Of a DNA stretch of 43,813 nucleotides, positions 1 through 43,813 are shown piece after piece. The position numbers were made by a program, and so were the translations under genes. Every line of letters begins with the position of its first letter. Position 1 is the stretch's first letter. Origin of the DNA: a virus; IMG/VR virus record IMGVR_UViG_3300027741_000121, positions 1 to 43,813 of that record; one strand, given 5' to 3'. The notes beneath the pieces are model-generated. The model searched no databases. It was not told the origin of the DNA and was given only the letters and a program-made list of their open reading frames with translations.

Positions 1-1233
1 CCACTTCATGTGCCGGAAGTTGTGGCAAAAAGAGTGGCAACCTTATTGACCAGATATAATGTAACGAATGTTAGTCAAATACCAGCCACGAAAGCAAAAC
101 TTGCTGCCCGCATGGAAGAATACAAACTAAATGGTTACTTACTTAAAAAAGGGTATGATAGATTTAAAGAATATATTTTAAATAACTGTGATCTCATACT
201 GGATACCCCGAAAGAAGAATATGAAGGGGTAATGAGTAAAAAAGTTTTGAAATTTAAGTGTGCAGCATGTAATAACTCAATTGTGCAACGATTTCACTAT
301 AAACGACCACCAAAGTGTCAAATATGTAATCCTACTGTGGCTTATTATACATCAGGCGAGGAACAAGAGGTCTATGATTATATAACCACGGAATTAGGCA
401 TTCAAGGTCACCAAAGTGATAAGTCTATAATCAACCCATTTGAATTGGATATGGTGTTTCCATCGCACAAAATCGCAGTGGAATATTGTGGATTATATTG
501 GCACAGTGAGGCAAGTTCTGGCAAAGATAAAAAGTATCATGCCGAAAAAATGAAGCTTACGAATGAGCAAGGTTATAGACTGATAACTATTTTTAGTGAT
601 GAGTGGAATTTTAAGAAAGATATAGTCAAATCCAAACTCAAAAACATATTTGGGCATACCACAGTAAAACATTATGCACGCAAATTAACTGTTAAGACGC
701 TTGTTCAACGGGATAGTAAAGAATTCTTAAACAAACATCACTTGCAGGGACATAGTACTGCCAAGATTAATCTAGGATTATATACGCCCGATAATATTTT
801 GGTAGCATTAATGTCATTTTCTAATGGCAGGGCAGCATTAAACACAGTCAGTAAAGCATCCGAGTATGAATTGGTAAGGTTTGTGACCAATGGTGATTCT
901 ATAGTTGGCGGTGCTGGTAAACTATTAAAGCATTTTATCAAAACATATAATCCCACACGAATCATCAGTTATGCAGATTTACGTTGGAGTGAGGGTGATC
1001 TATATAAAACCTTGGGATTTGAAGAGAGGACCAAACCCACCATTGGATATTGGTATGTATCAGACTATGAAAAGCGTGAACACCGGTTTAACTTTACTAA
1101 AAAAGCTTTGGTCAAAGAAGGTGCAGATGCTCGTATGACAGAATGGGAGATCATGCAAGAACTTGGATATGACCGTATTTGGGATTGTGGTCACCAGAAA
1201 TATATTATGGAATTTACCAATGAACATCAATGA
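1..1233 (+). CDS. Homing-endonuclease-like protein, 5' partial
   Basis: The reading frame is open from base 1. A GTG at 10 is possible, but the gene probably starts upstream. An N-terminal helical region of the type repeated in phage homing endonucleases precedes a Cys pair region (KCAACNN, then KCQIC), probably zinc-binding. Next comes a nuclease core with FELDMVFPS, then EYCGLYWHSE, then YRLITIFSDEW. This is the pattern of the Vsr/EDxHD-like free-standing phage endonucleases. The C-terminal third (about residues 235-345) looks like a GNAT-type fold, with NLGLYTPDN, YELVRFVTN, GGAGKLLKHF and YKTLGFEE. Family membership is recognised from these motifs; cleavage activity and target are inferred. 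It overlaps the next small ORF by 14 bases. Confidence 0.75.
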   Translation, partial: PLHVPEVVAKRVATLLTRYNVTNVSQIPATKAKLAARMEEYKLNGYLLKKGYDRFKEYILNNCDLILDTPKEEYEGVMSKKVLKFKCAACNNSIVQRFHYKRPPKCQICNPTVAYYTSGEEQEVYDYITTELGIQGHQSDKSIINPFELDMVFPSHKIAVEYCGLYWHSEASSGKDKKYHAEKMKLTNEQGYRLITIFSDEWNFKKDIVKSKLKNIFGHTTVKHYARKLTVKTLVQRDSKEFLNKHHLQGHSTAKINLGLYTPDNILVALMSFSNGRAALNTVSKASEYELVRFVTNGDSIVGGAGKLLKHFIKTYNPTRIISYADLRWSEGDLYKTLGFEERTKPTIGYWYVSDYEKREHRFNFTKKALVKEGADARMTEWEIMQELGYDRIWDCGHQKYIMEFTNEHQ

Positions 1234-1390
1234 AATTCTTAAAGAGACTGGGGAAATGTCTCCATTCTCTAAAATAATCAACGACCCAGACTTATGCTAT
1301 GTATTTGAACGAACCAAGCTGGGGTATGGTGGACAACTTCTTCCAGAAGGTTGCAGGTATACATGGTATCCACTATTTGAAGATTTTTAA
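1220..1390 (+). CDS. Small hypothetical protein (56 aa)
   Basis: A short ORF begins at ATG 1220 inside the end of the endonuclease gene and stops 6 bases before the next ATG. A longer reading of the frame exists, but its N-terminus would lie wholly within the endonuclease gene, so the inner ATG is preferred. The start, MNINEILKETGEMS, resembles the start of the second acetyltransferase-like protein downstream (MKIYEIDKELSEMS). The rest is rich in Tyr, Gly and Pro and I do not recognise it. Spacing fits an operon with the two following genes. It could be a detached N-terminal module or a separate small protein. Confidence 0.45.
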   Translation: MNINEILKETGEMSPFSKIINDPDLCYVFERTKLGYGGQLLPEGCRYTWYPLFEDF

Positions 1391-1396
1391 AATATT

Positions 1397-1894
1397 ATGA
1401 ATGAACAATCTTGGGAATATAATAGCCGTCATATAGGCGACATTGAAGATTATGCTTTGAAGCAATATGATAATTTTTATACGTTATGGGATAATGATAT
1501 TCTAATAGCATATGTTACGTTTACCGATTCTCCTGAAAATTTGGTCAAAGATAATTGGGTTGATGAAAAATATCGGTTTAGAAAAATATTTTCAATGATG
1601 TTATGGTTTTTTAAAACACGATTGGCGAGGAATAGGATTATCATAGGAAAGGTTAATTCAGTCGACATGCAAGAAGTGATTAATGGCATGAGCCGATTCC
1701 ATAAACATTGGATCAATATCGACACCAATGAATTAGTGGCATTTGATGTAAATATAGTACACAAATATTATAACGCTGATAAATCAACGCAATGGCGATT
1801 AATGTTAGAAAACAACGGAGATTTTTCAGATTGGCCAAAATTTAATGATCATCTAGATTTTATGGCATTGGCGCACGAAGCTTACGTAGATTAA
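1397..1894 (+). CDS. GNAT-like acetyltransferase family protein, copy 1
   Basis: This 165-residue protein has a compact acetyltransferase-like layout: HIGDIEDY, LWDNDILIAYVTF (a GNAT-like central strand), a VDEKYRFRKIFS segment at the position of the acyl-CoA loop, and a helix with MLWFFKTRLAR. The C-terminus reads WRLMLENNGDFSDWPKF. The acyl-CoA loop is less canonical here (YRFRKI) than in the neighbouring paralogue (YRGQKL). Similar proteins are common in aquatic T4-like phages, but their substrate is unknown. It lies 2 bases upstream of its paralogue, so the pair arose by tandem duplication or repeated acquisition. Confidence 0.6.
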   Translation: MNEQSWEYNSRHIGDIEDYALKQYDNFYTLWDNDILIAYVTFTDSPENLVKDNWVDEKYRFRKIFSMMLWFFKTRLARNRIIIGKVNSVDMQEVINGMSRFHKHWINIDTNELVAFDVNIVHKYYNADKSTQWRLMLENNGDFSDWPKFNDHLDFMALAHEAYVD

Positions 1895-1896
1895 CA

Positions 1897-2421
1897 ATGA
1901 AAATATACGAAATAGATAAAGAATTATCTGAGATGTCCATGCGTGGTCCAAAAGTGGATAATCTTGCGAAACAATTTGGTGAGTATAATATAGAAACATG
2001 GAAAAGCAACAGTCAACATATTGGGGATATTGAAGATTACAAATTAAAAGAATATCAAAACTATTATACCCTATGGGATAATGATACGTTGGTAGCATAT
2101 GTTATGCTAACAACTGCCCCTGAAAACTTGGTTGATAGAATATGGGTAAAAGAAGAGTATCGTGGACAAAAACTATTTTCAAAGATGCTCTGGTTTTTTA
2201 AAACACGATTGGGAAGAGATCATCTTATGTTAGGAAAACTACATTCCCTGAGCATGCAAGAAGTAGTTAAAGGAATGAGTAGATTTAAGAAATCTTGGTA
2301 TAATATCAATACAAAAGAAGTTGAACCATTTGATCTATCCACATTAGACAAATATTATGACAATTATGCTCCAACGAATTGGCGTTTAATTTTAGAGAAT
2401 TCTGGAGATTTTTCAGATTGA
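1897..2421 (+). CDS. GNAT-like acetyltransferase family protein, copy 2, in-frame TGA at a conserved Trp
   Basis: Paralogue of the preceding gene, with a 35-residue N-terminal extension and a better acyl-CoA loop (VKEEYRGQKLFSKM). It matches copy 1 through DFSD, where copy 1 has TGG (Trp) and this gene has TGA at 2419-2421. The frame then continues in register with the family (PKFKDRF, then a KYQGYVE ending) to a TAA at 2479-2481. TGA is used as the normal stop elsewhere in the window, so this is a recent nonsense change or a readthrough site, not a recoded genome. Without the last 20 residues the fold may still be complete. Confidence 0.65.
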   Translation: MKIYEIDKELSEMSMRGPKVDNLAKQFGEYNIETWKSNSQHIGDIEDYKLKEYQNYYTLWDNDTLVAYVMLTTAPENLVDRIWVKEEYRGQKLFSKMLWFFKTRLGRDHLMLGKLHSLSMQEVVKGMSRFKKSWYNINTKEVEPFDLSTLDKYYDNYAPTNWRLILENSGDFSD

Positions 2422-2511
2422 CCAAAATTTAAAGATAGATTTAAATTCATAGCAAATAAATACCAAGGATATGTTGAATAACTGAGTAATCCCTGACCTT
2501 TCTCCGCGCAG

Positions 2512-2519
2512 TATAAATA
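2512..2519 (+). promoter_or_regulatory. Late promoter, exact TATAAATA
   Basis: Exact match to the T4 late promoter element (recognised in T4 by gp55 with gp33 and the clamp). It sits in the 122-base gap before the first virion gene. Transcription would start near 2525 and give a leader of about 79 bases. The leader contains paired arms CTATTGT (2520-2526) and ACAATAG (2561-2567) and an AGGAG ribosome site before the ATG at 2604. Confidence 0.75.
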
Positions 2520-2603
2520 CTATTGTTCAAACCATTATGCAGTGTTCTCACTCTGCGTACACAATAGAACTGTGATAACCATAAAACAAAAGGAGAAACA
2601 ATC

Positions 2604-3263
2604 ATGGGCCGTCCAATTAACAAAAAATACTTTGCCAATAAAAATCCACAAGGCGTGGGTGGTGAAGGTATCGCCAGTGTTGTCGTAACCAATACTGGAA
2701 CAAATTATACTAACACAACAACAATTACATTTTCTGCTCCTGGCGTAGCAGGCGGAACACGAGCCACTGGTACATTGAACGTATCTGGTGGACACATCAC
2801 TGGTGTGACTATTACCAATGGTGGATCTGGATATTTGACCAACACTGGATTGACTACATTGCGTAATACCAACGGTGGATCTGGTGCAACATTTGCTGTG
2901 ACTTTGACCGCTGGTCGTCAAAATGGCATTGCATTTACATCATATATTGCTACTGGCACCACTGCCACCACTGGCGGAGATATTATCAAGCAGGAATCTG
3001 CTCGTCGTTATCAGATTCGCAATAGTGAGGGTGTTGGTCGTTGCAAACTAGTTACCACTGCATCATTGACCCCAGGGACCATGAACATTATTGCCACTGA
3101 TGTCAATGGCAGCACCTATTATGTCAGTAAATTGACAGCTCGTCGTGCTGTGTTGATTCAAAAGACATCTGCTGGTAGTGGATTTGCTTTTGCCAATGGT
3201 AAAGCAGCTGGATGGACCATGAATGCAGCTAGCGCTGGTCGTGTGACTATTAGTAATAACTAA
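2604..3263 (+). CDS. Virion structural protein with GGSGY motifs
   Basis: A 219-residue Gly/Thr-rich protein. It opens with MGRPINKKYF, a start I associate with structural proteins of marine T4-like phages. Residues of about 15-100 carry beta-rich repeats of the type VTNTGTNYTNTTTITF and ITNGGSGYLTNTG, the GGSGY-type repeat of tail-associated phage proteins. The C-terminal half (IIKQESARRYQIRN onward) looks like a compact beta domain. It is the first gene behind the TATAAATA promoter, with a strong ribosome site (AAAGGAG). Its exact position in the virion is unknown. Confidence 0.6.
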   Translation: MGRPINKKYFANKNPQGVGGEGIASVVVTNTGTNYTNTTTITFSAPGVAGGTRATGTLNVSGGHITGVTITNGGSGYLTNTGLTTLRNTNGGSGATFAVTLTAGRQNGIAFTSYIATGTTATTGGDIIKQESARRYQIRNSEGVGRCKLVTTASLTPGTMNIIATDVNGSTYYVSKLTARRAVLIQKTSAGSGFAFANGKAAGWTMNAASAGRVTISNN

Positions 3264-3280
3264 GTTTAACACCAATGGCA

Positions 3281-3316
3281 TCAACATGGGCATGTTGTTT
3301 GACATGTCCATGTTGA
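3281..3316 (+). other. 15-bp intergenic stem-loop
   Basis: The arms 3281-3295 and 3302-3316 are complementary over 15 positions with a single G-T wobble and a 6-base loop (TGTTTG). It lies 17 bases after the stop of the previous gene and ends 14 bases before the next ATG. No T-run follows, so it is not a standard intrinsic terminator. An RNA processing or stabilising hairpin is more likely. Confidence 0.75.
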
Positions 3317-3330
3317 TGCATGGCTAAATC

Positions 3331-3882
3331 ATGGATATTACTACACTTTGGATGACTCCCACTATTGTCAGTCAATATGCTGAACCAGAGGCAGAGTTGA
3401 TAGACGTTCGCTGGGATGATACCGACAATTTCAGCAGCATGGATTACGTTGATGGCAGATATGTCAAGACCGTAGGCGATCTTGTGCATCTTTGTCGCTA
3501 TCCCAAAGGCGACATTATCACTAAAAGTTATTACCTTAAAATTCAAGGTTATAATTTCTCTGATCTCTCATCCAAAATCAATACCATAACCGGAGTAGAA
3601 GCCAGAATCACGGCCAAGCGTGCCGGCAGGATCATGGATGAAACGGTGGTGTTGTGTGTGGATAATGTAGCCAAAGGTGAAAATCATGCAGGATTATTGG
3701 TTGATCCGGTGACCTATTATGGTTCTGCCACTGATTTGTGGAAAACCAAGGGAATCACAGTTGAAGAAGCAATGAATCCAAATTTTGGAGTCATTGTTCG
3801 TTTTCAGGGTCATCTACAATGGCCACACCGGGATGGTATGTTATTGGACTGCGTAGAAATGCGAATCCATGGAACATACTAA
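3331..3882 (+). CDS. Conserved virion-associated protein, unknown role
   Basis: A 183-residue protein lying between a tail-type structural gene and the giant fibre gene. It opens MDITTLWMTPTIV. The middle, with YYLKIQGYNF, ITGVEARITAKRAGRI and VTYYGSATDLW, suggests a beta-sandwich with alternating strands. There is no signal peptide or membrane segment. The context and lack of any enzyme motif suggest a structural role, possibly as a fibre connector. I do not recognise a T4 counterpart. Confidence 0.5.
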   Translation: MDITTLWMTPTIVSQYAEPEAELIDVRWDDTDNFSSMDYVDGRYVKTVGDLVHLCRYPKGDIITKSYYLKIQGYNFSDLSSKINTITGVEARITAKRAGRIMDETVVLCVDNVAKGENHAGLLVDPVTYYGSATDLWKTKGITVEEAMNPNFGVIVRFQGHLQWPHRDGMLLDCVEMRIHGTY

Positions 3883-3885
3883 ATA
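3880..3885 (+). promoter_or_regulatory. Possible late promoter (CTAAATA)
   Basis: TAAATA occurs within TACTAAATAC, 24 bases before the ATG at 3910, overlapping the stop of the previous gene. It is degenerate at the 5' end relative to TATAAATA. A TTAAGAGG ribosome site follows. Confidence 0.4.
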
Positions 3886-3909
3886 CTACATTAAGAGGAT
3901 TCATAGAAA

Positions 3910-6900
3910 ATGGCTGATTTAGTAAGAGTTTCTGGGACCAGAATAGTAACACCAACTGGGTCCACAACCATCTCTTCGGTTAGAGGAAGTATTACTCTTG
4001 CCTCAACATCCACTAACCTAACTGGATCTGCCAATATTGCTCAAGATACCAATATCTATGGAAATATTCAAGTTCAGGGCAGTGAAAATACAGTTATAAT
4101 CCGCGCAGATGATGGCAACGTCAATAATCAACTGGGAATTGCATATGACCCCAATAATGCATATGGCACCCGTGCCCAGAGATTATCTGCTGCCGTTTAT
4201 GTTGCAGGTGGTGTGGGTATTGAAAAAGATTTAAATGTTGGTGGTTACATTTATGGTCGTGTCAGTCAGGCCAATACTAGTCTACAGTTGCTGGTGACGT
4301 CCACCAATGTCAATAGTATATTTTATCCTCTATTCTCAGAAATTCCTAATGGTGGCAGTCATGTCTATTCGGACATCGTTGGTGCTCAGGGTGGTCTAAC
4401 CTATAATCCATCTTCTGGCACCATGACCATAGGTCGCATAAATGTGGCATCCACTGACACCAGTTTTTCATCGACCTCTGGATCAGTGACCATTGCTGGC
4501 GGCGTGGGTATTGGTGGTAACATGTATGTTGGTGATATTACTCCCAACGACGCCAATAATCTAGGATCTGTGGATGCACACTGGGCCACTGGATATGTGG
4601 ATAATCTATATTCTAGTATTCTGGCATCTACCACAGGCAGTGTACAAATCAGCCCTGCCGATAATTTATTACAGGTCAATGCAGACATTCGTGTCATGGG
4701 TAACAAGCCCATTGGCACAGCGCCAGTGGTTACCAATGTACTATATGTGACCATGGATGGCAATGATATCAATGATGGCCGTGCCATGGATTCAAGTCGT
4801 GCGTGCCGTACTTTGGGTGGTGCACTAAAAAGCCCTTATTACCAACCCGGTACACAAATTCGTGTATCACCCGGGCGCTATCTTGAAGACAATCCCCTGC
4901 AACTAAAGCCATACACCAGTATTGTAGGTTCAGATATTCGTACCACCAGTATTGAACCCATTAATAAAACCCAAGATTTGTTCCATATGAACAGTGGATG
5001 TTACTTGGCATTTATGCAATTTCTAAATGGTCGCAGTGGATTGTTGGCAGGGCCATATGCCGCTGAATTCAATCGCGGTGCCTATTGTACTGCATTCCCT
5101 CCATTGTCTGGGGACAATCGCATTGATGTATTCCACAGTCCCTATATTCAAAATTGTACCAATTTGACTGGCCCATGGCTGGTTGATGGAACATTGTTTA
5201 CGCCTGATCAAACTGTTCAAGTTCCCACAGCAGTGGGTACTGGAACTTGGGTTGCCAACACCAGCAGTATTGTGGTCACCGTTAGTACGGGCACAATCTC
5301 TGTGGGCATGAGTGTTAATCCGGGACAGCAGAATCTTGGATTCTTTAATGCACGTACTTTGATGTTGGCCAATAAAGCATTTATGCAAGAACAAGTTGTG
5401 GCTTATGTCAACAAAAATTTCCCAGGATTCTCCTATAATCAAGAAAAATGTTATAGAGATGTGGGAATTTTAGTAGAAAATATCTCATATGATGCCGCTT
5501 TTGGTGGAAATCAAAAAGCAATTGAAAGCGGTCTAGCTTATTATAATGGTGTGGTTAGCTTGATTTTTGGTCAAGAAATGCAGACCAGTGCAGCTATTAC
5601 CTACCTGAGTTCATTGGCACAATTTATTATTGCCAATACAGCAGCTCCAGATTTGTTGAGTGACGGCACCAATACCACCGCCATTAATTCACAGGTGGTC
5701 AATATAGTATTAACTGATGGCGCAGTTGCTGCCACTTCGTATACCAATTTATTCTCGATTGTGACCTCAATTATCAATGGTGGGCCCAGTGCTGCACCAC
5801 AGATGTACGTAGGATCCGGGCCAGATGCTGCCTATATGAGTGCTGAAATATTGATGCAGGCCAATCGAACATTTATTCAGCAAGATACACTGGCCTATGT
5901 CAACACTATTGCTCAGGCCACTGGATTTGTCTATGACCAGAGCAAGTGCTATCGTGATGTTGGATTGATTATTGATGCAGTTAGCCAAGATATTTTATTG
6001 GGCGGCAATCAAAAATCTATTGAAGCTGGCTTGGGTTATTGGAGTGCTGGATATAATTATGTAGCCGGCCAAGAGAGTACCACTACCAATGCTATTTTAC
6101 ATGCCAGAGATATCGCATTACGGGTTATTGCCAATCAAGCAGTGACTCCACAAGTTGGCAACACCAGTACACAAGTGATCAATACATTCTTCCGCTATGG
6201 CGGGGATTATATGCCACAACAGGCTGTAAGAAGAAATTTTGGAATCATCACTGATATTATCACACTGGGACCCAACAATGCTCCGCCTGTATATCAAGGT
6301 GGTGGATTGTTTGCGTTGACTGGTATCAATGGTCTAGATGTAAAAATTTCACCTAGTGTGACCTCAGTGTCTTCAATTGGTGCCAATAAATATTTGGTTG
6401 GATTAGACACTCCAACAGTGGGATTTGGTGACAAGGCCACACTATATTTTGGTAATACGCTGGTATTCCCAATGCAGGATGCTGAAGTTGAAGCCATGAG
6501 TCTACAATATACTGGTAGTACCAGTACATGGAACAGTAGAAAGATAGATCCTATTGGTGGCATGGGTGGTAGCTTGGTTGATGGAAACGTGGTTTCAGAC
6601 CGTAGTCCAATTCAATCCTTTGTCTATGATGCGTTTACTCAGTTGACACAGGGTGGTCGCGGTATACATATCACCAATAACGGCTATGCGCAATTAGTTT
6701 CTGTGTTTACAATTTTTAGTAGCGTTGGTGTGCAGTGTGATAATGGTGGTATTGCCAGTATTGTCAACAGTAATGCCAACTTTGGAGATCTATGTTTGGT
6801 ATCCAAGGGATATGGCAAACGTAAATTCTCAGGCACTATCTATAATCCACCATTTAAAGCCTATCCACATTCTGCTGGCGACAATGGTTATGATCAATAT

Positions 6901-8343
6901 TACCCCAATGGGTTCTGGCCAAACAATGCGCAAATCGAAGTGTTTTTACCAGACACCAATGATAGGCCACATACCAGTTTGATCATGGAAATCATTCCAC
7001 CCACTGAATATATTGATTTCTTTGATATCAATTATAATACTTTTATAGCTGGTGGATCTTCTGTTGGGGCAGTAAAACCTTATCTAAATGACCAACAATT
7101 GCCAGGATTCTTGAATGCCCAGCCAACTCTGGCATCATTGTCAACTGGTACTATTACCATTACTGGAATAGATACCAGTGGAATCGCCATTGGCAACAGT
7201 GTTTATATCAGAGATCAGCGTGGTAGTTATACAGATGTCAACGGAATTCAATACGCAGCCACCGGTACAGTAGTTACTGATCTGGGTTACCAGAGCGTGA
7301 CATTAAATTATGCATTGACCAGTGGTGGCAGTGATCCATCATATCCTGAAAATGCAAACTGGTTTACCTTGTTATTCTGCGGAAACAGCTATTACACCGT
7401 GTTGAGTAGTACAGTGGCAGACAATCCATATACCACCGGTACCAACATTATATCGGCAGCAACATTTGGTATCAGTACAAGTCAGGTGTCTGCACACATT
7501 GACAGTTTGAATCATCTCAGGGATTTAATCGGCAATGTAGTTTCAAATACTGCAGTGTCCCCAGTTTTGAGCACTTCTACTCAGCAATTCAAGATGTCCA
7601 ACTCAATTAGTGCACAAGATTTGCCAGCAGTTATTTCAGTGATCAATGGGTTGTTCTCCAATATGACCAGCATTATTGGAGCATCCGATATCAATGCTGC
7701 CAATGCGGTGGTACCAACTAATTCTATCGTCAAATCTGCAACTTTGGTTTCCAGTATGGGAGATGCAGTTTCACTGATTGAATCCAATATTGACTTCTTG
7801 GTCAATGAATTAGATGCTTATGTGCGAACTAGCAATCCTGGACTGGCATATAACAAAATCAAATGCCGCAGAGATGTGGGAATTGTTCTCCAGCGATTGA
7901 TCTATGATCTTGAATCTGGCGGAAATTATAATTCGGTCATGGTTGGATTGAGCTATTGGTCCAGAAATGGAACCCATCATATTGTACAGTTGGAAGAGGA
8001 CATTAGACGTCCTGATTTCTTCCCAGATGGATGCACAATAAATTTCTATCAGAGATCCTACATGAATGCATCTGGATATGTATTTGAGTACGTTGGTGCA
8101 GGAACCAATTACGGAGCACTGCCACAATATGGCCGAGCCGATCCAGTTCAGAGCAAAGAAACATTACAATTGGGTGGTGGAAAAGTGTTCTTTACCAGTA
8201 CTGATCAAAATGGTGACTTTAGAATCGGACCAGAATTAGTTATCAGTCAAGCCACCGGTGTGGTCAGCGGAAGAACATTTACTAAATCATTATTTGCCAA
8301 CTTGACTCCGTTCATATTGGCTATTGAAAGCGGGGGACTCTAA
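3910..8343 (+). CDS. Giant tail fibre / adhesin-like structural protein (1477 aa)
   Basis: The N-terminal part carries two fibre repeats (VAGGVGIEKDLNVGG and IAGGVGIGGNMYVGD). About residues 275-340 begin a parallel beta-helix of the pectate-lyase type (YVTMDGNDINDGR, TQIRVSPGRYLED, SIVGSDIRTTSIE). Three copies of an all-helical unit follow, each with a KCYRDVG or KCRRDVG core, a GGN element and a YY or YW element, near residues 510, 680 and 1320. Between them lie more beta-helix-like stretches. This design is typical of long fibre-like proteins of aquatic T4-like phages. It probably contacts the host surface; the receptor is unknown. Confidence 0.7.
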   Translation: MADLVRVSGTRIVTPTGSTTISSVRGSITLASTSTNLTGSANIAQDTNIYGNIQVQGSENTVIIRADDGNVNNQLGIAYDPNNAYGTRAQRLSAAVYVAGGVGIEKDLNVGGYIYGRVSQANTSLQLLVTSTNVNSIFYPLFSEIPNGGSHVYSDIVGAQGGLTYNPSSGTMTIGRINVASTDTSFSSTSGSVTIAGGVGIGGNMYVGDITPNDANNLGSVDAHWATGYVDNLYSSILASTTGSVQISPADNLLQVNADIRVMGNKPIGTAPVVTNVLYVTMDGNDINDGRAMDSSRACRTLGGALKSPYYQPGTQIRVSPGRYLEDNPLQLKPYTSIVGSDIRTTSIEPINKTQDLFHMNSGCYLAFMQFLNGRSGLLAGPYAAEFNRGAYCTAFPPLSGDNRIDVFHSPYIQNCTNLTGPWLVDGTLFTPDQTVQVPTAVGTGTWVANTSSIVVTVSTGTISVGMSVNPGQQNLGFFNARTLMLANKAFMQEQVVAYVNKNFPGFSYNQEKCYRDVGILVENISYDAAFGGNQKAIESGLAYYNGVVSLIFGQEMQTSAAITYLSSLAQFIIANTAAPDLLSDGTNTTAINSQVVNIVLTDGAVAATSYTNLFSIVTSIINGGPSAAPQMYVGSGPDAAYMSAEILMQANRTFIQQDTLAYVNTIAQATGFVYDQSKCYRDVGLIIDAVSQDILLGGNQKSIEAGLGYWSAGYNYVAGQESTTTNAILHARDIALRVIANQAVTPQVGNTSTQVINTFFRYGGDYMPQQAVRRNFGIITDIITLGPNNAPPVYQGGGLFALTGINGLDVKISPSVTSVSSIGANKYLVGLDTPTVGFGDKATLYFGNTLVFPMQDAEVEAMSLQYTGSTSTWNSRKIDPIGGMGGSLVDGNVVSDRSPIQSFVYDAFTQLTQGGRGIHITNNGYAQLVSVFTIFSSVGVQCDNGGIASIVNSNANFGDLCLVSKGYGKRKFSGTIYNPPFKAYPHSAGDNGYDQYYPNGFWPNNAQIEVFLPDTNDRPHTSLIMEIIPPTEYIDFFDINYNTFIAGGSSVGAVKPYLNDQQLPGFLNAQPTLASLSTGTITITGIDTSGIAIGNSVYIRDQRGSYTDVNGIQYAATGTVVTDLGYQSVTLNYALTSGGSDPSYPENANWFTLLFCGNSYYTVLSSTVADNPYTTGTNIISAATFGISTSQVSAHIDSLNHLRDLIGNVVSNTAVSPVLSTSTQQFKMSNSISAQDLPAVISVINGLFSNMTSIIGASDINAANAVVPTNSIVKSATLVSSMGDAVSLIESNIDFLVNELDAYVRTSNPGLAYNKIKCRRDVGIVLQRLIYDLESGGNYNSVMVGLSYWSRNGTHHIVQLEEDIRRPDFFPDGCTINFYQRSYMNASGYVFEYVGAGTNYGALPQYGRADPVQSKETLQLGGGKVFFTSTDQNGDFRIGPELVISQATGVVSGRTFTKSLFANLTPFILAIESGGL

Positions 8344-8361
8344 TTAAAAGAGGAAATAGTC

Positions 8362-8772
8362 ATGGCATTAATACCATTAAATACATTTAAAACCAGAACA
8401 GTAATATTAAATACTGGCACATTTGCAACTTCTAATACGACCACCAACGTTGGTGTAGTTTACACCGCGCCACCTGGAGTAACCACGATTGTGTTAATGG
8501 CTCAAGCCTCAAACTTGACGACATCTACACAGTATGTGACTTTTGAGCATCGCAGGAATGTCACTGTGTTTAGGGACACGGTGGGAAATCCTCAAGAAAC
8601 TCAGGGAACCATTTCTCCATTGGTCAAGGATTTTGCAATACCACCCAATGATGCAGCTAGTTTGTTGTCTGGGAAAATGATTATCGAAAATTTAGATAGT
8701 GTCAGTGCATACGCCAGCAGCGAAGGATCTGTTCAGCTGGTGTTGAGTATATTAGAAACAGCAAATCAATAA
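8362..8772 (+). CDS. Small structural protein (136 aa)
   Basis: A beta-rich protein opening MALIPLNTFKTRTV. It has a central VYTAPPGVTTIVLMAQASN segment and ends in VQLVLSILETANQ. The layout, with alternating strands and no charged helices, looks like a single jelly-roll or beta-sandwich domain. It lies between two fibre genes with 18- and 15-base gaps and has a GAGG ribosome site. It may be a fibre tip, connector or chaperone-like subunit; the sequence does not decide. Confidence 0.5.
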   Translation: MALIPLNTFKTRTVILNTGTFATSNTTTNVGVVYTAPPGVTTIVLMAQASNLTTSTQYVTFEHRRNVTVFRDTVGNPQETQGTISPLVKDFAIPPNDAASLLSGKMIIENLDSVSAYASSEGSVQLVLSILETANQ

Positions 8773-8787
8773 TAGAGACAAAATAAG

Positions 8788-11178
8788 ATGGCCAATTTAC
8801 TAAGTGGATCAAAATTACGAGCAGGAGGCAGTGGGGAATTTCTTGATTTAAGAAATGCACAGCCACAACTCCCGGCTAGTCCCACCACCAGTACTGGTTA
8901 TACTGTGGTTACTAATTCTTTGTTGCAAACTAGATATAGTTCTAGTTTGGGCAATTTGGATTTTAATCTTGGCCAAATCCAGAGCAATATACCCAATGGC
9001 AATATTATATTGGCCGGTAATGGTCTTGGTTTTGTGTATGTGTCAAGTTCTACTCAATCAATTAGCACACTTACTGGCGCATTAGTTGTTCACGGCGGTA
9101 TTGGGGTGGGCGGTTCGATCTGGACAGGCCAAGACATCAATGTAAATGGCGTAACAGTTGGGCAGGGATATCACGGTCAAAATAATATTGTAATTCAAGG
9201 TGTTGCACTGCCAGAAATCAATCAATTTCCCAATGGACAATCCAGTATTGCTATTGGATACAATACACTGACTGGCCTGCAAACTTCATACAGTAACCTT
9301 GCGCTGGGCAATTACGCACTGAGTACTGGAACATTTTTAACCAATAATATCGCAATAGGTAGTCACAGTTTAGAAGCGTTGGGTTCCTTACAGTTTATTG
9401 TGTTGGCCAATATAACCAACGCAGTCAAAACCGTGCCATTGGCTTTGGTAGCTCCCAATCACAATATCCCCAATGGATCTGCAGTTATTGTTGACAATGT
9501 GGTAGGCATGACCCAATTAAATGGTAAAACATTCTATGTTAGCGTCATAGATGCCAATACATTAAGTTTATATGTTGATAATATTTTCAGTACTCCATTA
9601 AATGGATCTACATTTGGCAATTATGTCAGTGGGGGAACACTAAGTGTAGCCGCTGCCCACGACAGTAATACATCTATCGGTAATCATGCTGGTGAGTTGT
9701 TGGTCAATGGCGATCAAAACTTTTTCTTGGGAAATTATGCTGGATCTCGTTTGGTTACTGGATCACACAACATATTAATTGGCCAGCACAATGCAGAAAA
9801 TTTAACACGAGGTAACTCCAACGTGTCCATCAACGGCGATAATATAGTCGATGGCATGGACAATCAGGTTAATATTGGTGCAGTATTTTATTATGATGGT
9901 CAGGGCAATCTTCGTCTCAGTGGGGACACTACTGTTGGAACAGGAACTGAATCAACCAGCTCACAATCCGGGTCATTGATTGTAACAGGTGGGGCCGGAA
10001 TCAATGGCAATTTATATGTAACTGGTCAGTTACATCAGACTGGTCAATACGGCGGTATAAACGTTAATCTAACAGGTGGTCAATTATATAGTTACACTTT
10101 TAATGGTACATCTGATTGCCTACAAAGTACATCAAGCAATAACATTTATGTACTAGGTCAAGATTTTACCATAGAAATGTGGGTATATGCCCAAGGTGAT
10201 ACCACCGGTAGCATGTTTGGCAATGGATCTGTGTCTTCTGGAAATAGTATCTCATTGACCACCAGCACCTTTACATTATCTCAATCAGTGGGAAATTCAT
10301 CCGGATCATGGGTGATTTCAAACGATGCTTGGAATCACGTTGCGGTGTGTGGATCCAACGGAACTATATATGGATTTGTCAACGGAACATTGTCAAATTC
10401 ATTTACCGCCACCAATACATCAACGTCAATTCAAGTTCCAGCTGGATCAGTGGACCAGTGGGTTACAGTTGGAACCAACACTTTTAATTCTACTGGTAAC
10501 TTTTTCAATGGATCACTGTGTGATGTGCGGGTAATTTCAGGTGCTGCATTATATACCAGCAGCTTTACTGCGCCAACACATGCATCGTTGCCTCTTATTA
10601 TTGCTCCAACCATAAACACTGTATTGTTGACTGCTCAAGCTCCGTTTATTGGAGATAGTGGACCAAATCAATTAGATATAAAAGTAGGATCCACTGTTCC
10701 CGGAATTTCAACAACTATTCCACCAATTTCTCCAGCCAATGCGGTGTCAGCATGGACATATAATCCAGACACGGATAGCTGGGGGACCGGAAGCGCCATT
10801 AAAACTTACAATGCAACCTCTGCAACATCTGTGGCATCTGGCGCACTTACTGTGGCAGGCGGCGCCGGAATTGGCGGGGATTTATATGTTGGTGGAAGAA
10901 TTCAAGTAGGTGGAGCAGTCAGTGGTGGTGATTTAGATGTAAACAATTTGACTGTGGAGAATCGTATATATCTTCCAGATGGTGCTGAGATTTATAGTAA
11001 AACATGTGGCAATCCTGATGAAAATTATTTGGTTTATTCGCCCAGAGTCACGGTATCAGATACTGAACCAGTGCCTTCACGAATTGGAGATTGTTGGATC
11101 GACACCAAAACGGGCAATGAGTACCAGCGCGTGTTAATCAATGGGACTAGGCTTTGGATTCAATTCCAGTCTGCTTAA
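8788..11178 (+). CDS. Tail fibre with YadA-head-like repeats and a LamG/ConA-like lectin domain
   Basis: A 796-residue adhesin. About residues 150-370 carry repeats such as SIAIGYNTLTG, NLALGNYALST, NIAIGSHSLEA and NTSIGNHAGEL, the left-handed head repeat of trimeric autotransporter adhesins (YadA type). About residues 430-610 form a laminin-G/concanavalin-A-like domain, with FNGTSDCLQ, FTIEMWVYAQ, WNHVAVCGSNG, IYGFVNG and FNGSLCDVRVISGAALY. Three Gly-rich fibre repeats are dispersed through it (last: LTVAGGAGIGGDLYVGG). The C-terminus has a GDCWIDTKTGNEYQ module that is also seen in sheath and neck proteins. A carbohydrate-binding host-recognition role is inferred. Confidence 0.75.
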   Translation: MANLLSGSKLRAGGSGEFLDLRNAQPQLPASPTTSTGYTVVTNSLLQTRYSSSLGNLDFNLGQIQSNIPNGNIILAGNGLGFVYVSSSTQSISTLTGALVVHGGIGVGGSIWTGQDINVNGVTVGQGYHGQNNIVIQGVALPEINQFPNGQSSIAIGYNTLTGLQTSYSNLALGNYALSTGTFLTNNIAIGSHSLEALGSLQFIVLANITNAVKTVPLALVAPNHNIPNGSAVIVDNVVGMTQLNGKTFYVSVIDANTLSLYVDNIFSTPLNGSTFGNYVSGGTLSVAAAHDSNTSIGNHAGELLVNGDQNFFLGNYAGSRLVTGSHNILIGQHNAENLTRGNSNVSINGDNIVDGMDNQVNIGAVFYYDGQGNLRLSGDTTVGTGTESTSSQSGSLIVTGGAGINGNLYVTGQLHQTGQYGGINVNLTGGQLYSYTFNGTSDCLQSTSSNNIYVLGQDFTIEMWVYAQGDTTGSMFGNGSVSSGNSISLTTSTFTLSQSVGNSSGSWVISNDAWNHVAVCGSNGTIYGFVNGTLSNSFTATNTSTSIQVPAGSVDQWVTVGTNTFNSTGNFFNGSLCDVRVISGAALYTSSFTAPTHASLPLIIAPTINTVLLTAQAPFIGDSGPNQLDIKVGSTVPGISTTIPPISPANAVSAWTYNPDTDSWGTGSAIKTYNATSATSVASGALTVAGGAGIGGDLYVGGRIQVGGAVSGGDLDVNNLTVENRIYLPDGAEIYSKTCGNPDENYLVYSPRVTVSDTEPVPSRIGDCWIDTKTGNEYQRVLINGTRLWIQFQSA

Positions 11179-11193
11179 AATAGGATATAGAGT

Positions 11194-12003
11194 ATGACAA
11201 CAGTTACATTACCATCAACGCTAAATTTCCCGTTGAACCCATCAATTGGGCAAACATATTCATTGGGTGGATTAACATGGAGATGGAATGGGTATGCTTG
11301 GGCCAAACTATCTCCAGCATTGATTGAAGCAGGAGGCGGCATCTCGTTATCAGTCAATACCACCACTGGCGCAACGGTGGTCAATAATACCGCTACCTTA
11401 CAGAGTTTGACAGCCAACGGGTCAACTACTACTAGTGTATTAACTGTGGCTAATACATCAAATTCAGTTTCAACCACTACTGGAGCTATTGTAGTTTCAG
11501 GCGGCGTCGGTGTGGGTGGTGATATATGGGCTAATAATATCCATGCTATTAGCACTGCGAACTCCGTGTCCACGGATACGGGAGCAGTTGTGGTATCAGG
11601 TGGAGTTGGTGTGGGTGGGGATGTTTGGGTTTATGGCAGAATTAATTCAGAAAGTGTCAAAATTAGTGATTCTATTATGGATTCTGCGTCTGTTAGTATA
11701 AATACCACGGCAACAACTATAGTTGATAGTTATTCGATTCTTCAGTTTAGATCGGCGAAATATTTGATACAAATTGATGAGGGGGATGGCCCAGCGGCAA
11801 ATTTTCAATTAATTGAACTTTTATTGCTGGTGGACAATGTAGGAACGGTGTATGCAACTGAATATGGGGTGCTAACATCACACGGGGATATGGGAAATTT
11901 TGCGGCGGAAGTCGATGTAGATAACATGCTTAATCTATATTTTACACCGACATTTGCTACAACTAAAGTTTTAAAACTCTTAAGAACGGGGATAACCCTA
12001 TAA
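11194..12003 (+). CDS. Short tail fibre-like protein sharing its C-terminal domain with the next gene
   Basis: A 269-residue protein. The N-terminus reads PSIGQTYSLGG then WRWNGYAWAKL, a small module seen in other virion proteins here. Two fibre repeats follow (IVVSGGVGVGGDIW and VVVSGGVGVGGDVW). The last ~90 residues (FRSAKYLIQID, LLLVDNVGTVYATEYGVL, LYFTPTFATTKVLKLLR) match the C-terminal domain of the 910-residue fibre immediately downstream. Shared ends like this suggest a common trimer cap or receptor tip. It is co-directional, with a 21-base gap to the next gene. Confidence 0.6.
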   Translation: MTTVTLPSTLNFPLNPSIGQTYSLGGLTWRWNGYAWAKLSPALIEAGGGISLSVNTTTGATVVNNTATLQSLTANGSTTTSVLTVANTSNSVSTTTGAIVVSGGVGVGGDIWANNIHAISTANSVSTDTGAVVVSGGVGVGGDVWVYGRINSESVKISDSIMDSASVSINTTATTIVDSYSILQFRSAKYLIQIDEGDGPAANFQLIELLLLVDNVGTVYATEYGVLTSHGDMGNFAAEVDVDNMLNLYFTPTFATTKVLKLLRTGITL

Positions 12004-12024
12004 CTTTATATAAAGGAAACTAAA

Positions 12025-14757
12025 ATGGCATTAACAGCAATCACAAGAGATTTTATAATTCAGCAAGGTGCGGTAATTAATGGCACACAAGCTGTAACAA
12101 GTTCTACAAATCAATCAAGTGCTTTACAAGTAAATAGCGGCGCCGCTATTTCACAAAACTTGATCGTTGGTACAACAGCGGACATTTATGGTGCAGTATC
12201 GTTACACGACGCTTTAACCGTAACCGGTGCAACGCAATTAAGCAGCTTGGGTGTTTCAGGTGCAGTAACATTTAGCAGCAATGTTTCAGTTGGTGGTGCA
12301 TTCAGCGTTACTAGCGCAACCACACTGAGCAGCACATTGGCAGTTACTGGTGCAACCAGTCTAACTGGTGCTTTGACAGCAAACGCAGCAACTTTTAACG
12401 GCAACCTATCAGTTTCTGGTTCAAACACATTGACCGTTGGATCTGGTGCTACCTCTTTGGGTGGGACATTAGCCGTTACTGGTGATACAACACTAAGCAG
12501 CACAACAGCAGCTACTAGTGCTGGCGCAGGTGCATTAAAAGTAACTGGCGGTGCTTATGTTGGTGGTAACTTGTTTGTTAACGATACAACTAATTCAACC
12601 GCAACTGGTATTGGTTCTATCGTCACCAAAGGCGGCGTTGGTATTGCCAAAGACTTGAACGTTGGTGGAAACACAGTAATCGGTGGTAACTTAACCGTTT
12701 TAGGTGTACAGACAGTATTCAATTCAACCAGCACCAGCGTAACCGATCCAGTTATCGATTTGGGAACAGCTCCAAACGGAGAAGAACTCACAACCGACGA
12801 CGGTTACAACAAGGGTTTGATCATTCACTATTATGATACAGTTAATAGTACAGCCAAGCACATGTTCTTTGGACGTAGCGATTCTGGCGCATCAAATGGC
12901 CGTTTTGTAGTTCGTAATGGTATTACTTCTAAAGACAATGCTGATCTAGTAAATAGCGGCGCATATGCTGGAATGGACATCGGTTCAATGATCGTTCATG
13001 ACACAACTGATGCTTCTGGCGCAACTGGCACAGGTGCATTGCAGGTTAATGGTGGTGCAAGTATCACCAGTTCATTGTATGTTGGTACTGATTTCAGTGC
13101 TGCTACAGTAAAAGCCCGCAATCTAACAGCAGGTCGTGTTTCATTTGCAGGAACTGGCGGTCAGTTAACAGATGACGCATCTCTAACATACAACTCAACC
13201 ACTGGTATCTTGACTGGTACAATCACACAAGCACAACACGCAACCAGCTTGAGTGGTGGTTCAACCAATGCTGTTCCTTATCAGACAGCTGCTGGTACAA
13301 CCGCATTTATCTCTCAAGGCAATCACACAGACTTGTTCTCTGTTGATGCATTTGGTGTTCCATATTGGAGAGCACAGTCTGACCTAGTAGTAGGTTACGC
13401 AACAACAGCATCCAACATTATGGGTGGTGGCAATGGTGAGATTCCATTCAATCCTTCAGCTGGTGTTACAAGCTTTGATTCTGGCTTGACATATGCTGGA
13501 TCTTTATTAACAGCTCCAACAATTTCTGTAAGCTCAATTACTGACGCAACCAACAGCACCAGTGGTGCATTGAAAGTTGCTGGCGGTGTTGGTATTGCCA
13601 AGAACTTGTATGTTGGCCAGTCTGTTAATATTGCTGGCGATTTGAATGTTGATGGCACAATCTACCTCAAAGGTGTTGGTCTTGATACAATTACCAGTAC
13701 AACTGGTACATTTGTTAATGTTCATATCAATGGCTCAGGAACAAGTTTAGTAGTAGACAACAATGCAACCATCACTGGCACAGCCACTGTTGGTGTATTG
13801 AATGCGACATCAGGTGCTATTACCAATAACTTACAAGCTGGTACATTGACAGTAAGCGGTACAGCAAATCTACAAACCACAAATGTCAGTTCATTGACAT
13901 CTACTGGAACAGTAACTGCTAACGCATTGACAGTTAACAACAATGCAACAGTTGGCGGAACATTCGGCGTAACCGGTGCAACCACATTGACTGGTGCCGT
14001 AACTGCTCAAGCTGGATTGACAGTATCTTCTGGATTGACATCCGTTGGTGTCTTGACAGCTGGTGCAACAACCGCTACATCATTGAATGTAACTGGCAGT
14101 TCAAGATTGGCTGACGTATCAGCTACATCATTGACAGTAAGTAGTGGATTGACTTCAGTTGCTGCATTGACTGCAGGTGTTACCACCGCTACATCAATGA
14201 ACGTAACTGGAAATGCACATATTGGCGGTTCATTGACCGTTGACGGTGGCATTACATTCAGTGCACCAGTAGACTTTACTGATACAACTGATGCAATTAA
14301 CAATGCTTCAACTGGTTCTGTTGTAGTATCTGGTGGCGTTGGTATTGCCAAGAGCTTGTCTGTTGGTGGTCCAATTTATGCTGGCCTCACCAACGCAGCA
14401 ACTACCGGAACAGCTGTATATGGCTTGTACATCAACGACACAGTACTAGCCAGCTACACAAGCCCAGTTATCACCGGCAGCTCCAAGCAAGACTTGGATC
14501 ATTTCAATGCTTCAAAATATCGTGGCGCACGTTATACAATTCAAGTTGTTGACGGCTCCAACGTTGAAATGACTGACATGATGATTGTTCATGATGGATC
14601 AAATGTGTACCTCAACCAATTTGGTACCATTTACAGTAACACACAGTTGGGTATTTTTGATGCTAACCTAACCGGCGGCGTAGTTACAATGACTTTCACA
14701 CCAGCAGCTGCAACATCAATGGTGATCAAAGTTGTTCGTATGACCATCACAGCTTAA
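12025..14757 (+). CDS. Large repetitive tail fibre (910 aa)
   Basis: A low-complexity Ala/Thr/Ser/Gly/Val fibre made of short beta repeats. One set reads as LTVTGATQLSSLGVSG-like units over residues 50-160. Another is the GGVGIAKDLNVGG-type repeat, present about five times. A 27-residue duplication lies near residues 665-730. A non-repetitive insert (DPVIDLGTAPNGEEL to HMFFGRSD, about residues 240-300) resembles a globular knob. The C-terminal domain (FNASKYRGARYTIQV, IVHDGSNVYLNQFGTIY, VIKVVRMTITA) matches the previous gene. It is followed by a strong terminator. The exact fibre identity cannot be assigned. Confidence 0.7.
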   Translation: MALTAITRDFIIQQGAVINGTQAVTSSTNQSSALQVNSGAAISQNLIVGTTADIYGAVSLHDALTVTGATQLSSLGVSGAVTFSSNVSVGGAFSVTSATTLSSTLAVTGATSLTGALTANAATFNGNLSVSGSNTLTVGSGATSLGGTLAVTGDTTLSSTTAATSAGAGALKVTGGAYVGGNLFVNDTTNSTATGIGSIVTKGGVGIAKDLNVGGNTVIGGNLTVLGVQTVFNSTSTSVTDPVIDLGTAPNGEELTTDDGYNKGLIIHYYDTVNSTAKHMFFGRSDSGASNGRFVVRNGITSKDNADLVNSGAYAGMDIGSMIVHDTTDASGATGTGALQVNGGASITSSLYVGTDFSAATVKARNLTAGRVSFAGTGGQLTDDASLTYNSTTGILTGTITQAQHATSLSGGSTNAVPYQTAAGTTAFISQGNHTDLFSVDAFGVPYWRAQSDLVVGYATTASNIMGGGNGEIPFNPSAGVTSFDSGLTYAGSLLTAPTISVSSITDATNSTSGALKVAGGVGIAKNLYVGQSVNIAGDLNVDGTIYLKGVGLDTITSTTGTFVNVHINGSGTSLVVDNNATITGTATVGVLNATSGAITNNLQAGTLTVSGTANLQTTNVSSLTSTGTVTANALTVNNNATVGGTFGVTGATTLTGAVTAQAGLTVSSGLTSVGVLTAGATTATSLNVTGSSRLADVSATSLTVSSGLTSVAALTAGVTTATSMNVTGNAHIGGSLTVDGGITFSAPVDFTDTTDAINNASTGSVVVSGGVGIAKSLSVGGPIYAGLTNAATTGTAVYGLYINDTVLASYTSPVITGSSKQDLDHFNASKYRGARYTIQVVDGSNVEMTDMMIVHDGSNVYLNQFGTIYSNTQLGIFDANLTGGVVTMTFTPAAATSMVIKVVRMTITA
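14017..14211 (+). repeat. Tandem 27-residue repeat inside the large fibre gene
   Basis: The in-frame segments 14017-14097 and 14131-14211 both encode LTVSSGLTSV, then LTAG and a TTATS tail, with a few substitutions, separated by 33 bases. It is a recent internal duplication in a fibre stem and a likely site of length variation. Confidence 0.75.
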
Positions 14758-14781
14758 TAGTTTTATTAGCTGAGTTTAAAG

Positions 14782-14809
14782 AAAACAGGACCTTCGGGTC
14801 CTGTTTTTT
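14782..14809 (+). terminator. Intrinsic terminator after the fibre block
   Basis: An 11-bp stem (AAAACAGGACC with GGTCCTGTTTT) closed by a TTCG tetraloop, running straight into a T-run. It is the strongest terminator in the window and lies 24 bases after the fibre stop codon. Confidence 0.92.
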
Positions 14810-14836
14810 ATTATGCTATAATTTATTTTTCCATGC

Positions 14837-14855
14837 TAAATATACCAACTAAATA
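14837..14855 (+). promoter_or_regulatory. Twin late-promoter-like elements
   Basis: TAAATA occurs at 14837-14842 and again at 14850-14855, 13 bases apart, just after the terminator and about 50 bases before the ATG at 14904. Either could drive the last fibre gene. Confidence 0.45.
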
Positions 14856-14903
14856 ACTTAGTACTTAATAGTTAGTGCGCCGTTACGTGGAAAGGGAAAC
14901 TAA

Positions 14904-15968
14904 ATGGCTTATTCTGTAGATTTTTTGGTAAAAAATGGGATTGTAGTATCAACTACTGCTACAATACAATCGGACGTTCAATCAACATCAACCAACACCG
15001 GTGCTTTACTAGTAACTGGTGGCGCTGGAATTGGAAAAAATTTAAGTGTAGGCGGCAATACTTACATGGACGGGGGATTATACGTTCAAGGTGTAGAAGT
15101 TGTAGCCGCAAATATTTCAACACATACTGGTGCGATAGGCGTAATTGGTCGAACTGGAGTAGATGGAACAGTATATGTCAATAATGTCACTATCGCCAGC
15201 AAAGATCAATCAATCTCAACTAATACCGGCGCACTACATGTAATAGGTGGAGCAGGGGTTGGACAAGATCTCTATGTAGGTGGCGATACTCACATACATG
15301 GAACATTATATGTAGACGGGCCTATTGTTCTGTTATCTGACGGGACCACATCTACTGTGGCCAATAGTACATCCACACTAAATGGTGGTTTTAATGGCAA
15401 TACCACATTTTTAGCTATTGATATCGCCAATGTGACATCTTCAACTTCGGTGACAACCGGCGCACTCACTGTGGCAGGCGGCGTTGGTGTTGTTGGTAGT
15501 TTATACGCAAGTGCTGTATATGATGATGGAAATAGAGCCCTTACTTCAATTGTGGCAGGCACGGGCACTAATGTAACGATAGATGGAACTACAGCAACAA
15601 TTAGCTTGAGCATTGATGATAATCAACCATTTAATGTAAAAAGCACAACGTCTGCTACATCAATATCCACTGGCGCATTTACCGTGGCAGGTGGAGCTGG
15701 AATTGGTCAAGATTTATATGTTGGCGGAAATATAATTGTAGATGGCGTGGTGGTCATTAATAGTCTTAGTGGAAATAATGGAGTACCATCAGGAAATTCA
15801 AGTAACATAACCACTGTTCCCATACACAGCTATGGTATATCTAGTGATACTGCCGGAATGATGGCATTCGATAGTTCATACGCCTATTATTGCACTGCTA
15901 ACTATGTCGATGACGCAACTACCATTTGGAGACGCATCGAGTGCCGGAACTTGGTAACATCAAAGTAG
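14904..15968 (+). CDS. Tail fibre-like protein (354 aa)
   Basis: It consists almost wholly of the shared fibre repeat. The N-terminus is followed by LLVTGGAGIGKNLSVGG, IGVIGRTGVDGTVYV, LHVIGGAGVGQDLYVGG, LTVAGGVGVVGSLYA and FTVAGGAGIGQDLYVGG. A ~60-residue C-terminal tip (NITTVPIHSYGISSDTAG to TIWRRIECRNLVTSK) is a small domain seen at the ends of other phage fibres. The leader GGGAAACTAA matches that of the 910-residue fibre gene, as expected for paralogues. It ends 9 bases inside the 3' end of the convergent Nudix gene. Confidence 0.65.
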   Translation: MAYSVDFLVKNGIVVSTTATIQSDVQSTSTNTGALLVTGGAGIGKNLSVGGNTYMDGGLYVQGVEVVAANISTHTGAIGVIGRTGVDGTVYVNNVTIASKDQSISTNTGALHVIGGAGVGQDLYVGGDTHIHGTLYVDGPIVLLSDGTTSTVANSTSTLNGGFNGNTTFLAIDIANVTSSTSVTTGALTVAGGVGVVGSLYASAVYDDGNRALTSIVAGTGTNVTIDGTTATISLSIDDNQPFNVKSTTSATSISTGAFTVAGGAGIGQDLYVGGNIIVDGVVVINSLSGNNGVPSGNSSNITTVPIHSYGISSDTAGMMAFDSSYAYYCTANYVDDATTIWRRIECRNLVTSK

Positions 15969-16400
15969 TTCTAGGAGTATATCTAATTTGGCTTTACTAG
16001 TACGATTGGATATACTGTTTTTAACGCCCTGATGCAGAGGCTTTGGCCAACAGTTAAAACTACACCAAGCATATCCAGAATGCTCCTCGTTTAAAGTTGG
16101 TACAAATTCTCGATCCACGATTAGTACATAGGTATTATATTGAAAAGTTTGATCATTAGATGTAAACAATTCTAGTGGAATTATTTTACGAATGGTGGGG
16201 GTTTTTCCAACTTCTTCTTGGATTTCTCTATGTAAACAGTCGATTAATGTGATATCTTGTGGCTCTTTTTTGCCCCCCACTAATCCCCAAGTATTGATAG
16301 ATTTCTTTTGAGTTCTCATTAAAAACAAGAATCGGCGAGTGTCCTTGGCCAAAAATAATCCACCACTGCCCACTACTGGCGTTACAAGATTAGTCTCCAT
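15960..16400 (-). CDS. Nudix hydrolase
   Basis: A 146-residue protein with a Nudix box at residues 42-65 (GGKKEPQDI then CLHREIQEEVG). It keeps the metal-binding REIQEE glutamates, with Asp at one usual Glu position. Nudix enzymes hydrolyse nucleoside diphosphates linked to another group; the substrate cannot be read from the sequence. The N-terminus GSGGLFLAKDTRRFLFLMR is the usual first strand pair. The start overlaps the 3' end of the gp15-like gene by 19 bases, so the two are co-transcribed from the minus strand. The 3' end converges on the fibre gene. Confidence 0.88.
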   Translation of the reverse strand: METNLVTPVVGSGGLFLAKDTRRFLFLMRTQKKSINTWGLVGGKKEPQDITLIDCLHREIQEEVGKTPTIRKIIPLELFTSNDQTFQYNTYVLIVDREFVPTLNEEHSGYAWCSFNCWPKPLHQGVKNSISNRTSKAKLDILLELL

Positions 16401-17767
16401 GTTGCCCTGTCATAAATTTTTTCAAAACTTTTACTCCACCAATTGTCTTCCCACTTATATTGTACACCAGTATAGGAATTAGTGATATAGGTAACAGCGG
16501 TTTCTACTTTAGAATTAAAAATTATGTTCCACGTGGAACCATTCCATTGAATAATATCATTGGCAGATGCCTGAAAATCAGTTCCATCATGGTTTTTCCA
16601 AGCAGCTGGTCCATCGTATGGCTGCACAGTTTGGTTCATATTAATGTCTTCTAAAATCAAATATCTAGTCCCAGCCACTGGATTATTTGGATTAAATGTT
16701 TCTGGATCTATGATAGCGTCCACTGTTCCCCGACCATCTATAATAGTGTTTCCGGGTATGGTATCTGGGTTAAAACTCAACATCATTTTTGTTTCATCTA
16801 GTGGATTTAGGCTTATATAAGCTATAATTTCTCCGCCATTTGGTTTAGTTAATCTCAATTGACTTAGCCCAGCACGGAATTGTCCTGGATATAAGTCCAA
16901 TATTTTATACCAACTAGTAGAGTTTTGTCCCGAACTGACATCTAATACATCACCTTGGCTAGTATTGGTAACCAAAGATGCGGAATTATCTAATACCAAT
17001 AGATCAAAATTTCCCGGAGTGACCACCACTGTGGTGTCTGGTATTCCAAACATTTCTATGGCATCTGGGGTAGAAAAATCATTTTGAATTATATTTTGGC
17101 TTACTGCAAAAACATTGGCAATTATCTTGGTAATAATCCCCATTTGTTTGACTTTGGCGGGTGGCGTGATCCAGATGGGAGAAGTAAATGTCAAGTTAGC
17201 AATATCAATATCTTGCTCTAGCCCTTGTGGAACTTGTCTACTGCTCCAAGTTTGAGTAGCCATTTCTAATACGGTAAGACTGGTCCAGTCAATATAATTG
17301 TCTGTGGTCTGTAACTCCATGCTAGGATTAAACAACGCGGCAAGTTGTTCCCAGAGTTGTAATTTTTGTTGAGTATTAGTAGTCCACATGTCTAACGCAA
17401 AGGTTATTTTATATGGACTGGGCATTATGCGTTCTACAGTATAATTCGCACCTTGTGTGTTGAGGTATTCTTGTCCTTGGTCGTCAAACGCTCTTTCTCT
17501 TACTTGTACTTTGTTAACATATGTTGGCTCTTGTATCCTAGATCTATCATATTCTAAATTTTTGATATAACATGCAAAAAAAGGAGCACTTGGTATGGTG
17601 TTTTCACTATTTTTCTTCAAAATATTGCCAACTTGGCGATTTAAATCACCATATCTTACTGGCACCTGAACTAACTGCCCACGCGCATCCATATAACTAA
17701 AGTTACTAACTACTCGCATAAATTGAGTTAAATATCGGGCAACTTGTCCGTCGTATGCATAATCCAT
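16382..17767 (-). CDS. 15: Tail completion / sheath stabiliser, gp15-like
   Basis: A 461-residue protein whose N-terminal ~240 residues follow the T4 gp15 pattern: YLTQFMRVVSNF, VQVPVRYGDLNRQ, FFACYIKNLEYDRSR, then MPSPYKITFALDMWT. In T4, gp15 caps the tail tube and sheath and joins the tail to the head neck. It is much longer than T4 gp15 (about 270 aa). The extra C-terminal ~200 residues include PVAGTRYLILEDI and IIQWNGSTWNIIF, the small module also seen in sheath and gp14. It lies 2 bases downstream of the gp14-like gene. The call rests on pattern and neighbourhood. Confidence 0.7.
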   Translation of the reverse strand: MDYAYDGQVARYLTQFMRVVSNFSYMDARGQLVQVPVRYGDLNRQVGNILKKNSENTIPSAPFFACYIKNLEYDRSRIQEPTYVNKVQVRERAFDDQGQEYLNTQGANYTVERIMPSPYKITFALDMWTTNTQQKLQLWEQLAALFNPSMELQTTDNYIDWTSLTVLEMATQTWSSRQVPQGLEQDIDIANLTFTSPIWITPPAKVKQMGIITKIIANVFAVSQNIIQNDFSTPDAIEMFGIPDTTVVVTPGNFDLLVLDNSASLVTNTSQGDVLDVSSGQNSTSWYKILDLYPGQFRAGLSQLRLTKPNGGEIIAYISLNPLDETKMMLSFNPDTIPGNTIIDGRGTVDAIIDPETFNPNNPVAGTRYLILEDINMNQTVQPYDGPAAWKNHDGTDFQASANDIIQWNGSTWNIIFNSKVETAVTYITNSYTGVQYKWEDNWWSKSFEKIYDRATWRLIL

Positions 17768-17769
17768 TT

Positions 17770-18975
17770 TTAATTATCCGCCTTGGGTTTTAATACTTTA
17801 CTTAGATATTGACGTTCTTGTACCACTGTTCCTGCGATTGTTGCAGTATTATTATTGTTAATAAATCCGGTTTTCAATGTTTCGCGGACTTGTTTTCCAA
17901 CATTTGGACCAGACTGCACGTCTTGATAACCAAAATTATCCAAGGTCATGCGAACATCATCTTGGAATTTAACCCAATTTTTTCCATCGTATCTAAACAA
18001 TCTATTGGGTAGATAATCTGTTCTTAAATAGAATTGACCTGTGGACGGATCACTGGGGAAAGTTATCCCAAACCCATATGGGGCACCGTTTGGTGCGATT
18101 GCAGATCCACCACCATAGGCAACGTACATGTCCATATTTGGAGATTTTAATATCATACTTGCATCATCTGCTGGAACGTCTGAACTAGCATCAACATTTG
18201 ATATTGATCCATTTTCTAAATCAATTAATCCATTAGAAGTCAATGGCAACATAAACATTTGGTTGGTATCGTATCCACTCTTGGGTGCATCCAATTCTGC
18301 TTGGGCAATAATTTGATTATTAATATCAATGTTCTTCTGGTAGGTACTGAGCAGATCTCGCAATGTGCTGCCATCTTCTGCGCCAGAATCTGCGTCCAAA
18401 ATTTCTTTGAATTCTTGACTGTCCACCAGTGGAACACATTTGGCTCTGAGCAAATGTGGGTACCAAGTTGGACTGTATCCAGCAGTTGGTCGACTTACAT
18501 CCTGCACTACATAAAATCTCTTTAATGCTACTATACTGTCATCTAGTGCATATTCATCTTTTTGATGTGGCAATTCTATGACATCACCGCTCATGATTTT
18601 TCTACCCAGCGATTCAAATATAGATCTCAGGTGAAACATAACCATGATAGTATCATTGTTTAGGAACATACCAAATTGACTAAGATTGAAATCAAGATCA
18701 GACATGGTATAAATGCCGCGTATCACATAGACATCTGGGGCATAGTGACGATCACGGTTTTCCATAAACAACACATCTTGGATGCCCAATTCTGGAATAG
18801 GATTGTTATTGGTAGGAGTGGTGGGCGTGCTTTCACCGGCCTGTGGATCTACAGGACCCAAGTATTTGTGAATTAGAATATCAGTGCCACCTACTTGGAA
18901 CTGTTCATTGATAGAACGATCCAAAAATTTGAAATCGGCACCTTTTTCTGGTTTATATAGTGAAAGTCTTGGAAT
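17770..18975 (-). CDS. 14: Neck protein, gp14-like, apparent ATT start
   Basis: The core (LGIQDVLFMENRDR, DVYVIRGIYTMSDL, SQFGMFLNNDTIMVMF, KIMSGDVIELPHQK) follows T4 gp14, a neck protein joining portal and tail. The first ATG/GTG/TTG-type codon is a TTG at 18924. However, a plausible coding extension (PRLSLYKPEKGADFKFLD) continues upstream to an AGGAG ribosome site. The best-spaced codon is ATT at 18975, 9 bases after AGGAG; ACG and ATC lie too close. The C-terminal third has DPSTGQFYLRTDYLPN and RYDGKNWVKF, a module shared with sheath. It is first in a minus-strand operon with gp15 and Nudix. Confidence 0.7.
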   Translation of the reverse strand: MPRLSLYKPEKGADFKFLDRSINEQFQVGGTDILIHKYLGPVDPQAGESTPTTPTNNNPIPELGIQDVLFMENRDRHYAPDVYVIRGIYTMSDLDFNLSQFGMFLNNDTIMVMFHLRSIFESLGRKIMSGDVIELPHQKDEYALDDSIVALKRFYVVQDVSRPTAGYSPTWYPHLLRAKCVPLVDSQEFKEILDADSGAEDGSTLRDLLSTYQKNIDINNQIIAQAELDAPKSGYDTNQMFMLPLTSNGLIDLENGSISNVDASSDVPADDASMILKSPNMDMYVAYGGGSAIAPNGAPYGFGITFPSDPSTGQFYLRTDYLPNRLFRYDGKNWVKFQDDVRMTLDNFGYQDVQSGPNVGKQVRETLKTGFINNNNTATIAGTVVQERQYLSKVLKPKADN

Positions 18976-18996
18976 TTTCGTGATCTCCTAGTACAG

Positions 18997-19004
18997 TATT
19001 TATA
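18997..19004 (-). promoter_or_regulatory. Late promoter, exact TATAAATA (minus strand)
   Basis: The complement of 18997-19004 is TATAAATA. Transcription would begin near 18991, leaving a leader of about 16 bases that contains TAGGAG before the ATT start of the gp14-like gene. It is divergent from the + strand late promoter at 19047. Confidence 0.75.
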
Positions 19005-19046
19005 ATTATCCAAGGACCTTAATGTGGGGTAAATTTACATATACTA

Positions 19047-19054
19047 CATAAATA
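19047..19054 (+). promoter_or_regulatory. Late promoter (CATAAATA)
   Basis: Seven of eight bases match TATAAATA, 27 bases upstream of the ATG at 19082. The leader includes TAGGAG. Together with the minus-strand element at 18997 it forms a divergent late promoter region of about 100 bases. Confidence 0.65.
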
Positions 19055-19081
19055 GTACTATATTAAGATAGGAGTATAGCT

Positions 19082-19651
19082 ATGAATAATCAACAATTTC
19101 GCAAACTTATCAATTTATTTGAAGAACGTGACCCTTCAATTGCATATCAAGATAGCGATAAGGGCGATAAGGTTGTTGCCTTGCTCCAGAGTTATAATAG
19201 TCAAGTTTATACTAAATTAGCTCAAAAAATCCAAAGGATGACTCAGTTAGAAGCAGAAGTCAAACAACTTAAAGAAGAAGTTAAACAAGCTGCACGAGAA
19301 AATGTAGCTGATTTGTTTGACGCAGAGGACATTGTAAGAACCCGTGTAGTTGAAACAATTAGTTTTGTCTTTGTGTTGAGCAAAGATCCAAAAGAAACGG
19401 TAACTCCCAAGTACAAAGAAATTCTGTCTGAACTTGAAGCACATCTAACTCCAGAATTGATCAAGGTTTTAGAAGAACTGAAAAAACAAATGGTTACTGT
19501 GACACAAAAACAACCCAGTCTGTCAGTTAGCCCAATTTCAGAAGGTATTGTTGGTAATATTTTTGCTAAACTAAAGAATTTAGTTATGGGATGGGCACAA
19601 CGCTACGACCAAAAACTAGATCAACTTAAGATGCAAGCCGGGGTCGCTTAA
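19082..19651 (+). CDS. Coiled-coil protein of unknown role
   Basis: A 189-residue, highly charged protein. Residues of about 38-80 form a heptad-rich coiled coil (YTKLAQKIQRMTQLEAEV, KQLKEEVKQAA). A helical middle (YKEILSELEAHLTPELIKV) and an amphipathic C-terminus (NIFAKLKNLVMGWAQRYDQ) follow. There is no signal peptide or enzyme motif. It is transcribed from its own late promoter between the divergent gp14 operon and gp13, so a virion or assembly role is likely. I do not recognise a T4 counterpart. Confidence 0.55.
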   Translation: MNNQQFRKLINLFEERDPSIAYQDSDKGDKVVALLQSYNSQVYTKLAQKIQRMTQLEAEVKQLKEEVKQAARENVADLFDAEDIVRTRVVETISFVFVLSKDPKETVTPKYKEILSELEAHLTPELIKVLEELKKQMVTVTQKQPSLSVSPISEGIVGNIFAKLKNLVMGWAQRYDQKLDQLKMQAGVA

Positions 19652-19678
19652 ACTAGACCACTGGGTCTTGCTTAGTTT
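19650..19678 (+). other. Stem-loop before the gp13 promoter
   Basis: AAACTAGACC pairs with GGTCT and TAGTTT, with a 4-base bulge and an ACTG-type loop. It begins at the stop codon of the coiled-coil gene and ends just before the late promoter of gp13. The T-run is short, so termination is only possible. Confidence 0.4.
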
Positions 19679-19680
19679 GT

Positions 19681-19688
19681 CATAAATA
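19681..19688 (+). promoter_or_regulatory. Late promoter abutting the gp13 start codon
   Basis: CATAAATA ends 5 bases before ATG 19694. With T4 late geometry (element at -13 to -6), transcription would begin at the A of the ATG, so the mRNA would be leaderless. The GTTAC spacer has no ribosome site. Confidence 0.65.
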
Positions 19689-19693
19689 GTTAC

Positions 19694-20464
19694 ATGGAAG
19701 ACACTCAAGACCAAACAGCCAACGAACGACAGAAAGTAGTTGATTATATCAATGCCATGCTTGGCGGAGGTATGGTCGATATCGAGTTGGATCCCGTTCA
19801 TTACGACACTGCAATCGACCGTGCATTGAATAAATTCCGTCAACGCAGCTCCAATTCAGTTGAAGAAAGTTTTGGATTTCTCACAATCCAAGTTGACACC
19901 AATGATTATTATCTGCCCAAAGAAGTCATGGCAGTGCGTCAATTATTTCGTCGCAGTATTGGTTCACGCACTGGCGGTGGAGATGGTGGAACATTGTTCG
20001 AACCATTTAACTTGGCCTATTCCAACACATATTTGTTAGCGTCTACTAACATGGGCGGTTTGGCCACATATTTTGCATTTGCCAGTTATCAAAAAATGGT
20101 TGGAAAAATGTTTGGTACGGATATTAACTTTAGTTTTAATAAAACCACCAAATTATTGACTATTATGCAACGACCAAGAGCACAAGAAGAATTATTGGTT
20201 TGGATGTATAACTACCGCCCAGATTTCAATTTGTTACAAGATCCCCAAGCTGGGCAATGGATTCGTGACTATTCCTTGGCCAATGCCAAAGTCATGCTGG
20301 GAGAAGCCCGTGAAAAATTCGGTAATATTCCTGGCCCACAGGGTTCAAATACCCTTAATGGAACTGCCTTAAAACGTGAAGGCAATGAAGCCATGGCTTT
20401 GTTAGAAGATGATTTGATCAAGTACAAAGACGGTGGCACGCCCATGGGATGGATCCAAGGATAA
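19694..20464 (+). CDS. 13: Neck protein, gp13-like
   Basis: A 256-residue protein. An N-terminal helical segment (VVDYINAMLGGGMVDIEL, HYDTAIDRALNKFRQ) matches the start of T4 gp13-type neck proteins. A beta region (FLTIQVDTNDYYLPKEV, MAVRQLFRRSIG) follows, then WIRDYSLANAKVMLGEAREKF, corresponding to the KDYTTALLKELNG region of T4. The end, DDLIKYKDGGTPMGWIQG, parallels T4's LLDPPFGILVG. gp13 with gp14 closes the packaged head and forms the tail attachment site. Unlike T4, its partners gp14 and gp15 are on the opposite strand. It is probably translated from a leaderless transcript. Confidence 0.75.
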   Translation: MEDTQDQTANERQKVVDYINAMLGGGMVDIELDPVHYDTAIDRALNKFRQRSSNSVEESFGFLTIQVDTNDYYLPKEVMAVRQLFRRSIGSRTGGGDGGTLFEPFNLAYSNTYLLASTNMGGLATYFAFASYQKMVGKMFGTDINFSFNKTTKLLTIMQRPRAQEELLVWMYNYRPDFNLLQDPQAGQWIRDYSLANAKVMLGEAREKFGNIPGPQGSNTLNGTALKREGNEAMALLEDDLIKYKDGGTPMGWIQG

Positions 20465-20472
20465 TCAATTTG

Positions 20473-20501
20473 TTGACTTGGTAGTGTAATTCAATTATAC
20501 T
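20473..20501 (+). promoter_or_regulatory. Sigma70-type promoter
   Basis: TTGACT (20473-20478), a 17-base spacer, then TATACT (20496-20501): five of six matches in each hexamer at ideal spacing. Transcription would begin about 20508, next to ATG 20509, so this transcript too has almost no leader. It is probably used early by the unmodified host polymerase. Confidence 0.75.
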
Positions 20502-20508
20502 ATCATGA

Positions 20509-21264
20509 ATGAGACACATTGAAATCTTCTATCATCTTTATATTCCAGCTGACATAAGAGCCAGTCAGTGGGCTGTGTTGTTTGATCAACATATGAAATT
20601 AATCAAACAGTCCAAAATTAATGATTTAGCCAAGTTCAATATGGCTATCACCATGCCCAAGCATTGGACTCATATGTGGGGTATACCATTCAGGGTAGAT
20701 CAAAATTCCAGCATAGAAATTACATTCTCACAGAAAATTCAAGAGTATGTCAGTGTTAGATACCCTTGGGTTAATATATTAGATATCAGGGACACTGGTG
20801 ATACTAATCTGTATGAAGGACAAACTTTAAAATTTTTATATGACAGATGTTGTCAGGATGATAATTTTGATGTATTATACTTTCATAGCAAGGGCACAGT
20901 CAGTGGTTCTCCTTGTGTCATGGGCTGGCGAGAAATACTAGATTATTACTGTATAACACAGTGGCCCAGCTGCTTGGATAAATTGAAACAAGCTAGCGTA
21001 GTCGGTGTTAGTGATGGTTATACTAATAATATAATCATGAGTGGAAACTTTTGGTGGGCTAAATCTGAACACATCAAAACGTTGCCAGATCCGTTGAGAT
21101 CTGATCTGTACATGGGAGATCAACATGACTTTTATCCTATTCAGCCCGCTTATCGATATGCGTTTGAGCGGTGGATATTAAGCAACAATCCAGAGGTATT
21201 CTATATGATAGATACCAAGGCTAATCATTATGATAATTACTGTTTCTTGGAGAATTTAATATGA
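20509..21264 (+). CDS. Putative glycosyltransferase-like protein
   Basis: A 251-residue protein. The centre reads VLYFHSKGTVSGSP, MGWREILDYYCI and WPSCLDKLKQASVVGVSD, then MSGNFWWAKSEHIKTLP. The HSKG...WR...W..C...L...VG...SGNFWWA pattern is one I know from glycosyltransferase-like proteins of phages and giant viruses. The donor and acceptor cannot be read. It could modify phage DNA, virion proteins or host surface sugars. It has its own sigma70 promoter and overlaps the dNMP kinase start (ATGA), so the two early-type genes form an operon inside the late region. Confidence 0.55.
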   Translation: MRHIEIFYHLYIPADIRASQWAVLFDQHMKLIKQSKINDLAKFNMAITMPKHWTHMWGIPFRVDQNSSIEITFSQKIQEYVSVRYPWVNILDIRDTGDTNLYEGQTLKFLYDRCCQDDNFDVLYFHSKGTVSGSPCVMGWREILDYYCITQWPSCLDKLKQASVVGVSDGYTNNIIMSGNFWWAKSEHIKTLPDPLRSDLYMGDQHDFYPIQPAYRYAFERWILSNNPEVFYMIDTKANHYDNYCFLENLI

Positions 21265-21902
21265 TGCAAAATAATAATCTTGTAATCGGATTTACTGGAA
21301 TGAAGTCAGTGGGCAAAGATACTGCTGCAGATTATTTGGTAAATTATCACGGTTATCGTAGAGAAAGTTTTGCTGGCACACTCAAAGATGCTGTAAGTTC
21401 TATTTTTGGTTGGGATCGTACTCTATTAGAAGGTCGTACTAGGGAATCTAGGGAATGGCGAGAAACCGTTGATCCTTGGTGGGCTGAAAGATTGAATATG
21501 CCCCATCTGACACCCAGATTTGTTCTTCAACATTGGGGAACCGATGTATGCCGAGTAGCATTTCATGACGATATATGGATTTCTAGTTTGGAAAATAAAA
21601 TCTGTAAAACCACCGACAATATTGTTATCAGTGATGTTAGGTTTCCCAATGAGATCAAAGCTATCCATCGTAGTGGGGGCATAGTTATCAGGATTAAACG
21701 TGGACCTGATCCCGAATGGATGGATCAAGCAATATTGGCCAACAATGGCGATGAACACGCTAAACAATATTTGCAAAGTATTAATGTGCATGAATCAGAG
21801 TCATCATGGGCTGGGTGCACTATTGATCATGTCATTTCAAACGATACTACGATTGATGATCTATATCAACAATTGCAGACCTTGATTAGTGATCAGGGAT
21901 AA
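21261..21902 (+). CDS. 1: Deoxynucleoside monophosphate kinase, gp1-like
   Basis: A 213-residue kinase. The P-loop is GFTGMKSVGKDTAADYL near residues 10-26, then FAGTLKDAVSSIFGWDR, the T4 gp1-like lid and base region ETVDPWWAERLNMP, then FVLQHWGTDVCR and VISDVRFPNEIKAI (the Walker-B-like strand). The enzyme phosphorylates dNMPs to dNDPs and feeds the phage dNTP pool. The order of motifs and length match the T4 gp1 family. It is translationally coupled to the glycosyltransferase-like gene by an ATGA overlap. Its 3' end overlaps the convergent HNH-like gene by 17 bases. Confidence 0.9.
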   Translation: MMQNNNLVIGFTGMKSVGKDTAADYLVNYHGYRRESFAGTLKDAVSSIFGWDRTLLEGRTRESREWRETVDPWWAERLNMPHLTPRFVLQHWGTDVCRVAFHDDIWISSLENKICKTTDNIVISDVRFPNEIKAIHRSGGIVIRIKRGPDPEWMDQAILANNGDEHAKQYLQSINVHESESSWAGCTIDHVISNDTTIDDLYQQLQTLISDQG

Positions 21903-22224
21903 GATCTCCACGTTTCCATGGAAGATTCAGTTCGTGCAGTATTCGCTGGCAGTTAGCACATACGGTTTTTAAGTTAGAATAACGGCAGTTGGTTAGATTG
22001 CCGTCAATATGATATACATTGAATTGTTTAGAATACTTTGATGTGTATCCACATCGCTCACAGATATTTTTAAGTTTATATCCAGACTTAGACCATAATG
22101 GGATGCCGGTTCCCCTGTTTTTGGCACAATGGTCGCATTTTGAACGATAGTGCACTTGGCCATCTTTGTAGTAATTGATAGCTACTGGCCGCTGATTGCA
22201 CATGTAACAAATATTTCTAGTCAT
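21886..22224 (-). CDS. HNH-type zinc-ribbon endonuclease-like protein
   Basis: A 112-residue protein with four Cys pairs (CYMC, CDHC, CERC, CANC). The C-terminal core reads VYHIDGNLTNCRYSNLKTVCANCQ, split by an HNH pattern: H, then DGN..N...NL.T+C..CQ. This is the usual layout of small free-standing HNH proteins in phages. It is on the minus strand between dNMP kinase and the sheath gene. Placement on the opposite strand to its neighbours fits a mobile homing gene. A TTAAATA late-type element (complement of 22262-22268) lies upstream. Activity is not shown. Confidence 0.7.
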   Translation of the reverse strand: MTRNICYMCNQRPVAINYYKDGQVHYRSKCDHCAKNRGTGIPLWSKSGYKLKNICERCGYTSKYSKQFNVYHIDGNLTNCRYSNLKTVCANCQRILHELNLPWKRGDLIPDH

Positions 22225-22234
22225 TTTGGTTATC

Positions 22235-22256
22235 GCGCCCTTTTGAGCGCCCTTTT
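22235..22256 (+). repeat. Two 10-base direct repeats GCGCCCTTTT
   Basis: Copies lie at 22235-22244 and 22247-22256 with a 12-base period, in the divergent region between the HNH-like gene and the sheath gene. The GC-rich core stands out from the AT-rich surroundings. It could be a protein-binding site or a weak hairpin through the GCGC parts. Confidence 0.5.
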
Positions 22257-22292
22257 ACTTGTATTTAACAGTGATTTTTTTAATGTATTTGC

Positions 22293-22298
22293 TAAATA
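22293..22298 (+). promoter_or_regulatory. Late promoter for the sheath gene (GCTAAATA)
   Basis: TAAATA lies 31 bases before ATG 22330. The expected leader is about 26 bases and holds TTAAGGAG, a strong ribosome site, as expected for an abundant structural protein. Confidence 0.55.
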
Positions 22299-22329
22299 AT
22301 TCAAAGCAATCCATTAAGGAGATTACAGA

Positions 22330-25300
22330 ATGGCAACAAATTTAAATTCACCCGGCGTAAAAGTATCCGTAATCAACGAGAGTTTTTATACTCCCGCAGC
22401 TCCCGGAACAGTACCACTAATTTTTGTCGCTACAGCCCAAGATAAAAGTAATGCATCTGGAACAGGCGTAGCACAAGGAACCACAGCAGCAAATGCTGGA
22501 ACGGTCTGGACTATTACAAGTCAGCGAGATCTTACCGATACATTTGGAACCCCTGTATTTGTCACTGACAACAGTGGAAATCCAGTTCATGGATCAGAAC
22601 TCAACGAATATGGTTTACAGGCAGCATATAGTTTCTTGGGTGCTAGCTCAAGTGCATATGTAGTGCGTGCCGATGTAGATTTAAGCCAGTTATCTGGTAG
22701 CACCAGTATCCCAACTGGAACACCAGTTGCTGGAACTTACTGGGTTGACACAACCGATACACTATATGGTATTAATGAGTGGAACGCCTCTGGTTCTGGT
22801 TCATTTACCGTAAAAACACCAGCAGTAGTCATCAATAACGACACCACTGGCACCATGGCGACATTAGAAAGCAATGTGTATGTGCCCAAAGTAGGTGTTG
22901 GTAGTAAAGGTGATTATGCCATGGTTGTTACTTCAAACAACACCAACCAACTTTATTATAAAAATGATTCAAATGCTTGGGTTTTGGTCCAAGACGGGTT
23001 TGATGGTGGCAAGAAAGTAACAATTAGTCCACATTATAACTATCCAACATTTACAACCAGTACACACACTGGCAGTGTTTGGGTCAAGACAACAACTCCT
23101 GGATTTGGAGCTGACTGGGTTGTCAAGTATTATAACGGTAGCACAGATTCATGGGCATCAGTCAGTGCGCCTATCTACTCAAGTACTCGCCAAGCTCTGG
23201 AAAAAATTGATTTGGTTGGTGGAGGAAAAAATATTCCTGTTGGAACATTGTTTATTGAGTCCAATTACAATCATACCGGAACAATCAATACTAGCACACA
23301 AGTTGCTGCCAGCTTCAAGATTTGGCGCCGTAATAGCACTAGTCCAACCACAGTGATCAGTGCTAGTTCAACCGCAACCAGTTTGACCAACAGCATATTT
23401 ACAATCAGAGAGTCATTGGCTAATTCTACTGATTGGAGTTCTGTAAAAACAGTTAATGTTTTTGGAAGTTCAACTGCAAGCATCGCAGAACAAATTCCTG
23501 CCGCTGTTAGTGCAGCCGGTTTGGTAAATGTTTCAGCTAGCTATGATGCTGCCACACAAAAAGTAACATTCAAACATGCTCTTGGTGGTGATTTTGAGAT
23601 GAACGATGGAACAAATTATCCATTAGGCGCAGTTGGTTTAACAGCATATAACATGGTGACCAAGTCTGGCACAGCTAATCTTTACACACCACCAAGTGGT
23701 GACGGCGATTATGACTATTTGGCCACCAACTGGAAACCATTAAGTTATGTTGCTACCACATCCCAGCCAACCAGCAAGCCAGTTGATGGCACATTATGGT
23801 ATGACGTTAATTTAAGCGAAGTTGACATCATGATTAATGATGGCACAACATGGCGCGGTTATGGAAAAGTTTACGGTAATACCGATGCAAATGGTCCAAT
23901 CGTTGCAGCATTGGCTCCTAAATCACATGTTGATGGCAGTGATTTGGTTGATGGCGACATTTGGGTTAGCACTGCTGACACAGAAATGTACGGAAAAGAA
24001 GTTTATGTATATGACGGCAACTCTCTGTCATGGGTATTACAAGATGTAACAGATCACACAAGTCCAAATGGATGGGTATTTGCAGATGCACGTTGGTCTA
24101 CTTCTGGCGCAGATACTGCTCCCGGAAATATTCAACTAATGCGGATGAGTGATTATCTAGATCCAGATGCTCCAGATCCAGCACTGTATCCAAAAGGCAC
24201 ACGCCTATGGAATACACGTCGCAGTGGTTTCAACATCAAGAAATATCGTGCAGGATATATTGATATCAACGCTAATCTTGGTTTGAATATCCGCTATCAA
24301 AATGATGTCATGGAAGGATATAATGCAGATCGCTGGGTTTCTATTGATTCATTAAACGAAGATGGATCAGGCAAATTTGGACGTCATGCACAGCGTGCAG
24401 TGGTAGTCAGCGCATTCAAGAGCATGATCGACACAAACTTAGCAGTTCGTGATACCGACACCTTGGTGTTTAATTTGATTGCTACCCCTGGCTATCCAGA
24501 AGCTATCCAGAACATGATTGCATTTAACGTAGATCGTGGTCAAACTGCATTTGTTGTTGGAGACACACCATTCCGTCTACAACCAACAGGCACCGCACTA
24601 GCTGCATGGGGCAATAATACAGCCGGTGCATTTGACAATGGAGATACTGGCGCTGTTAGTTATGATAACTTTATGGGTATGTTCTATCCAAGTGGTTACA
24701 CTAATGACAACACTGGTGCAAATATTGTTGTTCCACCTAGCCACATGATGTTGCGTACTATTGCCAATAGTGATGCCAAGAGTTATGTATGGTTTGCTCC
24801 AGCCGGTATTCGTCGCGGTGGTGTGGACAATGCCACTTCCGTTGGATATCTAGACAGCGTTGGTGAATTCAAAACAGTGTCATTGCATGAAGGATTACGC
24901 GATGTCATGGCAACGATCAAGGTCAATCCAATTGCAACCATTCCTGGAGTTGGTATCGTCAACTTTGGACAATATACCCGCGCCAATGCTGCAAGTGCCA
25001 TGGATCGGATTAATGTTGTTAGACTAATTGCATATCTGCGCCGTCAATTATCAATTTTAGCAAAACCATTCTTGTTTGAACCCAATGACGCACAAACCCG
25101 CGCAGAAATTAAAGCTGCCGCAGAAAGTTTGATGTTGGAATTGGTTGGTCAGCGTGGCTTGTATGATTATTTGGTGGTATGTGACACCAGTAACAATACA
25201 CCAGCACGTATTGATCGCAGCGAGTTGTGGATGGATATTGCAATTGAACCAGTAAAAGCAGCAGAATTCATTTACATTCCATTACGTATATTGAATACCG

Positions 25301-25338
25301 GAGCAATTGCTGCTGGTAATCTTGGTTCAAACGGTTAA
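22330..25338 (+). CDS. 18: Tail sheath protein, gp18-like, enlarged
   Basis: A 1002-residue protein, against about 660 in T4. The N-terminus (NSPGVKVSVINESFY, then GTVPLIFVATAQDK) and the C-terminal domain (INVVRLIAYLRRQLS, AIEPVKAAEFIYIPLRIL) are the conserved sheath core that contracts around the tube. The extra length lies at about residues 125-620. It includes four small modules of one pattern (GTYWVDTT, GSVWVKTT, GTLWYDVN, GDIWVSTA, each followed by Y and a G..W element). These insertions probably face outward as decoration. A strong ribosome site and late promoter precede it. Confidence 0.88.
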   Translation: MATNLNSPGVKVSVINESFYTPAAPGTVPLIFVATAQDKSNASGTGVAQGTTAANAGTVWTITSQRDLTDTFGTPVFVTDNSGNPVHGSELNEYGLQAAYSFLGASSSAYVVRADVDLSQLSGSTSIPTGTPVAGTYWVDTTDTLYGINEWNASGSGSFTVKTPAVVINNDTTGTMATLESNVYVPKVGVGSKGDYAMVVTSNNTNQLYYKNDSNAWVLVQDGFDGGKKVTISPHYNYPTFTTSTHTGSVWVKTTTPGFGADWVVKYYNGSTDSWASVSAPIYSSTRQALEKIDLVGGGKNIPVGTLFIESNYNHTGTINTSTQVAASFKIWRRNSTSPTTVISASSTATSLTNSIFTIRESLANSTDWSSVKTVNVFGSSTASIAEQIPAAVSAAGLVNVSASYDAATQKVTFKHALGGDFEMNDGTNYPLGAVGLTAYNMVTKSGTANLYTPPSGDGDYDYLATNWKPLSYVATTSQPTSKPVDGTLWYDVNLSEVDIMINDGTTWRGYGKVYGNTDANGPIVAALAPKSHVDGSDLVDGDIWVSTADTEMYGKEVYVYDGNSLSWVLQDVTDHTSPNGWVFADARWSTSGADTAPGNIQLMRMSDYLDPDAPDPALYPKGTRLWNTRRSGFNIKKYRAGYIDINANLGLNIRYQNDVMEGYNADRWVSIDSLNEDGSGKFGRHAQRAVVVSAFKSMIDTNLAVRDTDTLVFNLIATPGYPEAIQNMIAFNVDRGQTAFVVGDTPFRLQPTGTALAAWGNNTAGAFDNGDTGAVSYDNFMGMFYPSGYTNDNTGANIVVPPSHMMLRTIANSDAKSYVWFAPAGIRRGGVDNATSVGYLDSVGEFKTVSLHEGLRDVMATIKVNPIATIPGVGIVNFGQYTRANAASAMDRINVVRLIAYLRRQLSILAKPFLFEPNDAQTRAEIKAAAESLMLELVGQRGLYDYLVVCDTSNNTPARIDRSELWMDIAIEPVKAAEFIYIPLRILNTGAIAAGNLGSNG

Positions 25339-25365
25339 TAATATTAAAGAATAAGGAACATTTAT

Positions 25366-26004
25366 ATGCCAATTTCAAGTTTAAGTAAATTCACAGTACC
25401 CCTAGGTAAAGATGGACAGAGCTCCAATACTCAAGGTTTGCTCATGCCCAAATTACCATACCGTTTTCGTGTACGGTTGGTCAATTTTGGATTGGGCGCA
25501 GACACCACAGAAATGACCAAACAGGTTATGTCCGTGGGTCGTCCAGTAGTTACTTTTGGTGATATCAAATTGCATGTATATAACAGTACTGTAAAATTAC
25601 CAGGAAAGCCACAATGGTCAGATATTGAATTAGTATTGCGTGATGATGCAGCTGGTCAAGTTAGTCGCAAAGTAGCTGAACAAGTTCAGCGTCAGTTTGA
25701 CTTTTTTGAACAAGCTAGTGCATCGTCTGGTAATACATTTAAATTCACCACCAATGTAGAAATTCTAGATGGCGGCAATGGTGCATATGACCCAATCACT
25801 CTTGAAAATTTTGAGTTGACTGGATGTTACATCAAAATTGCAACTTACGAAGGAATGGACTACAGCAAGGATAGTGAGCCAGTAACAGTAAAACTATCAA
25901 TCTCTTATGATAACGCTACTCAGTTGACAGGAATCAATGGATTGGTTTCTGGTATTGGTATCGGAGTTGGTCGCCCAGAGGGATTTGGATCCACTGGCGG
26001 TTAA
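25366..26004 (+). CDS. 19: Tail tube protein, gp19-like
   Basis: A 212-residue protein immediately after the sheath gene, as in T4. It has RFRVRLVNFGLGAD, TKQVMSVGRPVVTFGDI, VKLPGKPQWSDIELVLRDD, VEILDGGNGAYDPITLENFELTGCYI and VKLSISYDNATQL. This beta-barrel pattern is that of the T4 tube subunit, which stacks as hexamer rings inside the sheath. The 27-base gap to the sheath stop contains AAGGAA as ribosome site. It is followed by an intrinsic terminator. Confidence 0.88.
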   Translation: MPISSLSKFTVPLGKDGQSSNTQGLLMPKLPYRFRVRLVNFGLGADTTEMTKQVMSVGRPVVTFGDIKLHVYNSTVKLPGKPQWSDIELVLRDDAAGQVSRKVAEQVQRQFDFFEQASASSGNTFKFTTNVEILDGGNGAYDPITLENFELTGCYIKIATYEGMDYSKDSEPVTVKLSISYDNATQLTGINGLVSGIGIGVGRPEGFGSTGG

Positions 26005-26023
26005 TCAGCGATTCAGTAATCAC

Positions 26024-26053
26024 AAAAGCCCAGAGTAATATCTGGGCTTTTTT
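26024..26053 (+). terminator. Intrinsic terminator after the tube gene
   Basis: An 11-bp stem (AAAAGCCCAGA with TCTGGGCTTTT) with a GTAATA loop and trailing T-run. It is followed within a few bases by a late promoter for the next gene. Confidence 0.92.
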
Positions 26054-26058
26054 GTGGT

Positions 26059-26066
26059 CATAAATA
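26059..26066 (+). promoter_or_regulatory. Late promoter abutting the next ATG
   Basis: CATAAATA ends 5 bases before ATG 26072. The predicted start of transcription coincides with the ATG. A GTG at 26054 would be upstream of the mRNA start, so it is not used. Confidence 0.65.
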
Positions 26067-26071
26067 ATATC

Positions 26072-27166
26072 ATGTCTAATATATTAACAAATAATCAAGG
26101 TATAGCAGCTAATAACGGTCCAGCTGGAGAAACTATACAGCTAAGAAGTTATCAACATGCTAGTAGGCTATTTGGGGTTGATGAAAATCTTGCCAGAATG
26201 CCTAAACTTGGTTTTTTGTATTATGTAAAGTTTAATGTAAACACTCAATCAGTATACGGTAATAATGTAAACAGTCAAATAGCCAATGTTGGGTTGTTAT
26301 GTAAAAAGATAGATTTACCAAAGTTTGAATTAAGTACTGAGACTTTAAATCAATATAATAGAAAAACTGTAATTCAAACTCAACTAAAGTATAATCCAGT
26401 AAACATTGATTTTCATGATGATAATAGTGATATCACCACTAGTTTATGGACTGATTACTATCAGTATTATTATTCGGATAGCAGGCAAACTAGTGCAGCA
26501 TTTGGCGATACCAAATTTGGTGATAAAGATTATATATATGGATTAGATTCATACCAGACAGCACCGTTCTTTGATAGTATCGATGTCTACGTACTGCATC
26601 AAAAACGATATACTAAAATAACATTGGTCAATCCAAAAATTACATCATGGAAACATGATACTTTGGACACTGAGCAAGATTCTAAAATAATGACCAACTC
26701 TATGACGATTGCATACGAAAACGTCAAATATTCAGAAGGTCAAGTTGCTGCAGGGGAACCAGACAGTGAGTTCACCACCGTGTTTTATGACCAAACCCCT
26801 AGTCCAATAACCATAGCCGCAAATAACGCCAATTCTCAAAAAAATGCATCAGGCAGGATTCCCGGAGAACAAGCATTGACCGGAAACCCACCCCCAGGTG
26901 AAACTGTTTTTACAAGAAATGCTCCCGCAGGTCCATTGCCGGGAGTTGATCCCAGAGCATTGGCAAAATATAACTTACAGCAGCAAAACCTCGGTGGTGT
27001 TTTAAGTAGAAACGCAACGACTTCCCAAAACAACCAACCCGCTTCGGCTGGTCAATTAGTCATGGCCGGTCTGGGATTAGCTAATTTACTGGGAATTAAT
27101 TTACCGCAGAATAAGAATATAAATCAAAATACCGTGGCCAGAGCGGTTAGTATACTAAAATTATAA
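26072..27166 (+). CDS. Tube-like structural protein (gp19/gp54-type fold)
   Basis: A 364-residue protein. Residues of about 45-230 have a tail-tube-like pattern: GFLYYVKFNVN, LLCKKIDLPKFEL, TLNQYNRKTVIQTQLKY, VNIDFHDDNSD, LWTDYYQYYYSD, ITLVNPKITSWKHD and MTIAYENVKYSEG. The last ~120 residues are Pro/Asn/Gln-rich and probably disordered. In T4 the tube fold recurs in gp19, gp54 and gp48, so this may be the tube initiator or a baseplate-tube adaptor. The ATG at 26072 is chosen because the promoter sits directly before it. Confidence 0.6.
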   Translation: MSNILTNNQGIAANNGPAGETIQLRSYQHASRLFGVDENLARMPKLGFLYYVKFNVNTQSVYGNNVNSQIANVGLLCKKIDLPKFELSTETLNQYNRKTVIQTQLKYNPVNIDFHDDNSDITTSLWTDYYQYYYSDSRQTSAAFGDTKFGDKDYIYGLDSYQTAPFFDSIDVYVLHQKRYTKITLVNPKITSWKHDTLDTEQDSKIMTNSMTIAYENVKYSEGQVAAGEPDSEFTTVFYDQTPSPITIAANNANSQKNASGRIPGEQALTGNPPPGETVFTRNAPAGPLPGVDPRALAKYNLQQQNLGGVLSRNATTSQNNQPASAGQLVMAGLGLANLLGINLPQNKNINQNTVARAVSILKL

Positions 27167-27168
27167 TC

Positions 27169-27549
27169 ATGAATAATTACAGCAACATACCTCCATCTAA
27201 GCCAGTAAACACAAATAGCGGCGATTATACAGTTCAAGCATTTGATGCCTATTATAGTGTTCCCTTGGAGTTGTCGGCCAGCATATTAGATGCCATGACG
27301 GGATTTTTTACCAGTCGTGGGTTTGATGAAACTGCAGCGCAATCTACCGCTGTGATATTGATCAAGCAAGCTAAAAATGATGGATATAATCCTATGCAAA
27401 TTTTAGATACATTGGCAGGATTAGATTCTTCTGAAATCTCATCATTGGTATCCGAAATTTTAAATTATAACAGATTCAAAACCAGCTTTTTGGGATATGC
27501 GATGGCATTTAGTCCCAATCAGCAAGTGCTAAGAAACGTAATTGCATGA
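27169..27549 (+). CDS. Small conserved structural/baseplate protein
   Basis: A 126-residue protein: Asn/Ser-rich N-terminus, then helices with FDAYYSVPLELSASILDAM, FTSRGFDETAAQSTAVILI and YNPMQILDTLAGLD. There is no enzyme motif. It starts 2 bases after the tube-like gene and overlaps the gp4-like gene by ATGA, so the three are translationally coupled. I recognise the type from aquatic T4-like phages but not a function. A baseplate or tail-tip part is the likeliest guess. Confidence 0.5.
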   Translation: MNNYSNIPPSKPVNTNSGDYTVQAFDAYYSVPLELSASILDAMTGFFTSRGFDETAAQSTAVILIKQAKNDGYNPMQILDTLAGLDSSEISSLVSEILNYNRFKTSFLGYAMAFSPNQQVLRNVIA

Positions 27550-27986
27550 GTATGAAATTTAGTCAGGGAATCTATACTCCCAAAAATACAGAAAAATATG
27601 TTGGAAAAAGTTTACCAAGATATAGAAGTAGCTGGGAAAACATGTTTATGCGATTTTGTGATAATAATCCCGCTATTATACAATGGTCAAGTGAAAGTAT
27701 CAGGATACCCTATCGTGATCCATTGACTGCAAAACAAACGATTTATGTGCCTGATTTTTTAATTGTCTATATAGACAAGGAAATGAAGCAACATGTGGAA
27801 ATGATTGAGATCAAACCGTCCAATCAGACAATCAGAGAACAAGTTGGCAAAAATCCATATAACCAAGCCCAGTATATTAAAAATATGGCTAAATGGGAAG
27901 CAGCACATCACTATTGCCAGCAACGAAATATCAAGTTTAGGATCATCAATGAAAGTGATTTGTTTCACAATGGTAAGAAAAAGTAA
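27546..27986 (+). CDS. 4: Head completion protein, gp4-like nuclease fold
   Basis: A 146-residue protein with the T4 gp4 (gp50/65) pattern: SQGIYTPKNTEKYVGKSLP, YRSSWENMFMRFCDNNP, IQWSSESIRIPYRDP, YVPDFLIVYID, VEMIEIKPSNQ and AKWEAAHHYCQQRNIKFRI. The E...PDF...EIKP residues form a restriction-endonuclease-like active site of TnsA type. In T4, gp4 acts when the packaged head is completed, before tail joining. It overlaps the upstream gene by four bases. Confidence 0.85.
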   Translation: MSMKFSQGIYTPKNTEKYVGKSLPRYRSSWENMFMRFCDNNPAIIQWSSESIRIPYRDPLTAKQTIYVPDFLIVYIDKEMKQHVEMIEIKPSNQTIREQVGKNPYNQAQYIKNMAKWEAAHHYCQQRNIKFRIINESDLFHNGKKK

Positions 27987-27992
27987 TAAATA
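27985..27992 (+). promoter_or_regulatory. Late promoter (AATAAATA) for the gp16-like gene
   Basis: Overlaps the stop codon of the gp4-like gene and lies 24 bases before ATG 28017. The leader of about 19 bases contains CTAGGA. Confidence 0.6.
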
Positions 27993-28016
27993 CCAATATA
28001 ATTACTAGGATATTGC

Positions 28017-28517
28017 ATGACAAAACGTCTCGAAGATTTATTAAATTTACCATCTAACCCTGAACCGGTGATTGTTCCAACACAGGAAGACTTGATCCAG
28101 TCCACTGAGCCTATTAAATTAGAACAGGCCATGGAGGAATTTGACAAAATTACCGCCGCATTGCCCAACGTCAAGGGGTTAGGGGAGATCAGTGACACAG
28201 AATTTGATGTTCTGGCCAGTAAAGCCGAACAAGCATATGATGATTTAATGGATTTGGGAATGAATGTTGATTCTAGATATGGTGCACGTATGTTTGAAGT
28301 GGCCGCCACAATGTTAAATGCCGCTATTTCAGCAAAAAAAGCCAAAATCGATAAGAAACTCAGTGTAGTTGAACTACAATTAAAGAAATTATCCATAGAT
28401 AACAAGACCAAAGAAAAAGGTGGGGCAGCCCCCGGTGACACCATGGTTGAAGGACAAGGGTATATCGTCACTGACCGCAATAGCATTATGGCAAAATTAA
28501 AAAAATTAAATAAATAA
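28017..28517 (+). CDS. 16: Small terminase subunit, gp16-like
   Basis: A 166-residue protein. The centre (AYDDLMDLGMNVDSRYGARMFEV, split here, then AATMLNAAISAKKAKIDKKLSV) matches the long helical hairpin of T4 gp16, including the SPRHMEVFATLM-type segment. The N-terminal ~45 residues are acidic and Pro-rich; the C-terminal ~40 are basic. In T4, gp16 forms rings that recognise concatemeric DNA and regulate the gp17 motor. Two genes separate it from gp17, whereas in T4 they are adjacent. The call is by pattern, length and neighbourhood. Confidence 0.72.
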   Translation: MTKRLEDLLNLPSNPEPVIVPTQEDLIQSTEPIKLEQAMEEFDKITAALPNVKGLGEISDTEFDVLASKAEQAYDDLMDLGMNVDSRYGARMFEVAATMLNAAISAKKAKIDKKLSVVELQLKKLSIDNKTKEKGGAAPGDTMVEGQGYIVTDRNSIMAKLKKLNK

Positions 28518-28520
28518 ATC

Positions 28521-29108
28521 ATGATGAAAAATTTTAAAGAATATCTCGCAGAATCAAAAAAGACCTATGACTTTAGAGTCAAGATTGCTGGAACCTTTGA
28601 GGGTGAGCAAGATTTGAAATCTTTGTTAGGTCGGTTTTCGGTGTCCAGTTTCAAGAAATTGGCTGAAACTCCTATTCAAGAACTGCCACTGGATTTCCCC
28701 CAAGTCAAGAATTGCCAAGTGCACATCTATGAAGTAAGTTTGGATTATCCTACTACTCAGCAAGAATTGACCGAATATTTGAGTGCTGGTCTTAGTGTAA
28801 ATCCTTCAATGTTGGCAGTTCGTCGTCCTGGAGAGCCCAGTGAAGAATACCAAGCAGAAACAGAGCCACGTAAAGGTGCTTTGTTGGATGACCCAACATA
28901 TAAAGAAGCGGGTGATCCACAATTTGAAGATTTTTATGGTGACAAATATAATAGTGGATTTGTCAAAGAACTCAATGATATTTTGAAGTTGCAACGTCGT
29001 GAACGTGGTGAAGAGATCCCTGATTCAGGTGCAGCAAAATATAATACTGATAGCCCTGCCAATACAGTTAGTCCATTAGAGCAGGCGCCAGACCCAAGGA
29101 AAAAATAA
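28521..29108 (+). CDS. Possible internal head protein with a capsid-targeting-like N-terminus
   Basis: A 195-residue protein starting MMKNFKEYLAESKK. This closely resembles the T4 internal-protein capsid-targeting peptide (MKTYQEFIAE), which is cut after Glu by the gp21 prohead protease; the matching site here is LAE/S. The middle has FRVKIAGTFEGEQDLKSLLGRF and VHIYEVSLDYPTTQQEL, which look like a small alpha/beta domain. The C-terminus is acidic and Pro-rich. It lies among packaging genes. The ATG at 28524 is an equally good start. The function is inferred from the N-terminal peptide and context only. Confidence 0.5.
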   Translation: MMKNFKEYLAESKKTYDFRVKIAGTFEGEQDLKSLLGRFSVSSFKKLAETPIQELPLDFPQVKNCQVHIYEVSLDYPTTQQELTEYLSAGLSVNPSMLAVRRPGEPSEEYQAETEPRKGALLDDPTYKEAGDPQFEDFYGDKYNSGFVKELNDILKLQRRERGEEIPDSGAAKYNTDSPANTVSPLEQAPDPRKK

Positions 29109-30292
29109 TGAAAATGATCGATGTATTAAAGAGATTAGCGGAATTGGATGCTAATAATCCAAATGTAGTCACGTCAACCAAAACCAACACTAATTTGAAG
29201 GAGTGTGGTCAAATGGGAATGGCACAACCACAGAACCCAGCTTCATTGACCATTAACGCTACTGCGGCAAATGGATCTGAAGTTAGTGGAATGTTGATGG
29301 ATATCATGAAGTTGGCTGGTGTACATCAAGTTGATCAATCCGAGCTAGGTACCGAACATGAACCAGTTTCAATTACCATCGAGCCTATTATTAGCGCTAC
29401 ACCAGAGATTCATGGTGAGCCAGAAATGGGCAACATGGTTGATATGATTGACCGTATTAATGATGATGAAGAATCCGAAGAAGAAACTGATGAAGGAATG
29501 TGGGATAACAGTCCAGCTGACGAAATCGACGGAACTGAAGGTTATAAAGCATTTCAAGATCATGGTGACTTAAACAAAAATCCAGCAATGGGTGGTGATG
29601 TTCCTAAAGATCATGAGCATCGTAGTCGTGTACGTAACCAGCCTACTGCTACCATGGAAGATATGGAAGCACAGTTATTTGCTGAATATCGTGAATTCGT
29701 TGCTGAAGGCAAGGTTGCAGAAAAGTGGGATGTTGATATGAAAACTCCCCCTGCCAAGAAAGGAATGTTTAAAGGTAAAACCAAAGAGCAATTAGAAAAG
29801 CAATTGGCTGCTTTGAAAAAGAAAGGACCACATAAGAAAGATAGTCCAGAATACACCAAGATGAAAGAATTGCAGTTTGCAATTCGTGCCAAGAAAAAGA
29901 CTGATAAATGGGGCAAGGTTTCTGAAGGTTTGGAGTATGACGAAGAACATGATGACGGTATGTCTGTCGATTTAGATGAAAGCAAGTGGAAATATGGGTG
30001 TGGTAAAGCCATCACAACATATGTTCCAAGGGGACATGGATATAAAGAAGTTTCTGCAGAATGTGGTAGTACTGCATATGATGGGAGTGTGAACCAATGT
30101 GATGATTGTGCAGCAAAGATTCCACAACCATCACCTCATGAAGAAGACGATTATAGCGACGACATGTATGAAACTAAAAAATCATCTAAAAAAGACGCAG
30201 AGTCTAGCAAATTAGATGGTTCTGCAGCACTATTGCCAGACAAGTTGAAAAGGCTGGCTGGACTTAAAGATACAAAGAAAGATCAGAAATAA
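29108..30292 (+). CDS. Acidic multi-module protein, possible head/scaffold component
   Basis: A 394-residue protein with a biased, probably disordered composition. Features in order: MIDVLKRLAEL; DIMKLAGVHQV; a very acidic stretch near residues 115-145; AEYREFVAEGK near residue 200, similar to a prohead-protease target; a Lys-rich helical stretch (KTKEQLEKQLAALKKKG); four Cys in two groups (YGCGK, ECGST, CDDC) that could bind zinc; and LPDKLKRLAGLKD near the end. The start overlaps the previous stop (TAATG). It is followed by an intrinsic terminator. I do not recognise a precise function. Confidence 0.5.
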   Translation: MKMIDVLKRLAELDANNPNVVTSTKTNTNLKECGQMGMAQPQNPASLTINATAANGSEVSGMLMDIMKLAGVHQVDQSELGTEHEPVSITIEPIISATPEIHGEPEMGNMVDMIDRINDDEESEEETDEGMWDNSPADEIDGTEGYKAFQDHGDLNKNPAMGGDVPKDHEHRSRVRNQPTATMEDMEAQLFAEYREFVAEGKVAEKWDVDMKTPPAKKGMFKGKTKEQLEKQLAALKKKGPHKKDSPEYTKMKELQFAIRAKKKTDKWGKVSEGLEYDEEHDDGMSVDLDESKWKYGCGKAITTYVPRGHGYKEVSAECGSTAYDGSVNQCDDCAAKIPQPSPHEEDDYSDDMYETKKSSKKDAESSKLDGSAALLPDKLKRLAGLKDTKKDQK

Positions 30293-30315
30293 TAGAAAAT
30301 TGTATTATACAAAAT

Positions 30316-30344
30316 AAAAAACCCCACACCATGTGGGGTTTTTT
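30316..30344 (+). terminator. Intrinsic terminator upstream of gp17
   Basis: AAAAAACCCCACA pairs with TGTGGGGTTTTTT across a 3-base loop, with a T-run. It lies 24 bases after the upstream stop and abuts the gp17 late promoter. Confidence 0.9.
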
Positions 30345-30345
30345 G

Positions 30346-30352
30346 TTAAATA
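30346..30352 (+). promoter_or_regulatory. Late promoter just before gp17 (TTAAATA)
   Basis: TTAAATA ends 8 bases before ATG 30361, predicting a leader of about 3 bases and no ribosome site. Confidence 0.55.
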
Positions 30353-30360
30353 ATATAACT

Positions 30361-31947
30361 ATGGGTAAATCAAAACAAGAACTGCAGCTAATCAAACCTG
30401 CGCATACCGTTAGAACATGGACTGAAGAAGATCTTCAGGATATTGCAAAGTGCCAAGATCCTGTTAAAGGACCAGCATATTTCTTAAATAACTTCTTTTA
30501 TATTCAACATCCGAAGCAGGGGAAGATCCGTTATAAACCATTTGACTATCAAAAGAAACTTTTGAACTGTTATCATACTAGTCTATACGCCGTATCCTTA
30601 CTTGGAAGACAATTAGGCAAGACGACAACTGCCGTTGGTTACCTACTTTGGTACGCCATGTTCAATGATGATTCTACCATATTGATTGCAGCACACAAAT
30701 ACACTGGTGCACAAGAAATTATGGAACGATTGCGGTTTGCGTATGAATCATGCCCGGATCATATACGTGCTGGTGTAACTGATTATAATAAACAAAGTAT
30801 TAGATTTGAAAACGGTAGCCGTATTATGGCCCAAACTACAACTGAAACTACGGGTCGTGGTATGTCATTGTCATTGATTTTCCTAGATGAGTTTGCTTAT
30901 GTTGAACCACATATTGCCACAAATTTCTGGACATCATTGAGTCCAACATTGGCCACCGGTGGTAAATGTATTATTACATCCACCCCAAATAGTGATGAAG
31001 ATCAGTTTGCACAAATTTGGAAAGAAGCGAATGATATGGTGGATGAGTATGGAAATACTACTACAATTGGTAAAAATGGATTCACACCGTTTAAGGCTAT
31101 TTGGAGTGCGCACCCGGATCGTGATGAAAAATGGGCTGCTGGTGAACGCGGAAGATTGGGCAATGAACGATTCTTGCGGGAACATGAATGTGAATTTTTG
31201 GTATTTGCCGAAACACTTATCGATTCTGTTAAATTATCTGAATTAAAACCAACAGAACCAATTATGAAATTGGGTCAATGTCGTTGGTTCAGAAGAATCC
31301 ATGCAAAATCAACTTATGTTGTGGCATTGGATCCCAGTATGGGAACTGGCGGAGATCCGGCAGCATTGCAAGTAATAGAGTTACCTAGTCTAGAACAGGT
31401 GGCAGAATGGACCAATAATACCACGCCTATACAAGGCCAAGTTAAAATATTACGTGACGTTTGCAAGTATATTGAAGAAGAATGTAAGAATAAAGATACT
31501 GTCCCTAGCATTTATTACTCTATAGAAAACAATGCTATTGGTGAAGCGGCATTGATCGCAATCAATGAAATGGGCGAGGAAAGCATACCTGGATTCTTTT
31601 TGAGCGAACCACTCAAGAAAGGGCATGCCAGAAAATTTCGCAAGGGATTTAACACCACACATAACAGTAAAATGGCAGTGTGTTCTAAGTTAAAACACTT
31701 GGTTGAAACCGATAGATTGACCATTCATAGTCAAAGTTTAATAAGTGAACTCAAATTATATATTGCCAAAGGCATAACATTTGGTGGCAAGGGCAAAACA
31801 CACGATGACTTGGTCAGTGCTTTGTTACTGGCTTTGCGCATGATTATGTTGTTACAGGATTGGGATCCAGAAATCTACGACAAGATGCGTGAGGAAACTG
31901 ATGAGGTGTTTGAACTGCCGATGCCGATCTTTATCAGTTCGATATAG
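30361..31947 (+). CDS. 17: Large terminase subunit, gp17-like
   Basis: A 528-residue packaging motor. The ATPase domain has Walker A GRQLGKTTTAVGYL near residue 81, Walker B LIFLDEFAYV near 171 and the coupling motif ITSTPNSDEDQF. The nuclease domain has VALDPSMGTGGDPAALQVI near 320, ENNAIGEAAL near 388 and THDDLVSALLLALRM near 479, supplying the RNase-H-fold acidic residues. It cuts concatemers and drives DNA into the prohead through the portal. An upstream ATG at 30331 lies inside the terminator hairpin, so the ATG at 30361 is the start. The transcript is predicted to be nearly leaderless. Confidence 0.95.
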   Translation: MGKSKQELQLIKPAHTVRTWTEEDLQDIAKCQDPVKGPAYFLNNFFYIQHPKQGKIRYKPFDYQKKLLNCYHTSLYAVSLLGRQLGKTTTAVGYLLWYAMFNDDSTILIAAHKYTGAQEIMERLRFAYESCPDHIRAGVTDYNKQSIRFENGSRIMAQTTTETTGRGMSLSLIFLDEFAYVEPHIATNFWTSLSPTLATGGKCIITSTPNSDEDQFAQIWKEANDMVDEYGNTTTIGKNGFTPFKAIWSAHPDRDEKWAAGERGRLGNERFLREHECEFLVFAETLIDSVKLSELKPTEPIMKLGQCRWFRRIHAKSTYVVALDPSMGTGGDPAALQVIELPSLEQVAEWTNNTTPIQGQVKILRDVCKYIEEECKNKDTVPSIYYSIENNAIGEAALIAINEMGEESIPGFFLSEPLKKGHARKFRKGFNTTHNSKMAVCSKLKHLVETDRLTIHSQSLISELKLYIAKGITFGGKGKTHDDLVSALLLALRMIMLLQDWDPEIYDKMREETDEVFELPMPIFISSI

Positions 31948-31954
31948 ATAAATA
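31947..31954 (+). promoter_or_regulatory. Late promoter (GATAAATA) overlapping the gp17 stop
   Basis: Ends 7 bases before ATG 31962, predicting a 2-base leader. No ribosome site lies in the spacer. A TTG at 31956 is in frame but would be cut off by this transcription start. Confidence 0.6.
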
Positions 31955-31961
31955 CTTGACT

Positions 31962-34289
31962 ATGCCAGCATTACAACTTATATCACAAGATTTATTTGAC
32001 AAAGTACGTAGCCGTTTTGAAAACCTACAGATGGGTGATTCAGAGGGCGCGGTTACTATTGATCCAGCCCAAGCCAGATTCTTTGAATTTGACTTTGTCA
32101 TGGAAAACGTTGATCTTGGGCGGGTAAGTATCAGTATCAACGACGGTGGATTAAAAGTATATTATAGTCAGGGTATTACCGAAAACAAAGACGACGATGC
32201 TAAAAGTGCTTGGTATTCATTCCTCAAAGAAATGAGAATGTTTGCCATGCGTAGATTGTTGGCATTTGATACTCGTGATATTGCAAAAAGACATTTGGAT
32301 AAAAACGATTACGCTCATTTGGTGGCTAAGACTAATAAAGAACAAGGAAATAACATGAACGAATCACGTTGGAATCACAAAAGACAATCTAGTAAAACTA
32401 GCCGTGCTGTCAGTGGAAAAACTGAAGTTATTGTGCGCCATCATGCCCCAGTGGAAGAAACTTATGCTGGAGCGCGTAGTAAACGTAAGAATATTAAAGC
32501 TATTTTCATTCAGAATCGTGATGGTGAACGTTTCAAATATCCATTTATCCATACAGCTGGTGCATTTGCCATGGCACAACACGTTGATCATGGTGGGGTT
32601 CCACATGATCCAGCCGGTAAAGCTATTATTCGTATGAGTGAAGATATTGCTAAATTATGTGAATTCCATAAGAGTGTTCAGAATACTAGTTTGCATGATA
32701 GTGATAATACTCGTGAGATTACAGAGCGCACTTCTCAGCAATTGCAACATTTGCGTAGCAAAGTAGAATCATTGGGTAAACGCCATCACTATGAGAATTG
32801 GATTGCTGAATTTAATCAATCACCACTCATGGATGAAGAAATGGGTGAGTTAGACGAAGTCACCATGGAAGAATACAAGTCTAAATTTACTGAAACCAAT
32901 TTCAAAGAAGATTTGGCACAGTATTTTCCATTGATTCATCGTATCATGCAAGAGACCAGTACTGTGGATTTGGAAGAGTATGTTGAAGAAGGACATACGG
33001 TAGTCCCAAATATTAATCGTGAACGATACACTGACCTATCTCACGAAGGATTAGAGGGTCCATTCAGATCAAAGAATGGGCACATTGTATATTATGATCC
33101 CAAAGTAGGCAAGTATTATGATCGTGATAGTGACATGTATATTAGTCATGATGACTGGGATGAAATGAATCGTGATACTTTACGTAACGACGCATTTGAA
33201 GAATTTGAAATGTGGGCAGAAGACGTAGAACAGAACAAATTAACAGACGATCAAATTGCTGAATTAAAAGAAAAATTGCCAGAATTAGAGCAAAGTGGGT
33301 GGGGCCCAGATGGATCATTTCCAGTTCCTTTTTTCCAAGAATTGGGCGTCGATAACCAAGATTTAGAAGACGATTTAAAAGATGCTTGGGACAAGCAGGG
33401 ATATCCCGATGCAAAAACTCCAGTAGATGTTTTCAAAAATTGGTTAAAAACACTTTATAAACCAGAAGAATATACTGGTGTATTGGGCGAATTGGGGATT
33501 GCTGATCAAGCACCGCAACAGCAGATGACCCAACCAGCTCCGGCACCTGCGGCTCAACAGCCAGCAGCAGAAAGCTCAGCGGGAATTGCCACAGTGCATG
33601 GTATAATGAGAGAAATGGATACTTTTCCAAATAGTGCAATGGAAAAATATGCCGAAGATGACGGCGATAACGAACATGAAGTCGCCAAAGTTGTCAAGGA
33701 TTTTGTATTAAGTCGTTATAATGCAGACAATAAAGATGTTGGTCCATTTATGGCACCTGAAAATATCATTGTTGATGCAGCAAAGCAAGCTACTGAAAAA
33801 TATGGTAATTCTGTAGATGAATATGCCAAGTCTATTGCAGAAAAGTTCATTCAAGAAAAAACCATGGAATGGCAAAAGAAACATCATAAACGTGTGGAGG
33901 AACTTGCCCCACATGGAAAACAAGGGGGAGACCACAAAATGTTTAATTTAGACGAAAGAAGTGAAGAATTTAAATCAGAAATTGAGATTGACGATTTTAA
34001 ACCATGGCCTAAGTTGCAGCGACTTATAGACGATAACATAATAGAACTTCCACAAAATGCTGAAGAGTTGGCTGTTGAATTTACTAAAATGGGCAGAGAT
34101 CCAGAGCTTGCCACTAAATTGGCTGATAAAATTTTTAGTAAAATTAAACCAAGTTCTGATATGAGTTCACATCATGGGGCAAATATTTGGGATGAACCAG
34201 AAGATACCGTTGAGCCAGACATGCCTGAATTGGACTCAGATGAAGACGATGCCGAGTTGGCAAGAATTCGGCATTTAGCTGGACGTTAA
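31962..34289 (+). CDS. Large hypothetical protein (775 aa), possible head/packaging-associated
   Basis: It sits directly behind gp17 under its own late promoter. Residues 1-110 form an alpha/beta domain (FFEFDFVMENVDLGRVSISI, split in beta strands, then KVYYSQGITEN). The middle has FKYPFIHTAGAFAMAQHVDHGG, and around residue 365 there is a small WW-like element (VYYDPKVGKYYDRDSDMY). Residues 525-545 are a Gln/Pro/Ala linker. The C-terminal third is helical and acidic, ending ELARIRHLAGR. Such large proteins occur near the terminase in aquatic T4-like phages; the function is unknown. No catalytic motif is visible. Confidence 0.55.
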   Translation: MPALQLISQDLFDKVRSRFENLQMGDSEGAVTIDPAQARFFEFDFVMENVDLGRVSISINDGGLKVYYSQGITENKDDDAKSAWYSFLKEMRMFAMRRLLAFDTRDIAKRHLDKNDYAHLVAKTNKEQGNNMNESRWNHKRQSSKTSRAVSGKTEVIVRHHAPVEETYAGARSKRKNIKAIFIQNRDGERFKYPFIHTAGAFAMAQHVDHGGVPHDPAGKAIIRMSEDIAKLCEFHKSVQNTSLHDSDNTREITERTSQQLQHLRSKVESLGKRHHYENWIAEFNQSPLMDEEMGELDEVTMEEYKSKFTETNFKEDLAQYFPLIHRIMQETSTVDLEEYVEEGHTVVPNINRERYTDLSHEGLEGPFRSKNGHIVYYDPKVGKYYDRDSDMYISHDDWDEMNRDTLRNDAFEEFEMWAEDVEQNKLTDDQIAELKEKLPELEQSGWGPDGSFPVPFFQELGVDNQDLEDDLKDAWDKQGYPDAKTPVDVFKNWLKTLYKPEEYTGVLGELGIADQAPQQQMTQPAPAPAAQQPAAESSAGIATVHGIMREMDTFPNSAMEKYAEDDGDNEHEVAKVVKDFVLSRYNADNKDVGPFMAPENIIVDAAKQATEKYGNSVDEYAKSIAEKFIQEKTMEWQKKHHKRVEELAPHGKQGGDHKMFNLDERSEEFKSEIEIDDFKPWPKLQRLIDDNIIELPQNAEELAVEFTKMGRDPELATKLADKIFSKIKPSSDMSSHHGANIWDEPEDTVEPDMPELDSDEDDAELARIRHLAGR

Positions 34290-34303
34290 TCTGATCGAAA
34301 TCA

Positions 34304-35089
34304 ATGTTTAAAAAAATTATAGTATTGGGTCTGCTGTTAGTTGGTGAATTGACATGGGCAGCAGATCCAATAGCTTGGGACAAAATTCGTGCTAGTTTGT
34401 TTCAAGATCGTCACATTGAAGTAGATTCTGGAAATATAATACAATTAGAAGCACCCAATCGTGCCGAAGATGCAGCTATTGTGCCTGTATCGATTCATAC
34501 TGAGATTCCAGCAAACTCAAAATTACACATAGTTAAAACTTGGTTAATTATTGATCAAAATCCATCTCCGATTGCCGCTATGTTTACATTTTTGTCAGAT
34601 AATACCCCATCAGACATAGAAACTAGAGTTAGGGTAAACGAATATACATTGATTCATGCTGTTGCAGAGTTAGATGATGGCAGTTTATATATGGCTAGCA
34701 AATTCGTAAAGGCATCTGGGGGTTGTTCAGCTCCAGCTGGTAAAGATCCCGCTGAAGCTAGTAAATCCTTAGGAAAAATGAAAATACTTGTTGAAAAAAT
34801 GCCGGTAGTTGGTAAGCCATCTCTTGCACAATTGATGATTAGTCATCCTAATGATTCTGGATTGGCATTTGATCAATTAAGTCGTAATTATACACCAGCA
34901 CATTATGTTCGAGAAATTACAATAAGTTACAATAATGTGCCTATGATAAAAGCAGATCTAGATATTTCTATTAGTGAAAACCCTAATTTTAGATTTTATT
35001 TTATCCCAAAAAGTTCTGGTGAACTGTCAGTTGATGTGATAGACTCACAAAATCTAAACTTTAAACAAGCCATCAAAATTGATTTGTGA
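34304..35089 (+). CDS. SoxYZ-like periplasmic carrier (quinoprotein-dehydrogenase-associated type), auxiliary metabolic gene
   Basis: A 261-residue exported protein. The signal peptide FKKIIVLGLLLVGELTWA has a cleavage site before ADPIAW. The SoxY-like half has LFQDRHIEVDSGNIIQLEAP, RAEDAAIVPVSIH, WLIIDQNPSPIAAMF, TRVRVNEYTLIHAVAEL and the carrier motif KASGGCSAPAGKD with its single Cys. The SoxZ-like half has AQLMISHPNDSGLAFDQLS, YVREITISYN and SISENPNFRFYF. This fused carrier family is known from gene clusters of PQQ-dependent methanol/alcohol dehydrogenases in methylotrophs. It lies 14 bases after the previous gene with no clear ribosome site. The exact metabolic role, in host or phage, is unproven. 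Confidence 0.85.
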   Translation: MFKKIIVLGLLLVGELTWAADPIAWDKIRASLFQDRHIEVDSGNIIQLEAPNRAEDAAIVPVSIHTEIPANSKLHIVKTWLIIDQNPSPIAAMFTFLSDNTPSDIETRVRVNEYTLIHAVAELDDGSLYMASKFVKASGGCSAPAGKDPAEASKSLGKMKILVEKMPVVGKPSLAQLMISHPNDSGLAFDQLSRNYTPAHYVREITISYNNVPMIKADLDISISENPNFRFYFIPKSSGELSVDVIDSQNLNFKQAIKIDL

Positions 35090-35113
35090 ATAGGTCTAGA
35101 TAGTTATCAGAAT

Positions 35114-35133
35114 GTTCACCATTGTTCACCATT
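35114..35133 (+). repeat. Tandem 10-base repeat GTTCACCATT x2
   Basis: Two perfect decamers in direct tandem (a period of one DNA helical turn) are followed by a partial GTCCA. They lie upstream of the gp32 promoter region. They may be an operator or binding site. Confidence 0.6.
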
Positions 35134-35158
35134 GTCCAAAAAAGTATAATTTAACCCC

Positions 35159-35187
35159 TTGCAAAGATAAATAAGATCGTGTATAGT
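35159..35187 (+). promoter_or_regulatory. Sigma70-type promoter for gp32, overlapping a late element
   Basis: TTGCAA (35159-35164), a 17-base spacer, then TATAGT (35182-35187). A late-type GATAAATA (35166-35173) lies inside the spacer. A second possible -10 box, TATAAT, is at 35145-35150. Expression of the ssDNA-binding protein both early and late would fit its role. Confidence 0.6.
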
Positions 35188-35206
35188 CTCAACTATGCAC
35201 ATTGTT

Positions 35207-35234
35207 TCACGTGGTCAGTGGGCTACGTGAGAAT
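35207..35234 (+). promoter_or_regulatory. Leader hairpin of the gp32 gene
   Basis: TTCACGT (35208-35214) pairs with ACGTGA (35227-35232), extended by a wobble, with a 12-base loop. It is inside the predicted 80-base leader. T4 gp32 represses its own translation by binding a structured leader, so this is a candidate operator. The ribosome site GGAGA follows closer to the ATG. Confidence 0.45.
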
Positions 35235-35274
35235 GGCACAATCAACTTAGGCATCTTATTATGGAGAAATTATC

Positions 35275-36267
35275 ATGGCAACATTAGCAGAAATTCGCGC
35301 AAAATTGCAGCAAAACTCACAACAAAGCACCGGCAACAGTGGTGACAATCAAATCTATGCACACTGGAACATTGCAGAAGGCCAAACGGCCACTGTACGT
35401 TTTCTTCCAGATGGCGATCCGTCAAATACCTTTTTTTGGATTGAGCGTGCACTGATCAAACTTCCATTTGCTGGGGTTATTGGTGACACCAGTTCTAAAC
35501 CAGTTACTGTACAAGTACCTTGCATGGAAATGTGGGGCGAGACATGTCCTATTCTAACAGAAGTTCGTCCTTGGTTCAAAGACAAAGAAATGGAAGTGTT
35601 GGGTCGTCAATATTGGAAAAAGAAGAGTTATCTATTCCAAGGGTTTGTGGTCGATTCCAAGTATCAGGAAGAAAGCGTTCCTGAAAATCCAATTCGTCGT
35701 TTTATCATCGGCGCCCAGATCTTTAATATCATCAAAGATGCTATCATGAATCCAGAGATCGATGAGATTCCAACTGATTCCGTTCGTGGTTTAGATTTCA
35801 AGATCAACAAGACCAGCAAAGGCGGTTATGCTGATTATTCTACCAGCACATGGTCACGTCGTGAGCGTTCATTGAGTAATGAAGAGCTTGATGCGATTGA
35901 TCAATTTGGATTGTTTGATCTCAAAAACTTCTTGCCCAAAAAGCCCACACATGCTGAAATCAAGATCATCAAAGAAATGTTTGAGGCCAGTGTTGCGGGT
36001 GAAGCATTTGACATGGATCGTTGGGGTCAAGCATTTAAGCCTGCCGGCATGGGTGGCAGTGGTGCTGCTACTGGTTCTCCAGTGGCTTCATCGGCAAAAC
36101 CCGTAGCTGCACGAGTTGCAGCAGCGGCAGTGGATGAAGACGATGAAGCTTTTGTTCCAGCAGATGCATCTTCGGACAAAACCGTGACTAAATCAGCAGA
36201 GTCTACTACTCCCGGAACGCGTGCAGCAGATATCATTGCTGCAATCAAAAAACGCCAAACCGCTTAA
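35275..36267 (+). CDS. 32: Single-stranded DNA-binding protein, gp32-like
   Basis: A 330-residue protein. The basic N-terminal segment (LAEIRAKLQQ) corresponds to the cooperative-binding LAST-type region. The OB-fold core has ATVRFLPDGDPSNTFFW, CMEMWGETCPI, YLFQGFVVDSKY, NPIRRFIIGAQIFNII and FKINKTSKGGYADYSTSTW. Only two Cys (83 and 91) sit where T4 has three Cys and a His, so zinc binding may be altered. The linker after residue 250 is Ala/Ser/Gly-rich, followed by an acidic stretch (VDEDDEAF) typical of the tail that binds replication partners. It is directly upstream of uvsX. Confidence 0.92.
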   Translation: MATLAEIRAKLQQNSQQSTGNSGDNQIYAHWNIAEGQTATVRFLPDGDPSNTFFWIERALIKLPFAGVIGDTSSKPVTVQVPCMEMWGETCPILTEVRPWFKDKEMEVLGRQYWKKKSYLFQGFVVDSKYQEESVPENPIRRFIIGAQIFNIIKDAIMNPEIDEIPTDSVRGLDFKINKTSKGGYADYSTSTWSRRERSLSNEELDAIDQFGLFDLKNFLPKKPTHAEIKIIKEMFEASVAGEAFDMDRWGQAFKPAGMGGSGAATGSPVASSAKPVAARVAAAAVDEDDEAFVPADASSDKTVTKSAESTTPGTRAADIIAAIKKRQTA

Positions 36268-36283
36268 TCATAGGGATATTTAA

Positions 36284-37351
36284 ATGCCTAACAAAGCCTT
36301 TGATATTTCAAAGTTTAGGAAATCTATTACCAAGTCCATTGATGGACTTGGTGTAGGTTTTAATGATCCAGATACATGGATTGGTACCGGAAATTATGCA
36401 TTAAATTATTTAATTTCTGGACAATTTGATCGTGGTGTTCCTCTGGGCAAAGTTTCGATTTTCTGCGGAGAGTCCGGATCTGGAAAGTCGTACTTATGTT
36501 CTGGGAACATAATCAAAAATGCGCAAGATCAAGATATTTTTGTAGTGTTAGTCGATACAGAAAATGCATTAGATGAGAGTTGGCTACATGCGTTGGGCGT
36601 TGATACATCTGAAGATAAACTACTCAAACTCAACATGGCCATGATTGATGACGTTGCTAAAACTATCAGCGAATTCATCAAGCAATATAAAGCGCAACCT
36701 GAAGAAGAACGTCCCAAGGTGTTATTTGTAATTGATAGTTTGGGTATGTTACTAACACCAACTGATATCAACCAGTTTGAGTCTGGAGATATGAAAGGTG
36801 ATATGGGACGCAAAGCCAAGGCATTACGAGCATTGGTCACCAATTGTGTCAACACATTTGGAAATTTGAATATTGGAATGGTTTGTACCAACCATACCTA
36901 TGCTAGTCAGGACCCTTATGATCCTGATGACCGGATTAGTGGTGGTGCTGGATTTATCTATGCGAGTTCAATTGTAGTTGCAATGAAAAAATTGAAACTC
37001 AAAGAAGATGAAGATGGCAACAAGGTAGCTGATGTATTGGGGATTCGTGCCGGTTGCAAGATTATGAAAACCCGATATAACAAACCGTTTGAAACCATTC
37101 AGGTCAAGATTCCATACGAACAAGGAATGAGCCCGTATTCTGGACTGTTTGACATGCTGGAAGCCAAAGGGTTTGTTACCAAGGAAGGCAATCGCTATAC
37201 ATATATAGACCTAAATGGTGAAATTCACAAATATTTCCGCAAAGAATGGAATGGCAATGAAAACGGTATTTTAGATTTGGTCATGCAAGAATTTGTGGAA
37301 AAATCTAAACTACTTGCTCCGGTCCCGGTATCGATGGAATCGGAAGATTAA
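36284..37351 (+). CDS. uvsX: RecA-like recombinase UvsX
   Basis: A 355-residue recombinase. Walker A GESGSGKS lies near residue 62; VVLVDTENALDESWL follows near 88; Walker B VLFVIDSLGML lies near 147; the L2 region and TNHTYASQDPYDPDDRISGG follow, and then SSIVVAMKKLKL. UvsX forms filaments on ssDNA with gp32 and UvsY and drives strand exchange and recombination-dependent replication. Length is close to the T4 protein (391 aa). It starts 16 bases after gp32 with a weak GGGATAT ribosome site. Confidence 0.95.
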   Translation: MPNKAFDISKFRKSITKSIDGLGVGFNDPDTWIGTGNYALNYLISGQFDRGVPLGKVSIFCGESGSGKSYLCSGNIIKNAQDQDIFVVLVDTENALDESWLHALGVDTSEDKLLKLNMAMIDDVAKTISEFIKQYKAQPEEERPKVLFVIDSLGMLLTPTDINQFESGDMKGDMGRKAKALRALVTNCVNTFGNLNIGMVCTNHTYASQDPYDPDDRISGGAGFIYASSIVVAMKKLKLKEDEDGNKVADVLGIRAGCKIMKTRYNKPFETIQVKIPYEQGMSPYSGLFDMLEAKGFVTKEGNRYTYIDLNGEIHKYFRKEWNGNENGILDLVMQEFVEKSKLLAPVPVSMESED

Positions 37352-37369
37352 TTTAAAAAGGATATTATT

Positions 37370-37606
37370 ATGGATGAAAATTTAATCATTGGGGTGTGGG
37401 ACGTATTCAAAGACTACGTACCAGAAAAGAATCGTGATACTGCAGCCAATCACTATGTAGATTTTTTACTAGGGCATGATATCGACGCTAGTACATTATC
37501 TGATTATTTGGGATATGACATTCATCTAGACCATGCTATCAATCTGGTGGTCGAAAATGAACAAGATTTTGAGGAAGATGAAGAAGACCAAGAAGAGGAT
37601 TATTGA
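37370..37606 (+). CDS. Small acidic conserved protein (78 aa)
   Basis: It opens with LIIGVWDVFKDYVPEKNRDTA, continues VDFLLGHDIDASTLSDYLGYD, and ends in a run of Glu and Asp (QDFEEDEEDQEEDY). It sits between uvsX and uvsY, and its TGA overlaps the uvsY ATG. Similar small proteins occur next to uvsX in aquatic T4-like phages; the function is unknown. The acidic tail could mimic DNA or bind gp32/UvsX-type partners, which is speculative. Confidence 0.6.
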   Translation: MDENLIIGVWDVFKDYVPEKNRDTAANHYVDFLLGHDIDASTLSDYLGYDIHLDHAINLVVENEQDFEEDEEDQEEDY

Positions 37607-38061
37607 TGAGCTGGTATGCTAAAATCAGCAGGGACTATTCTCATCTTCCTGAATGCATGGATAGTTTTAACTCTGAACTAGGACAGGCAAGGGCTGAAAT
37701 TAAAATTAATGGATCTATTGAAAAAGCATCCATGAGCTTGCCCGGAATAGTTGAGTACAGATTCAATCAATTGCAAGAAATTGAAGCGATTTTAGAGTAT
37801 TTAAACATTGAATTGCGCAGAATTAAGTCAAAATCGTTTAGAAAATACCTAGAAAATTATAACCGTGCCCTGAGTAGCAGAGAATGCGAAAAGTTTGTAG
37901 AAGGCGAATCTGATGTGGTCGATATGGAAAAATTGATCAATGAATTTGCTATGTTACGTAATCAATGGCAGGGAATTATCAAGGCATTGGAAGTCAAGTC
38001 ATATCAAATAAACAATATTATCAAATTGAGAGTAGCAGGGCTAGAAGATATTGCGCTATGA
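37606..38061 (+). CDS. uvsY: Recombination mediator UvsY
   Basis: A 151-residue helical protein. The conserved part is VEYRFNQLQEIEAILEYL, then RKYLENYNRALSSRECEKFV, then VVDMEKLINEFAMLRNQWQ and GIIKALEVKSYQINNIIKLR. It parallels the T4 UvsY C-terminal helices and the versions in cyanophages. UvsY loads UvsX onto gp32-covered ssDNA. The ATG at 37606 shares a base with the upstream stop; an in-frame TTG one codon earlier is less likely. It lies between uvsX and uvsW, as expected. Confidence 0.72.
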   Translation: MSWYAKISRDYSHLPECMDSFNSELGQARAEIKINGSIEKASMSLPGIVEYRFNQLQEIEAILEYLNIELRRIKSKSFRKYLENYNRALSSRECEKFVEGESDVVDMEKLINEFAMLRNQWQGIIKALEVKSYQINNIIKLRVAGLEDIAL

Positions 38062-39275
38062 CCATAGAAGATTTAGTGACTCATCTTGGGCTATGTGATA
38101 TCCCAAATAGATGGGATCGTAAAGCAGTCCATGATTTTAGTTTTCAAATCGTATCTCGCAAAAGTTTTACTTCTAAACAAGCAAATTTAGCAGTTCTTCT
38201 AATTAGAAAATATCAGCGTCAATTAGAAGAACTGCTAAACATTGGAATTGGTGTATATTTACAGACGCCAAAATATAATATTCCTGTTCGCCCGTCTGTT
38301 CAATCTGCTAATCACATGAGGATAGAGCCTGATGATGTGTATAAAAAAGTTATATTAGTGGAAGCACCATATAATAATTTAATAATTAATGATATCAAGA
38401 AAATAAAAAATGATTTAATTCATGCAAAATGGGATAAGCCTAAATTGGCTTGGATATTCAATCTTGATGAAATGAATTTGGTATTTTTAAATGATCTTGC
38501 TGAAAAATATAATTTTCAAGTAGATCAGGAATTACATAACTATTTCGATCAAATCAAGAACATTGATCAGAAACTTGAATCTGCTGTGCCAATGCTGATC
38601 ATGGATACCAATGGGAATCCTGCTCTGGTCAATGCTTCTGACCATGCACCCAAATTGTCTAATACAACTAATATTGTACAAGCAGCGATTGAGGCCAGAA
38701 AAATGGGTATTGATATTTGGTCCGCTGAGGTTGAACGCGCTATATCCACTGCCAATAAAGTAACCTGCGATTTTTTAAATAATCCAAATAATAAACATTT
38801 ATATATTGATTCTGCGGTACATGGAATTGATTCCATGATGGAAGTCATTGAACAATTGTTTCCGTGTTTAGTCGTGGTGGGTCATCAAAACGAACTGAAC
38901 ATACTTTCGGATTGGCATAACATGTTATCTAATAATAACGTTGCCAACAGTGAAATGTCAGTACTGTTTAGATTGGGCGGAACTGCAAATAAGAATTTTA
39001 ATCAGTATGTCAAAGATAACCAATTAAATTCTAGTATCAATGATAATACCAAGGTGGTGTTTATCGGTGGAAGATTACCCAAACCCATGATTAAGTCCGA
39101 AATAAAATTTAATTGTGTGGTATACTTTGGGTATGATAGCTTGAAGAAGCCCAATTCCTTGATCATGGATGCGAATCAAATGCTGGTCAAACGATACATA
39201 GAACGGCATCATAACGTGATCAGCTATACCGACAAAAAATTTAAATTAAAGATTAAAAAATTAGTGAGGGATTGA
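38058..39275 (+). CDS. Unknown protein with a HARP-like domain, between uvsY and uvsW
   Basis: A 405-residue protein (ATG 38058, overlapping the uvsY stop by ATGA). Residues 1-65 are helical. Around 95-160, YKKVILVEAPYNNLIINDIKKI, KPKLAWIFNLDEMNLVFLNDL and AEKYNFQVDQEL resemble the HARP/annealing-helicase N-terminal domain. The C-terminal half has LYIDSAVHGIDSMMEVIEQL, CLVVVGHQNELNILSDWHN and TKVVFIGGRLPKPM, which look like a RecA-type fold without a P-loop. No Walker motif is visible. A DNA repair role with UvsX/Y/W is inferred from place and the weak domain likeness. Confidence 0.4.
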   Translation: MTIEDLVTHLGLCDIPNRWDRKAVHDFSFQIVSRKSFTSKQANLAVLLIRKYQRQLEELLNIGIGVYLQTPKYNIPVRPSVQSANHMRIEPDDVYKKVILVEAPYNNLIINDIKKIKNDLIHAKWDKPKLAWIFNLDEMNLVFLNDLAEKYNFQVDQELHNYFDQIKNIDQKLESAVPMLIMDTNGNPALVNASDHAPKLSNTTNIVQAAIEARKMGIDIWSAEVERAISTANKVTCDFLNNPNNKHLYIDSAVHGIDSMMEVIEQLFPCLVVVGHQNELNILSDWHNMLSNNNVANSEMSVLFRLGGTANKNFNQYVKDNQLNSSINDNTKVVFIGGRLPKPMIKSEIKFNCVVYFGYDSLKKPNSLIMDANQMLVKRYIERHHNVISYTDKKFKLKIKKLVRD

Positions 39276-39277
39276 TA

Positions 39278-40729
39278 GTGCCATCCTGTACAATAGTAAT
39301 CAAAGATGAGGTCAATATCAAGATATTAGATCTTGATCTCGATACCAGAAAAGCATTGGTCAAGAAATTCAAATATGAAGATCCAACTGCCAGATATCGT
39401 CCTGGATTTAAACTAGGTCGATGGGATGGCACTGTGAGCTTTTTTGGTATCGGTGGCACAACTTATTTTAGTATGTTGGGACCTATAGTAGAATATTTGA
39501 CCGAACGTGACTATGAAATCAATGTGCAGGATTTGCGAGTTGACCCCAATCTACAGTTTAAAGAAATAACCGAAGAATACTGGGGAGATACCTGCTGGCC
39601 AGAGGGACATCGGTTTGCCGGGGAGAAAATTAGGTTGCGGGATTATCAAGTTACCGCAGCTAATAATTTTTTGAAAAATCCGCAGGGAGTACAATCGATT
39701 CCAACCGGCAGCGGAAAAACTATTTTAATTGCCACGCTGTGTAAATTATGTGAACCTTATGGTCGTACAATTCTAATTGTTCCTAATAAAAGTTTGGTTG
39801 AACAAACAGAAGAAGATTTTGTTAACTGTGGGTTGGATGTTGGTGTATATTACGGTGATCGTAAACAACTCAACAAAACTCACACGATTTGCACGTGGCA
39901 AAGTTTAAATATTTTGGACAAGAAATCCAAGGATGATGAAGAATTATTAAGTTTGGCTGAGTTTTTAGATGGAGTTAGTGCAGTTATAGTTGATGAATGT
40001 CACACTGCAAAAGCCGATATTATCCGAAAGTTGTTGACCCATAATATAGCCAATGCTCCGATAAGATGGGGTTTGACTGGAACTATTCCAAAATTAGAAA
40101 TTGATTTCCAGAGTATCAGGGCCAGTTTGGGTGACGTAATCAATCATGTTACTGCAAAAGAATTGCAGGATCAAGGTGTGCTCAGTGATTGTCACATTAA
40201 CATCATTCAGACAGAAGAACTTAGAGAATTTGGCAATTATAGAGACGAACTTAAATTCTTGGTTACTGATGAGGATCGTTTGGCTTGGTTGTCGGACTAT
40301 GTAAAAGAAATTGCTAAAACTGGCAATACCATGGTATTGATAGATCGCATTGAAACTGGAAAAACATTAAGGGATAGTATCTCAGACAGCGTGTTTATAT
40401 CTGGGCAAGTAAAGACCAAAGATAGAAAAGAAGAATATCAAGAAGTTGCAGTCAGCGATGGCAATGTGCTCATTTGTACATATGGTGTGGCCGCGGTGGG
40501 TATTAATGTGCCTAGATTGTTCAATATTGTTTTAGTGGAACCTGGAAAAAGTTTTGTGCGCGTGATTCAGAGTATTGGTCGAGGAATGCGTAAAGCCGTA
40601 GACAAAAATCACATAAACGTGTATGATATAACAGCTACTACAAAATATGCTAAACGTCATTTGACCGAACGCAAGCGTTTCTATCGTGAATCCCAATATC
40701 CGTTTACCATGAATAAAGTCAAATATTAA
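39278..40729 (+). CDS. uvsW: DNA/RNA helicase UvsW
   Basis: A superfamily 2 helicase of 483 residues. A small N-terminal domain contains RKALVKKFKYEDP and RYRPGFKLGRWDG. Motif I is SIPTGSGKTILIATL near residue 141, motif II VIVDECHTA near 237, motif III WGLTGTIP, and motif VI QSIGRGMRKAV near 431. In T4, UvsW unwinds R-loops and branched recombination intermediates and ends origin replication. The start is GTG 39278, placed 7 bases after GAGGG. A TTG at 39272 overlapping the upstream stop is a poorer choice. Confidence 0.93.
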   Translation: MPSCTIVIKDEVNIKILDLDLDTRKALVKKFKYEDPTARYRPGFKLGRWDGTVSFFGIGGTTYFSMLGPIVEYLTERDYEINVQDLRVDPNLQFKEITEEYWGDTCWPEGHRFAGEKIRLRDYQVTAANNFLKNPQGVQSIPTGSGKTILIATLCKLCEPYGRTILIVPNKSLVEQTEEDFVNCGLDVGVYYGDRKQLNKTHTICTWQSLNILDKKSKDDEELLSLAEFLDGVSAVIVDECHTAKADIIRKLLTHNIANAPIRWGLTGTIPKLEIDFQSIRASLGDVINHVTAKELQDQGVLSDCHINIIQTEELREFGNYRDELKFLVTDEDRLAWLSDYVKEIAKTGNTMVLIDRIETGKTLRDSISDSVFISGQVKTKDRKEEYQEVAVSDGNVLICTYGVAAVGINVPRLFNIVLVEPGKSFVRVIQSIGRGMRKAVDKNHINVYDITATTKYAKRHLTERKRFYRESQYPFTMNKVKY

Positions 40730-40748
40730 TAATAAAAGAGGCACTAAA

Positions 40749-41252
40749 ATTCAAATTCTAACGTTAGACAACTGTGTTTTTTCACTAAACTCATTACCGG
40801 ATGAGATCGATGATGATCTGCGTTTTGCTGTATTAGATAATTCTGATCACAAGAATCCTGATTATTTTTTTACGCCATTGATTTTTTTGGAGAGTTTCTC
40901 TGGTCCTGCGGTTGTATTAAGCATTGGTCCATATGAACTGACCATGCCATTGGATTGGTGTACTATTGTTGGAGATCCCGGTGGTCCTGAGATGGAAGTT
41001 TTGGCTTTGACCAGTTTAAATGACCGTGGGTTCAGGGCATTCACTTTTAATCCATTGGGTGGGTTTCGTCCAGAATTTTTGGAAATTGATATTATTGATG
41101 TTTATCAAGAAGTAAAATGGTATTTTCCAAAAATGAGACCCAATCAATTATTGTGTACGCCATTGCACGATGGACCCAATCCGACGTGTGCTTATTTTGT
41201 CAAAGAAGTATCAAAGCAATCAGAATTGGTTGATTATACCAAAGCTTGGTAA
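40749..41252 (+). CDS. Conserved hypothetical protein, apparent ATT start
   Basis: The frame upstream of an internal TTG (40878) reads like real protein: QILTLDNCVFSLNSLPDEI, DDLRFAVLDNSDHKNPDYF, then continuing LESFSGPAVVLSIGPYEL, MEVLALTSLNDRGFRAF, WYFPKMRPNQLLCTPLHD and YFVKEVSKQSELVDYTKAW. I recognise this family from T4-like cyanophages, where it is unknown in function and begins near this point. No ATG, GTG or TTG occurs in frame before 40878. ATT 40749 stands 7 bases after AGAGG, an ideal ribosome-site distance. A CTG at 40818 would lose the conserved N-terminus. Confidence 0.65.
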   Translation: MQILTLDNCVFSLNSLPDEIDDDLRFAVLDNSDHKNPDYFFTPLIFLESFSGPAVVLSIGPYELTMPLDWCTIVGDPGGPEMEVLALTSLNDRGFRAFTFNPLGGFRPEFLEIDIIDVYQEVKWYFPKMRPNQLLCTPLHDGPNPTCAYFVKEVSKQSELVDYTKAW

Positions 41253-41259
41253 CATAGAT

Positions 41260-41724
41260 ATGGCTGCAAAAAAACTTGAAATCTCACGAGAGCTATCAGC
41301 TGTAAATTCCAAAAATTATGGATTCTATGATAGTTTGACTGGGGAAGAGCAGACTGCATTTAGTCCCTATGTGCTTATGCGTTATATTAGTAATCCCCAT
41401 GGAGATGCTGACATACAAAGTTGGTTTATTGAATTAACCAATGAATGTGTTAATAAAAACTTTTGGGAACTTAGTAAGAATCACAAACCCCTGCTGTGGA
41501 AACTATATGCAGCAGTTGGTGCAGGCATGCCAGTAAATTATACTTTTTTGCCCATGCCGAAACGAGAAACTGCTAATAAATTTGAACAATTGATAGCAGA
41601 CCTTAATCCAGATATGAAGATGCAGGATGTTAAATTATTGGCCAGCGTCATGACTTCAGAAGAAAAAATTCAGTTGTTCAATGATCTGGGGTTTGACAAA
41701 AAGCAACGTGCTGAATATGAGTAA
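41260..41724 (+). CDS. 62: Probable clamp-loader small subunit, gp62-like
   Basis: A 154-residue protein: NYGFYDSLTGEEQTAFSPYVL, RYISNPHGDADIQSWFI, LTNECVNKNFWELSKNHKPLL, WKLYAAVGAG. The pattern resembles gp62 of aquatic T4-like phages, the subunit that with gp44 loads the gp45 sliding clamp. It is less like T4 gp62 itself. Genes 44 and 45 are not in this window, so context is only partly supportive. ATG 41260 is chosen; an upstream GTG-type start would overlap the previous gene widely. It overlaps the next gene by 8 bases. Confidence 0.5.
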   Translation: MAAKKLEISRELSAVNSKNYGFYDSLTGEEQTAFSPYVLMRYISNPHGDADIQSWFIELTNECVNKNFWELSKNHKPLLWKLYAAVGAGMPVNYTFLPMPKRETANKFEQLIADLNPDMKMQDVKLLASVMTSEEKIQLFNDLGFDKKQRAEYE

Positions 41725-42418
41725 AGTTAAACTTTTAAAGCAACCATACGCATGTGAGTTCTGCAGTAAATCGTTTTCTAAAGAACGAACGCTGATGGCA
41801 CACCTGTGCGAAAAGAAACGTAGAATCATGCAGGAATCTGAAAAGCGTGTGCAAATTGGATTTATGGTGTTTAACAGGTTTTTTAAATTATCTCAGGGCT
41901 CTAGAAAAGATAAAACTTATGTGAACTTCTGTGAGAATTCATGTTATAACGCATTTGTAAAATTTGGCAGTTTTATCAACAATATCAATCCCTTATACCC
42001 TGACAAATTCATCGATTATGTTATCAAAAGTGGTGTGAAATTAGACCACTGGTGCACCGATCAATTATATGAAAAGTATCTCTATGAGATGCTAAAAGAA
42101 GAACCGGTAGAGAGTGCGGTACAACGTGCGCTGCAATCTATGATGGAATGGGCTGATGAGAATTCATCAGAGTTCCAAGATTATTTTTTAAATGCCACCA
42201 CCGCCAGAATAACGCATGATATTGCCAATGGTAAAATAACACCTTGGATATTGTTGAATACTGTCAGCGGGCAAGATGCATTAAGAAAGATGAGCAGTGA
42301 ACAATTAGAAATTATTGCTCCTGCATTGGATATGAATTTTTGGGTTAACAAATTTACTAAAATCCCAGCTGATGTGGCATTGGTACGTGAAATCGCCACT
42401 GAAGTTGGCATAAAATGA
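41717..42418 (+). CDS. Zinc-finger-bearing conserved protein
   Basis: A 233-residue protein. It starts MSKVKLLKQPYACEFC; a single finger C-x2-C-x12-H-x-C lies at residues 13-32 (CEFCSKSFSKERTLMAHLC), followed by basic KKRR. The rest is helical: VQIGFMVFNRFFKL, YYNAFVKFGS-like CYNAFVKFGSF, LYPDKFIDYVIKSGVKLDHW. The type is widely conserved in aquatic T4-like phages in the replication region but has no assigned role. Nucleic-acid binding by the finger is inferred. It is translationally coupled to the gp62-like gene. Confidence 0.6.
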   Translation: MSKVKLLKQPYACEFCSKSFSKERTLMAHLCEKKRRIMQESEKRVQIGFMVFNRFFKLSQGSRKDKTYVNFCENSCYNAFVKFGSFINNINPLYPDKFIDYVIKSGVKLDHWCTDQLYEKYLYEMLKEEPVESAVQRALQSMMEWADENSSEFQDYFLNATTARITHDIANGKITPWILLNTVSGQDALRKMSSEQLEIIAPALDMNFWVNKFTKIPADVALVREIATEVGIK

Positions 42419-42428
42419 GAAATATATT

Positions 42429-42788
42429 ATGACACAGTTATCTGGATTTGTAGAAAAAGGTTGGGGGCATGAATTAATTTGGTGTACCACAGACAAGTAT
42501 TGTGGGAAACTATTAAATTTTAATAAAGGTGCCAAATTCAGCATGCACTTTCATGCGGAAAAAGATGAAACTTGGTATGTGTTATCTGGAGAATTTTTAG
42601 TCAGATTTATCGACACCAAAACAGCACAGATCAGGGAAAAGACATTAATCGTGGGTGAAACTTGGCACAATCCTCCACTTCTACCACATCAAGTCGTGTG
42701 CGTATGTGCGGGCACATTGATTGAAGTCAGCACAGTGGATAGTGTAGAAGATAATTATCGGGTCATGCCCGGAGATAGTCAGAAATAA
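42429..42788 (+). CDS. Cupin-fold protein
   Basis: A 119-residue single-domain cupin. Motif 1 is FSMHFHAEKDETWYVLSGEF (residues of about 38-57), with His, His and Glu as likely metal ligands. Motif 2 includes NPPLLPHQVVCV, with the last His. WGHELIWCTTDKYCGKLL before motif 1 is the usual first strand pair of sugar-isomerase-like and epimerase-like cupins (mannose-6-phosphate isomerase C-terminal type). The substrate is not deducible; nucleotide-sugar or small-molecule handling is possible. Its TAA overlaps the next ATG. Confidence 0.8.
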   Translation: MTQLSGFVEKGWGHELIWCTTDKYCGKLLNFNKGAKFSMHFHAEKDETWYVLSGEFLVRFIDTKTAQIREKTLIVGETWHNPPLLPHQVVCVCAGTLIEVSTVDSVEDNYRVMPGDSQK

Positions 42789-43369
42789 TGGATATCGATA
42801 TTGATTTTTATGATAGGAATAAAATCCTAGATATTATAGAACATATTCCTGCTGCAATTTTTAGTCAAAATGGCACAGTTAAACCACATAATTCTGGGGT
42901 TTATTGTCAGAAGATTCCTGTTAATCCACTGACTAATTTGGCCAGTATTGACTATAAAGAAGCACAACAGCGCGGGTATTTTAAAATTGATTTCCTGAAT
43001 GCCAATGTATATAAAGGCGTTCGTGATGAAGCACATTTGAATGAACTTTTATCCAAGGAGCCATTATGGGATCTATTAGAACAGAAAGAGTTTACCGATT
43101 TACTTTTTCACATAAGCGATCATCACACTGTTTTAAAACAGATGAAACCACGGAGTATACCCCAACTAGCGGCAGTTTTGGCCATGATCAGACCCGCCAA
43201 GCGACACTTGATTGGACAAGACTGGACGACTATTATGAAGACGATATGGAAGAAGACAGACGATGAAACTGGATATGCATTCAAATGTAGTCACGCACAT
43301 GCTTATGCATCTGCTATTGTAGTACAGATGAATCTAATTTGTGAGTCAATCAGCTATGGCTACGCTTGA
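42788..43369 (+). CDS. Miniature DNA polymerase III alpha (DnaE)-like protein
   Basis: A 193-residue protein, collinear with the DnaE palm and fingers but shortened throughout. DIDIDFYDRNKI (residues 2-13) matches DnaE PDFDVDFC with two catalytic Asp. KPHNSGVYCQKIP matches the KHAGGVVI element. YFKIDFLNANVY matches VKFDFLGL with the third catalytic Asp. MKPRSIPQLAAVLAMIRP matches the LKP...ALFRPGP segment. FKCSHAHAYASAIV matches NKSHSAAYALVSY. The N-terminal PHP and C-terminal tau/beta-binding parts are absent. Polymerase activity is doubtful at this size; a relict or regulatory role is possible. The 3' end overlaps a convergent gene by 20 bases. Confidence 0.65.
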   Translation: MDIDIDFYDRNKILDIIEHIPAAIFSQNGTVKPHNSGVYCQKIPVNPLTNLASIDYKEAQQRGYFKIDFLNANVYKGVRDEAHLNELLSKEPLWDLLEQKEFTDLLFHISDHHTVLKQMKPRSIPQLAAVLAMIRPAKRHLIGQDWTTIMKTIWKKTDDETGYAFKCSHAHAYASAIVVQMNLICESISYGYA

Positions 43370-43733
43370 TTGTTCTGATTAGTTGGATAGATTTGCGTTT
43401 GATCCTTTTTTCTGCTATGTCGCTGAGGTTGACCAAAGGACCAAACATTAAACTAGTGTCTTTGCTGTTTAGTGTTTTGATGGTATATTTAAATGGCTTC
43501 ATCTCTTCTTTCAAAAAGATATTAATGGGTATCTTGCGATTGCTCTCCCACCACCATATATCCCCTAATTCAAGGAAAGTACTTTTTTCTTGCTCTGTTC
43601 TGATCTGACTGATATCGTAGATACTGGCAATACTATCGTCGAAATTGATGAGAATCCCAACGTATTCTAGATCATTGGATTTGAGGCAAGAAATAAATGG
43701 GTAATTTGTCTGGAATGTGTCGGGTATCTTCAT
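43350..43733 (-). CDS. Conserved hypothetical protein (127 aa)
   Basis: It opens KIPDTFQTNYPFISCLKSND, continues YVGILINFDDSIASIYDI, then FLELGDIWWWESNRKIPINI and FGPLVNLSDIAEKRIKRKSI, with a basic C-terminus. I recognise the WWWESNR.IPINIF block from aquatic T4-like phages, where the function is unknown. It is on the minus strand, with a late promoter upstream (complement of 43768-43775). No catalytic or membrane features are visible. Confidence 0.65.
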   Translation of the reverse strand: MKIPDTFQTNYPFISCLKSNDLEYVGILINFDDSIASIYDISQIRTEQEKSTFLELGDIWWWESNRKIPINIFLKEEMKPFKYTIKTLNSKDTSLMFGPLVNLSDIAEKRIKRKSIQLIRTIKRSHS

Positions 43734-43735
43734 TT

Positions 43736-43743
43736 TATAAATA
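43736..43743 (+). promoter_or_regulatory. Late promoter, exact TATAAATA, abutting an ATG
   Basis: Ends 6 bases before ATG 43750, predicting a transcript with about one base before the start codon and no ribosome site. Confidence 0.7.
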
Positions 43744-43749
43744 CTAATT

Positions 43750-43813
43750 ATGCAATCAATGCCAGTATATTTATATCCAAATATTATCGACGTAATATTA
43801 GATTTAGACGACA
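43750..43813 (+). CDS. Late gene, 3' partial (runs off the window)
   Basis: Only 21 codons are visible: MQSMPVYLYPNIIDVILDLD and onward. The PVYLYPNIIDV start resembles a conserved virion protein of aquatic T4-like phages, but too little is present to name it. It sits directly behind an exact late promoter and diverges from the minus-strand gene at 43733. Confidence 0.5.
   Translation, partial: MQSMPVYLYPNIIDVILDLDD
43768..43775 (-). promoter_or_regulatory. Late promoter, exact TATAAATA (minus strand)
   Basis: The complement of 43768-43775 is TATAAATA, inside the start of the + strand partial gene. Transcription would begin near 43762 and give a leader of about 29 bases for the minus-strand gene at 43733. 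Confidence 0.55.

Follow-up and report, generated by a model that had tools for sequence, protein, structure and literature searches.

The window, the whole analysed stretch of 43,813 nucleotides of IMG/VR record IMGVR_UViG_3300027741_000121, encodes a tail sheath, tail tube, tail-sheath stabiliser, terminase, gp32, UvsX, helicase and tail fibres. By gp32 and terminase its closest isolates are jumbo phages of 284-490 kb (Phosso, PA5oct-like phages and Atu_ph07), and these comparisons place the window in a jumbo, T4-related myovirus lineage with Phosso and PA5oct as kin. Since the closest isolates are of this size, the 43.8-kb record is probably a piece of a jumbo genome. The features relevant here are the following:

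30331..31947, + strand: terminase large subunit, the lineage marker (PHROG 36964, E 5e-124; 53% to PA5oct-like phages)
31956..34289, + strand: conserved upstream gene of structural type, 777 aa, bordering the insertion on its left side (matches PHROG 13484, annotated as a virion structural protein; order kept in relatives)
34304..35089, + strand: fused SoxYZ-like carrier, 261 aa, TIGR04557 (profile score, SoxY and SoxZ Pfam matches, AlphaFold2 model, PDB fold matches)
34304..34360, + strand: probable Sec signal peptide of the carrier, residues 1-19 (sequence inspection: MFKK, hydrophobic core, TWA; low pLDDT)
34709..34747, + strand: carrier arm KASGGCSAPAGKD with the sole motif cysteine, C141, in a presumably flexible loop joining both halves (conserved in all homologues; pLDDT about 64 at residues 141-150)
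35159..35274, + strand: intact conserved gp32 leader, right flank of the insertion, with promoter-like TTGCAA-17-TATAGT and two hairpins (comparison with relatives)
35275..36267, + strand: gp32-like single-strand DNA-binding protein (PHROG 1192, E 8e-65)
36284..37351, + strand: UvsX-like recombinase (PHROG 97, E 1e-69)

No Rfam families, tRNA or tmRNA were found in the window, and the T4 late-promoter motif TATAAATA was rejected as a feature, its frequency being not above chance. The tail sheath (22330-25338) is, with 1002 aa, far longer than usual T4-type sheaths. A small protein at 42429-42788 matched a PHROG annotated as cysteine dioxygenase and is either a second possible sulfur-related gene or merely a generic cupin.

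The carrier gene is genuine and correctly placed in TIGR04557. The ORF starts with ATG and spans exactly 34304-35089, and its 261-aa product scored 264.4 bits with the TIGR04557 model (E 6e-79, cut-off 140), covering profile positions 1-225 of 226; 14 control genomes gave no match to the same model. Both Pfam domains were above cut-off, SoxY with 109 bits (residues 31-141) and SoxZ with 83 bits (residues 169-256). The arm KASGGCSAPAGKD corresponds to residues 136-148, and within it GGCSAP is invariant across a six-member carrier alignment and GGC is invariant in wider alignments. An AlphaFold2 model built from a 26-row alignment reached a mean pLDDT of 87.6, and in Foldseek its halves matched the Paracoccus pantotrophus SoxY and SoxZ structures as well as the SoxYZ found in the SoxB complex. 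A BFVD fold search returned generic beta-sandwich matches only. An earlier note on this DNA had described a fused carrier of this family with its motif at this position, flanked by a structural-type gene upstream and a gp32-like protein downstream, and ORF, profile, Pfam and alignment results agree with it on all these points. The signal peptide in that description is also credible, as the N-terminus MFKKIIVLGLLLVGELTWAAD reads by eye as a Sec signal.

Two trees, one with 98 carriers and one with 45, unite the window protein with a bacterial protein from genome G172 and a protein shared by phage contigs L008 and L009 in one clade, with support of 99 and 100/99, nested inside betaproteobacterial carriers. 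Judged from this placement, the window carrier is of betaproteobacterial origin. The G172 protein is the closest bacterial homologue (64% identity), and G172 is a betaproteobacterium whose PNPase shows 74% to Methyloversatilis/Rhodocyclales-like genomes. It encodes three PQQ methanol/ethanol dehydrogenases above cut-off, and a relay Zn hydrolase adjoins its carrier gene. G172 also has a separate SoxY with a C-terminal GGCGG, located apart from the carrier and scoring 120 bits, slightly below cut-off; in sequence the window gene groups with the fused carrier of G172 and not with this SoxY. With about 67% to both Phosso and Vibrio phage 2.275.O, the capsid protein of L009 is of the broad jumbo group to which the window also belongs, but the L009 carrier gene sits at a different location, where its neighbours are capsid genes and an HNH-like gene. 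The numerous carriers of marine phages make up a separate, distant group in the tree, and because they lie so far from the window clade at least two acquisitions by phages are likely. The carrier of phage contig L338 is on a very long branch and its placement in the tree is unreliable.

The distribution of the family among viruses was charted in several searches. An alignment scan of 2.9 million viral contigs yielded 46 fused-carrier loci and a true SoxY alignment scan of the same contigs at matched sensitivity yielded none, both scans relying on short conserved patterns that divergent members may escape. A single-protein scan of the viral contigs for the carrier gave no match, and carrier homologues were found neither in 50,697 deposited phage records nor in PHROGs. 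When the distinct viral versions were scored per protein, TIGR04557 was the best match for 12 of 12 and its cut-off was passed by 10, the remaining two reaching 134 and 136 bits; none of the 12 passed the cut-off of true SoxY or SoxZ. TIGR04557-type genes are present in T4-like phages, and the statement of the earlier note that the fused family is not found in T4-like genomes was wrong. The viral carriers found here show GGCS and CC features.

In bacteria the context of the carrier is PQQ-dependent alcohol oxidation. Full bacterial neighbourhoods, a sample biased towards the best matches to the query, contained a quinoprotein-relay Zn hydrolase in 41 of 46 cases and a PQQ dehydrogenase in 26 of 46. 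The Sox(YZ) fusion of Hyphomicrobium denitrificans sits within a PQQ alcohol-oxidation gene set (PMC11582611). In Pseudomonas putida, RB-TnSeq gave the bacterial carrier gene little phenotype when lanthanides were absent; proposed roles are that the carrier shields PQQ from sulfur nucleophiles or that it takes part in dehydrogenase maturation or redox control (PMC12997753). The window carrier resembles the TIGR04557 carriers of bacteria, such as PP_2677 of P. putida, in its full-length match, SoxY and SoxZ fusion, probable signal peptide and GGCSAP arm, but resides in a phage genome and has no adjacent Zn hydrolase or PQQ dehydrogenase. No dehydrogenase or relay Zn hydrolase gene was found anywhere in the window, and neither a dehydrogenase nor a Zn hydrolase was seen near any of 46 other carrier-bearing viral loci within the flanks examined. 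A methanol dehydrogenase search of the viral contigs returned six loci. On L338 (IMGVR_UViG_3300025120_009955), positions 8944-17744 bring together, inside 9 kb, genes for a methanol dehydrogenase (608 bits), a formate dehydrogenase alpha subunit (885 bits) and a carrier of the TIGR04557 family (197 bits); this 72-kb contig has a phage-type exonuclease, NrdA and virion and tail-fibre-like genes. Curli-like, DnaK and GroEL genes are also present on it. The connection to PQQ alcohol oxidation that had been suggested from the window alone is supported by the two bacterial partners and by this phage pairing.

Phages with other parts of C1 oxidation have been described. The Methylophilaceae phages of Lake Baikal (PMC7678222) are likewise T4-like with methanol-oxidation genes, but they carry the enzyme itself (methanol dehydrogenase) or pqqA and no sox gene is mentioned, whereas the window fragment shows the accessory carrier only. 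The large freshwater phages bearing pmoC (PMC7674155) similarly combine a large phage with one C1-oxidation part; the gene is a different one, and sox and methanol dehydrogenase are not mentioned.

These results make it probable that the gene is a resident auxiliary metabolic gene for a PQQ-associated SoxYZ-like carrier, sustaining alcohol oxidation of the host in infection. In infected cells, additional carrier encoded by the phage would be exported to the periplasm, where the arm cysteine C141 may bear a covalent sulfur or thiol intermediate. Because the phage fragment supplies the carrier alone, the protein would need to rely on partners of the host, and it would team with the host's own quinoprotein-relay Zn hydrolase. 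Periplasmic alcohol oxidation and the electron supply could in this manner be kept going while host genes are shut off, and productive periplasmic alcohol oxidation during infection is the likeliest benefit to the phage. Points that speak against this reading are the lack of dehydrogenase and Zn hydrolase genes in the window and in the examined flanks of the 46 other viral loci, the weak ribosome-binding site of the gene, the slight RB-TnSeq phenotype and the bias of the bacterial sample. A methylotrophic host is plausible, consistent with the three PQQ methanol/ethanol dehydrogenases in the genome of the nearest homologue.

In Kieft et al. 2021 (PMC8190135) fused soxYZ genes of phages, with a ggCs motif and a CC motif that varies, were interpreted as serving thiosulfate oxidation, and on this view the phage would boost the Sox pathway of its host. 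The fused gene, the T4-like/myovirus contigs and the ggCs motif are common to the published genes and the window copy, which are very probably one family, although the window copy belongs to a jumbo lineage, is without the CC motif and is here assigned to PQQ alcohol oxidation. As the GGCS and CC features are found in both sets, the viral carriers reported here are very probably the same class as the published phage soxYZ. A thiosulfate-oxidation carrier in the window is nevertheless rather unlikely. It would be in line with the published interpretation and with a carrier fold that is the same as that of SoxYZ, and the true SoxY of G172 means that the host group may have a Sox system. True SoxYZ (TIGR04488/TIGR04490; PDB 2ox5, 4uwq), which has the fold of both halves and the carrier cysteine in common with the window protein, consists however of separate proteins with a C-terminal GGCGG arm, whereas the window carrier is fused, has an internal GGCSAP arm and scored 72 bits with TIGR04488 (true SoxY, cut-off 125) and 55 bits with TIGR04490 (true SoxZ, cut-off 76) versus 264 bits with TIGR04557. 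The lack of true SoxY in the scanned viral contigs, the PQQ oxidation context of bacterial carriers and the pairing of carrier and methanol dehydrogenase in one phage likewise argue against thiosulfate.

PQQ and XoxF are unmentioned in PMC8190135. Because all 12 viral versions fit TIGR04557 best, no viral true SoxY was found and L338 combines methanol dehydrogenase with the carrier, the evidence leans towards a re-reading in which the published phage soxYZ class has an accessory role in PQQ alcohol/methanol oxidation and was taken up two or more times by T4-related and jumbo phages, which would act on methanol/alcohol and not on thiosulfate oxidation. Fused phage soxYZ is accordingly a kind of gene already published, and what is new is its proposed re-reading from thiosulfate to PQQ alcohol oxidation, for which sequence and gene context give good support. 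Phage soxYZ genes feed published estimates of viral sulfur oxidation, which would instead refer to methanol/alcohol oxidation should the genes act for PQQ alcohol dehydrogenases. The stand-alone carrier copies of phages could in addition help to work out what the fused carrier does in bacteria.

The order of a gene like the 777-aa one followed by gp32 is kept in Phosso and in 76 related records with both flanks found, and in none of these 76 relatives was a SoxYZ gene located between the flanks. The gap between the flanks was 142 nt in the median, at most 250 nt in 62 relatives and more than 500 nt in 13. Other cargo occupies some of the gaps above 500 nt, for example one gene of 258 aa in L217, a pair of genes in L153 and a set of three in L137, and in others a long structural-looking gene fills the space. 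The start codon of the window carrier lies 14 nt past the stop of the upstream gene. With empty syntenic sites, an intact gp32 leader and other cargo in relatives, the carrier is a one-gene insertion into a cargo site of a conserved phage locus. The gene is almost certainly a resident of a genuine phage genome, which agrees with the earlier description of it as a resident auxiliary gene.

A resident gene might still be a neutral or recent passenger, or have taken on a different function in the periplasm, for instance relief of redox or copper/thiol stress, without effect on alcohol oxidation. Its restriction to this phage among the relatives having the locus, its weak ribosome-binding site and the lack of partner genes in the window would fit such a role, which is nevertheless quite improbable: every family residue is intact, the frame is open despite 36% divergence from the closest bacterial copy, dN/dS values of mostly 0.1-0.35 show purifying selection on the carriers of other phages, and the carrier is present in several independent phage groups. 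An assembly chimera, in which a bacterial gene was mis-joined to a phage contig, would account for a lone gene missing from all 76 relatives, but it is extremely improbable, as it requires one mis-join directly after the upstream gene's stop and a second ahead of the conserved gp32 leader, which is intact, the GC content of the gene is 35% (window average 39.6%) whereas its bacterial homologues have a median of 64%, its operon partners did not accompany it, related carriers are present in other phages and different cargo is found at the identical spot in relatives. A resident carrier that sustains PQQ-dependent alcohol oxidation is hence preferred for this locus.

The cargo site has the coordinates L153:4786-6538, L137:1820-4051, L217:10783-11559 and L257:10094-10933 in relatives. 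The gp32 leader RNA at 35178-35240 forms two tandem hairpins that are kept in 12 related phages, with compensatory changes in 10 of 20 pairs; they have no match in Rfam and are a candidate regulatory element of gp32.

Follow-up and report, generated by a model that had tools for sequence, protein, structure and literature searches.

The window, by which we mean the whole stretch of DNA analysed here, is a 43.8-kb virus record in which a uvsW helicase gene is followed on the same strand by a gene that we call X. The junction between the two genes contains the following features.

39278..40729, plus strand: uvsW helicase, upstream neighbour of X (phrog_16 DNA helicase, E 1.4e-75; Pfam ResIII, DEAD, Helicase_C)
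40737..40741, plus strand: AGAGG, putative Shine-Dalgarno sequence (SD) of X, with 7 nt from the end of GAGG to the ATT; anti-SD duplex -5.8 kcal/mol
40749..40751, plus strand: ATT, read here as the start codon of X; family position 1, at the annotated starts of five isolates
40749..41252, plus strand: gene X, 167 aa when read from the ATT; phrog_11279 (unknown function), E 2.2e-45; alignment of 34 relatives

Two codons, TTG 39272 and GTG 39278, are candidates for the start of uvsW, and its stop lies 19 nt before the ATT of X. The X frame is open after the preceding stop from 40713 up to the TAA at 41250-41252, and in the window it is also open across the uvsW stop. No ATG, GTG or TTG is present in this frame between 40713 and 40748, ahead of the ATT, and the first canonical codon is TTG 40878, 43 codons past it. 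The initial annotation had placed a family-like N-terminus 43 codons ahead of the first canonical start and had pointed to AGAGG 7 bases before ATT 40749, with no ATG, GTG or TTG in between. All these coordinates and numbers were found to be exact, and the family N-terminus does begin at ATT 40749. The sequence GAGGCACTAAA-ATT is common to the window and the sister locus L001.

Several observations point to this ATT as the start. Among the matches listed, 165 distinct sequences, the window being one of them, have the conserved N-terminus of the family starting at this codon, and the match of the X product to phrog_11279 runs from residue 2 on. The annotated starts in PA5oct, Phosso, Atu_ph07, 121Q and RaK2 coincide exactly with the ATT position; PA5oct has TTG there, and the remaining four isolates have ATG; the SCTP-2 homologue was left out of this comparison because its match begins at query residue 25. 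Moreover, codons 2-43 are conserved as protein: between the window and L001, which also has ATT, the codon changes in this stretch are 17 synonymous and 0 nonsynonymous, and those in codons 44-167 are 51 and 9, respectively. X could nevertheless start elsewhere, at the internal TTG, by a frameshift from uvsW, or at a codon misread through an assembly error, given that TTG 40878 is present and that in the window no stop closes the frame where uvsW ends. Against this, codons 2-43 are kept as protein, the upstream frame is closed within 4 codons in several ATT loci, and separate contigs carry identical ATT starts (L010-L012; L095/L097). A sequencing error is very unlikely, given these identical starts and the occurrence of ATT in 12 distinct loci. 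A canonical in-frame start upstream is absent from 11 of the 12 ATT loci, the exception being L135 with a GTG 8 codons up, ahead of its SD, and the downstream canonical codons of the ATT loci are scattered in position. The two findings that would have spoken against the earlier proposal were absent, since no ATG is seen at 40749 and the internal TTG is the start of no homologue examined. The internal TTG, the frameshift and the sequencing error were rejected on the grounds of frame, conservation and recurrence in separate contigs, and a start at any other place is highly improbable. Altogether, homologue alignment, isolate annotations and codon conservation argue strongly that ATT 40749 is the start codon of X, of which we are nearly certain.

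We also looked at the product of X. No Pfam family was found for it. An AlphaFold model of medium quality was obtained (pLDDT 75; 75 to 34 over the five models), and in a structural comparison the 50 matches listed were inteins or hedgehog-type domains, the best with Z 10.8 over 137 residues. A Foldseek search of the model against the PDB gave nothing at E <= 0.001 (best E-value 2.9e-3), and a sequence search gave no match. Residue 1 of the model aligns to about residue 6 of most intein chains, and X ends in an invariant Trp, with no His or Asn at its C-terminus. The region 40749-41249 would encode a predicted Hint fold that resembles inteins but lacks the splicing residues; it would be no splicing intein, since it starts at about intein residue 6 and lacks both the nucleophile and the terminal Asn.

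To define how the start codon varies among relatives, six viral scans were run for X and the best 80 matches of each were kept, with the window, L077, L107 and L098 (ATT), L028 (GTG) and L159 (TTG) as queries. In the first scan, the best 80 viral loci had ATG (69), ATT (8) or GTG (3) at aligned codon 1. Deduplication removed 155 of 321 records and left 166 distinct loci; L171, whose ATG is one codon upstream, was omitted from trees and tables, giving 165 loci with the window included. Among the matches listed, codon 1 of these 165 sequences is ATG in 144, ATT in 12, GTG in 6, CTG in 2 and TTG in 1, and the 12 of 165 is not a frequency, because all six queries were non-ATG and only the best 80 matches were kept for each. 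On a tree of the X coding sequence minus codon 1, ATT requires 10 changes (5-95% bootstrap range, 10), 8 of them forced by well-supported branches. All non-ATG states together require 15 changes, 11 of them forced; two are GTG changes and one is a TTG change, five of the six GTG loci forming one clade. Recombination could mimic repeated gain of ATT. With this limit, ATT appears to have replaced ATG repeatedly among the relatives of X, and a strong ribosome-binding site accompanied every such replacement.

This association was studied with the position of X relative to uvsW. Among the matches listed, 123 ATG loci start at -4 to +4 nt from the uvsW stop, 93 of them overlapping the stop by one base. 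Loci more than 5 nt from the uvsW stop were called uncoupled (n = 36); L007, L009 and L144 were assigned to this group by hand, because their contigs end before uvsW or no uvsW could be identified, whereas six ATG loci in which uvsW was not located stayed among the coupled ones. An SD was called strong at -5.5 kcal/mol, with duplex energies that assume an ordinary anti-SD. Among the uncoupled loci listed, a strong SD precedes 0 of 15 ATG starts and 21 of 21 non-ATG starts. The zero is low, since in seven related contigs 33% of 321 ATG genes have an SD <= -5.5; in the same contigs this value is reached in 5 of 8 GTG genes (0.62) and 8 of 15 TTG genes (0.53). When non-ATG start and strong SD were compared in independent pairs on supported branches, 11 pairs were available, of which 10.8 on average were concordant and none ever opposite (median p 0.001); restricted to uncoupled loci, 6 of 6 were concordant (p 0.03). 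All 12 ATT loci, and all 14 when the CTG loci are added, have GGAG or GAGG 6-7 nt before the start. The GTG and TTG loci have AAGGA, and GGAG/GAGG is absent from all seven. Within the 21 non-ATG loci, a graded trend between codon and SD gave a Spearman coefficient of -0.70, without correction for descent and with rows that are not independent, and it is weakened by the single clade that holds five of the six GTG loci. In nine ATG loci at or near the uvsW stop, an SD-like sequence <= -5.5 lies inside the 3' end of uvsW, and X of the distant isolate 121Q combines AAGGAG with ATG.

The window contains a second ATT-started gene, Y, with the following features.

17770..18975, minus strand: gene Y, 401 aa, virion structural protein (phrog_11591)
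18973..18975, minus strand: ATT, read as the start codon of Y; homologues in 5 other contigs have ATG at the same position
18985..18989, minus strand: AGGAG, putative SD of Y, 9 nt ahead of the ATT; duplex -7.3 kcal/mol
18997..19004, minus strand: TATAAATA, putative T4-like late promoter element, 21 nt ahead of the ATT

By its match to the T4 late consensus, the octamer TATAAATA is a putative T4-like late promoter element. From 81 records, 16 duplicates and 1 short sequence were removed, and the 64 distinct Y loci left have ATG (59) or ATT (5), with about 5 ATT changes on the tree, 4 of them forced. In 57 of the 59 ATG loci, the ATG follows a late-promoter-like NATAAATA or CTAAATA by 5-7 nt, a position that, assuming T4 spacing, would presumably leave almost no leader. 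Of the five ATT loci, four have the element 19-24 nt upstream and the fifth has none within 60 nt, and all five have GGAG 7-9 nt before the ATT, between element and ATT where the element is present. A late-promoter-like element was found at most 40 nt before the start of 40 genes in the window and contigs G001, G002, G004, G005, G010 and G011, at 4-8 nt in 17, at 12-14 nt in 3 and at 18-31 nt in 20. Near-leaderless late genes may therefore be common in these phages, as 17 of the 40 elements are 4-8 nt before the start. In PA5oct (AGGAG), RaK2 (GGAG) and Phosso (GGGAG), a strong SD of Y is combined with ATG. The pairing of strong SD with non-ATG is thus no universal rule, since distant isolates pair a strong SD with ATG.

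The uvsW-X gap itself was searched for inserted genes. By tblastn, HNH/NUMOD3 sequence was found in the gap of 10 of the 36 uncoupled loci, among them 6 of the 12 ATT loci and one CTG locus. Six copies are antisense, all at non-ATG loci, and four are sense, at one ATT and three ATG loci. Pfam domains in the inserts are NUMOD3 (8.8e-22 and 6e-13) and HNH (22.0 bits for a cut-off of 21.4, and 20.3 bits, just under it). In L046 and L288, apparent remnants of a sense endonuclease were noted by eye, without confirmation by the tblastn scan. Where other genes are inserted in the gap, X keeps ATG. An antisense insert breaks the link to uvsW, so X must find its own start signals, which would explain the new signals but leaves the weak codon unexplained. 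Since many uncoupled ATT loci carry an endonuclease insertion, some of the apparent ATT gains may have come from the spread of a single upstream segment and not from new mutations. A group I intron at the junctions was also considered and dropped, as nine loci gave no Rfam match at gathering scores.

These insertions suggest another origin for the ATT, which would ride with the HNH/NUMOD3 insertion: the flank would replace the start region of X, the ATT would destroy the target of the endonuclease, and short-gap loci would be healed remnants. The six ATT loci and one CTG locus with endonuclease sequence and the restriction of antisense copies to non-ATG loci (6/6) are in line with this, as is an endonuclease at another junction, where a gene Z has lost its ATG. 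In T4, segE lies at inh/uvsW and targets uvsW, according to PMC2988022. However, no endonuclease sequence was found in the X gap of the ATT loci of the window, L001, L078, L086 and L098, three sense-strand endonuclease loci retain ATG, and the ATT of Y comes without any sign of an endonuclease in the 106-nt gap of the window, the Y locus that was inspected. We consider this origin unlikely. Separately, a GIY-YIG endonuclease gene (L391, minus strand, G004) or a remnant of one (L356, minus strand, G002) precedes the homologue of the tail sheath stabilizer gene (window 16382-17767); there the homologous ATG reads TCG or ATC, no canonical start is near, and the SD is far upstream, as described for T4 genes 38 and 25. 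A weak HNH endonuclease match was also noticed amid structural genes of the window (21889-22254, minus strand).

Further ATT starts were sought by an ortholog comparison over seven contigs, in which 781 of 1055 genes received a vote, an ATG-started homologue being required. A canonical codon near the ATG of the homologues was absent in 42 genes; ATT stands there in 11 of them, and a strong SD accompanies it in seven, namely X in five contigs, Y of the window and one MPNWC-type gene in G002. The last (L359, minus strand) is a third ATT start with a strong SD, and its homologues have ATG with SDs of -5.6 and -5.8. A second scan of 974 ORFs, which required no ATG homologue, gave no convincing new ATT gene and recovered just 2 of the 7 known ones. 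These counts bear on the idea that the host reads AUU behind a good SD nearly as well as AUG, so that the codon drifts freely. Every ATT does have a strong SD, in line with such drift, but just seven cases among 781 genes, in a count that requires an ATG-started homologue, make free drift quite unlikely.

Since the switches from ATG to ATT come with a strong SD, they suggest that the weak start codon holds output down. The start of X runs into or directly adjoins the uvsW stop in most relatives, where X has ATG with little SD and is presumably fed by re-initiation. Once the junction with uvsW was broken, X would gain a strong SD of its own; the start codon would then weaken, and a strong SD combined with a weak codon would give a low initiation rate. 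In the window, we infer that X is translated from AUU 40749, fMet replacing the encoded Ile. Y would have made the same trade; in its relatives, the ATG lacks an SD and follows a late promoter at short distance. In S. aureus, AUU and AUA starts with an extended SD give about 10% of AUG output, as reported in PMC13009471. Our preferred reading, which we hold to be probable, is that the AUU offsets the strong SD and keeps the output of X low, with selection on output as the cause. The earlier suggestion that the ATT start imposes regulation on X is plausible. A hairpin was looked for over the start region of X in the window, where shuffled sequences folded at least as well (z 0.57); among the eight ATT loci that were folded, L078 reached z -2.67, from a hairpin ahead of the SD. 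ARAGORN found no special initiator tRNA in the window, and four tRNA-Met(CAT) genes in G001 and G002 lack the initiator hallmark, because their 1-72 end is paired (by eye). A large tRNA array and a tmRNA-like gene are present in the 353-kb phage contig G001 (L334-L335, L331, L346).

Control of X by IF3 is possible. An IF3_C model matched 0 of 12 related phage contigs, which may be fragments and are a set apart from the 43.8-kb window, so any such control would act via the host factor. On an IF3 account, sensitivity to IF3 is what is kept: an SD leader would let X and Y escape IF3, and the AUU would restore their tie to the IF3-to-ribosome ratio. Re-initiation is reduced when IF3 is overproduced, to a lesser degree if an SD is present, and leaderless mRNA responds likewise (PMC2268962); non-canonical starts, including the infC ATT, are repressed by IF3 (PMC5472188). 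The dominance of ATT over GTG and TTG (among the matches listed, 12 ATT and 2 CTG against 6 GTG and 1 TTG for X; 5/5 ATT for Y) would also fit. On the other hand, X shows two GTG changes and one TTG change, codons that IF3 tolerates better, and no ATA or ATC was seen at X starts. IF3 should treat ATA and ATC like ATT. We regard this IF3 account as doubtful. In its wider form, SD-less re-initiation, a leaderless AUG, and an SD with AUU would be three equivalent ways of keeping two unrelated genes subject to discrimination by IF3, the last restoring a lost sensitivity; this form is rather unlikely. A recurrent ATT accompanied by a strong SD agrees with rate-setting by the weak codon no less than with IF3 control.

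AUU starts are known, and they are usually regarded as a handful of fixed oddities, infC being one. Their recurrence in phage genes was not found in the literature searched, most subscription journals being outside that search; judged by title and abstract, no paper listed there describes a phage gene with an AUU start. If these readings are right, the real N-terminus of such genes escapes gene finders, and the families are natural swaps of SD and start codon, in which the trade-off of codon, SD, coupling and IF3 is directly testable. PMC5622118 reports one AUG to AUU switch per 61,358 ancestral AUG starts over many prokaryote genomes, against which the X family needs 8-10 and the Y family 4-5, a rough comparison because that study used annotated starts and close genomes and the trees here are deep.

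Among known systems, E. coli infC resembles X in having an AUU start with an SD (PMC5472188); infC is autoregulated by its own product, whereas X belongs to a phage, has no assigned function and carries an ATT that varies among relatives. The S. aureus genes cvfC1 (AUU) and ccpN (AUA) likewise combine a weak start codon with a strong SD, but their codon is conserved within a group (PMC13009471), whereas the ATT of X and Y appears to have been gained repeatedly. Streptomyces sigR, with GTC, is close to our reading of X as a non-canonical start limiting output; sigR is a cellular sigma factor for which repression by IF3 was shown by experiment (PMC5472188). The free-standing seg and mob genes of T4 resemble the X gap as endonuclease genes between conserved genes, with segE beside uvsW (PMC2988022); in the X gap, the HNH/NUMOD3 sequence is behind uvsW and is linked to a changed start codon of the next gene. 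Finally, the compensation between start codon and SD described for prokaryotes, where non-AUG starts have a stronger SD, is the pattern seen for X, although in PMC5622118 nearly all switches are to GUG or UUG, with AUU once, whereas here they are mostly to ATT.
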